The notes beneath the pieces are model-generated. The model did no database searches, was not told the origin of the DNA, and saw nothing but the letters and a program-made list of their open reading frames with translations. Positions 1 through 34,199 of a DNA stretch of 34,199 nucleotides are shown here, piece after piece. The stretch comes from Acidimicrobiia bacterium (lineage in GTDB: Bacteria; Actinomycetota; Acidimicrobiia; Spongiisociales; ZC4RG35), in NCBI GenBank assembly GCA_025928935.1, contig JAICNB010000034.1:1-34199 (forward strand). Direction: 5' to 3'. Positions within the stretch are counted from its first letter, which is position 1. Every line of letters begins with the position of its first letter. Position numbers and translations under genes: made by a program.

Positions 1-1
1 C

Positions 2-540
2 CTGGTGATGCTGTTCCACTACGGCCTGACGCCGGGACTATCGATCGTCAGCATCATCACCTTTCTGCTGCCGGCAGCGGCGCTGGCGACCAACCTGCCC
101 CAGGGGCTGCGCTGGACGCGGCGGCGCATCGTCGAGCATACCCGCAGGCGACTGCCGAGCATGCGCGGCGAAATCTCGCTGTTCCTGGCGGCGGGGCTCT
201 TCACCCAGGGGCTGTCGACGCTGATCGCCGCCGTCACCGGCGGCGACTGGGTGCTGTTCGCGCACTTCGGCGCGCCCCAGGCACTGGCGAGCTCCGCGGT
301 AATCGTGGCCAGCGCCATCGCCGGCCTGCATCCGATCATCGGCGTGTCGACGCTGGCCTCAATGCTCGACCTCGAGGGTAGCCGCTACACCTTGCTGGCC
401 TTCGTGGCGCTGGCCTCCTGGGGCGTGGGCACGGCGGTGGGGCCGCTGTCGGGGATCAACCTCTCGCTGCAGGGGCGCTACGGCGTCAGCGGCTACCGCA
501 CCATGCGCCTCAACGCCCCCTATGCTGCCGTGATGTCGCT
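2..540 (+). CDS. C-terminal part of an unidentified membrane protein, probably from another organism
   Basis: The reading frame is open at the left edge, so the true start is missing. The translation is strongly hydrophobic, with several likely membrane segments, an Arg-rich cytoplasmic loop near residues 35-50, and a Gly-rich stretch just before the join. I cannot name the family; it resembles the C-terminal half of a permease. It does not look like the first helices of an MFS transporter, although it runs in frame into one. Codon use (very many CTG and GCG/GGC, few GATCGG-type words) differs from the rest of the window and looks gammaproteobacterial. I infer that this piece belongs to a different genome joined here by the assembler. 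Confidence 0.5.
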
Positions 541-555
541 GGCGGGCAGGGTTCC
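525..555. other. probable chimeric assembly junction
   Basis: At about this point the single open frame switches from an unrelated membrane protein to sequence that fits the loop between helices 2 and 3 of an MFS transporter (Gly-Arg-Val-Pro-Gly-Ser-Arg-Arg, like the GxxxDRxGRR motif). Base composition and codon habits change at the same place. A natural gene fusion is possible but less likely, because the MFS part lacks its first two helices and the left part sits at a contig edge. Confidence 0.5.
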
Positions 556-1525
556 CGGGAGCAGGCGCCTGCTGATCGCAGGGCTGGTCGTCTTCTCTGC
601 CGGTTCCATCGTCACCGCATGGACGGGAGTGTTCGTGGGGGCGGTGGTTGGGTTTGCCTTGCTCGGCCTGGCCAAGCCCATGATCGACGTCAGCGCCCAG
701 GTCTACGTGTCGGAGCGGGTCGGCTACGAGCAACGCGCCCGGTATCTGGGAATCCTCGAGATCGCATGGGCGGGCGGTCTGCTGATCGGGGCCCCGGCTG
801 CGGGGTGGCTGATCGACAACTGGAGCTGGAAGGCCCCGTTCTGGGTGGTCGGCTCCCTTGGAATGCTCGGCATCGCCCTGGCGATGCTGTTCCTCGACCG
901 AGAGGACGGGACGGGGAACGGGGCGGGTGCCCCGGACAGCCCGGGCCGGCAGGTGATCCTGGTGCTGACGACCATCGTGCTGTTCAGCTACGCCCACGAA
1001 TCGGTGCTCGTGACGCTCGGTGGGTGGCTCGAGACGAGCTTCGGGATGACCTTGATCGCTCTCGGTGGAGTGGGGACTTTGATCGGTCTCGCCGAACTGG
1101 TCGGGGAGGTCACGATGGCCGGGTTCACCGACCGCATAGGCAAGCGAAACTCGCTCGCCCTCGGCATCGGTATCGGGGGAGCCTCACTCCTCGTCTTGTC
1201 GCTGGTTTCCGATCAGCTCATACCGGCCATGGCCGTCCTCTTCGTGGCCGCCGTGGCCATCGAATTCGGCATCATCTCGGCGATACCGCTGACCACCGAG
1301 CTCCGCCCTCGAGCCCGGGCGCAGACCCTCTCGCTCTTGATCGTGGCGAGCGGCCTGGGCCGGGCGGTGGCGGACCTGGTCGCACCGCGGGTGTTCGTCG
1401 CCGGCGGGATGCGACAGGTCACGACGATGGCCGGGCTGGTGGCCCTGATCTCCCTGTTAGTCGTCCTCCTCTGGGTGCACGAGGTCCAAGCTGCCGCTCA
1501 ACAGGACGAGGCGGTCGTTTCGTAG
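544..1525 (+). CDS. MFS transporter, N-terminus missing
   Basis: About 325 residues match the major facilitator fold from the helix 2-3 loop to the C-terminus. There is a degenerate motif A at the left end, a TM4-5 stretch with AGGLLIGAPAAGWLIDNWSW, a central loop rich in Asp/Gly near position 900-940, and a second half with a repeated motif (GFTDRIGKRNSL) typical of the helix 8-9 loop. A complete member would have 12 helices and about 400 residues, so roughly 70 residues are missing at the front, replaced by foreign sequence. The substrate cannot be told. The end overlaps the end of the convergent mannosylglycerate synthase gene by 28 bases. Confidence 0.7.
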
Positions 1526-2643
1526 CGCTCTACGGTCGATCTGAGGTAACCCATCGCTTCGTCGTACCCCTGCGACGCCTGTTGGACGGTGTAGGCGAGG
1601 ACTCGCATCAGCCACAACCTGAAGGCAAGCGACTCCCAGGAGGGATCGCCGAGAACGAATCGTCCCAACAGGAGCCCATGTACCTCGTACCAGAGGTTCG
1701 CATCCATCCGTCCGAACACCCGGTCCGGGCCGTCCGAAAGGAGCCGACCCGCGGCCTCGTCGGGGAGCGCGGCGACGAGAGATGCCTCGTCCTCTGGCCA
1801 GACCTTGCCCAGCAACCTCCTCGAGCCCTCGATGTCATAGGCGACGATCCGCTTCAGGTCCTCGGGCGGGTCCGATGCCGGGTCGCTCCCGTGTCTGGCG
1901 TCTGAGCCGGGCCCGGGTAAGCCGTCCAGGGAACAGGCGGCGTCGAGACATTCGATGAGCATCTCCTTCAGCTCGTCGAGCGAGCCATACAGGGCATGCC
2001 TTTTGCCATCGGCGACATGATGCTCGTAGAGGCCGATTCCCATGACCGACGTGGTGTAGGTGAGCACCGTGTCGATGCCCCAGTCCGATCGCTCCCGTAC
2101 CATCTCGGAGCCGGCGAGGGACTCGACGGCCGACCTGGTGAGGAGCACCTCCCCACCCAAGGGCTGGTCGAGCCGGGGAAGGAAAGTCCCCGGGAAGATA
2201 CGGGCAAACGCCGGCCTCGTGATCATCCAGGTGATCATGGCGTCGGTGGCAGCGCGGGGAAATCGATGCCGCACCACACCGTATCCGTTGTCGGCGGCGG
2301 CCTCGGCGCCGTCGATCCAGGAGGAATCGAAGTTGGTGATGTCGGCGTCGTAGAAATGGACGCGGTCCCATCCGTCCTCTGCGGCACGTTTGATGGCGGT
2401 GTTCATCGCGTCGCCCTTCCCGGGCCGCAGCTTGCCGAGCCGCTGCTGGAGGAGGACCGAGACCGGTTTGAGGTGGGCCCGGGAGATCTCTCCCGCTCCA
2501 CGGTCGACGGCCTTCTCCCCGGCACCCTCCTCGGCAGCGACGGCCCAGACCTCGTCGATGGCGTCATTGGCTGCGGCGATCGCCATGTTCCCCAGGACCA
2601 GGGATGGGTCTTCCGACTTGAAGGGGAAGACGACCAGGCTCAC
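1498..2643 (-). CDS. mgs: mannosylglycerate synthase (GT78)
   Basis: It transfers mannose from GDP-mannose to D-glycerate, giving the compatible solute alpha-mannosylglycerate in one step; it acts in the cytoplasm. The 381 residues align from memory with the Rhodothermus marinus enzyme (about 397 aa). Shared features are the start MSLVVFPFK, the LRPGKGDAMNTA loop (Lys76), the metal-binding Asp99-Ala-Asp101 (DADIT), RHRFPRAATDAMITWMITR, QPLGGE (160-165), RSDWGID and the GKRH histidine (His216). The R. marinus counterparts of the metal ligands are offset by only one residue. The start is GTG with a -10 hexamer placed for a leaderless transcript. The gene stands alone on this strand. ManC, which makes its sugar donor, is encoded at 18426. 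The family call is secure by motif; activity is inferred. Confidence 0.93.
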   Translation of the reverse strand: MSLVVFPFKSEDPSLVLGNMAIAAANDAIDEVWAVAAEEGAGEKAVDRGAGEISRAHLKPVSVLLQQRLGKLRPGKGDAMNTAIKRAAEDGWDRVHFYDADITNFDSSWIDGAEAAADNGYGVVRHRFPRAATDAMITWMITRPAFARIFPGTFLPRLDQPLGGEVLLTRSAVESLAGSEMVRERSDWGIDTVLTYTTSVMGIGLYEHHVADGKRHALYGSLDELKEMLIECLDAACSLDGLPGPGSDARHGSDPASDPPEDLKRIVAYDIEGSRRLLGKVWPEDEASLVAALPDEAAGRLLSDGPDRVFGRMDANLWYEVHGLLLGRFVLGDPSWESLAFRLWLMRVLAYTVQQASQGYDEAMGYLRSTVERYETTASSC

Positions 2644-2649
2644 CGACAG

Positions 2650-2655
2650 AGACTA
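2650..2655 (-). promoter_or_regulatory. -10 hexamer for mgs (leaderless)
   Basis: TAGTCT on the minus strand, followed by six bases and then the GTG start of mgs, so transcription would begin at the G of GTG. There is no Shine-Dalgarno sequence in front of this GTG. Confidence 0.6.
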
Positions 2656-2806
2656 GGTGTCGGTCCTCCCGGGTCGTTGCGAGGCTGAACCCCTCTACCG
2701 GATAGGTCCGAACCGAAGTGGTTTTCGCCTCTACTGGCCCCGGATCGTCAGCCAATACCTTGAAATCGGGTCGCCGTCCTTTGTCCGTCTGCGCCCGGAG
2801 GGAGAC

Positions 2807-3496
2807 ATGTCACGTCACGTCGAGACTCGATCGGCAGTCGGCGCTTTGTTCGCCGTTTCCCTGTTCCTGGTCGGTTTGCGGCGACTTCCCTTTCCTGGGC
2901 GACTGGGACTGTGATGGCATCGAGACCCCTGGCCTGTACCGCCAATCCGACGGCTTCGTCTATCTGAGGAACTCCAACAGCCAGGGCATCGCCGACATCC
3001 GGTTCCTCTTCGGCAACCCGGGTGACATTCCGATTGCCGGCGACTTCGACGGCGACGGATGCGACACCGTGTCCATCTATCGACCATCCGAGGCTTGGAT
3101 CTACGTGATCAACGAGTTGGGAGCCAAACGACGGAGGATTGGGTGCCGCCGAGCACAGCTACCTATTCGGGGATCCAGGCGACAAGCCCTTTGTCGGTGA
3201 CTTCGACGGGGATGGCACCGACACCGTCGGGCTCCATCGCGAATCCAGCGGCATGGTGTATAACCGAGACAGCAACACCCAGGGCGTTGCCGAAAACACC
3301 TTCGTTTACGGTGATCCCGGCGACCGACTGGTGGCATAGGACTGGAATGGCGACGGGAGACTCCCCGGCGGTGTTCCGGCCGGGCAACCACACCGTCTAC
3401 TTCCGGTTCTTCAACAGCAGCGGCACCGCCGACGCCCGATATATCTGGGGAGCGCCCGGCTGGTTGCCGGTGGCGGGTGATTTCGGCCAGGACTGA
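2807..3496 (+). pseudogene. broken secreted repeat protein with DxDxDG (FG-GAP/VCBS-like) repeats
   Basis: An ATG at 2807 with a good ribosome site (GGAGGGAG) opens a signal-peptide-like stretch. The frame then breaks at about 2875-2890 and the repeat region continues in another frame. Another shift falls near 3120-3140, a TAG stands where a Gly is expected (3337-3339, before DWNGDG), and a further shift falls near 3355. Put together, the pieces contain about four repeats of roughly 47 residues. Each has an acidic loop (DWDCDG, DFDGDG, DFDGDG, DWNGDG), then a Tyr/Phe-Arg strand, RNSN or RDSN, and FGxPGD. Such repeats form beta-propeller-like, calcium-binding extracellular domains. The neighbouring genes are intact, which argues for real decay rather than poor sequence, but read errors are not excluded. 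Confidence 0.75.
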
Positions 3497-3552
3497 CGTC
3501 TCTCGAGAGATGCCTGGGGTCCGGTATGCCCCAACCTGTCCCACGCCGGATC

Positions 3553-3558
3553 TACGCT
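3553..3558 (+). promoter_or_regulatory. -10 hexamer for herA (leaderless)
   Basis: TACGCT lies six bases before the ATG at 3565, so the expected first transcribed base is the A of that ATG. This supports 3565, rather than the in-frame ATG at 3526, as the herA start. Confidence 0.6.
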
Positions 3559-3564
3559 CGCCGA

Positions 3565-5238
3565 ATGGAGGAGATGGTCGGTCGGGTGCTCGGGACCAGC
3601 GATGCCACCCCGCTCGAGTTCTGGGTGGGTGTGGCCGAAGGTGAGTACCTCGAACTGGACGATGTGGTTGCCCTGGAGCGGGTCTTGCCCACCGGCGAGC
3701 TGGTCAAGATCTTCGGCACCATCAGCCAGGTCCGCGCCCGTCATGAGGGGGCGCGATTCGATTCGGATGTCTTCCTGATCGAAGACGGTGTGTTGCCCGC
3801 TGCGGTCCAGGAGGCGGCCCAGGTGACCGCGACCCGGGTCGAGCCCGAGATCTTCGTCCCGCCCCGCCCCGGCCAGCCGGTCCGCCGGGCCCATGACGAG
3901 GAGCGCGACCAGGCCCTGTTCTTCGATCGGATGGATCGGAGGTTCCCGGTCGGGGCGTCACGGAATGGCGAGCCTCTCTTTGCCAACCTCGAGTTCATCA
4001 ACGGGCAGCGTGGGGCGCATGTGAACATCTCCGGGGTCTCGGGCGTGGCCACCAAGACCAGCTACGCCACATTCCTCCTCCACTCGATGTTCACCTCTGG
4101 TGTGCTGGGCTCGGCCGTTGTCAACACCAAGGCACTGATCTTCAACGTCAAGGGTGAGGACCTGCTCCATCTCGATCGGCCCAACACCAGCCTCGATGAC
4201 GACGCCGAGCGTCTGTATCGGGCCCTCGGACTACCTGCACAGCCATTCGGCTCGGTCGGGTTGTTCGCACCGCCCCGTCCCGGATCGGATCGGGCCGTGG
4301 CCGATGTGAGCAGCCGCTCGGACCTCACCTCCTTCTTCTGGACGCTGGCCGAGTTCTGTCATGAGGACCTGATGGTCTTTCTGTTCGCCGACGCCGAGGA
4401 CGAACGAGCCCAGTACACGATGGTGGTCTACAACGTGATGGCGCAGTTGCGCCACGCAGAGGCGGCCGACGGGGGCTCGGTCCGCGTCGAAGGGGAGACG
4501 GTTCGCACCTTCAGGGAGCTGGCCGACCTGATCACTCGAAAGGTGCAGGACGAGGATTCCCGCAACGAGTGGGCCGGGCCTCACATCGGGGCCGGCACCG
4601 TGAATGCCTTCGTTCGCCGGCTCCAGGTGGCGGTGCGTCATGTCGATCGGCTGATCCGGGGTGACATCGCCAACCCGGAACGGCATCGCATCGAGGTTCA
4701 GGGCCATCAGGTGACCGTTGTCGACCTGCACAACCTGAATGATCGGGCGAAGAGGTTCGTGGTCGGTGTGGCGGTGAGACGTGCGTTCGAGGACAAGGAG
4801 CGAGCCGGCCAGTCGGAGGAGCTGCTGTTTCTCGTCTTGGACGAGCTGAACAAGTACGCCCCCAGAGAAGGGACGAGCCCGATCAAGGAGGTCCTCCTCG
4901 ACGTGGCAGAGCGTGGTCGTTCCCTGGGCGTGATCCTGATCGGGGCCCAGCAGACCGCGTCCGAAGTGGAGCGGAGGATCATCGCCAACTCCTCGATCAG
5001 GGTGGTGGGACGGCTCGACTCCGCCGAGGCGTCGCGTGAGGAGTACGGCTTCCTCCCCGCGGCCCAGAGACAGCGGGCCACCATCCTCAAGCCGGGGACA
5101 ATGCTCCTGGCCCAACCCGAGATCCCGGTTCCGTTGGTTCTCGAGTTCCCCTTCCCCGCCTGGGCGACGCGTGCTTCGGAGGCGGCGCCGGCACCGATCG
5201 GAAGCGACGGTCCGATCGACCCGTTCCAGGATCTGTAG
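3565..5238 (+). CDS. herA: HerA-type DNA translocase ATPase
   Basis: HerA is a hexameric, ring-shaped ATPase that moves DNA and, with the nuclease NurA, resects double-strand ends. From the chosen start (557 aa) there is an N-terminal HAS-barrel (VGRVLGTSDATPLEFWVGV, residues about 5-85). The RecA-like core has a P-loop near 155-165 of the form GVSGVATKTS, lacking the usual second Gly before Lys. Its Walker B strand (LLFLVLDELNKYAPR) is near 420-434. It is followed by the sensor region (GVILIGAQQTASEVERRI) and a C-terminal strand (KPGTMLLAQPEIPVPLVLEF). The ATG at 3526 would add 13 residues before the barrel; I prefer 3565 because of the -10 hexamer. The gene leads a four-gene set with sbcD, sbcC and nurA, which argues for repair rather than the HerA-based phage-defence modules. 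Confidence 0.88.
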   Translation: MEEMVGRVLGTSDATPLEFWVGVAEGEYLELDDVVALERVLPTGELVKIFGTISQVRARHEGARFDSDVFLIEDGVLPAAVQEAAQVTATRVEPEIFVPPRPGQPVRRAHDEERDQALFFDRMDRRFPVGASRNGEPLFANLEFINGQRGAHVNISGVSGVATKTSYATFLLHSMFTSGVLGSAVVNTKALIFNVKGEDLLHLDRPNTSLDDDAERLYRALGLPAQPFGSVGLFAPPRPGSDRAVADVSSRSDLTSFFWTLAEFCHEDLMVFLFADAEDERAQYTMVVYNVMAQLRHAEAADGGSVRVEGETVRTFRELADLITRKVQDEDSRNEWAGPHIGAGTVNAFVRRLQVAVRHVDRLIRGDIANPERHRIEVQGHQVTVVDLHNLNDRAKRFVVGVAVRRAFEDKERAGQSEELLFLVLDELNKYAPREGTSPIKEVLLDVAERGRSLGVILIGAQQTASEVERRIIANSSIRVVGRLDSAEASREEYGFLPAAQRQRATILKPGTMLLAQPEIPVPLVLEFPFPAWATRASEAAPAPIGSDGPIDPFQDL

Positions 5239-5243
5239 CGCCC

Positions 5244-5267
5244 GGGGGTCTGGGGGTCGTCCCCCAG
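5244..5267. repeat. palindrome-containing dispersed element, copy 1 of 4
   Basis: Just after the herA stop. The arms CTGGGGG (5250-5256) and CCCCCAG (5261-5267) pair perfectly around TCGT, with GGGGGT on the left flank. No T-run follows. Three more copies occur, at about 10733, 12806 and 33129. Confidence 0.8.
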
Positions 5268-5321
5268 GTTCGACCGTCGGGCGCGATCTCGCATCTCCCC
5301 GAATCTGTCGGTGTCCCGTCC

Positions 5322-5327
5322 TACGAT
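5322..5327 (+). promoter_or_regulatory. -10 hexamer ahead of the sbcD leader ORF
   Basis: TACGAT, with the next ATG (5335) seven bases downstream, so a transcript would begin at or next to that ATG. This suggests that sbcD-sbcC-nurA can be transcribed separately from herA. Confidence 0.5.
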
Positions 5328-5334
5328 CGCCCAC

Positions 5335-5358
5335 ATGGCCCGGTCGGTCCCTCCGTGA
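5335..5358 (+). CDS. leader minigene MARSVPP before sbcD
   Basis: ATG, six further codons, then TGA (5356-5358), which overlaps the GTG start of sbcD (5355-5357) as GTGA. The ATG sits where a leaderless transcript from the TACGAT hexamer would begin. A ribosome starting here would stop exactly on the sbcD start and could restart. There is no Shine-Dalgarno sequence before sbcD itself. Such a short ORF can arise by chance. Confidence 0.4.
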   Translation: MARSVPP

Positions 5359-6485
5359 GGATGCTCCACACCTCCGATTGGCACGTGGGGAGGAAGATCC
5401 GAGGACACTCCCGTGTCGACGAGCATCGGGCCGTCCTCACCGAGATCGTGGGGATCGCCGGGGATGAGCGGGTCGATGTCACGCTCGTCGCCGGGGACCT
5501 CTTCGATGTTTCGTCCCCATCACCGGAGGACGAGGCCATCGTCTATCGGGCCTTGCTCGACCTGGCCGAGGTGGGCCCGGTCGTGGTGGTGGGGGGGAAT
5601 CACGACAGCGCAGCCCGTCTGGAGGCCGTCAAGCCACTCCTCGATCTGGGGAGGATCACCGTCGTAGCCAGGCCGACGAGGCCGGGCGAGGGGGGGTTGA
5701 TCGTCTTCGAGTCGATCGACCTTGCAGTCGCCGCCATCCCCTTCATCTCGCAGCGTGGGATCGTCAAGGCGGCCGAGATCATGGAGCTCGATCCCGACCA
5801 GCATGCCCAGGGCTACGACGAGCGGCTGCGCAGGATCATCGCCGGGCTCACCGAGGGGATGGGGCCCGATCGCGTAAACGTGTTGACCGGCCATCTCACC
5901 GTGTACGGCGCCGAGAGCGGCGGTGGTGAGCGGGATGCCCACGTCTTCGGATACGCCATTCCCCCACAGGCCTTCCCGGGCAGCCTCTCGTACGTCGCAC
6001 TCGGCCATCTCCACCGCCAGCAGCGAGTACCCGCCGCCGCACCGGTCTGGTACAGCGGCTCTCCCATGCAGCTCGACTTCGGCGAGGTGAGTGACGCCAA
6101 AGGCGTCCTGCTGGTCGATGCCGAGCCCTCGATGCCTGCTTCGGTTCGGCCCCTCCCGCTGGTCAACGGGACCAGGCTGGTCCAGCTGAGGGGCACCCTG
6201 GAACAGGTCGTGGCCCGGGCACCCGAGGTCGAGGGCGCCTATGTGAAGATCCTCCTGGACGAGAAGGCGCGAGCCGGGCTGAACGAGGAGGTCCGTGAGG
6301 CGATACCCGGAGCTGTGGATGTCATCGTCGTTCGCCCCGAGGAGCGGGCGAAACGTGACGAGGCGACACGATCGGGGCGATCCCCGGTCGAGCTGTTCCA
6401 GAGCTATCTCACCACCCGTGGAGTCGATGACTCCGAGGTGGTCGAATTGTTCCGCGAGTTGGAGCAAGAGGTGCTCTCCGGATGA
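5355..6485 (+). CDS. sbcD: SbcD / Mre11-type exonuclease subunit
   Basis: This is the metal-dependent nuclease half of the SbcCD (Mre11-Rad50) complex, which trims DNA ends and opens hairpins. The 376 residues carry all the calcineurin-like phosphoesterase motifs in order: HTSDWHVGR (5-13), LVAGDLFD (45-52), GGNHDS (near 80), LTGHLTV (near 175) and ALGHLHRQ (near 216). A C-terminal capping region of about 130 residues follows. The GTG at 5355 gives the family-typical start M-R-M-L-H-T-S-D-W, so I prefer it to the ATG at 5361. The stop overlaps the sbcC start as ATGA, so the two subunits are translationally coupled. Length is normal for SbcD. Confidence 0.95.
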   Translation: MRMLHTSDWHVGRKIRGHSRVDEHRAVLTEIVGIAGDERVDVTLVAGDLFDVSSPSPEDEAIVYRALLDLAEVGPVVVVGGNHDSAARLEAVKPLLDLGRITVVARPTRPGEGGLIVFESIDLAVAAIPFISQRGIVKAAEIMELDPDQHAQGYDERLRRIIAGLTEGMGPDRVNVLTGHLTVYGAESGGGERDAHVFGYAIPPQAFPGSLSYVALGHLHRQQRVPAAAPVWYSGSPMQLDFGEVSDAKGVLLVDAEPSMPASVRPLPLVNGTRLVQLRGTLEQVVARAPEVEGAYVKILLDEKARAGLNEEVREAIPGAVDVIVVRPEERAKRDEATRSGRSPVELFQSYLTTRGVDDSEVVELFRELEQEVLSG

Positions 6486-8812
6486 GGCCGCGGCACCTCG
6501 TCATGGAGGGATTCCTCGCCTACCGCCGGCGGATCGAGGTCGACTTCAGCGATGCCGACCTTTTCGTGCTCTCGGGCCCCACCGGTGCAGGGAAGTCGAG
6601 TGTGATCGACGGGATGACGTTTGCCCTCTACGGCTCGATCCCCCGTCTGGGGAAGGGCTCGGTGGCGCCGCTCATCTCCGCCCAATCCGATCGGGCCCGC
6701 GTTTCGTTCAGCTTCACGGTGGGCGACGAGACCTATACCGCCGCACGCATGTTGGAGCGTCAGGGGGCCGGGGCGAGCACCAAGGAGGCCAGGCTGCAGC
6801 GGGGCGAGGAGGAAGTGGTCCTGGCCGGCACAGCAGACGAGGTGACGGCGGAGGTGACGAATCTATTGGGGCTCAGCTACGAGCACTTCGTCAAGGCCGT
6901 TGTCCTGCCGCAGGGGGCCTTTGCAGACTTCCTCACCGACAGGCCGAAGGACCGGCAGGCACTTCTCGGAGAGCTGCTCGACATGGGTCTCTACGAGGAG
7001 GTCATGCAGCTTGCCAACGTCCGGGCCAGGCTCGCCGATGGCCGGGCGAAGACGGTGGTGGAGAGCCTGGCCAAGCTTGAGGTGGCGACTGAAGCTCAGC
7101 TAGAAGGGGCGCGTGCGAGGCTGGAGGACCTGGTGGGGGCGAGCAGGGAGCTCCCCGACCGGCTCGAGATGCTGGAGAATCTCGACGCCGTCTGTCGGAA
7201 GGCGCGGGAGGCCCACACCGCCGTGGTCGGGAGCCTGGATCGTCTACGCGCCATCCAGATCCCTGGTGACCTCGAGACGTTGGGGGAGGACAGGAAGGCG
7301 GCCGGCGAGGCCATGACGATCGCTCAGACCAGGCTCTCTGCCACCCTCGAGGAGCGGAGAGGTCTTCAGGAGCGAGCGGCTGCGCTGCCCGCACTCGCCC
7401 GACTCGAGTCCCTCCAAGAGGACCAGGTGAAACGCGGCGAGCTGGCCGATCGTCTGGCCGCCCTCGACCTGGCAGCCCTGGCTGCGGAGGTGGAGGCGGC
7501 CGCCACGGCCCATGACCAGGCTCGCATCGCCCTGGACGAGGCCAGGGTCGCCCATGCCGCCCAGGACCTGCGCCACGGTCTGTCGATGGGCGACCCCTGC
7601 CCGGTGTGTGGGGGCGTCTTCGGCACCGTCGATGAGAGCGAGCGTGAGGTTCACGGATCCATCGAGTCGCTCCGCGAGGAGCTGAATCGAGTCGAGGAGC
7701 GGGCCAACCACGCCCGCGGGGCGCTCAAGGGAGCCGAGGGCGAGGCCAAGCAGATCGATCGTCAGCTGGTCGAGGTGACCGCCCGACTCGAGGCGGCGCC
7801 ATCCTCCGAGGCGATCGAAGAGATGATCGAGACGGCCCGTTCATTGGATGAGGCACGGCTGGCCAACGAGAAGGCGGTGGAGGCGGCGCAGGAGGAGGTG
7901 GAGGCGGCCCGGCTCATCGTCGTCGGGCTCGAGGAACGAGACGTCGGTCTCGGTGAGGCGCTGCTCGCGGCCCGCGACCGGGTCGCAGCCGAGGAGCCGC
8001 CCCTGCCCGGCAAGGACCCGATCGAGTCATGGCACAGGTTCGACGAATGGCTGATCGGGAAGATGGCCGATCGGTCGGGAGAGTTGGCTTCATTGGAGAG
8101 GGCGCGTGAGGAGGCCGATGAGGCCCTTGGTGCGGCAGTCGGAGAGCAGCGGGACTGGCTGGAGGGGCTCGGCATCGCGTTCACCGATTCGCCCGGCACG
8201 GATCTGGCCCTGGCCGAGGCAGGGCAGCGGGCCGCCATCGACGAGATGGAGAAGACCATCACTCACGCCTCAGAGCTGGAAGACGAGCTGGCGCTGGAAC
8301 AGTCACGGGCCCGGGTCGCCTCGGCGCTGGGGAACCATCTCAAGTCGAACAACTTCGAGGCCTGGCTCTTGGAGGAGGCGATGGATGTCCTGATCGACGG
8401 GGCCAACGGGCTCCTCGACGACCTCTCCGGCGGCGCCTACTCGCTGAAGATGACGAGGGGGCAATTCGAGGTCATCGACCACCGCAACGCCGAGCTGACC
8501 AGGACCACCCGGTCCCTGTCCGGTGGAGAGACCTTCCTGGTGTCGCTCTCGCTCGCCTTGTCCATGGCCGACCAGCTGGCCCTGATCACCGGCGTCTCCT
8601 CACGTCTCGAATCGGTGTTCCTCGACGAGGGTTTCGGATCGCTCGATCAAGAGTCGCTCGATGTGGTGGCGTCCGTGCTCGACGAGCTTGTCGGTCGCGG
8701 GCGCACGGTCGGCATAGTCACCCACGTGCGGGAGCTCGCCGACCGCTTCCCGGTCCGATTCGAGGTCACCAAGGGCTCGGAGACGGCCTCGATCGCCAGG
8801 TTGGAGACATGA
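6482..8812 (+). CDS. sbcC: SbcC / Rad50-type SMC ATPase
   Basis: This is the ATPase and coiled-coil partner of SbcD; ATP binding closes the head on DNA and controls the nuclease. The 776 residues show a Walker A (GPTGAGKSS, near 33-41), a first Glu/Ala-rich coiled coil, the zinc hook C373-P-V-C376, a second coiled coil, the ABC signature (SLSGGETF, near 680) and Walker B (VFLDEGFGSLD, near 711). The arms are short: bacterial SbcC usually exceeds 1000 residues, so the reach of this complex should be smaller. The start overlaps the sbcD stop (ATGA) and the stop overlaps the nurA start (ATGA). Confidence 0.94.
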   Translation: MRPRHLVMEGFLAYRRRIEVDFSDADLFVLSGPTGAGKSSVIDGMTFALYGSIPRLGKGSVAPLISAQSDRARVSFSFTVGDETYTAARMLERQGAGASTKEARLQRGEEEVVLAGTADEVTAEVTNLLGLSYEHFVKAVVLPQGAFADFLTDRPKDRQALLGELLDMGLYEEVMQLANVRARLADGRAKTVVESLAKLEVATEAQLEGARARLEDLVGASRELPDRLEMLENLDAVCRKAREAHTAVVGSLDRLRAIQIPGDLETLGEDRKAAGEAMTIAQTRLSATLEERRGLQERAAALPALARLESLQEDQVKRGELADRLAALDLAALAAEVEAAATAHDQARIALDEARVAHAAQDLRHGLSMGDPCPVCGGVFGTVDESEREVHGSIESLREELNRVEERANHARGALKGAEGEAKQIDRQLVEVTARLEAAPSSEAIEEMIETARSLDEARLANEKAVEAAQEEVEAARLIVVGLEERDVGLGEALLAARDRVAAEEPPLPGKDPIESWHRFDEWLIGKMADRSGELASLERAREEADEALGAAVGEQRDWLEGLGIAFTDSPGTDLALAEAGQRAAIDEMEKTITHASELEDELALEQSRARVASALGNHLKSNNFEAWLLEEAMDVLIDGANGLLDDLSGGAYSLKMTRGQFEVIDHRNAELTRTTRSLSGGETFLVSLSLALSMADQLALITGVSSRLESVFLDEGFGSLDQESLDVVASVLDELVGRGRTVGIVTHVRELADRFPVRFEVTKGSETASIARLET

Positions 8813-9714
8813 GGTTCACGGTGGAGGCATGGGACCCCGACTATGGGGCGCCGTCGGATCCCGATTTGGCCGATGCCACCGAGAACGTCGATGTCTCGGT
8901 CGAGCTGGCGCCCGAGCAGTGGCACCCGATCCTTCCCGAAGCCGTTCCCGCCCCGGACATCTTGTTCGTGGACGGTGTGCGCCGGGTGGACGCCAATCTG
9001 TGGATCGAGCACGAGGGTCGGTTCCCCAGCTTCGGCCTGGCGGCCACCTTCGCCGCCGGAGCGGTGCGGTGCAACAGCGAGGCCGTGGTGGTGGCGGCAG
9101 AGGTGAGACGCGGCGTGTTCACCGGCGCCGACGCCGACCCGGTGGAGACAAATATCGGGACCTATCAGGTCATGAGCACGAAAGGATCGACTCCGGAGGA
9201 GCTCTGGCTGGGCATCCAACAGCGGATGGGGGACCTGGAGGGTGGCATAGCCGAGCTACATGCCGACGTGGCCCTGATGGTGGTGGACGGGCCTCTGTCC
9301 CATCGACGTCACGTCGAGGGAGCGGTCGGGTATGTGAAGACACAGCACGTCCAATATCTCCCCGACGACCTGCGGGCCACACTGGGGGCCCTCCCCGTGG
9401 GGCATCGAACGCCGCTCTTCCTCACCACGACCTCTTGGAGCAGGTTCTCCTGGTATCTGCGCCTCGCCAACGGCACCGGTCCGGCAGGGGGGCTGGTGCG
9501 CTGCGAGGTCCAGGCCGACATGAGCGTGGCCGAGGCAATGCGGCGGGCGAATCTGGTCACGGCTTCGCTGCCCAGGTATGCCTCGGCCCGGCACAAGGAC
9601 CCCCGGGCCCCCCAGAACCTCTACCCGATCGGAGGCCTCGAACGCGAGTTACGCCGGCGGCTAGGTGACCGGGACCTTGCCATCAGGGCCCTGCGATTGG
9701 CTGCGGCAGCTTGA
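8809..9714 (+). CDS. nurA: NurA-type nuclease
   Basis: NurA is a 5'-3' nuclease of RNase H-like fold that sits on HerA and degrades one strand during end resection. The 301 residues show the family layout. A hydrophobic strand ends in a catalytic Asp (ILFVDG, Asp55). About 100 residues on, a second one does the same (ALMVVDGPL, Asp160), then GYVKTQ with Lys177. The C-terminus has a His-containing stretch (SARHKDPRAPQNLYPI) and a YPIGGLE-type end. The match is by motif and position rather than by strong overall identity. The context (herA, sbcD and sbcC directly upstream, ATGA overlap with sbcC) makes the call firm. It ends 22 bases before the end of a convergent transporter gene. Confidence 0.85.
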   Translation: MRFTVEAWDPDYGAPSDPDLADATENVDVSVELAPEQWHPILPEAVPAPDILFVDGVRRVDANLWIEHEGRFPSFGLAATFAAGAVRCNSEAVVVAAEVRRGVFTGADADPVETNIGTYQVMSTKGSTPEELWLGIQQRMGDLEGGIAELHADVALMVVDGPLSHRRHVEGAVGYVKTQHVQYLPDDLRATLGALPVGHRTPLFLTTTSWSRFSWYLRLANGTGPAGGLVRCEVQADMSVAEAMRRANLVTASLPRYASARHKDPRAPQNLYPIGGLERELRRRLGDRDLAIRALRLAAAA

Positions 9715-9736
9715 CGTCTCCGCCCCGGGCCGGGTC

Positions 9737-10690
9737 TCAGGCCGCACTGTCTTCCTCGCCCTCGAGGATGGTCACGGCAGGGGTGGGCGGGGCCTCCCGT
9801 CTCGAGGCGAGGATCGCCCCCGCGATCACCAGGAGAGAGCCGACGATCACCACCGGGGCGACGATCTCGTCACGGAAGACGACCCCGAGGACCAGCGCCA
9901 CCACCGGCACCAGATAGGTGATGAAGCTCGCCCGGGTCGGGCCGACGCTTCCGACCAGGCCACCCATCAAGATGTAGGCCAATCCTGTGCCGAGGAGCCC
10001 GAGCGCCGCCATGGCGAGGAGTGAGGGCCAGGCGAAGCCAGACCTGAGCAGTCCGTAGATCCCGTAGGGCGCCACCATGATCACCCCCAGCCAGAGCATG
10101 CGAGCCATCACCGGTATCGATCCGTAGGCCTGCTGCAGAGGTGTGACGATGTTGGTGGCGAACCCGTAGCAAATCGTCGCCACCAGGACCAGGGCAACGC
10201 CGAGTGTGGCGGTCTGGCCGCCGTCCGCCGAGGGGAGGGCAATTGCGAGGATCCCGGCGAACCCGAGGAGCAGGCCGATGATCTGGAGGCGGCCCGGGAG
10301 TTGTTGGAGGAGGGTCGAGGCGATGATGGCGGTGAAGATCGGCACCGCACCGTTCAGCATGCCGGCCACGGCCGAGTCGATCCATTGCTGTGCGATGGGA
10401 AACAGAGTCAGCGGGATCGCCACCCAGACCACTGAGAGGAGGGCGACGCGGGGCCGGTCGACCTTCTCTATGGTCGTTGCCCGTGCCTGGGGGAGGGCCG
10501 CCATGAACAGGGCGCCGAAGCCAACCCGCATCCACGTGACCAGCCCAGGGTGGAACACCTCCAGTCCGACCTCGATGAAGAGGAAAGAGGCGCCCCAGAT
10601 GAGGCCGATCGAGACGAATCGGGCCCAATCCCGGGCACTGAATGCGTCGCGGTTGGTCCCATGAGATGTGATCAGCAGTCGATTGGCCAT
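9737..10690 (-). CDS. EamA/DMT-family transporter
   Basis: A 317-residue membrane protein with about ten hydrophobic helices arranged as two EamA repeats. The first repeat begins IGLIWGASFLFIEVGLEVF and the second lies in the C-terminal half (GLLGTGLAYILMGGLVGSVGPTRASF). The ends are hydrophilic. Members export amino acids or other small metabolites across the cytoplasmic membrane; the substrate cannot be read from the sequence. It is the third gene of a minus-strand run after gpsA and the split-barrel protein, separated from the latter by 74 bases that contain a copy of the palindromic element. I see no clear -10 or Shine-Dalgarno before its ATG. Confidence 0.88.
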   Translation of the reverse strand: MANRLLITSHGTNRDAFSARDWARFVSIGLIWGASFLFIEVGLEVFHPGLVTWMRVGFGALFMAALPQARATTIEKVDRPRVALLSVVWVAIPLTLFPIAQQWIDSAVAGMLNGAVPIFTAIIASTLLQQLPGRLQIIGLLLGFAGILAIALPSADGGQTATLGVALVLVATICYGFATNIVTPLQQAYGSIPVMARMLWLGVIMVAPYGIYGLLRSGFAWPSLLAMAALGLLGTGLAYILMGGLVGSVGPTRASFITYLVPVVALVLGVVFRDEIVAPVVIVGSLLVIAGAILASRREAPPTPAVTILEGEEDSAA

Positions 10691-10732
10691 ATCTCTAGAA
10701 CACCTGAACAGCTACCACGGTTGCAGTCGGAG

Positions 10733-10753
10733 GTCTGGGGGTCGCCCCCCAGG
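10733..10753. repeat. palindrome-containing dispersed element, copy 2 of 4
   Basis: Arms CTGGGGG (10735-10741) and CCCCCAG (10746-10752) around TCGC, preceded by GGT. It lies between the split-barrel gene and the EamA gene and could fold in the transcript of either strand. Confidence 0.75.
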
Positions 10754-10764
10754 GGTATCGTGAT

Positions 10765-11403
10765 TCAAGAACGCCGATACCGGCTCAGATAGTCCGGGAC
10801 ATCGAGATGGGGTTCCAGATCGGGGGCGGGGATCGGCTCCCCGTAAGAGGTTGCGATCGGGACCACACCGGCCCACACCCCGGTGCCGAGATCGGCCGGG
10901 TCGTCCTCCGGTGGGCCTGATGAGACCTTTGCCGACACCAGGTCGATCGGTACGGCCACCACGGCCGTCTTCCGAATCTCGACGTCGGTGGGCTGCCTCA
11001 CGTCGGCGAGACGGCCCGGGATCAAGCCCTCCACCATCAGGTCGAGGGCGCGCCGGTGATCCGCACCTTCGAGGACCGACCCCTCGCCATGGAGGACCAC
11101 GGAGCGATAGTTGACCGATGACTCGAAGGCACTCCTGGCCACGACCAGACCGTCGACGAGAGTCACTGCGACACTGAGCGGGGAGCCACGACGCGCCGCC
11201 CTGGCGATGCCGGACGACGTCGAGCCATGGAGGAGGACCTTCTCCTCATCACGCACGTAGAGAGTCGGGATCACGACCGGCCGATTGTCCATGAGATAGG
11301 CGACGTGGCAGACATATCCCTCGTCGAGGATCGCATGGATCACCGACCGGTCATCGACCGCCTTCTCGGGGAGACGACGGATCCGGGTGGGGGAGCGCCC
11401 CAT
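10765..11403 (-). CDS. pyridoxamine 5'-phosphate oxidase-like FMN-binding protein
   Basis: A 212-residue soluble protein of the split-barrel flavin-binding superfamily (pyridoxamine oxidase-like, NimA-type). Visible marks are the N-terminal strand pair (GYVCHVAYLMDNRPVVIPT), the LLHGSTSSGIARAAR turn that normally contacts flavin phosphate, the VTLVDGLVVARSAFESSVNYRSVV core and the GEGSVLEG strand. The C-terminal half (KVSSGPPEDD, then GVWAGVVPI) is typical of this actinobacterial subgroup. It probably binds FMN or F420; the reaction is unknown. Its ATG overlaps the gpsA stop by one base (TGATG), so the two are co-translated. Confidence 0.85.
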   Translation of the reverse strand: MGRSPTRIRRLPEKAVDDRSVIHAILDEGYVCHVAYLMDNRPVVIPTLYVRDEEKVLLHGSTSSGIARAARRGSPLSVAVTLVDGLVVARSAFESSVNYRSVVLHGEGSVLEGADHRRALDLMVEGLIPGRLADVRQPTDVEIRKTAVVAVPIDLVSAKVSSGPPEDDPADLGTGVWAGVVPIATSYGEPIPAPDLEPHLDVPDYLSRYRRS

Positions 11404-12401
11404 CAGGTCTCGGCCTTGGCCCCGCGTGTCATCAACCTGAGGACGGCGTCACGCGGGTCCATGCCCTCGTAGAGGACCATTCCGACGTGGGAGGCGATCG
11501 GCATCTCGATCCCGTGCCGTGTGGCGAGGTCGAGGACGGCCCGGGTGGTCTTGATCCCCTCGGCCACCATCGCCATCTCTGCAACGATCGAGTCGAGCGA
11601 CATGCCCCTGGCCATACCGAAGCCGACACGATGGTTGCGACTGTCGGACGAGATACACGTTGCGATCAGGTCCCCCATTCCGGCGAGCCCGGCAAAGGTC
11701 GAGGCCCTACCTCCCAACGCAGTGCCGAGCCGGGTCAGCTCGGCCAGGGCGCGTGTTATCAGCGCGGCACGGGTGTTGTCGCCGAAGCCGAGCCCGTCCG
11801 ACATCCCTGCCGCGATCGCCATCACGTTCTTCAGGGCGCCACCGAGCTCACAGCCCGGTACATCGTCGTGTGTGTACACCCGGAATGTCGGGCCCATGAA
11901 CACCTGCTGCATGGTGAGTGCTGCCTCCTGGTCCCGGAATGCGATGACGGCTGCAGTGGGTTGGCCGGCGGCTACCTCGGACGCGAGATTCGGCCCGGTC
12001 ATGACGCCGATCCGCCCCTGATCATGGCCCCGGGCGACTTCCGCCACCACCTTTGTCATCGTGGCCAAGGTCCCCTGTTCGATTCCCTTGGTCAGGGAAA
12101 GCACGGGCTTATCCGGCCCGATGAGGGGCGATGCCTCGGAGAAGACATCCCTGAACCCGTGTGAGGGCACGGCCATCACCACTGCGTCGGCACCCATCAC
12201 CGCCTCCGGGAGGTCTGACGTCGCAACGAGCGCCCCCGGCAGCTCGATGTCGGGCAAATAGACCGGGTTGTGATGGTCCCGGTTCACCCCCTCCGCCACG
12301 CCCGGGCGGCGTGACCAGAGCACGGTCGGCGTGGTGCCGGCGGCGAGCGAAGCCGCGGTCGTGCCCCACGACCCGGCGCCAATGACTGCGATCCGGTCCA
12401 T
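11403..12401 (-). CDS. gpsA: glycerol-3-phosphate dehydrogenase [NAD(P)+]
   Basis: It reduces dihydroxyacetone phosphate to sn-glycerol 3-phosphate, the backbone for membrane phospholipids, in the cytoplasm. The 332 residues begin with the dinucleotide-binding motif (VIGAGSWGTT, 5-14). They then show the SLTKGIE motif, the TGPNLASEVA loop, the catalytic lysine in GALKNVMAIAAGMSDGLGFG, and the substrate-binding stretch with SSDSRNHRVG. Length is normal. It is transcribed away from ychF, with 51 bases between the two start codons. The -10 hexamer lies nine bases before the ATG. Confidence 0.96.
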   Translation of the reverse strand: MDRIAVIGAGSWGTTAASLAAGTTPTVLWSRRPGVAEGVNRDHHNPVYLPDIELPGALVATSDLPEAVMGADAVVMAVPSHGFRDVFSEASPLIGPDKPVLSLTKGIEQGTLATMTKVVAEVARGHDQGRIGVMTGPNLASEVAAGQPTAAVIAFRDQEAALTMQQVFMGPTFRVYTHDDVPGCELGGALKNVMAIAAGMSDGLGFGDNTRAALITRALAELTRLGTALGGRASTFAGLAGMGDLIATCISSDSRNHRVGFGMARGMSLDSIVAEMAMVAEGIKTTRAVLDLATRHGIEMPIASHVGMVLYEGMDPRDAVLRLMTRGAKAET

Positions 12402-12409
12402 CGCTGGCG

Positions 12410-12415
12410 ACGCTA
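12410..12415 (-). promoter_or_regulatory. -10 hexamer for gpsA
   Basis: TAGCGT on the minus strand, with the ATG about two bases downstream of the predicted transcript start. It is divergent from the ychF hexamer, 23 bases away. Confidence 0.5.
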
Positions 12416-12438
12416 GTGGGCCGACCCCGAGGGCTTCC

Positions 12439-12444
12439 TAACCT
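12439..12444 (+). promoter_or_regulatory. -10 hexamer for ychF
   Basis: TAACCT, with the ychF ATG (12453) eight bases downstream, giving a transcript with at most a two-base leader. Confidence 0.5.
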
Positions 12445-12452
12445 CGGGGGCG

Positions 12453-13568
12453 ATGGCTCTCTCCATCGGTATCGTCGGGCTGCCCAACGTAGGCAAGTCC
12501 ACCCTCTTCAACGCGCTGACCGACGCCGGCGTCCTCGCCGCCAACTATCCGTTCGCCACGATCGAGCCCAACACGGGGGTGGTTCCCATTCCCGACGACC
12601 GCCTCGAGGTATTGGCCGGCATGTTCGGGTCGAAGCGAGTGGTGCCGGCGACGGTGACCTTCGTGGACATCGCCGGTCTGGTGAAAGGTGCCAGCGAAGG
12701 GGAAGGCCTGGGCAACCAGTTCCTGGCCAACATCCGCGATGCCAGCGCCATCTGTCATGTCGTCCGTGGGTTCACATCCGAGCGCGTGGCTCACGTCGCC
12801 ACCTCGGGGGTCTGGGGGTCGTCCCCCGGAAGTGTCGACCTGGATCCCGGTCGTGATATCGAGATCATCGAGACGGAGCTGGCGATCGCCGACCTCCAAA
12901 CCATCGACAAGCGCCTGTCCCGACTCGAGAAGGAGTCGACAATCGACAGGTCGCTGCTTTCCCAGGTCGAGCTCATGCGGGAGCTCCGAGCAACGGTTGC
13001 CTCGGGCCGCACGGTCAGCAGCGTGCCACGTCTGATGGCCGCAGCAGATGGGTTCGCGGATCTGCATCTGCTCACGGCCAAGCCGATCATCTACGTCTTC
13101 AACCTCGACGAGGCAGGTCTTCTCGATCTGCCCCTGCGTCAGCAACTGTCCGAGTTGGTCGCCCCGGCCGAGTCCCTGTTCCTCGATGCCCAGATCGAGG
13201 CAGAGATGGGCGGGCTCGAGGATGACGACCGTAGAGAGGTTCTCGCGTCGGTCGGGCAGGAGGAGCCGGGTCTCCATGCGGTGATCCGGGCCGCCTATCG
13301 CACGCTCGGGCTACAGAGCTTTCTCACCGCCGGCGAGAAAGAGGCGCGGGCATGGACGATTCGCTCGGGAGCAACCGCTCCCGAGGCGGCAGGTGTTATC
13401 CACACGGACTTCCAGCGCGGGTTCATCGCGGCCGAAGTCGTCGGCTACGAGGCCCTGGTTCAGGCAGGCTCGTGGGTGACGGCGCGAGCCCGCGGGCTGG
13501 TCCGCACCGAGGGGAAGACCTACGTGATGCGCCCCGACGATGTCGTCGAGTTCAGATTCAACGTTTGA
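12453..13568 (+). CDS. ychF: YchF/OLA1-type ribosome-associated ATPase
   Basis: An Obg-related P-loop protein that prefers ATP and binds ribosomes. The 371 residues contain the G1 loop (GLPNVGKST, 9-17), the switch II/G3 motif (DIAGLVKGASEGEGLGNQFL), the NLDE motif that replaces NKxD in this subfamily, a coiled-coil insertion in the middle, and a C-terminal TGS domain (IHTDFQRGFIAAEV to YVMRPDDVVEFRF). One oddity: in the segment normally reading H-V-x-G-x-V-D-P there are about ten extra residues (SGVWGSSPGS, near 119-128). They are encoded exactly by copy 3 of the palindromic element, so the gene has taken up the repeat without losing its frame. Confidence 0.95.
   Translation: MALSIGIVGLPNVGKSTLFNALTDAGVLAANYPFATIEPNTGVVPIPDDRLEVLAGMFGSKRVVPATVTFVDIAGLVKGASEGEGLGNQFLANIRDASAICHVVRGFTSERVAHVATSGVWGSSPGSVDLDPGRDIEIIETELAIADLQTIDKRLSRLEKESTIDRSLLSQVELMRELRATVASGRTVSSVPRLMAAADGFADLHLLTAKPIIYVFNLDEAGLLDLPLRQQLSELVAPAESLFLDAQIEAEMGGLEDDDRREVLASVGQEEPGLHAVIRAAYRTLGLQSFLTAGEKEARAWTIRSGATAPEAAGVIHTDFQRGFIAAEVVGYEALVQAGSWVTARARGLVRTEGKTYVMRPDDVVEFRFNV
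12806..12832. repeat. palindrome-containing dispersed element, copy 3 of 4, inside ychF
   Basis: CTGGGGG (12812-12818), TCGT, CCCCCGG (12823-12829), with CGGGGGT on the left and AAG on the right. It lies within the ychF coding frame. It is closest to copy 4, with which it shares nearly all of about 28 bases. Confidence 0.8.
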
Positions 13569-13611
13569 CCCGTGTAGCCACCCACCTTCGCGGTGGTTCG
13601 TTTCACACGGG
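13569..13611. terminator. nested hairpin after ychF
   Basis: Starts at the base after the ychF stop. Outer arms CCCGTGT (13569-13575) and ACACGGG (13605-13611) pair perfectly; inner arms CCACC (13582-13586) and GGTGG (13592-13596) pair around TTCGC. There is no T-run, as is common in high-GC genomes. It could instead act as an mRNA 3' stabiliser. Confidence 0.45.
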
Positions 13612-13631
13612 ATCTCGTTTGCACACGAGAT
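13612..13631. promoter_or_regulatory. inverted repeat in the gcvP promoter
   Basis: ATCTCGT (13612-13618) and ACGAGAT (13625-13631) are perfect arms around a six-base centre. They lie where the -35 region of the gcvP promoter should be, seven bases before the -10 hexamer. That is a plausible operator for a dimeric regulator; no regulator is identified. Confidence 0.4.
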
Positions 13632-13638
13632 GCGCCGA

Positions 13639-13644
13639 TACCCT
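13639..13644 (+). promoter_or_regulatory. -10 hexamer for gcvP
   Basis: TACCCT, with the gcvP ATG at 13653. The intervening bases GAGGAGAG also resemble a ribosome site, so either a near-leaderless start or Shine-Dalgarno translation from a more distant promoter is possible. Confidence 0.45.
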
Positions 13645-13652
13645 GAGGAGAG

Positions 13653-16478
13653 ATGCCCAACCCCAACGAGCGCTTCGCCGACCGACACATAGGTCCCGGC
13701 CCCGACGACATCGACAAGATGCTCGCCACCGTCGGTGCCGCCTCACTCGATGACCTGGTCACCGAGACCATCCCCGCCGCGATCATCGACACCGATCTGG
13801 ATCTCCCAGTTGCCCTCTCCGAAGGGGATACGATCGCCCGGCTCCGAGATCTCGCCTCGAAGAACGTCGTCATGACTTCTCTCATCGGTCTCGGCTACCA
13901 CGACACCATCACGCCGCCAGTGATCCAGCGAAATGTCCTGGAGAGCCCCGCCTGGTACACCGCCTACACCCCATATCAACCCGAGATCTCCCAGGGGCGG
14001 CTCGAGGCGCTCCTCAACTTCCAGACGATGGTCTCCGACCTGACCGGCTTCGATATAGCCAACGCTTCCTTGCTCGACGAGGCGACCGCCGCTGCCGAGG
14101 CGATGGCGATGTGTCGGCGACTGGCCAAGGGGGACAGGCCTGTGTTCTACGTCGACGACGACTGCCATCTCCCCACCAACGAGGTGGTCAGGACCCGGGC
14201 GGAGGCCGCGGGCGTAGAGGTACGCCTGATCTCGGACGGGTTCGAAGCAGACTCGGCCTTCGGGCTGCTCCTCCAGTATCCCGGTTCGTCCGGTGAGGTC
14301 GCCGACCACCGCTCGCTCGTCGAGGAGGCCAAGGCGTCGGGTGTGATGGTGGCGGTGGCCACCGACCTCCTCGCCCTCACCCTGCTGAGCCCCCCAGGCG
14401 AGTGGGGTGCGGACATCGCGGTCGGATCGGCGCAGAGGTTCGGCGTGCCGCTCGGTTACGGCGGTCCACATCCGGGGTTCATCGCCACCCGGGAGGCACA
14501 TGTGCGCGCCCTTCCCGGACGGTTGGTCGGAGTCTCCCACGACACATCGGGGCGCGTCGCATATCGGCTCGCTCTGCAGACGCGTGAACAGCACATAAGG
14601 AGGGAGAAGGCGACCTCCAACGTCTGCACCGCCCAGGTGCTGCTGGCTGTCATCGCCGGCTTCTATGCCTGCTGGCACGGCCCGGAAGGACTGATCGACA
14701 TCGCCAGGGAGACCCACCGCCTGGCGACGACAGCCGCTGCGTCGTTGAAGGCGAGCGGCATCGAGGTGGTAAACCGGTCCTGGTTCGACACCATCACGGT
14801 GGCGACACCGGGCCGGGCGGCGGAGGTGATCGAAGCCGCGGTCGAACTGGGGATCAACCTCGGGGCCGTCGACCAGGACCACGTGCGGATCGCGTTCGAC
14901 GAGACCACCACCGACGAGGTCGTGGCCGACGCTCTCCGGGCCTTCGGTGTGGAGAGCGCCGGTGATGCCCCCACAGGTGGGGTCCCGGACGGCCTGGAGC
15001 GCCGCTCCGAGTTCATGACCCATCCGGTGTTCCGGCTTCACCGCTCCGAGCACGCGATGCTCCGATATCTGCGGCGTCTGGCCGACCGCGACCTCGCCTT
15101 GGACCGGAGCATGATCCCCTTGGGCTCCTGCACCATGAAGCTGAACGCCACCACCGAGATGATCCCGATCACGTGGCCGGAGTTCTCGGCGATCCATCCC
15201 TACGCCCCGGCCGATCAGACCGCCGGTTATCGCGAGCTAATCGACGAGTTGGCCGACGCACTGTGCCGGATCACCGGATATGACGCGGTTTCGCTCCAGC
15301 CGAACGCCGGGTCCCAGGGGGAGCTGGCAGGTCTGCTCGCCATCCGCGCCTATCACCGGTCTCTGGGACAGGGGCACCGCGATATCTGCCTCATCCCCTC
15401 CTCCGCCCACGGCACCAACGCCGCATCTGCGGTGATGGCAGGCATGCGAGTGGTGGTCGTGGCCACAGACGACTCCGGCAATATCGACCTGGCCGATCTC
15501 GAGTCCAAGGCCGGCGAGCACTCCGACCGGCTGGCTGCGGCGATGATCACTTACCCATCCACGCATGGGGTGTTCGAACAAGACGTCCGGCGCCTCATCG
15601 ACATCGTCCACCTGAACGGGGGCCAGGTGTATGTGGACGGCGCCAACCTCAATGCGATGGTCGGTCTGGCCAAGCCAGGCGGGTTCGGCGCCGACGTCGG
15701 ACATCTCAATCTGCACAAGACCTTCACCATTCCCCACGGCGGGGGCGGCCCGGGAGTTGGGCCGGTCGGCGTCCGTGCCCATCTGGCCCCCTATCTCCCC
15801 AACCACCCTCTCAACGATGAGGCGGGCCCCGAGACAGGGCTCGGGCCGATCGCCGGCGCACCGTACGGATCTGCCGGCATCCTCCCCATCCCCTACGCCT
15901 ATGTCCGGCTCATGGGCGCCGATGGGCTGCGGGCGGCCAGCAAGGTGGCGATCCTCTCGGCCAACTACCTGGCTCGGCGGCTCGACCCCTATTTCCCCGT
16001 CCTCTACACAGGGAGCAACGGCCGCGTGGCTCACGAGTGCATCATCGACCTTCGGCCGACCACCAAGGCGACCGGCATAACCGCCGAGGACGTCGCGAAA
16101 CGCCTCGCCGACTACGGGTTCCATGCCCCGACCCTCTCCTTCCCTGTGGCCGGCACGCTGATGATCGAGCCGACCGAGTCGGAGAGTCTCGAGGAGCTCG
16201 ACCGGTTCGTCGAAGCGATGATCGGCATTCACGGCGAGGTGTCGCGTGTCGAAACGGGAGAGTGGCCCTCCGACGACAATCCGCTGCGCAACGCCCCGCA
16301 TAGCGCAGAGCAGGTGGCGGGCGATGACTGGCCCCATCCCTATTCGCGGGAGGCGGCCGCCTTTCCGGTGGGCACGCTGCGAAGTGACAAGTACTGGCCG
16401 CCGGTGAGCCGAATCGACGGTCCTGGCGGTGACCGCAACCTCGTTTGCGCCTGCCCGCCTCTGGACGCCTACGCTTGA
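13653..16478 (+). CDS. gcvP: glycine dehydrogenase (decarboxylating), P-protein
   Basis: It decarboxylates glycine with pyridoxal phosphate and passes the aminomethyl group to the lipoyl H-protein of the glycine cleavage system. The 941 residues are the long single-chain form, equal to the two subunits found separately in other bacteria. The N-terminal half starts with [14 protein letters not shown]. The C-terminal half carries SFPLGSC-like [26 protein letters not shown] and the PLP lysine (Lys689, in [17 protein letters not shown]). It ends with the usual NPLRNAPHS and [19 protein letters not shown]. No gcvT, gcvH or lpd gene is in the window. No glycine riboswitch is visible upstream. Confidence 0.97.
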
Positions 16479-16499
16479 TCGGCCACACCATTTCTGGGC

Positions 16500-16505
16500 T
16501 TGACA
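16500..16505 (+). promoter_or_regulatory. possible -35 box TTGACA before the orphan gene
   Basis: A perfect TTGACA follows the gcvP stop by 21 bases. No convincing -10 lies 16-18 bases downstream; the nearest candidates are CTTGAT (16525) and, separately, TAGGGA (16548). Confidence 0.25.
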
Positions 16506-16560
16506 ATCAGTTCCTCGATGGGATCTTGATGGGTCACACGGGGCGGGTAGGGACGCAGAA

Positions 16561-16578
16561 GTGACGGTGTCAGGGTGA
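16561..16578 (+). CDS. possible leader minigene VTVSG
   Basis: GTG, four codons, then TGA overlapping the GTG start of the next gene (GTGA at 16575-16578). Same arrangement as at sbcD; weaker because no clear promoter or ribosome site marks it. Confidence 0.25.
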   Translation: MTVSG

Positions 16579-17897
16579 GATTCACCGGTCAGGTGAGGGT
16601 GCCGGAAGTCGACCATCCGGGCATCCCGGCGACGATCGTGGTCGAGAACGGCCTGGCCGAGGTGCTCCTCGATGGGGAGTCGCTCGGTCGGTGGTCACTG
16701 TACGACGTCCATGCCGCCCGCCTGGTCTCGAGTGCCTTTTCCATTTCCCTGGACGGCGAGGAGATCACCTTCATCGCCGACGAGCCTGTCGACTTCGCCT
16801 ACAAGGGCGTCGAGCACATGGCGGGCGTCTGGGCCCGCTACAAGGCCATGACCATGCCGCGCCGCGTGGTGGCCGTGGGGAGGTCCCGACGCGGCACCAC
16901 GCCATCCCGTATCCCGGAGCTCCGGGAGGCGATGTTGCTCAATCTCGAGACTGCCGGGCGAAGCCCTACATACTTCTCGCCGGCTCCTAATCCCCCGGCC
17001 GCCGAGCCGGAATCGGCGCCGTGGGCCCAGCGGCTCGAGGCTTACTCCAGCATCCCCGCACCCATCGACGACGAGCCACACACCGCGCCAAGCGAGGACC
17101 CGGCATCGACCGAAACGGTCGAGGTGCCCGAAGCGGTCGAGGAATCAGCGTCGGTCGACCCACCCGAGGCGGTCGAGGTGCCCGAAGAGATAGAGATGCC
17201 CGAAGGGATCGGGGTGCTCGAAGCGGTCGAGGTGGCCCCGGCGATCGAGCCCGTGGATGAGCCCACCCTGCCCCCACCACCACTTCGACCCGGTCCCGGT
17301 CTGATCCCGAGGCAGGTGACCCGGGCCCCGTTCGAGGCTGTTTCCCGCTCGACCGAGCCCCCGGAATGGGATGCGGCTTGGGAGGAGCCACCCGTCTATG
17401 AAGAGCCCTCCTATGAGGAGCTTCCGGCCGATGCCGCCCTCGCGTTCGTCGACGAGGAGCCGGCCGTCGACGAGGGGCCGGCCGTGGACGAGGGGCCGGC
17501 CGTGGACGACATCACGCCCGTGCCAATCCATGAGGAGACTGCCACTGCCACTGTCGAGGAGCCGTGGCCCGCGGTGATCGCCGACGCAGAGACCGGGTCG
17601 AGGGAGGTCGTGCTCGATCTGGGGCACCTGGAAATCGACAAGGAGGCCCAGGCGCCCACCGGCGAGGATCGAGACGATCACGATGAGATGCTCGAGCCCG
17701 ACCTCGAGCTGTTGTTCGCGGGCGCGCCGGTTCCCGAAGGCGAGCGCAGCGGCTTGTTCGGTGCAGTTCGATCGGCATTCGCCCGAAATCGGGGGGGTGC
17801 TCACGAACACCAATTCGTGGAGGCTCCGGGTGGCATCGGCATCGTCAGGCAGATCTGCGCCGACTGCGGCTACATCTCGATCGGCGTCTCCGACTGA
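16575..17897 (+). CDS. uncharacterised protein: PH-like head, acidic repeat linker, Cys/His tail
   Basis: 440 residues, function unknown. Residues 1-95 form a compact beta-rich unit ending in a likely helix (VVVENGLAEVLLDG, then FSISLDGEEITFIADE, then FAYKGVEHMAGVWARYK) and resemble a PH/GRAM-type domain. Residues about 130-370 are low-complexity, rich in Glu, Pro, Val and Ala, with repeated VEVPEAVE-like units and a threefold DE(E/G)PAV repeat (17451-17504). The last 35 residues hold His-x-His and, 17 residues on, Cys-Ala-Asp-Cys, a possible small zinc-binding knuckle. There is no signal peptide or membrane helix. The start is GTG; an ATG further in would cut the head domain. It lies alone between gcvP and a convergent membrane gene. 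The shape suggests a tethered adaptor, which is only inference. Confidence 0.8.
   Translation: MRFTGQVRVPEVDHPGIPATIVVENGLAEVLLDGESLGRWSLYDVHAARLVSSAFSISLDGEEITFIADEPVDFAYKGVEHMAGVWARYKAMTMPRRVVAVGRSRRGTTPSRIPELREAMLLNLETAGRSPTYFSPAPNPPAAEPESAPWAQRLEAYSSIPAPIDDEPHTAPSEDPASTETVEVPEAVEESASVDPPEAVEVPEEIEMPEGIGVLEAVEVAPAIEPVDEPTLPPPPLRPGPGLIPRQVTRAPFEAVSRSTEPPEWDAAWEEPPVYEEPSYEELPADAALAFVDEEPAVDEGPAVDEGPAVDDITPVPIHEETATATVEEPWPAVIADAETGSREVVLDLGHLEIDKEAQAPTGEDRDDHDEMLEPDLELLFAGAPVPEGERSGLFGAVRSAFARNRGGAHEHQFVEAPGGIGIVRQICADCGYISIGVSD
17451..17504 (+). repeat. 18-bp tandem repeat, three copies
   Basis: Units start at 17451, 17469 and 17487 (GACGAGGGGCCGGCCGTG; first copy with two changes). Each encodes Asp-Glu-(Glu/Gly)-Pro-Ala-Val in the linker of the orphan protein. 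Such repeats can change copy number by slippage. Confidence 0.85.
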
Positions 17898-17913
17898 GCG
17901 GGGGCCGGGCTCA
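17895..17913. terminator. weak hairpin between two convergent genes
   Basis: TGAGC (17895-17899) and GCTCA (17909-17913) pair, and each arm contains the stop codon of one of the two facing genes. The stem is only five base pairs with a G/C-rich loop. Confidence 0.25.
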
Positions 17914-18369
17914 CTGTGCGGCACCGGTCTTGAGCACCATCACCACAACCGCCACGATGAGAAGGACGGCGGTGATCGCACCCCAGATCGCCGCCCTCTT
18001 CCCTTCGGCGGCTGCAGTTGCCCGGTCTCCCGACTCCAGGGCCGAGATCATCTTCTCCCCGCCCGGACGATGGACCAGAGCTCCGATCAACGCGGCGGCG
18101 ATCACGACACCGAGGCCGATGGAGACAAAGGCGTCGCTCCATTCGTAGATGTCGCTGGTCAGGACGAGGCCGATGCCGCTCAGGGCCGTGAGGATCCCGG
18201 CCGGGTTGAAGTACTTGACACCCGCCTCCGCGGCGACCCGGGCCCAGCCAAGGACCGCTCCCTCGCTGCCACTCCTCGCCATCCGGGGCGCGATGAACCC
18301 GGTGAGGAACGACCCACCGATCCAGGCGGCCGCGGCGAGGATGTGGACGATCAGCAGGAGTTCCGTCAT
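17911..18369 (-). CDS. small integral membrane protein (CopD/DUF2269-like)
   Basis: 152 residues with four predicted membrane helices. The first contains the pattern LLLIVHILAAAAWIGGSFL. The second lies in FNPAGILTALSGIGLVL, the third in FVSIGLGVVIAAALIGALV, and the fourth in AIWGAITAVLLIVAVVVMVL. A His within helix 1 followed by an aromatic-Ile-Gly-Gly is shared with the CopD-like and DUF2269 families, some of which bind haem or copper. Between helices 3 and 4 is a charged loop (HRPGGEKMISALESGDRATAAAEGKR). The function is unknown. It is divergent from manC, with 56 bases between their starts. Confidence 0.75.
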   Translation of the reverse strand: MTELLLIVHILAAAAWIGGSFLTGFIAPRMARSGSEGAVLGWARVAAEAGVKYFNPAGILTALSGIGLVLTSDIYEWSDAFVSIGLGVVIAAALIGALVHRPGGEKMISALESGDRATAAAEGKRAAIWGAITAVLLIVAVVVMVLKTGAAQ

Positions 18370-18381
18370 GCGAGCTGCAGG

Positions 18382-18387
18382 AACGTA
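18382..18387 (-). promoter_or_regulatory. -10 hexamer for the small membrane protein gene
   Basis: TACGTT on the minus strand, placing the transcript start about six bases before the ATG at 18369. It stands back to back with the manC hexamer. Confidence 0.4.
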
Positions 18388-18412
18388 GCACGGGCCGCGA
18401 GGCGGCCACGGG

Positions 18413-18418
18413 TACCCT
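18413..18418 (+). promoter_or_regulatory. -10 hexamer for manC (leaderless)
   Basis: TACCCT, then seven bases to the GTG start at 18426. No Shine-Dalgarno sequence is present. Confidence 0.55.
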
Positions 18419-18425
18419 CGTCAGC

Positions 18426-19469
18426 GTGACCTCGATGATTCGGCCGGTGATCCTCTCGGGTGGGTCGGGGACCCGGCTCTGGCCCGTCTCCACGCGTGAG
18501 CGCCCGAAGCAGTTCATCGATCTCGTCGGGAAACCGCTGTTCGAGGCCACCCTCGACAGGGCCGGCCGGGTAGCCCAAGACGGCCGGGTGATCGTCGTCA
18601 CCGGGAGCGACCATGTCGACGCCGTGGAGGAGGCCCTCTCCGACTCGGACCTCGATGCCACAGTCCTGGTGGAGCCGTCGGGTCGCAACACGGCTCCTGC
18701 CGTCATCGCCGCCGCCTCGAGCGCCGACCCGGAAGACGTGCTGCTGGTGATGCCCTCGGATCACCTGATCACCGACACCTCCGCCTTCGTCGCGGCGGTG
18801 GGAGCGGCTGTCGAAGTCTCGGAAAGCGGATCGCTGGTGACCTTCGGGGTGGTCCCCACCAGGCCGGAGACCGGTTATGGGTACATCGAGAAGGGCGATC
18901 CGTTCGGCTCCGCCTACCGGGTGACGAGATTCAAGGAGAAGCCCGACCCCGAGGAGGCCACCCGGCTGGTGGCCGATGGCCGGCATCTCTGGAACTCCGG
19001 GATGTTCGTGTTCCAGGCATCCGCCCTGCTCGACGAGGCAGAGAGACTTGCGCCCGACATCCTCGAGACGGTGCGATCCTCGATGACGGGCCGGGTCCGG
19101 GGCAGGGTGACGATGGGAGAGGGGTTCGCCACCGCTCGCTCGATATCGATAGACCACGCCATCCTCGAGAATGCGAAGGATGTTGCCGTCGTCCCCCTCG
19201 ACGCCGGCTGGAGTGACATCGGGTCCTGGGAGTCGGTCTCGGAGTTAGGCGAGCCGGATGAGGCCGGAAACATCCTGATCGGTGACGTGGTCGCCCTGGA
19301 TGTCAAGGGGTCCTACCTTCGGTCCAGCTCGAGAATCATCGCTGTCGCCGGCGTGGACGGACTGGTGGTGGTGGAGACGCCCGATGTGGTGTTGATCATC
19401 CCCAAGGATCAATCACAGCTGGTCCGGGACCTGGCTGCCCACGTCGAGCAGAGCCGGCGGGCCGATTGA
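18426..19469 (+). CDS. manC: mannose-1-phosphate guanylyltransferase
   Basis: It makes GDP-mannose from mannose 1-phosphate and GTP in the cytoplasm. The 347 residues open with the nucleotide-binding signature (VILSGGSGTRLWPVS, then RERPKQF). They continue with the VMPSDHLI metal site and the FKEKPDPEEA sugar-site loop, and end without the phosphomannose isomerase domain found in bifunctional relatives. GDP-mannose feeds mannosylated lipids and glycans, and is also the donor for the mannosylglycerate synthase at 1498-2643. The GTG start is set by the -10 hexamer seven bases upstream. It heads a run with the cytochrome, menC and menD. Confidence 0.94.
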   Translation: MTSMIRPVILSGGSGTRLWPVSTRERPKQFIDLVGKPLFEATLDRAGRVAQDGRVIVVTGSDHVDAVEEALSDSDLDATVLVEPSGRNTAPAVIAAASSADPEDVLLVMPSDHLITDTSAFVAAVGAAVEVSESGSLVTFGVVPTRPETGYGYIEKGDPFGSAYRVTRFKEKPDPEEATRLVADGRHLWNSGMFVFQASALLDEAERLAPDILETVRSSMTGRVRGRVTMGEGFATARSISIDHAILENAKDVAVVPLDAGWSDIGSWESVSELGEPDEAGNILIGDVVALDVKGSYLRSSSRIIAVAGVDGLVVVETPDVVLIIPKDQSQLVRDLAAHVEQSRRAD

Positions 19470-19489
19470 GGGCCCCATCCGGCGCTTTG

Positions 19490-19507
19490 ATGCCGTCGCC
19501 GGGATGA
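19490..19507 (+). CDS. possible leader minigene MPSPG
   Basis: ATG, four codons, TGA; the stop overlaps the start of the cytochrome gene as ATGA. No ribosome site is visible in front of it, so it may be fortuitous. Confidence 0.2.
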   Translation: MPSPG

Positions 19508-19809
19508 GACGGGTGGCGATCCTGGCTCTTCTCGGTGTGCTCGCTGCCGCTTGCGTTGGGAAACCACCCGAGGTTGCCACCGGTGAGGAGATCTACCTAC
19601 AGCTCTGCTCCAATTGTCACGGTGACCGGCTACAGGGCGGCCTCGGCCCGGCCCTGGGGCCGGGGTCGAACGCAGCTACCCAACCTGATCAATTCATGAC
19701 ACTGGCCATCACCGAGGGAAGAGGTCGCATGCCTTCCTTCTCCACGACCCTCACCGGCGCTCAGGTCGACCGTCTGGTCGAGTACCTGCGCGAGGAGCAG
19801 GCCGAGTGA
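19504..19809 (+). CDS. cytochrome c lipoprotein
   Basis: A 101-residue secreted electron carrier anchored by lipid. The signal peptide ends in a lipobox (VLAAAC, Cys17). Haem attaches at Cys35-Ser-Asn-Cys38-His39, and Met76 (GRGRMPSF) is the likely sixth ligand. The fold is a short class I cytochrome c, as in respiratory or dehydrogenase-linked carriers. There is a 34-base gap after manC. Its stop overlaps the GTG start of menC (GTGA), so it is co-translated with the menaquinone genes. The link between a cytochrome and quinone synthesis is sensible but its redox partner is not in the window. Confidence 0.92.
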   Translation: MRRVAILALLGVLAAACVGKPPEVATGEEIYLQLCSNCHGDRLQGGLGPALGPGSNAATQPDQFMTLAITEGRGRMPSFSTTLTGAQVDRLVEYLREEQAE

Positions 19810-20765
19810 GCACGGTCCTCGAGGCACTCGAGCTGTTCCCGATCCGGATCCCGATGCGTCACCGCTTCAGACGCGTCGACCACCGTGAGGCCGTGCTGAT
19901 CAGAGGGCCGGCGGGCTGGGGGGAGTTCTCACCATTCCCGGACTACCCGGCCAATGTCACGACCAGATGGCTCGCCGCGGCTCTCGAGGCAGCGTGCAGC
20001 AGCTTGCCGGAGCCGGGACGGTCCTTCATACCGATCAACGTCACCGTCCCCGCCGTCGCGCCCGACGTGGCCGCCCGGCTCGTCCTCGAGTCAGGGGCGG
20101 GCACCGCCAAGGTGAAGGTGGGGGAGCCGGGCCATACGATGGAGGAGGAGGAGGCCCGGCTGGCGGCGGTCAGGGAGGCGATCGGGGGGGACGGGAAGAT
20201 CCGAATCGACGTCAACGCCTCATGGGACCTCGAGACTGCCGCCCTGCGCCTCTCCTCATATGCTCGGTTCGACCTCGAGTACGTCGAACAGCCGGTCAAG
20301 ACGCTCGAGGAGATGGTGGAGTTGAAGCAGCGAGTGAGTGTGCCTCTCGCCGCCGACGAGTTGGTTCGTCTCCGCCCCGACCCGCTCGAGGTGGCGGCGA
20401 TGGGCGCAGCAGACATCCTCGTGGTCAAGGTCCAGCCGCTGGGCGGAGTCGTCAGGACCCTCGACATCGCGGCGCGGGCCGGCATCCCGGTGGTGGTGTC
20501 GTCTGCCCTGGAAACCTCGGTCGGGATCTACTCCGGGCTCCTGGTCGCCTCCCTGCTCCCGGAGCTTCGATATGCGTGCGGCCTGGGCACGGTGTCTTTG
20601 CTCGAGGGCGACCCGACACGATCCCCGCTGGTCTCCATGGACGGCATGCTCGAGGTGCGCAGGCCCGAGCCCGACCCGGATCTGCTCAGACGGTGGCGGC
20701 CCGATCGGGACCGGGCCGCTGAGATGCTGCGTAAGGTCAGGAACGCGGCGGAGGTCCTCACCTGA
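19806..20765 (+). CDS. menC: o-succinylbenzoate synthase
   Basis: It dehydrates SHCHC to o-succinylbenzoate in menaquinone synthesis. The 319 residues show the enolase-superfamily pattern: the lid region near the N-terminus (GWGEFSPFPDY), the first catalytic lysine in KVKVG (near 100), the three metal ligands in RIDVNASWD, YVEQPV and LAADELVR, and the second lysine in LVVKVQPLGG. SSALETSVG follows. The GTG start overlaps the stop of the cytochrome gene. menD follows after 34 bases. Related racemases share this pattern; the menD neighbour settles the assignment. Confidence 0.93.
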   Translation: MSTVLEALELFPIRIPMRHRFRRVDHREAVLIRGPAGWGEFSPFPDYPANVTTRWLAAALEAACSSLPEPGRSFIPINVTVPAVAPDVAARLVLESGAGTAKVKVGEPGHTMEEEEARLAAVREAIGGDGKIRIDVNASWDLETAALRLSSYARFDLEYVEQPVKTLEEMVELKQRVSVPLAADELVRLRPDPLEVAAMGAADILVVKVQPLGGVVRTLDIAARAGIPVVVSSALETSVGIYSGLLVASLLPELRYACGLGTVSLLEGDPTRSPLVSMDGMLEVRRPEPDPDLLRRWRPDRDRAAEMLRKVRNAAEVLT

Positions 20766-20779
20766 CCGTTCGAGACCCC

Positions 20780-20803
20780 ATGATTCAAGACTTGATCGGA
20801 TGA
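20780..20803 (+). CDS. possible leader minigene MIQDLIG
   Basis: ATG, six codons, TGA; the stop overlaps the menD start as ATGA. It begins 14 bases after the menC stop, so ribosomes could pass from menC to menD through it. No Shine-Dalgarno sequence precedes it. Confidence 0.25.
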   Translation: MIQDLIG

Positions 20804-22485
20804 CACAACCGAACCCCAGCACGGCGCAGGCTCGCGTCATTGCCGACGAGCTGCATCGTCAGGGTGTGGACTACGCGGTCATCTCGCCAGGCTCGCGCTC
20901 GGCGGCCCTAGCAATCGCTTTCGAGGATCACCCCGGCATGACGACCCGGGTGGTGACCGATGAGCGGTCGGCGGCATTCCATGCCCTCGGGCGGGCGCGT
21001 GTCTCCCGACGTCCGGTGGTGGTGCTCGCCACCTCCGGCACGGCAGTGGCCAACCACCTGCCGGCCGTGGTCGAGGCCGACCTGTCGCTGATCCCTCTAA
21101 TCGCGATCTCGGCCGATCGGCCGCCGGATCTACTTCATGTGGGCGCCAACCAAACCATGGATCAGCCGGGCATCTTCGGGGGCCGGGTTCGCTGGTCGTG
21201 CTCCATCCCGCCGGCGGAGCACGGCGTCGACTCCAACGGGTACTGGCGCTCTTCGGTATCGCAGGCGGTGGCCCGGGCCCTTGGCCACGGGGCGTGTCCC
21301 GGGCCGGTTCATCTCAACGTCGCTTTTCGCGAGCCCACCGTCCCGGTGCCCGACGATGGGCGCACGCGAGCCGAGCCATATCCCTTCTCGATCGAGGGGC
21401 GTCGCGACGGCGCCCCGTGGCAGACCCACCGCAGATCGGGGCCCGGGAAGGGCGACCTCGACCTGCGAGGCGGCGGGCTGATCGTCGCCGGCGAGGGTGA
21501 CTTCGACCCTGTGGCCGTGGCAGCCGTGGCCGCGAGGATGGGACGTCCGGTGCTGGCCACCGCCACCTCAGGGCTGCGCTCCTTCGACTCGATCACTACC
21601 TATCACCATCTGCTGGTCGAAGGCGTCCCCTCGTCTCTCCGCCCCGATTTCGTCGTCACGCTGGGCCGGATCGGGCCGAGCGATCGGCTCGGCGCACTGA
21701 CATCGCTGCCGGTGCCCCAGGTCCAGGTCGATCCGTGGGGTGCGTGGCAGGACCCGCGACGGCATTCGACCCACATGATCCAGGCCGACCCCTCCCTGAC
21801 ACTGGAGGCCATCGGCCCTGCGCCCGATGCCCGGGTCCTCGACGCCTGGCGGGCCGCCGACACTGCCATGCGGTCGGCTCTCGCCGAGCGTCTCGCCTCC
21901 GACGAGCCGGCCAGCGGCCCGGCCGTGGCCAGGGCTCTGACCTCGGTCGACTGCCACATCCTCGTCGTCGGCTCTTCGATGCCGATCCGGGACGTCGATG
22001 GCCACTTCACCGGTGGCGCCCGCGTCATCTCGAACCGTGGCGCCTCGGGAATCGACGGTTTCGTGTCCACGGCCATCGGCGCAGCCACCGCCACCTCCGG
22101 GGGGACGGTGGCCTTTTGCGGGGATCTCTCCTTCATCCATGACTCGACTGGGCTGGTGTCCGACGAGATCGGCGACGTCGTCTTCGTGGTGGTCGACAAC
22201 GGCGGAGGCGGGTTGTTCGACCTTCTTCCTCAATCAGAGCACGCCCCCGCCTTCGAACGCCTTTTCATCGCGCCTCATGGTGTCGACCTGCACCGCCTCG
22301 CCGTTGCCTACGGCCTCGAGGCGGTGACGGTGGCCGAAATGGATGGCCTGGCCACCGTGGTGTCCGACCTGATGGAGGAGGGTGGGGGGCATCTGGTGGT
22401 CGTGCCGGTGGAGAGGGAAGACGACCTGAAGACCCGTCGCAGCCTCGACGACACGGCCCGGGCCGTGTGCGCCGGTCTCAGCTGA
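20800..22485 (+). CDS. menD: SEPHCHC synthase (menaquinone synthesis, ThDP enzyme)
   Basis: It joins isochorismate and 2-oxoglutarate, with thiamine diphosphate and Mg2+, in the first committed menaquinone step. The 561 residues begin at ATG 20800 (an open frame extends further upstream but has no family match). They contain VISPGSRSAALAIAF, the cofactor-activating region (DERSAAFHALG), TSGTAVANHLPAVVEAD, ISADRPPDL and, near the C-terminus, the ThDP motif (FCGDLSFIHDSTGL) and VVDNGGGGLFDLLPQ. Length is typical. The last eight bases overlap the end of menF on the other strand. Confidence 0.95.
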   Translation: MTQPNPSTAQARVIADELHRQGVDYAVISPGSRSAALAIAFEDHPGMTTRVVTDERSAAFHALGRARVSRRPVVVLATSGTAVANHLPAVVEADLSLIPLIAISADRPPDLLHVGANQTMDQPGIFGGRVRWSCSIPPAEHGVDSNGYWRSSVSQAVARALGHGACPGPVHLNVAFREPTVPVPDDGRTRAEPYPFSIEGRRDGAPWQTHRRSGPGKGDLDLRGGGLIVAGEGDFDPVAVAAVAARMGRPVLATATSGLRSFDSITTYHHLLVEGVPSSLRPDFVVTLGRIGPSDRLGALTSLPVPQVQVDPWGAWQDPRRHSTHMIQADPSLTLEAIGPAPDARVLDAWRAADTAMRSALAERLASDEPASGPAVARALTSVDCHILVVGSSMPIRDVDGHFTGGARVISNRGASGIDGFVSTAIGAATATSGGTVAFCGDLSFIHDSTGLVSDEIGDVVFVVVDNGGGGLFDLLPQSEHAPAFERLFIAPHGVDLHRLAVAYGLEAVTVAEMDGLATVVSDLMEEGGGHLVVVPVEREDDLKTRRSLDDTARAVCAGLS

Positions 22486-23599
22486 AACCCAGCGCCCCCA
22501 GCATCGGACGCAGCTTGATCTCGGTCTCGTCGAACTCCTGCACCGGGTCCGAGCCATCCACGATGCCGGCGCCGGCATACAGGGTCACGGTCGCCCCGTC
22601 GACCATTCCACAGCGTAGGGCGATGGCGAACTCCCCATCACCCTTCGAATCGAACCAGCCAACCGGGCCGGCGTAACGGCCACGCTTGTGACGCTCTAGC
22701 TCGCGGATCAGCTCGAGGGCGCTCTTGGTGGGTGTTCCGGCCACTGCGGCTGTGGGATGCATGGCCGCCAGCAGGTCGGCAACGGTGGTGCCGGCGCGTG
22801 CCATTCCCTCGAAGGCCGTGGAGAGATGCTGGATGTCACCGAAGGTGACGACCCCGCGCTCGGAGCGCTCGAGACGGGAGCAGAAGGGGGCGAGGGCGAG
22901 CTCCACCGAGTCGGCGGCCAATGAGTGCTCACGGGTCATCTTCTCGCTCCGAAACACTCCTTCCGCGCCCGGGGCGCTGGGGTCGGCCGAGCCGGCGAGA
23001 GATATCGATCTGACCTTTCCCTCTTCCAGGGAGAGGAGCAGCTCGGGGCTCGACCCCACGAACCCGTCGACGAGATAGGTGTGCGATCCGGGCTCGTTCC
23101 CTACCAGGTTGGACAACACGTGGTGGACCGGTACCGCGGAGTCGAATCGGGCGGTCACCATCCGTGACAGGACCACCTTCTCCACCTCGTTGTCACGAAT
23201 CGCAGTGAGTGCCTCACCCACCAATTCGGCCCAAGCCGAGCTGTCACTTCGGGCGAGATGGCCGGCGGGTAAGCCGGTCATCTCCGCCGGGGGAGGAACC
23301 ATCGACTCGTCGCCGATGACGAAGCGGGCCCCGTCGCCGTCGATCCTCATCAGGGCTCGGGGGACCAAGACGGCCGAGCCTGGGTCGTTCTCGTCGAATG
23401 TGAAGCTCGCCATCGCCAGTGGAGCGCCAGTCGCCGAGAGTCGCCGTAACGCCCGGTCGAAACGGTCGGCGCCCGAACCGGCCTCGACCCGAGCCGCCAC
23501 TCCCCAGCCGAACAAGGCAAGGCCCCCACGGACCCATGCGGTGTCGGGCCTCCGGGCCAGGGCATCCCGGACCGCCGGGTCGATCATGTCAGCCGCCAT
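22478..23599 (-). CDS. menF: isochorismate synthase
   Basis: It converts chorismate to isochorismate, the MenD substrate. The 373 residues show the chorismate-utilising fold: VEKVVLSRMVTARF with the general-base lysine, the SPELLLSLEEGKVRSISLAGS strand-turn, and LAADSVELALAPF. The C-terminal core follows (DIQHLSTAFEGMARAGTT, HPTAAVAGTPTKSALE, RGRYAGPVGWFDSKGDGEFAIALR with the metal-binding Glu residues). The start lies inside the end of murI (11-base overlap), so it should be made from the murI transcript. It faces menD, and the two 3' ends overlap by eight bases. Confidence 0.93.
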   Translation of the reverse strand: MAADMIDPAVRDALARRPDTAWVRGGLALFGWGVAARVEAGSGADRFDRALRRLSATGAPLAMASFTFDENDPGSAVLVPRALMRIDGDGARFVIGDESMVPPPAEMTGLPAGHLARSDSSAWAELVGEALTAIRDNEVEKVVLSRMVTARFDSAVPVHHVLSNLVGNEPGSHTYLVDGFVGSSPELLLSLEEGKVRSISLAGSADPSAPGAEGVFRSEKMTREHSLAADSVELALAPFCSRLERSERGVVTFGDIQHLSTAFEGMARAGTTVADLLAAMHPTAAVAGTPTKSALELIRELERHKRGRYAGPVGWFDSKGDGEFAIALRCGMVDGATVTLYAGAGIVDGSDPVQEFDETEIKLRPMLGALGFS

Positions 23600-24368
23600 T
23601 CCAGACGCAGGCTAGGACCGGCTCGGTCGCTTCGATCCCGGCGAGTTGACCGGCCCGCTCACGAAGCAGGTCCGGGTCCCCTGAGGAAGCCAGGATGAGC
23701 CTGGCGCCGCCGTCGGTGTCGCCGACCACCCTCCTCACCTGACGGGCGACGGCCGGGCCCGGGTCGACGATGGCGACGTCCGGCCCGGCCACGTCTTCGA
23801 TCAAGGGAACGAGGAACGAGAAGTGGGTGCAGCCGAGGACGAGGGTGTCGGCCCCACCCTCGAGGAGCGCGGCCAGGCACTGCTCGATCTGACCCCGTGC
23901 CTGCGGCCCGTCGATCTCGCCCCACTCGACCAGCTCGACCCAGGTGGGGCAGGCAGTGGTGAGGACCGTGGCCCCGGAGGCATGACGCTGCACCACCGAA
24001 GCAAAGAGCTCACCCTGGAACGTGGCGGCGGTTGCGACCACACCGATGATGCCGCTGGTGGTGTTGAGTGCGGCCGGCTTCACCGCGGGCTCCATCCCGA
24101 CGAAGGGGACATCGGGGTGCCGGGCCCGCAACTGGTGGAGCGCGGCGGCGGAGGCTGTGTTGCAGGCGATGGTGATGACATCGGCGCCCCGGTCGAGGAG
24201 CCACTGCGAGACCTCACCCGACATGGCGGCGACCTCCTCCAGCGTGCGCACGCCATAGGGGGCACGGCCCTGATCGGCGAAGTACAGGAGGTCGGCCGAT
24301 GGAAGCTCCCGGCGGATCTCGGCCAGGACGCTCAAGCCTCCCACACCAGAGTCGAACACTCCGATCAT
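23589..24368 (-). CDS. murI: glutamate racemase
   Basis: It makes D-glutamate for peptidoglycan. The 259 residues begin with the family signature (GVFDSGVGGLSVL; Asp6, Ser7). The two catalytic cysteines are Cys69 (IACNTAS) and Cys180 (LGCTHF). YFADQGRAPYG and the C-terminal SSGDPDLL are also typical. The gene is upstream of menF, with which it overlaps. Its own start (ATG 24366-24368) is preceded by a five-codon ORF whose stop overlaps it. Confidence 0.95.
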   Translation of the reverse strand: MIGVFDSGVGGLSVLAEIRRELPSADLLYFADQGRAPYGVRTLEEVAAMSGEVSQWLLDRGADVITIACNTASAAALHQLRARHPDVPFVGMEPAVKPAALNTTSGIIGVVATAATFQGELFASVVQRHASGATVLTTACPTWVELVEWGEIDGPQARGQIEQCLAALLEGGADTLVLGCTHFSFLVPLIEDVAGPDVAIVDPGPAVARQVRRVVGDTDGGARLILASSGDPDLLRERAGQLAGIEATEPVLACVWNGG

Positions 24369-24410
24369 GTGTGACGACTCACCTTCGACAGCTCATCTGC
24401 GACAACTCAC
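24365..24410 (-). repeat. duplicated 18-base segment (two five-codon ORFs) before murI
   Basis: On the minus strand two 18-base units begin GTGAGT(T/C)GTC and end ATGA, at 24393-24410 and 24365-24382. They agree at 15 of 18 bases and are spaced by 28. The units read GTG plus four codons then TGA (VSCRR and VSRHT). The stop of the second overlaps the murI ATG (ATGA). Confidence 0.5.
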
Positions 24411-24476
24411 CTGGGGTATCTCAGCAGGGAGGCGAGCAGGCGGGTGGTACCGTCGCCGCCCGTTAGAGGAGGTCGA

Positions 24477-25247
24477 GTGGAGATCTCAGGATCGGTGGCC
24501 GTGATCACGGGTGGCGTCTCGGGGCTCGGCCTCGGAGCAGCCTCGCGCCTCGTCACGGGTGGGGGGTCGGTGGTGCTGCTCGACATCGATCAGCGGGGTG
24601 GCTCCTCCGCACTCGAGAAGCTTGGGGAGAGGGCTCGGTTCTTCGTCTGCGATGTCCGAGACCCCGACGCCGTGACCGACGTCGTGACGAGGGCCGCTGC
24701 CGAGTGGGGCAAGATCGACATCCTGGTCAACGCAGCCGGTGTCGCTCCCGCCCAGCGTGTGATCTCACGGGATGGCGAGTTGTTCGATCTCGATCTCTTC
24801 CAATCGGTGATCCGGATCAACCTGGTCGGGATGTTCGATGTCACCCGCCACGTGGCCGCGGTCATGGCCAGGAACGAGCCAGGGGCAGATGGTGAGCGAG
24901 GCGTCATCGTCAACGTGGCCTCGATCGCCGCTTTCGAAGGTCAGGTGGGCCAGGCCGCCTATTCGGCATCCAAGGGTGGAATCGTCGGGATGACCCTCCC
25001 CCTGGCCCGCGATCTGGCGGGCATCGGGGTCCGCGTCATGGCCATAGCGCCCGGCATCATGGACACACCGCTCCTCGCCGGCGCTCCACAAGAGCTCAAG
25101 GACTCCCTGGCAGGATTGCACGTATTCCCCCGGCGTTTGGGATCACCAGCGGATTTCGCCCATCTGGTGCAAGCGATCGTGGAGAATCCCCTGCTCAACG
25201 GTGAGGTGATCCGCCTCGACGCAGGGGCCCGGATGCCGCCACGCTGA
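24477..25247 (+). CDS. short-chain dehydrogenase/reductase
   Basis: 256 residues with a Rossmann NAD(P)-binding motif (TGGVSGLGLGAA, 11-22), NAAG (86-89) and the catalytic set Ser149, Tyr162 and Lys166 (YSASK). The sequence around VIVNVASIAAFEGQVGQAAYSASK and PGIMDTPLLAG resembles the 3-hydroxyacyl-CoA dehydrogenase type 2 (17-beta-HSD10-like) subgroup, which oxidises 3-hydroxyacyl-CoA with NAD+. Asp36 after the second strand fits NAD+ rather than NADP+. I chose the GTG at 24477 because AGAGGAGG precedes it and the protein then starts right at the first strand; an upstream in-frame GTG at 24444 would add 11 unlikely residues. The gene is monocistronic by position. Confidence 0.88.
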   Translation: MEISGSVAVITGGVSGLGLGAASRLVTGGGSVVLLDIDQRGGSSALEKLGERARFFVCDVRDPDAVTDVVTRAAAEWGKIDILVNAAGVAPAQRVISRDGELFDLDLFQSVIRINLVGMFDVTRHVAAVMARNEPGADGERGVIVNVASIAAFEGQVGQAAYSASKGGIVGMTLPLARDLAGIGVRVMAIAPGIMDTPLLAGAPQELKDSLAGLHVFPRRLGSPADFAHLVQAIVENPLLNGEVIRLDAGARMPPR

Positions 25248-25302
25248 AACACTCGCCCGACTTTCGACCCTTCATCGCTATGTGTTGCCAGGAGGTTGTG
25301 TA

Positions 25303-25308
25303 TATGCT
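25303..25308 (+). promoter_or_regulatory. -10 hexamer before the ABC importer operon
   Basis: TATGCT, with TG upstream (GTGTA). The predicted transcript start is about 25315, three bases before the ATG of a 15-codon leader ORF. Confidence 0.5.
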
Positions 25309-25317
25309 CGCGCGCCG

Positions 25318-25365
25318 ATGGGTGTTTCATTACACCTGTCTGCCCATAGGAGGGAAACCATATGA
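25318..25365 (+). CDS. leader ORF (15 codons) before the binding-protein gene
   Basis: Near-leaderless ATG at 25318; it reads MGVSLHLSAHRRETI and stops with TGA overlapping the ATG of the binding protein (ATGA, 25362-25365). The Shine-Dalgarno sequence of the main gene (AGGAGGG, about 25348-25354) lies inside it, so ribosomes on the leader could cover or expose that site. The His/Arg-rich middle (LHLSAHRR) recalls actinobacterial leader peptides, but I cannot assign a family. Confidence 0.45.
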   Translation: MGVSLHLSAHRRETI

Positions 25366-27125
25366 AGACAAAACGAGGGAAGAGCGCACTTGCCGCTCTT
25401 CTTGCGTTTGGCCTGTTCGTAGCTGCTTGTAGCAGCGGCGAACCGACCGATACCACGGAGGCGCCGGAGGACACTACGGCGACCACCGAGGCTCCGACGG
25501 AGACCACCGAGGCTCCGACGGAAACCACCGAGGCGCCTGCCGCCGGCGGCGGGATCGTCACCAGCTATATCGGTGAGCCTGAGTGGCTGCAGCCCCCGAA
25601 CACCAACGAGTCGGAGGGGAACGCGGTGCTCAGCGCCCTGTTCCGTGGCCTGATCGATTACAACCCGGAGACCAGTGAGCCCGAGTTCACCGGTGTCGCG
25701 GAGTCGATCACCTCGGCCGACGAGGGACTCACTTGGGACATCGTCCTGAAGGACGGTTGGACCTTCCACGACGGCACCCCGGTGACCGCACAGTCGTTCG
25801 TCGACTCGTGGAACTACTCGGCATACGGGCCCAACGCGGCTCAGGTGTCGGGGTTCTTCTCGTCGATCGCCGGCTATGAGGACCTTCAGTGTGGGACCGT
25901 CACGGAGCCCGACCCGGACACCGGTGAGGACGTCGATGTGGCCGACTGTGAGGGCCAGCCCCCCGCATCCGAGACCATGAGTGGTCTTGCTGTCGTCGAC
26001 GACCTCAACTTCACCGTCACGCTCGCCCAGCCTGAGACGTTCTTCATGACACGTCTCGGCTATACCTCGTACTACCCGTTGCCGGAGGCGTTCTTCGCCG
26101 ACCCGGCCGCGTACAACGAGTCGCCGATCGGCAACGGCCCGTTCATGATGGACGGTTCGTGGGAGCACGACGTGGAGATCAGGACCGTGGCCAACCCCGA
26201 CTTCGCCGGCGAAGACCCGGCCCAGATCGATGGCCTGACCTTCCGGATCTACGAGGACGTGAACACCGCGGTGAACGACCTGATGGCGGGCAACCTCGAC
26301 ATCGTCGACTTCGTTCCACCAGAGCGGGTGGCCGAGGTCGAGGCAGCAGTGCCCAACTTCGGTGAGACAGCGAGCTCATCGATCAACTATCTGGCCTTCC
26401 CGTTGTACGACCCGGCCTATCAGAACCCGGATGTACGAGCGGCATTGTCGATGGCGATCGACCGTGAGACTCTGGTCAACAGCCCGATCTTCAACGGCAC
26501 GCGTGCCCCGGCCTTCAACCTGCAGGCGCCGGTCATCCCTGGCTACCAGGAGACGGTCTGTGACAACTGGACCTACAACCCGGAGCAGGCCGCTGCGCTG
26601 TGGGAGTCGTCCGGTGGCATCGAGGGTCCGATCACGGTCTGGTTCAACTCGGGCGCCGGTCACGACGCCTGGGTCGAGGCCGTGGTCAACATGTGGTCGG
26701 AGAACCTGGGCCTCGACGTGGCCAATGTCACGTTCGAGCAGCTCGACTTCGCCGACTACCTGCCACTGATCGACGAGCAGGGCATGACCGGCCCGTTCCG
26801 TCTTGGCTGGGGTATGGACTACCCGCACCCCCAGAACTACTGGCAGTTGCTGCTGTACAGCGAGTTCGTGCCGCCGGTGGGCTCGAACAGCACGTTCTAC
26901 ATCAACCCCGAGTTCGACGCCAAGATCGACGAGGCCAACGCCCAGGCCGACATCAACGCCGCCATACCCCTCTATCAGGAGGCGGCGGCGATCGCCTGTG
27001 CCGACACTCCGCTGATCCCGATGTTCTTCGGGTTGAACCAGTACGGCTGGAACGACACCGTCGACGGGGTCTACGTGGACGCCTTCGGCAACATCGTGTA
27101 CACCGACCTGGTGACAACCGGCTGA
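25362..27125 (+). CDS. peptide/solute-binding lipoprotein of an ABC importer (family 5)
   Basis: It captures the substrate outside the membrane and delivers it to the permeases encoded next. Of 587 residues, 1-23 are a lipoprotein signal (LFVAAC, Cys23). Residues about 27-62 are a Thr/Glu/Ala/Pro linker (TTEAP repeats) that spaces the domain from the membrane. The rest is an OppA/DppA-type domain: EPEWLQPPNTNESEGNAVL, WTFHDGTPVTAQSFVDSW, LGYTSYYPLPEAFF, IGNGPFMMDG, DVRAALSMAIDRETLV and FRLGWGMDYPHPQNYW. The ligand is probably an oligopeptide, though nickel, sugar and other binders share the family. It has a strong Shine-Dalgarno (AGGAGGG) and a leader ORF overlapping its start. It is first in a five-gene operon. 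Confidence 0.93.
   Translation: MKTKRGKSALAALLAFGLFVAACSSGEPTDTTEAPEDTTATTEAPTETTEAPTETTEAPAAGGGIVTSYIGEPEWLQPPNTNESEGNAVLSALFRGLIDYNPETSEPEFTGVAESITSADEGLTWDIVLKDGWTFHDGTPVTAQSFVDSWNYSAYGPNAAQVSGFFSSIAGYEDLQCGTVTEPDPDTGEDVDVADCEGQPPASETMSGLAVVDDLNFTVTLAQPETFFMTRLGYTSYYPLPEAFFADPAAYNESPIGNGPFMMDGSWEHDVEIRTVANPDFAGEDPAQIDGLTFRIYEDVNTAVNDLMAGNLDIVDFVPPERVAEVEAAVPNFGETASSSINYLAFPLYDPAYQNPDVRAALSMAIDRETLVNSPIFNGTRAPAFNLQAPVIPGYQETVCDNWTYNPEQAAALWESSGGIEGPITVWFNSGAGHDAWVEAVVNMWSENLGLDVANVTFEQLDFADYLPLIDEQGMTGPFRLGWGMDYPHPQNYWQLLLYSEFVPPVGSNSTFYINPEFDAKIDEANAQADINAAIPLYQEAAAIACADTPLIPMFFGLNQYGWNDTVDGVYVDAFGNIVYTDLVTTG
25483..25538 (+). repeat. 21-bp tandem repeat in the lipoprotein linker
   Basis: Two full units (25483-25503, 25504-25524; ACCACCGAGGCTCCGACGGA(G/A)) and two thirds of a third. 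They encode Thr-Thr-Glu-Ala-Pro-Thr-Glu, so the linker length may vary between strains. Confidence 0.85.
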
Positions 27126-27160
27126 CAAGAGAAGGGCAACGAATACGTAGCCCGAGATAT

Positions 27161-27191
27161 GTGGAGCGGCACCCGTGGGGTGCCGCTCCAC
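27161..27191 (+). terminator. strong intercistronic stem-loop in the ABC operon
   Basis: GTGGAGCGGCACCC and GGGTGCCGCTCCAC form a perfect 14-bp stem with a GTG loop. It lies 36 bases after the binding-protein stop and 76 bases before the first permease, with no T-run. Its likely role is partial termination or protection of the upstream message, so that binding protein is made in excess of permease. Confidence 0.75.
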
Positions 27192-27253
27192 ACTATGGTT
27201 GCGAAGGGTGACGGCACATGGGGGCTTCGACCTTCGGGACGAAGGAGGCATGG

Positions 27254-27271
27254 GTGAAGGCTGAGCGATGA
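27254..27271 (+). CDS. leader minigene VKAER before the first permease
   Basis: GTG, four codons, TGA; the stop overlaps the permease ATG (ATGA, 27268-27271). AAGGAGG (27242-27248) stands five bases before this GTG, an ideal distance, but about 19 bases from the permease ATG, which is too far. The ribosome site therefore fits the minigene better than the permease itself. This is the best-supported minigene here. Confidence 0.5.
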   Translation: MKAER

Positions 27272-28194
27272 CGAGCTACATCATCAGGCGGCTCGGGCAG
27301 TTCGTCTTGGTGTTCTTCGCGGCGACACTCATGATCTATGCCATGGTGTTCGCCATCCCCGGGGACCCGATCCGGGCCCTGGCCGGCGACAAGCCGATGC
27401 CCGACTCGCTGAGGCAGACCCTCACCCAGCAATTCCATCTCGACGAGCCGTTCTTGGTCCAGTACTGGTACTACATCACCGGTGTCATCCAGGGAGACCT
27501 CGGTACCAGCTTCAACAACCGCGAGGTCACCGAAATCATCTCCGAGCGCTTCCCCCGCACGCTCCGCCTCGCCATCTACGCCTTCATCATCGAAGTCATA
27601 ATCGGCGTCTCCGCCGGCATTTGGGCCGGCATCCGAAAGGACAAATTCTTCGACTCACTGGTCAAAGTGAGCACCGTCGCGGTGATCTCGGTCCCCATAT
27701 TCGTCCTCGGGTTCATGGCCCAGCTCATCATCGGGGTCAGACTCGGCTGGCTTCCGGTCACCGCGGGAAACCCACCCAGCCTCTACGGGTACCTGCTGCC
27801 GGCCATCGTCCTGGCCTCGGTGTCCCTCGCCTATGTGGCCCGTCTCACCCGTTCCAGTCTGGTGGAGAACCTCCGCTCGGACTATGTGCGTACCGCCAAG
27901 TCCAAGGGACTCACCCAGCGACGGGTGATCGGGGTCCACACCTTCCGCAACTCCCTCATCCCCGTGGTCACCTTCCTCGCCATCGACCTCGGCGCCCTGA
28001 TGGGGGGCGCCATCGTCACCGAGACCATCTTCAACATCCCTGGCATCGGTCGGGCGGTCTACGAGGCCGTTCTCGCCCAGGAGGGCAACGTGGTGGTGGG
28101 GATCGTGACGGTGCTGGTCATCATCTATGCGGTGGCCAACCTCGTCGTGGACGTGATGTACGCCGTGCTCGACCCCAGGATCCGCTATGACTGA
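27268..28194 (+). CDS. ABC importer permease, DppB/OppB type
   Basis: 308 residues, about six membrane helices. It has the characteristic N-terminus (YIIRRLGQFVLVFFAATLMIYAMVFAIPGDP), a periplasmic loop with LDEPFLVQYWYYITGVIQGDLGTSF, and a cytoplasmic EAA-type loop (YVRTAKSKGLTQRRVIGVHTFRNSLIPVV) that contacts the ATPase. It pairs with the next gene to form the channel. Its last eight bases overlap that gene. Translation may depend on restart after the VKAER minigene. Confidence 0.95.
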   Translation: MTSYIIRRLGQFVLVFFAATLMIYAMVFAIPGDPIRALAGDKPMPDSLRQTLTQQFHLDEPFLVQYWYYITGVIQGDLGTSFNNREVTEIISERFPRTLRLAIYAFIIEVIIGVSAGIWAGIRKDKFFDSLVKVSTVAVISVPIFVLGFMAQLIIGVRLGWLPVTAGNPPSLYGYLLPAIVLASVSLAYVARLTRSSLVENLRSDYVRTAKSKGLTQRRVIGVHTFRNSLIPVVTFLAIDLGALMGGAIVTETIFNIPGIGRAVYEAVLAQEGNVVVGIVTVLVIIYAVANLVVDVMYAVLDPRIRYD

Positions 28195-29131
28195 CATCAC
28201 CAGCAAGCCACCGACGGAGGCGGTCCTCGCACCGGACGTCGCCACGCCGGAGGTCGTTCCGGCCGGCGTTCCACCAAAGCAAGGGAAGCCGGCCAGCCTC
28301 TGGTCCGACGCCTGGAAGGAGCTGAGACGGAAGCCGACCTTCGTCATCTCGGCGGTGATCATCATCGTCATGGTGGTCATGGCAGCGGTCCCCACCCTGT
28401 TCACCTCCGTAGATCCCCGCGAATGCAGCCTCCTCAACGCCCTTCAACCTCCCAGTGCCGAGCACTGGTTCGGCTTCGACCTCCAGGGCTGTGACTACTA
28501 CTCCCGCACGATCCACGGGGCACGCAACTCGGTCGCGATCGGCCTCGTGGTCACCTTCTTCGCCTCGCTCATAGCGGTCACGCTTGGCTCCCTCGCCGGT
28601 TACAAGGGTGGCTGGATCGACTCGTCGCTGGCCCGTCTGGCCGACATCTTCTTCGCCATCCCGTTGATCCTGGCCGGGATCGTCTTGCTCAATGCCCTGG
28701 GCAGCAAGAGCGTCTGGACAGTGAGTGCCGTGCTCATCGTGTTCGGATGGCCGACCATGCTCCGGCTGATGCGCTCCTCCGTCCTCTCGGTGAGGGAACT
28801 GGACTATGTCGACGCGGCTCGGGCCCTGGGTGCCAGCGACTGGCGGATCATCACCCGGCACATCCTCCCCAATGGCATCACGCCAGTCGTGGTCTACGCC
28901 ACGATCACCGTCGGCGTCGTCATCTCGGCCGAGGCGACCCTCTCCTTCCTCAATGTCGGGCTGCAGCTTCCGGCCATCTCCTGGGGTCTGATGATCTCGG
29001 TGGCACAGAACCGGATCCTGGAGGCCCCGCATCTCCTCTTCTTCCCCGGCCTCTTCCTGAGCATCACCGTTTTCTCGTTCATCCTCATGGGAGACGCCCT
29101 CCGCGACGCCCTGGATCCCAAACTGCGATGA
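28187..29131 (+). CDS. ABC importer permease, DppC/OppC type
   Basis: 314 residues. A hydrophilic, Pro-rich N-terminal stretch of about 40 residues is followed by the typical W-K-E-L-R-R-K-P-T-F entry to helix 1. An extracellular loop (ECSLLNALQPPSAEHWFGFDLQGCDYYSR) has two cysteines that could pair. The EAA loop reads YVDAARALGASDWRIITRHILPN. The C-terminus ([17 protein letters not shown]) is standard for OppC/DppC. The start overlaps the preceding permease by eight bases and the stop overlaps the next gene as ATGA. Confidence 0.95.
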   Translation: MTDITSKPPTEAVLAPDVATPEVVPAGVPPKQGKPASLWSDAWKELRRKPTFVISAVIIIVMVVMAAVPTLFTSVDPRECSLLNALQPPSAEHWFGFDLQGCDYYSRTIHGARNSVAIGLVVTFFASLIAVTLGSLAGYKGGWIDSSLARLADIFFAIPLILAGIVLLNALGSKSVWTVSAVLIVFGWPTMLRLMRSSVLSVRELDYVDAARALGASDWRIITRHILPNGITPVVVYATITVGVVISAEATLSFLNVGLQLPAISWGLMISVAQNRILEAPHLLFFPGLFLSITVFSFILMGDALRDALDPKLR

Positions 29132-30159
29132 CGAAGGTCACCCCGCTGGACACCGCGTACGATCCGCATAGGCCGGAGACCGCCGTGCTTCTCGAGGTCC
29201 GCGACCTGGAGGTCGAGTTCCGGATGCGCTCGGGCACGGTGAAGGCATCCAACATGGTCAGCTATCACGTCGACAAGGGAGAGACCCTGGCCATCGTCGG
29301 TGAGTCGGGGTCGGGCAAGACCGTGAGCGCCCAGGCGATCATGGGGATCATCGACTCTCCACCGGGGTTCGTCACCGGCGGCGAGATCCTGTTCCGGGGC
29401 AAGGACATCCTGCAGATGGAAGAGAAGGAGCGACGTGAGATAAGGGGCGACCGCATCTCCATGATCTTCCAGGACGCCCTCACCGCCCTCAACCCCGTCT
29501 TCTCCGTGGGTTGGCAGATCGCCGAGATGTTCCGCAAGCATCGTGGGATGTCGAAGTCGGACGGATACAAGCGGGCCATCGAGCTGATGGACTTGGTGAA
29601 GATCCCCTCCGCCTCCGAGCGGGTCAACGCCTACCCGCACGAGTTCTCCGGTGGCATGCGGCAGAGGGTGATGATCGCGATGGCCCTTGCCCTCGACCCG
29701 GACGTCTTGATCGCCGACGAGCCCACCACCGCTCTCGACGTCACCGTGCAAGCCCAGATCATGGAGCTGTTGGCGGAACTTCAGCAGCAGACCGGGATGG
29801 GGCTCATCCTGATCACCCACGACCTCGGGGTGGTCGCCGAGGTGGCCGACAGGGTGTCGGTCATGTATGCCGCCGAAGTGGTGGAGAATGCCGACATCGA
29901 AGAGCTCTTCGTGCGGCCGTATCACCCGTATACCGAGGGTCTGATGCGCTCGCTGGTCCGTCCCGACCACAAGGGCGGGCGGCTGTCCCCGATCAAGGGC
30001 TCGCCACCCGACCTGCTCGCCATCCCCTCGGGGTGCCCTTTCCACCCGCGCTGTGACTACGCCCAGGACATCTGTCGCACCGACGATCCACCACTGAGGG
30101 TCATCGAAGAGGGCCGGACCTCGGCATGCCACTTCGCCGAGGTGTTCTCCGATGAGTGA
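29128..30159 (+). CDS. ABC importer ATPase, DppD/OppD type
   Basis: 343 residues from ATG 29128; a longer open frame upstream is only an overlap with the permease gene. It carries Walker A (GESGSGKT), Q-loop ([15 protein letters not shown]), signature (FSGGMRQRV), Walker B ([12 protein letters not shown]) and the His switch (LITHDLG). The C-terminal oligopeptide-transport domain has Cys-Pro-Phe-His-Pro-Arg-Cys and a third Cys (DIC), the set that binds an Fe-S cluster in some family members. It powers uptake as a heterodimer with the next gene. Confidence 0.95.
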
Positions 30160-31147
30160 GCCGATCCTCTCCGTCCGCGACCTGGTCAAGCACTACCCGA
30201 TCCGCCAGGGTGTGTTTCGGCGCCAGGTCGGCTCAATCAAGGCCGTGGACGGGGTCAGCTTCGACCTGATGCCGGGCGAGACCCTGGGGCTGGTGGGGGA
30301 GTCCGGCTGTGGCAAGTCGACCGTGGCTCGCACCCTGCTGCGGTTGATCGAGCCGACGTCGGGACAGGCCCTCTACAAGGGGACCGACATCTTCTCGCTG
30401 GGCAAGGGCGACATGCGCGAGCTCCGCCAGCACATCCAGATCATCTTCCAGGACCCTTATGCCTCGCTGAACCCGAGGATAACCGTGGGTGACATCATCG
30501 CCGAGCCCTGGTCGATCCACAGCGATCTACTCCCCAAGGGCAAGGTCGGGGACCAGGTTCGGCAGCTCCTCGAGCTGGTCGGGCTCAACCCCAACCACGT
30601 CAACCGGTACCCGCATCAGTTCTCCGGGGGCCAGCGTCAGCGGATTGGGGTGGCCCGAGCCCTGGCCCTCAACCCGAGCATCATCATCTGCGACGAGCCG
30701 GTATCGGCCCTCGACGTCTCGGTGCAGGCCCAGGTGGTCAATCTCCTCGAAGACATTCAGGACGAGTTCAACCTGTCCTACATCTTCATCGCCCACGACC
30801 TGTCGGTGGTCCGTCACATCTCGGACCGGGTGGCTGTGATGTACCTGGGAAAGATCGTCGAGGAGGGTGTCGAGACCGACCTCTACGGCAACCCGTCGCA
30901 TCCCTACACCCAGGCCCTCCTCTCCGCGGTGCCGGTTCCCGATCCCGGCAGCGAGAAGAAGACGCGCATCCTGCTCCAGGGCGATGTGCCTTCAGCGGCC
31001 AACCCGCCGTCGGGCTGTCATTTCCGCACCCGGTGCTGGAAGGCGCAGGACATCTGCGCCGAGGTCGAGCCACCGCTGGAGCAACACTTCGATACCCTGG
31101 CCGCCTGCCATTTCGCCGCGCCGCGTGAGGTGTTCGCCGAGGGCTGA
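30152..31147 (+). CDS. ABC importer ATPase, DppF/OppF type
   Basis: 331 residues: N-terminal [10 protein letters not shown] (a DppF mark), Walker A (GESGCGKST), Q-loop ([11 protein letters not shown]), signature (FSGGQRQRI), Walker B ([12 protein letters not shown]) and H-loop (IAHDLSVV). The C-terminal domain has the Cys-x-Phe-Arg-Thr-Arg-Cys pattern followed by DIC. The start overlaps the previous gene by eight bases. It is the last gene of the operon and is convergent with the acyl-CoA synthetase gene. Confidence 0.95.
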
Positions 31148-31165
31148 TTGCCTCCTGGTCAATTC

Positions 31166-31193
31166 CGCGAGGATTCGCGCGGCCTCGACCGCG
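31166..31193. terminator. possible hairpins between convergent genes
   Basis: Two small stems lie in the 65-base gap: CGCGA/TCGCG (31166-31179) and CGCGG/CCGCG (31178-31193), partly exclusive of each other. No T-run. Weak evidence for termination in both directions. Confidence 0.25.
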
Positions 31194-31212
31194 GCAGATC
31201 CACACGGGAGGA

Positions 31213-33177
31213 TCACAAACCCTGGAGGCTCTCCGGGTTCTCCAGGCCGGACACGTCACCCGGCTCCTTGCCCAAGGCAACGGCCTTGATCACCCGCCGC
31301 ATGATCTTGGCCGACCGGGTTCGGGGCAGGTCTCCGACCCACTTGATGCTCCCGGGGCGAAACGCCTTGCCCAGGTTTCCGGTCACGGCCTCCTCCACCC
31401 GGTGTGTCAGCATCTCGTCGACGACGATGCCCGGTGCAGGCACGACGTAGACCGCGATGGATTCACCCTTCACCGCGTCGGGCATGCCGATGGCTGCGGC
31501 CATGGTGACCTCGGGCAGTGCTACCACGGCCGATTCGATCTCGGCGGGTCCGACCCGCTTTCCCGCGATGTTCAGGGTGTCGTCGGATCTCCCATGGAGG
31601 AACCAGAAGCCATCGGCATCGATCGACGCCCAGTCGCCATGGACCCAGACGTCGGGGAAGCGGGACCAGTAGGTCTCGAGGTAGCGGTCCGGTTCCCCCC
31701 AGAACCCTCGGGTCATCCCGGGCCACGACCCGCGGATCACCAACTCGCCGACCTCGCCCCGCACCGGATTCCCATTCTCGTCGAAGATGTCCGCATCGAC
31801 CCCGAACGACGGTGCGCCGACCGACGTCGGCTTGAGCCCGTCGAGCAGGTTCACCCCCACGATGACCGCCCCGATCTCCGTCCCCCCGGATATGTTCACG
31901 ATGGGCCGGGTGCGTCCGCCCACTTCTTCGAAAAGCCACCACCAGGGGTCGGGGTTCCATGGCTCGCCCGTCGACCCGAAGCTGCGGAGGCTGGACAGGT
32001 CGTGCTTGCTCGCCTGCTCGGCGCCATGCGGTTGGAGCGCCCTGATCAACGTGGGCGAGATGCCGAGAAAGGTGACCCCGAGCCTGGCGGCAACACCCCA
32101 GAGCCGGTCCGGGCCGGGATGATCGGGCGCCCCGTCATAGGTGGCGATCGCGGCGCCGTTGGAGAGGGCGGCGACGACTGTCCAGGGGCCCATGATCCAT
32201 CCCATGTCGGTCGCCCACATCACGACGTCCTCTCGACCGATCTCGGCGTGGAAGGCACCCTCGGCAGCCAGTTTCACGGTGAGGCCGGCCTGTACGTGCA
32301 CCGCGCCCTTCGGCCTGCCGGTGGTGCCCGACGTGTAGGCGATGAGGACGGGGTCCTCGGCGCCGGTGGGAGCGGGCCCCACCAGCTCGGCGACCGGCAC
32401 CAGATCGTGCCACCAGTGATCGCGACCTGGGGTGATCGGAGTCCCGGCTCGTGCGGTGTAGTCGAGGACGATGAGATGGTCGATGCCACCGACCATCTCC
32501 ACTGCCTCGTCGGCGACCTCTTTCATCTCGACGAGGGCGCCCCGGCGCCGGAACCCGTTGGCGCAGATGAGCGTCTTGGGCCGGGGGTCCTCCAATCTGG
32601 TGGCCACGGCGTCGGCCGCATAGCCGGAGAAGACAGGGATGAAGATCGCGCCGATCCGGGCGACTGCCAGCAGCGCCACGACGGCCTCGGGGCCCATGGG
32701 GAGGAAGACGGCTACTGCGTCGCCTCTCGACACGCCGAGCCCGTTGAGCGCTCCCGCCAGACGGCTCACCTCCTCCCTCAGCTCCCCAAAGGAGAGCTCG
32801 CGCGTCTCGCCCGTCTCCTTCTCGCTGCGCACGGCGACCCTGCCCGGGTCCTCGTCGGCCCATCGGTCGACACAGGCGCGACTCAGGTTGAATCGGCTTC
32901 CCACGAACCAGGTGGCCCAGGCGTGCCCACGCGAGGTGTCGCGGACCGCTCGCCACTCGCTGTCGAATGGAAGACCGAGATGGTCGACCACGGCCGCCCA
33001 GAACCACTCGGGGTCACCGGCGGCCCTGGCCCTCAGCGCTTCGACCGTGGCGATGCCGTGCGCCCCCATGAACGCCCTGGTCTTGGACGCCGAGTCCTGT
33101 TCGGGCGTCGGCCGCCAGACGATCGCTTCCGGGGGGCGACCCCCTGACCCCCGCATCATGTCTGGTTGCGTCGTCAT
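31213..33177 (-). CDS. AMP-forming acyl-CoA synthetase (acetyl-CoA synthetase-like)
   Basis: It activates a carboxylic acid with ATP and CoA; acetate, propionate or acetoacetate are the likely kinds of substrate. The 654 residues show an ACAS-type N-terminus, the P-loop YTSGTTGRPKG, MGWIMGPW, SGGTEIG (A5 motif, where typical acetyl-CoA synthetases have a Gln-Thr-Glu-Thr form), WVHGDWA, the hinge GRSDDTLNIAGKRVGP and the catalytic lysine in PRTRSAKIMRR. The SGGTEI form argues against assigning it firmly as Acs. Residues 8-17 (MRGSGGRPPE) are encoded by copy 4 of the palindromic element, just before the conserved VWRPTPEQ. The start has a -10 hexamer nine bases upstream and it is divergent from the AI-2E family gene. 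Confidence 0.88.
   Translation of the reverse strand: MTTQPDMMRGSGGRPPEAIVWRPTPEQDSASKTRAFMGAHGIATVEALRARAAGDPEWFWAAVVDHLGLPFDSEWRAVRDTSRGHAWATWFVGSRFNLSRACVDRWADEDPGRVAVRSEKETGETRELSFGELREEVSRLAGALNGLGVSRGDAVAVFLPMGPEAVVALLAVARIGAIFIPVFSGYAADAVATRLEDPRPKTLICANGFRRRGALVEMKEVADEAVEMVGGIDHLIVLDYTARAGTPITPGRDHWWHDLVPVAELVGPAPTGAEDPVLIAYTSGTTGRPKGAVHVQAGLTVKLAAEGAFHAEIGREDVVMWATDMGWIMGPWTVVAALSNGAAIATYDGAPDHPGPDRLWGVAARLGVTFLGISPTLIRALQPHGAEQASKHDLSSLRSFGSTGEPWNPDPWWWLFEEVGGRTRPIVNISGGTEIGAVIVGVNLLDGLKPTSVGAPSFGVDADIFDENGNPVRGEVGELVIRGSWPGMTRGFWGEPDRYLETYWSRFPDVWVHGDWASIDADGFWFLHGRSDDTLNIAGKRVGPAEIESAVVALPEVTMAAAIGMPDAVKGESIAVYVVPAPGIVVDEMLTHRVEEAVTGNLGKAFRPGSIKWVGDLPRTRSAKIMRRVIKAVALGKEPGDVSGLENPESLQGL
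33129..33155. repeat. palindrome-containing dispersed element, copy 4 of 4, inside the acyl-CoA synthetase gene
   Basis: On the minus strand it reads GGGGGTC, then AGGGGGTCGCCCCCCGG, and AAG. It agrees with copy 3 at all but two or three positions over about 28 bases, yet is read in a different codon phase. It lies in the N-terminal coding region, in frame. Confidence 0.8.
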
Positions 33178-33185
33178 CGTCTTCG

Positions 33186-33191
33186 AGGGTA
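33186..33191 (-). promoter_or_regulatory. -10 hexamer for the acyl-CoA synthetase gene
   Basis: TACCCT on the minus strand, eight bases before the ATG; predicted leader of about two bases. Confidence 0.5.
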
Positions 33192-33223
33192 GATCGATGC
33201 CGGTCTACCGGCCCTGTCCGGCC

Positions 33224-33229
33224 TACTCT
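33224..33229 (+). promoter_or_regulatory. -10 hexamer for the AI-2E family gene
   Basis: TACTCT, eight bases before the ATG at 33238. The two divergent hexamers are 32 bases apart, so their -35 regions overlap. Confidence 0.5.
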
Positions 33230-33237
33230 CCCCACCG

Positions 33238-34199
33238 ATGGACGAGGGCCACGAGCATCTCGACAATCGGGTCTTCCGAAGACGCACGCTGGTCGTAGCC
33301 GGGGTCCTGCTCTTAACCGCGGCAGCGCTCTACCTTCTTTTTCGTCTGCGGAATCTGCTCTTCATGCTCTTCGTCGCCGTGTTCATCGCAGTGGCCATCG
33401 AGCCGGCGGTTCACTTCCTCGAAAAGCGAGGATGGCGGAGGGGCCTGGCCACCGGCATGGTGTTCCTGGTGGGCTTCGTCCTGTTCGCCCTGTTCCTGAT
33501 GCTCCTGGTCCCGCTGTTCGTCAATCAGTTCAACGAGTTGATCGATGAGCTCCCGGTCTACATCGAGACGGTGTCCCAACAGCTGAGCTCCTGGCTCAAC
33601 GTCGAGATCTCGACCGAGTCCCTTCAGCAGGAGGCCGCCGGCCTTCCCGACTTGATCCTGGGAGCAGGCGGCACCATTCTCGGTGGAGTGGTCAGCGTCA
33701 CCACCGGTGTCTTCAGCTTCCTCTTCTTCGTGATAACGGTGGGCATCTTCACCTTCTACATGGTCGCCGAGCTCCCTGAGCTGCAGCGCAACGTCCTGTC
33801 CACCATGAATGCGAAACGACAGCGGGACGCGCTCCACGTCTGGGACGTGGCCGTCGAGAAGATGGGTGGCTACATCTACTCCCGGCTGATCCTGGCTCTG
33901 GTGAGTGGTGTGCTCACAGCACTGTTCCTCACCCTCCTCAATGTGCCGTTCGCCATCTCCCTTGGGATCTGGGTGGGTGTGCTCAGCCAGTTCATCCCGG
34001 TGGTGGGGACCTATCTGGCCGCGATACTGCCCGCCATCGTCGCCCTGTCCTCACAAGGGGTCAGCACGATGGTGTGGGTGATCCTCTACTTCCTGGCCTA
34101 TCAGCAGATCGAGAACTACCTGATCGCACCCCGCATCACCCAGCGCACGATGGAGATCCACCCCGCCGTGTCCATCGGCGCCATCATCGTCGGGTCCGC
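33238..34199 (+). CDS. AI-2E/PerM-family membrane protein, C-terminus beyond the window
   Basis: 320 codons are present and the frame is open at the right edge; a full member has about 350-400 residues. Two N-terminal helices (LVVAGVLLLTAAALYLLF, then FMLFVAVFIAVAIEPAVHFL) are followed by a third, a soluble amphipathic region (VNQFNELIDELPVYIETVSQ to about residue 140), then more helices. The family signature is near the end (GVLSQFIPVVGTYLAAILPA, then YQQIENYLIAPRI). Members include AI-2 exporters and Na+/H+ antiporters, so the substrate is open. The ATG has a -10 hexamer just ahead. The stop codon and anything downstream are outside the window. Confidence 0.9.
   Translation, partial: MDEGHEHLDNRVFRRRTLVVAGVLLLTAAALYLLFRLRNLLFMLFVAVFIAVAIEPAVHFLEKRGWRRGLATGMVFLVGFVLFALFLMLLVPLFVNQFNELIDELPVYIETVSQQLSSWLNVEISTESLQQEAAGLPDLILGAGGTILGGVVSVTTGVFSFLFFVITVGIFTFYMVAELPELQRNVLSTMNAKRQRDALHVWDVAVEKMGGYIYSRLILALVSGVLTALFLTLLNVPFAISLGIWVGVLSQFIPVVGTYLAAILPAIVALSSQGVSTMVWVILYFLAYQQIENYLIAPRITQRTMEIHPAVSIGAIIVGS

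Follow-up and report, generated by a model that had tools for sequence, protein, structure and literature searches.

A GT78 mannosylglycerate synthase family gene in an Acidimicrobiia lineage that mostly carries it in the absence of MpgS

The stretch analysed (the window) is the whole of contig JAICNB010000034.1, 34,199 nt read on the forward strand, from the Acidimicrobiia assembly GCA_025928935.1; its features are listed in table 1. The ORF at 1498-2643 is a full-length member of the GT78 mannosylglycerate synthase (MGS) family. Its GTG start aligned with the start of Rhodothermus marinus MGS, and an in-frame stop codon lies four codons upstream. On one side the gene meets an MFS transporter frame, and on the other it is divergent from a HerA-SbcD(Mre11)-SbcC(Rad50)-NurA repair operon (3526-9714, plus strand), here in an actinobacterium. 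At 25362-31147 on the plus strand there is also an oligopeptide-type ABC transporter, complete with its binding protein, both permeases and both ATPases.

Table 1. Positions of the annotated features in the window.
Feature	Position	Strand	Details
MFS transporter	2..1525	+	convergent with MGS, overlaps MGS 3' end by 28 bp; cut by contig start
MGS (GT78 mannosylglycerate synthase)	1498..2643	-	381 aa, GTG start
PF21967 MGS_C, C-terminal helical domain	1534..1851	-	residues 265-370; 73.5 bits, cut-off 27
PF21969 MGS_GT, GT-A catalytic domain	1936..2640	-	residues 2-236; 290.5 bits, cut-off 27
Metal-ligand histidine	1996..1998	-	residue 216 = R. marinus H217
DAD metal-binding motif	2341..2349	-	residues 99-101 = R. 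marinus D100-A101-D102
MGS-herA gap, 921 bp	2644..3564		inserted repeat-protein remnant inside
HerA-like ATPase	3526..5238	+	7f6d HerA, E 3.6e-145; divergent from MGS
SbcD/Mre11-like nuclease	5355..6485	+	PF00149, PF12320
SbcC/Rad50-like ATPase	6482..8812	+	PF13476, PF13558
NurA-like nuclease	8809..9714	+	7f6d NurA, E 3.8e-18
ManC-type mannose-1-phosphate guanylyltransferase	18426..19469	+	PF00483 166.9 bits, PF22640 48.2 bits

The initial annotation had called the gene GT78 and its host actinobacterial, and both assignments were borne out. Both Pfam MGS domains were found over cut-off, and the R. marinus MGS chains 2y4k, 2y4j and 2bo4 were matched over residues 1-377 (E 7.7e-102 to 1.2e-101), with 46-47% identity over the full length. 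An AlphaFold model from a 22-row alignment (mean pLDDT 89.0, pTM 0.86) has the MGS fold: MGS chains ranked first in Foldseek (E ~1e-37, TM 0.88-0.89), and VIA-align superposed 353-358 residues on them with Z 45.1-45.9 and rmsd 2.0-2.1, the next families being far lower (GpgS, Z about 22; MpgS, about 18-21). The sole NCBIfam match was the GpgS model NF010496, which scored 23 bits (cut-off 262), and the Pfam search of the protein gave no match to PF09488 (MpgS, GT55). Identity as MpgS, GpgS or a generic GT2 enzyme was ruled out by the profile scores and the structure comparison. A chance match is excluded by the negligible E-values, by purifying selection within the genus and by the conserved position of the gene in sister genomes. 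Genus and family mates of the host include Acidimicrobiia records.

For the active site, 46 MGS sequences (the window protein and 45 others) were aligned and compared in R. marinus numbering, the reference row being L010, which comes from a Rhodothermus MAG and is collinear with the R. marinus chain. P7, K9, E11, Q66, R73, G75-G77, D100, A101, D102, R131, T134, D135, T139, W189, D192, K215, H217, Y220 and M229 are all kept in the window; P7, R73, G75-G77, K76, D100, D102, R131, T134, D135, T139, D192, K215, H217, Y220 and M229 are invariant in 46/46 sequences. The DAD metal site and the histidine ligand had been described as intact, and they are (D99, D101 and H216 of the window protein). We take R131, D135, T139, K76, D192, Y220 and M229 to be donor and acceptor site residues of R. 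marinus MGS, with R131, D135, T139, Y220 and M229 as the acceptor-site positions among them.

The MGS tree includes Rhodothermus, has long branches and was built from MGS homologues throughout without an outgroup, so that it shows relationships within the family and is not by itself a test of GT78 membership; a further MGS fragment of G721, at a contig edge, was left out. In this tree the window grouped with members of its genus and family with 100/100 support. The window clade of 10 family genomes had 100/100 support and a stem of 0.38. Within the genus MGS is under purifying selection (dN/dS 0.17-0.25). For the closest pair, window and G444, MGS gave a dN/dS of 0.245 versus 0.033-0.178 for four tested neighbours and was 78% identical versus 89-96%; for window and G580, MGS was 68% identical versus 72% for one tested neighbour, with a lower dN/dS for MGS. 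Because of the long stem and the faster change in the closest pair, an acceptor shift or relaxed constraint is possible. R. marinus MGS is itself acceptor-promiscuous. The title of 2y4j names a crystal structure of it with lactate. An enzyme of the long-branched window clade, whose tips are long as well, might use lactate, glycolate or another hydroxy acid and form a product other than mannosylglycerate. We regard such a shift as improbable, since the presumed acceptor positions are invariant in 10/10 members of the window clade and in the 36 other sequences.

PF21969 passed the cut-off in 2/396 genomes of a phylum-wide sample and in 33/395 genomes of the class, every one of the latter inside the window's order; the corresponding counts were 33/138 for the order and 20/34 for the window's family. 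Nine of the 395 class genomes, outside the order, had sub-threshold matches and were set aside, since these are probably other GT-A enzymes. An MGS scan of the genome contig collection returned 21 loci, 8 from genomes of the window's order and 13 from Rhodothermus (2), Acetothermia/Bipolaricaulota (5, two from one MAG), Neomarinimicrobiota, Caldisericota, Desulfohalobiaceae (2), Sumerlaeota and Elusimicrobia. L006 is titled Acidobacteria and L022 bears an isolate label of Acidobacteriota, yet both correspond to contigs of genomes placed in the window's Acidimicrobiia order. The MGS of L014 (Neomarinimicrobiota) and L018 (Caldisericota) nest with short branches among Bipolaricaulota, which reflects either misbinning or recent transfer. 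Since MGS recurs across the order and the family, it is a recurrent trait of the clade and not an isolated find. With 21 loci in the contig scan and 33/138 genomes in this single order, the earlier remark that GT78 is known from few organisms is out of date; in 2012 PMC3342304 gave two entries for the family, one bacterial and one algal.

Of the 20 family genomes with MGS, 11 have HerA as its divergent neighbour and 2 (G441, G456) as a convergent one; in the remaining 7 HerA was absent from the stretch fetched around MGS. The start-to-start gap between MGS and herA was 41-94 bp in 8/10 mappable divergent cases, the two longer gaps measuring 282 bp (G444) and 921 bp (window). The repeat-protein remnant in the window's gap (2718-3500) is broken by stops and has FG-GAP-like GDFDGDG motifs recognised by eye; at this position the genus mate G444 carries additional sequence that differs from it. 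The MFS frame overlaps the 3' end of MGS by 28-31 bp in 3/3 genomes of the genus. Its first ~175 residues in the window (2-527, plus strand) had no match to the MFS protein of G444 or G580, and the rest was 89% identical to G444 and 72% to G580; the N-terminal mismatch may have arisen from faulty joining at the contig start, or the fusion may be real.

The window is, in full, one of the 144 contigs of the assembly and ends inside the flanking MFS gene, as might be seen if MGS were a contaminant of the metagenome bin or a recently transferred gene. That explanation is extremely improbable given the MGS-herA junction in the 11 family genomes and the closest MGS sequences, which come from the same genus at full support. 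Furthermore, one origin of all 33 Acidimicrobiia MGS was not rejected (p-AU 0.28). One origin of the 20 family MGS was not rejected either (p-AU 0.068), and on this long-branched tree without an outgroup no transfer within the order is claimed.

Pathway genes lie beside MGS in several relatives. MpgS and MGS were close together on one contig in 6/6 order genomes with both (G441, G456, G595, G652, G666 and G721). The MpgP family cut-off was passed in 2/2 of these that were tested (G652 and G441), and the MpgP of G456, G595 and G666 was grouped with the G652/G441 proteins by similarity. In G441 and G456 a PF22422 mannosylglycerate hydrolase-family gene precedes MpgS, giving the order MgH-MpgS-MpgP-MGS. 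MpgS/MpgP also flank MGS in 4/13 non-actinobacterial loci (L020, L021, L023 and L024; the MpgP of L020 was the one tested). A glycerate 2-kinase homologue (DUF4147/MOFRL) lies directly 3' of MGS in 5/5 f76 genomes (one tested), where it scores below the NCBIfam equivalog cut-offs; L020 has an unrelated glycerate kinase (PF02595) and ManC/PMI after MGS; and in G526 and G534 ManC is divergent from MGS and adjoins it (one tested). These MpgS/MpgP, hydrolase, glycerate kinase and ManC neighbours give independent support for GDP-mannose and glycerate as substrates, and, an assay apart, such separate links are the strongest indication that the family makes mannosylglycerate. The window MGS itself has no pathway gene as neighbour and forms no operon with any. 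As further observations on gene order, MgH-MpgS-MpgP-MGS is located between SbcD and HerA in L061 and L063, the MGS of the window clade being found on the opposite side of HerA; the Acetothermia-type loci L009, L013, L015, L017 and L018 have MalK-type ABC transporter genes ahead of MGS; and in L018 the ABC ATPase and MGS read as a single 756-aa frame.

In the window's own genome (completeness 98.46%), a profile search found no PF09488 match. A MOFRL glycerate kinase was found, and no member of the mannosylglycerate hydrolase family. ManC, which had been proposed as the source of GDP-mannose, is present in the window ~16 kb from MGS and outside any operon with it. A gene of the trehalose-6-phosphate synthase family was found, and mannosylglycerate is thus not necessarily the main solute; the best match to ectoine synthase was 24.5 bits, below the cut-off of 27. 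The missing hydrolase and MpgS, the disturbed upstream gap and the faster rate of MGS could together be read as the remains of a former MgH-MpgS-MpgP-MGS cluster, degrading under relaxed selection and of little use to the cell. With the ORF intact in 3/3 genomes of the genus, dN/dS far below 1 and every catalytic position kept, we consider decay of this kind very improbable.

Over the whole order, PF09488 passed the cut-off in 11/138 genomes: 6 had both genes, 27 MGS only, 5 MpgS only and 100 neither (Fisher p 0.023, with the 138 genomes treated as independent and relatedness ignored). In G580 an 18.7-bit PF09488 match, below cut-off, falls within the MGS gene. Thus 27/33 MGS-bearing order genomes, the window's genome included, lack MpgS over cut-off. 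The 33 genomes are 56-100% complete; assembly gaps are unlikely as the cause of the 27 absences together and could account for single cases. According to PMC6240254 (2018), every known native mannosylglycerate producer is able to use the two-step route, and it is on this account that MGS in the absence of MpgS is unusual. Production of mannosylglycerate by the window's organism, if it occurs, would run counter to that statement.

We hold it very likely that the gene encodes a functional GT78 MGS, by which a lineage that seems to lack the two-step route would make alpha-mannosylglycerate in one step as a compatible solute. ManC would supply GDP-mannose, and MGS, as a retaining, metal-dependent GT-A enzyme, would transfer mannose from it to the 2-hydroxyl of D-glycerate, yielding alpha-mannosylglycerate in a single step. 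In vivo the product would accumulate as a compatible solute, with a probable role against osmotic or desiccation stress; the Acidimicrobiia lineage concerned is uncultured and, judging by this genome, has no two-step route. A more speculative and rather unlikely extension is that this is the first one-step-only bacterial lineage, and that MGS may share a divergent promoter with the HerA-Mre11-Rad50-NurA operon as a joint desiccation/osmotic-stress locus; such a locus, if real, would protect proteins and mend DNA together. Shared control of MGS and herA is a guess, and their linkage may be plain inheritance, since several of these genomes also share a conserved arrangement of the far-side genes.

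The gene had been taken to point to a salt- or heat-exposed habitat. The heat part was not supported, with no thermophile signal in composition, and the salt part gains slight support from an acidic proteome and two order members, from coral skeleton and a cold seep. Composition-based growth temperature was 50 for the window's genome, 49 for the f76 loci (which include a cold-seep MAG), 32-47 for five sampled MGS-lacking genomes, 66 for the Rhodothermus loci and 102 for the Acetothermia-type loci; judging from the values for the cold-seep-containing f76 and the other sets, the formula is poorly calibrated here. The Desulfohalobiaceae loci, with no ORF over the filter, did not enter this comparison. 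Median pI was 5.08 for 187 ORFs of the window's genome; two relatives with MGS gave 5.01 and 4.86, and five genomes of the class that lack MGS gave 5.23-6.14. The genomes compared are few, mutually related and partly sampled, and their ORFs were selected by length and codon GC (G057, with 5 small contigs, was dropped as too short). Habitat was traced by isolate name for two genomes: G420, of the window's family, is from coral skeleton (isolate code IP29b; PMC9868349), and G731, of another family of the order, is from a cold seep catalogue (code CSMAG; PMC10491686). The acidic proteome and these two members are weakly suggestive of a salty setting for the window lineage.

MGS is a known kind of enzyme; what is unexpected is an underappreciated lineage that carries it mostly in the absence of MpgS. 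No title on GT78 in the window's order came up in the literature searched, most subscription papers being outside its coverage. In a soil-crust paper that names both mannosylglycerate and Acidimicrobiia, the solute is attributed to Rubrobacter, and the two terms also co-occur in a review of thermophilic and alkaliphilic Actinobacteria. The order, with MGS in about one-quarter of its genomes and most of these lacking MpgS, offers natural MGS-only candidates, together with natural MpgS-MpgP-MGS and MGS-glycerate-kinase clusters. These gene sets make it possible to test why a bacterium would retain either route alone or the two together. The order also adds a diverse range of MGS enzymes, of probable mesophilic origin, for use in solute production.

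The closest known system is R. marinus MGS (GT78; 2bo4, 2y4j-2y4m), which the window protein resembles in both domains, the fold, the DAD/His site and the presumed substrate positions, and from which it differs in sequence (46-47% identical), in its actinobacterial lineage and in a genome without MpgS. R. marinus MGS retains the anomeric configuration. By an account credited to Borges in 2004, R. marinus reportedly has both the one-step and the two-step routes. Its MGS transfers mannose from GDP-mannose directly onto D-glycerate, as given in a review. Eukaryotic genes from Selaginella, Physcomitrella, Griffithsia and Coleochaete are reported as GT78 in PMC3342304, and it is by this family report that they are likened to the window MGS. 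The MpgS/MpgP route (GT55 and HAD phosphatase; fused as MgsD in Dehalococcoides) would share donor and end product with the window enzyme if the prediction is right, and differs in enzyme family, in its phosphorylated intermediate and in PF09488, which is absent from the window's genome. GpgS (GT81) and Rubrobacter xylanophilus MpgS have a common GT-A core with the window MGS (Z about 20-22 over 210-233 residues) and differ from it at about 20% identity.

Follow-up and report, generated by a model that had tools for sequence, protein, structure and literature searches.

A herA-sbcD-sbcC-nurA gene cluster with bacterial-type HerA and NurA in an acidimicrobiial actinobacterium that also encodes AdnAB

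The contig analyzed here, treated as one window of 34,199 nucleotides, belongs to an acidimicrobiial MAG, that is, to an uncultured actinobacterium, and carries neighboring genes for a HerA-type translocase, SbcD, SbcC, and a NurA-type nuclease. The same kind of gene set is known from Sulfolobus islandicus, where the operon genes are named herA, mre11, rad50, and nurA and all four are essential (PMC4351679), and Sulfolobus Mre11 and Rad50 bind HerA directly (PMC2288612). The locus raises the question of whether this lineage has an archaeal-style end-resection machine, as the initial annotation of the DNA proposed, and whether such a machine would act alongside or in place of AddAB, RecBCD, or AdnAB.

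Composition and identity of the four genes

The genes of the cluster are as follows.

herA: 3526-5238, plus strand; HerA/FtsK-superfamily hexameric translocase of the bacterial (Deinococcus) type, 488 bits and 3.6e-145 to D. radiodurans HerA (7f6d_B)
sbcD: 5355-6485, plus strand, GTG start; Mre11-type metallophosphoesterase nuclease, 170.6 bits to TIGR00619
sbcC: 6482-8812, plus strand; Rad50-type ABC ATPase, short (776 aa), with a CPVC zinc-hook motif
nurA: 8809-9714, plus strand; bacterial-type NurA nuclease with an RNase H-like fold, 3.8e-18 to D. radiodurans NurA (DrNurA, 7f6d_H)

All four genes are adjacent on one strand, in an arrangement that is conserved. A spacing of 116 nt separates herA from sbcD, and the sbcD/sbcC and sbcC/nurA junctions are ATGA overlaps, which suggests that sbcD, sbcC, and nurA are co-transcribed. 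The four identities, the operon-like layout, and both overlaps described in the initial annotation were thus recovered, and every motif that it quoted is present in the window proteins and conserved among relatives. Its placement of the herA start at position 3553 did not hold, as the codon there is TAC and not a start codon. The herA start is uncertain; since homologues align from residues 12-18, the ATG at 3565 is the likelier choice.

In a sequence search against PDB chains, the window HerA aligned to D. radiodurans HerA (DrHerA) over residues 15-553 with 488 bits, far more than any archaeal or anti-phage HerA model gave. The Pfam HAS-barrel domain (PF09378) was found below threshold (16.5 versus a cut-off of 25.2). 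Across 37 relatives there is no variation at Walker A K177, the acidic residue D212, or the Walker B pair D439/E440, and these positions align to K175, D220, D487, and E488 of DrHerA, named in PMC9960219. From the DrHerA interface acids D78, E80, and D81, D78 alone is kept, as D81 of the window HerA.

SbcD passed the TIGR00619 cut-off of 77.65 bits, and its residues D8, H10, D48, N82-H83-D84, H180, H218, and H220 are invariant across 25 relatives. For SbcC, the Pfam models SbcC_Walker_B (42.6 bits, cut-off 27) and AAA_23 were both above cut-off, and the best NCBIfam match was TIGR00618 (5.5e-69). The latter reached 233 bits and not the full-length cut-off of 478.5, a shortfall for which the short coiled coil would plausibly account. 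In 28 relatives, Walker A K38, the hook residues C373 and C376 with the Pro between them, the SGGE signature, and Walker B D715/E716 are invariant, and hook residue V375 is kept at 90% or more.

NurA was the least straightforward assignment. The Pfam NurA model (PF09376) gave 15.8 bits on the window protein against a cut-off of 21, and searching the whole genome with PF09376 returned no match, so that the family-profile check foreseen for this gene fell short at the level of Pfam. The NurA identity itself stood, by comparison with DrNurA. Sequence searches matched the window protein to DrNurA and, at 1.3e-5, to T. maritima TM1739 (1zup). Its AlphaFold model (pLDDT 89.3) gave as best PDB matches in a fold search 7f6d_G (E 1.6e-18, TM 0.72) and 1zup (E 1.2e-16), and archaeal NurA was absent from the 50 fold matches listed. 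Because sequence and fold comparisons both place the protein with NurA, we regard the assignment as settled; judged by the sequence and the predicted model, the Pfam shortfall is one of database threshold or low sensitivity and not of a different gene identity.

The initial annotation had singled out Asp55 and Asp160, and a lack of conservation at these positions among close homologues had been set beforehand as grounds for rejecting the NurA call. Both residues are invariant in 46 relatives and align to Asp residues of DrNurA, leaving the call in place. W8 is invariant in the same relatives; a functionally important W8 lies near the pin motif of D. radiodurans NurA (PMC9960219), and the two tryptophans are likened here by residue number, not by formal alignment. 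By homology, a HerA-dependent 5′-3′ nuclease activity is predicted for the window NurA. As a side observation, the Pfam NurA model misses the NurA branch of these actinobacteria, and the supposed rarity of bacterial NurA may in part reflect this gap.

By sequence, then, the window HerA and NurA are of the bacterial Deinococcus/Thermotoga type, and the description of the set as archaeal-style is not supported for these two proteins. The likeness to the Sulfolobus operon lies in the four functions, the shared direction, and the listed gene order; unlike that operon, the window encodes HerA and NurA of bacterial type, and its host also has AdnAB. The D. radiodurans HerA-NurA complex (7F6D) is alike in its proteins, with a near full-length match for HerA, the best match for NurA in both sequence and fold, and aligned catalytic residues. 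The window pair differs from it in being linked to sbcD-sbcC, in keeping one of the three DrHerA interface acids, and in NurA length (301 aa versus 349 in D. radiodurans).

Distribution, linkage, and gene order

A scan of genome contigs yielded 80 named HerA loci, mainly from Acidimicrobiia and other Actinomycetota, with further loci in Nitriliruptorales, Micromonosporaceae, Gemmatimonadota, Chloroflexota, and a Truepera (Trueperaceae) MAG. MAGs that carry the database label Gammaproteobacteria are also among them, one of which nests within Gemmatimonadota in the HerA tree. Among the Micromonosporaceae, the cluster is carried by genera such as Rugosimonospora and Actinorhabdospora. Whether genomes keep all four genes together, a check suggested at the outset, can be answered from these loci: 59 of the 80 hold all four in one direction, and 15 of the remainder are cut by a contig end. 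In 40 of the 59 complete loci, sbcC and nurA overlap by 1 or 4 nt.

We then consider a phylum sample of 396 Actinomycetota genomes that are at least 90% complete. HerA was found in 65, NurA in 66, and both in 63; the three NurA-only genomes have weak, distant matches, and two genomes are HerA-only. In 57 genomes, herA and nurA share a contig, and sbcC lies with them in 55. The rarity of SbcCD linked to HerA-NurA that had been implied at first is therefore not what is seen in Actinomycetota. One of the two pairs scored as lacking sbcC comes from a genome (G412) that nonetheless carries two full clusters; it was scored in this way because the pairing chose a pair whose sbcC fell below the listing threshold. 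A further 20 clusters, drawn from genomes already known to carry herA and nurA, all hold the four genes (20/20), in two orders.

These orders are herA-sbcD-sbcC-nurA, found in 26 genomes, and nurA-herA-sbcD-sbcC, found in 29. On the HerA tree, a single change of gene order suffices, with a support of 67/97, a midpoint root, and some long branches that meet. The two clusters of G412 (L117 and L118) are both complete, one in each order, with divergent HerA proteins.

In the host order (138 genomes), HerA and NurA are both present in 94 genomes and both absent from 38; some of the six mismatches stem from hits that are short or cut, and the Fisher value for these counts takes no account of relatedness. 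Within the host family, the operon is found in 28 of 34 genomes and is absent almost only from one genus. In that genus, five genomes (G106 and G108-G111) lack the whole system and one (G107) has a divergent one, with HerA at 62% and NurA at 44% identity and a longer SbcC reading frame, which suggests loss followed by replacement by transfer.

The linkage tolerates distance. Some relatives have herA set apart from sbcD by 1.5 to ∼6 kb of unrelated genes, and in some Actinomycetota the distance from herA to nurA reaches 18 kb. Given such separations, the genes need not share one transcript. A further partner recurring in the gaps after herA was considered and rejected, as the intervening genes differ from one gapped locus to the next and include glutamine synthetases, an AlkZ-like glycosylase, a desaturase, and a pyridine-nucleotide oxidoreductase.

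The four-gene kind itself is already known. In Oceanithermus profundus, sbcD and sbcC lie downstream of hepA, the bacterial HerA homologue, and the linkage was noted there (PMC5448004); that layout fits the second gene order, whereas nurA comes last in the window, and in place of this single case the arrangement now appears widespread in actinobacteria. Thermus, by comparison, has HerA-NurA without linked SbcCD (PMC5448004). Actinobacterial HerA/NurA have been mentioned (PMC8708640), and a paper describing the actinobacterial four-gene cluster was not found in the open-access literature. What is new is the breadth, the near-obligate linkage, the two gene orders, and the coexistence with AdnAB. 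According to a 2023 structural paper, NurA-HerA is confined among bacteria to a few groups without RecBCD, of which Deinococcus-Thermus is an example (PMC9960219). This contrasts with our sample, in which about one in six Actinomycetota (65/396) has HerA-NurA, nearly always with SbcCD.

AdnAB in the same genome

When the host genome was searched for another end-resection enzyme, as had been proposed with the initial annotation, a full adnA-adnB tandem was found.

adnA-adnB: contig C54, L100:5353-8304 and 2291-5356, minus strand; two adjacent, overlapping genes of the same genome

Each of the two genes encodes both a UvrD helicase and a PDDEXK nuclease domain, as befits AdnAB. Their PDB matches include 6ppj, 6ppr, 6ppu, and 7sjr, which we take to be M. 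smegmatis AdnAB, with chain A matched by one gene and chain B by the other. Like the proposed role of the operon, that of mycobacterial AdnAB is DNA-end processing by a helicase-nuclease, here in the same genome; the proteins are unrelated and are encoded on a separate contig. Across the host order, AdnB is present in 133 of 138 genomes, comprising 93 of 97 that bear HerA and 40 of 41 that lack it.

Because its own genome has adnAB, and because AdnB is near-universal in the order with or without HerA, we place the operon beside AdnAB. Of the two roles first offered, alongside or in place of AddAB, RecBCD, or AdnAB, the former fits this coexistence and the latter is not supported. That the operon has replaced these enzymes as the main end-resection machine of the lineage is scarcely credible given the AdnB counts across the order, and for the window genome it is contradicted by the tandem and its matches to AdnAB structures. 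The one point in its favor is a pair of genomes of a single genus in the host order (G008 and G009) that have HerA-SbcC-NurA, no AdnB match, and one PDDEXK_1 gene each, unlike their congeners G010 and G012. These two genomes could represent a natural loss of AdnAB or an assembly gap.

Proposed function and its alternatives

The operon is probably a vertically kept housekeeping set for the processing of double-strand ends, in which a bacterial-type HerA-NurA and SbcCD work alongside AdnAB. This reading draws support from the four identities, the intact motifs, the near-obligate co-occurrence and linkage, the stable surroundings, and the coexistence with AdnAB; the initial interpretation as a whole is partly supported. 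By analogy with characterized homologues, SbcCD (Rad50-Mre11) would recognize and clip DNA ends, blocked and hairpin ones among them. HerA, as a hexamer, would load on the duplex and pump it into dimeric NurA; there the strands would be split and the 5′ strand preferentially degraded to leave a 3′ tail for RecA, a scheme based on D. radiodurans NurA-HerA (PMC9960219). The operon may work beside AdnAB, perhaps taking ends onto which AdnAB is unable to load. Contact between SbcCD and HerA in bacteria would follow the Sulfolobus precedent.

End resection is the step that we infer from sequence, and some published data weigh against it. T. kodakarensis HerA-NurA was judged hard to reconcile with 3′-tail formation, and antiviral degradation was proposed for it (PMC12977600). 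Mutants of D. radiodurans or T. thermophilus show damage resistance that is modestly changed or improved (cited in PMC9960219). For the operon reading as a whole, the gapped loci and the two DrHerA interface acids that are not kept also count against it. Resection of the 5′ strand versus degradation of both strands is accordingly disputed (PMC12977600).

If both strands of unprotected ends were degraded, the four proteins could serve as a nucleolytic defense against phage or plasmid DNA and not in recombination. The T. kodakarensis data favor such degradation, and known defense systems pair HerA with Sir2 or DUF4297 nucleases (PMC12977600). PADLOC returned weak HerA and Mads matches. TdpAB (8wfd), a phosphorothioate-linked defense complex, was matched weakly in structure as well. 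Against this, the best PADLOC HerA match, at 40.6 bits, lies far below the DrHerA match, the housekeeping neighbors gpsA and gcvP are stable, and an operon absent almost only from one genus of its family follows a vertical pattern unlike that of a defense island. Synteny and the vertical presence pattern are more in keeping with a housekeeping locus passed on by descent than with a mobile defense island, an origin that they disfavor, and we consider a defensive role unlikely.

HerA-NurA and SbcCD could also be separate pathways whose genes are neighbors through co-regulation after DNA damage. The herA genes that lie several kb from sbcDC-nurA in several relatives, and the unlinked HerA-NurA of Thermus (PMC5448004), would fit this arrangement. 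We find it improbable, and a little more so than defense, in that the linkage outlasts rearrangement between the two orders, spans a wide phylogenetic range, and goes with an almost all-or-none presence of HerA and NurA in the host order.

Returning to end processing alongside AdnAB, a broader version can be put forward tentatively. Several bacterial phyla might possess a dedicated SbcCD-HerA-NurA pathway, its parts in physical contact like those of Sulfolobus, running parallel to AdnAB with its own class of blocked or hairpin ends, that has gone largely unstudied partly through the Pfam NurA miss. The disputed function of HerA-NurA becomes testable in culturable actinobacteria such as the Micromonosporaceae relatives, where the usual resection enzyme could be taken out on its own.

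As for the surroundings of the operon, downstream gpsA and/or EamA-transporter and pyridoxamine-oxidase-like genes are common to several relatives. A glycine dehydrogenase gene (gcvP, window positions 13653-16478) also lies near the operon. In Thermus, the glycine-cleavage gene gcvT is found just downstream of nurA-hepA (PMC5448004), and the resemblance is probably a coincidence.
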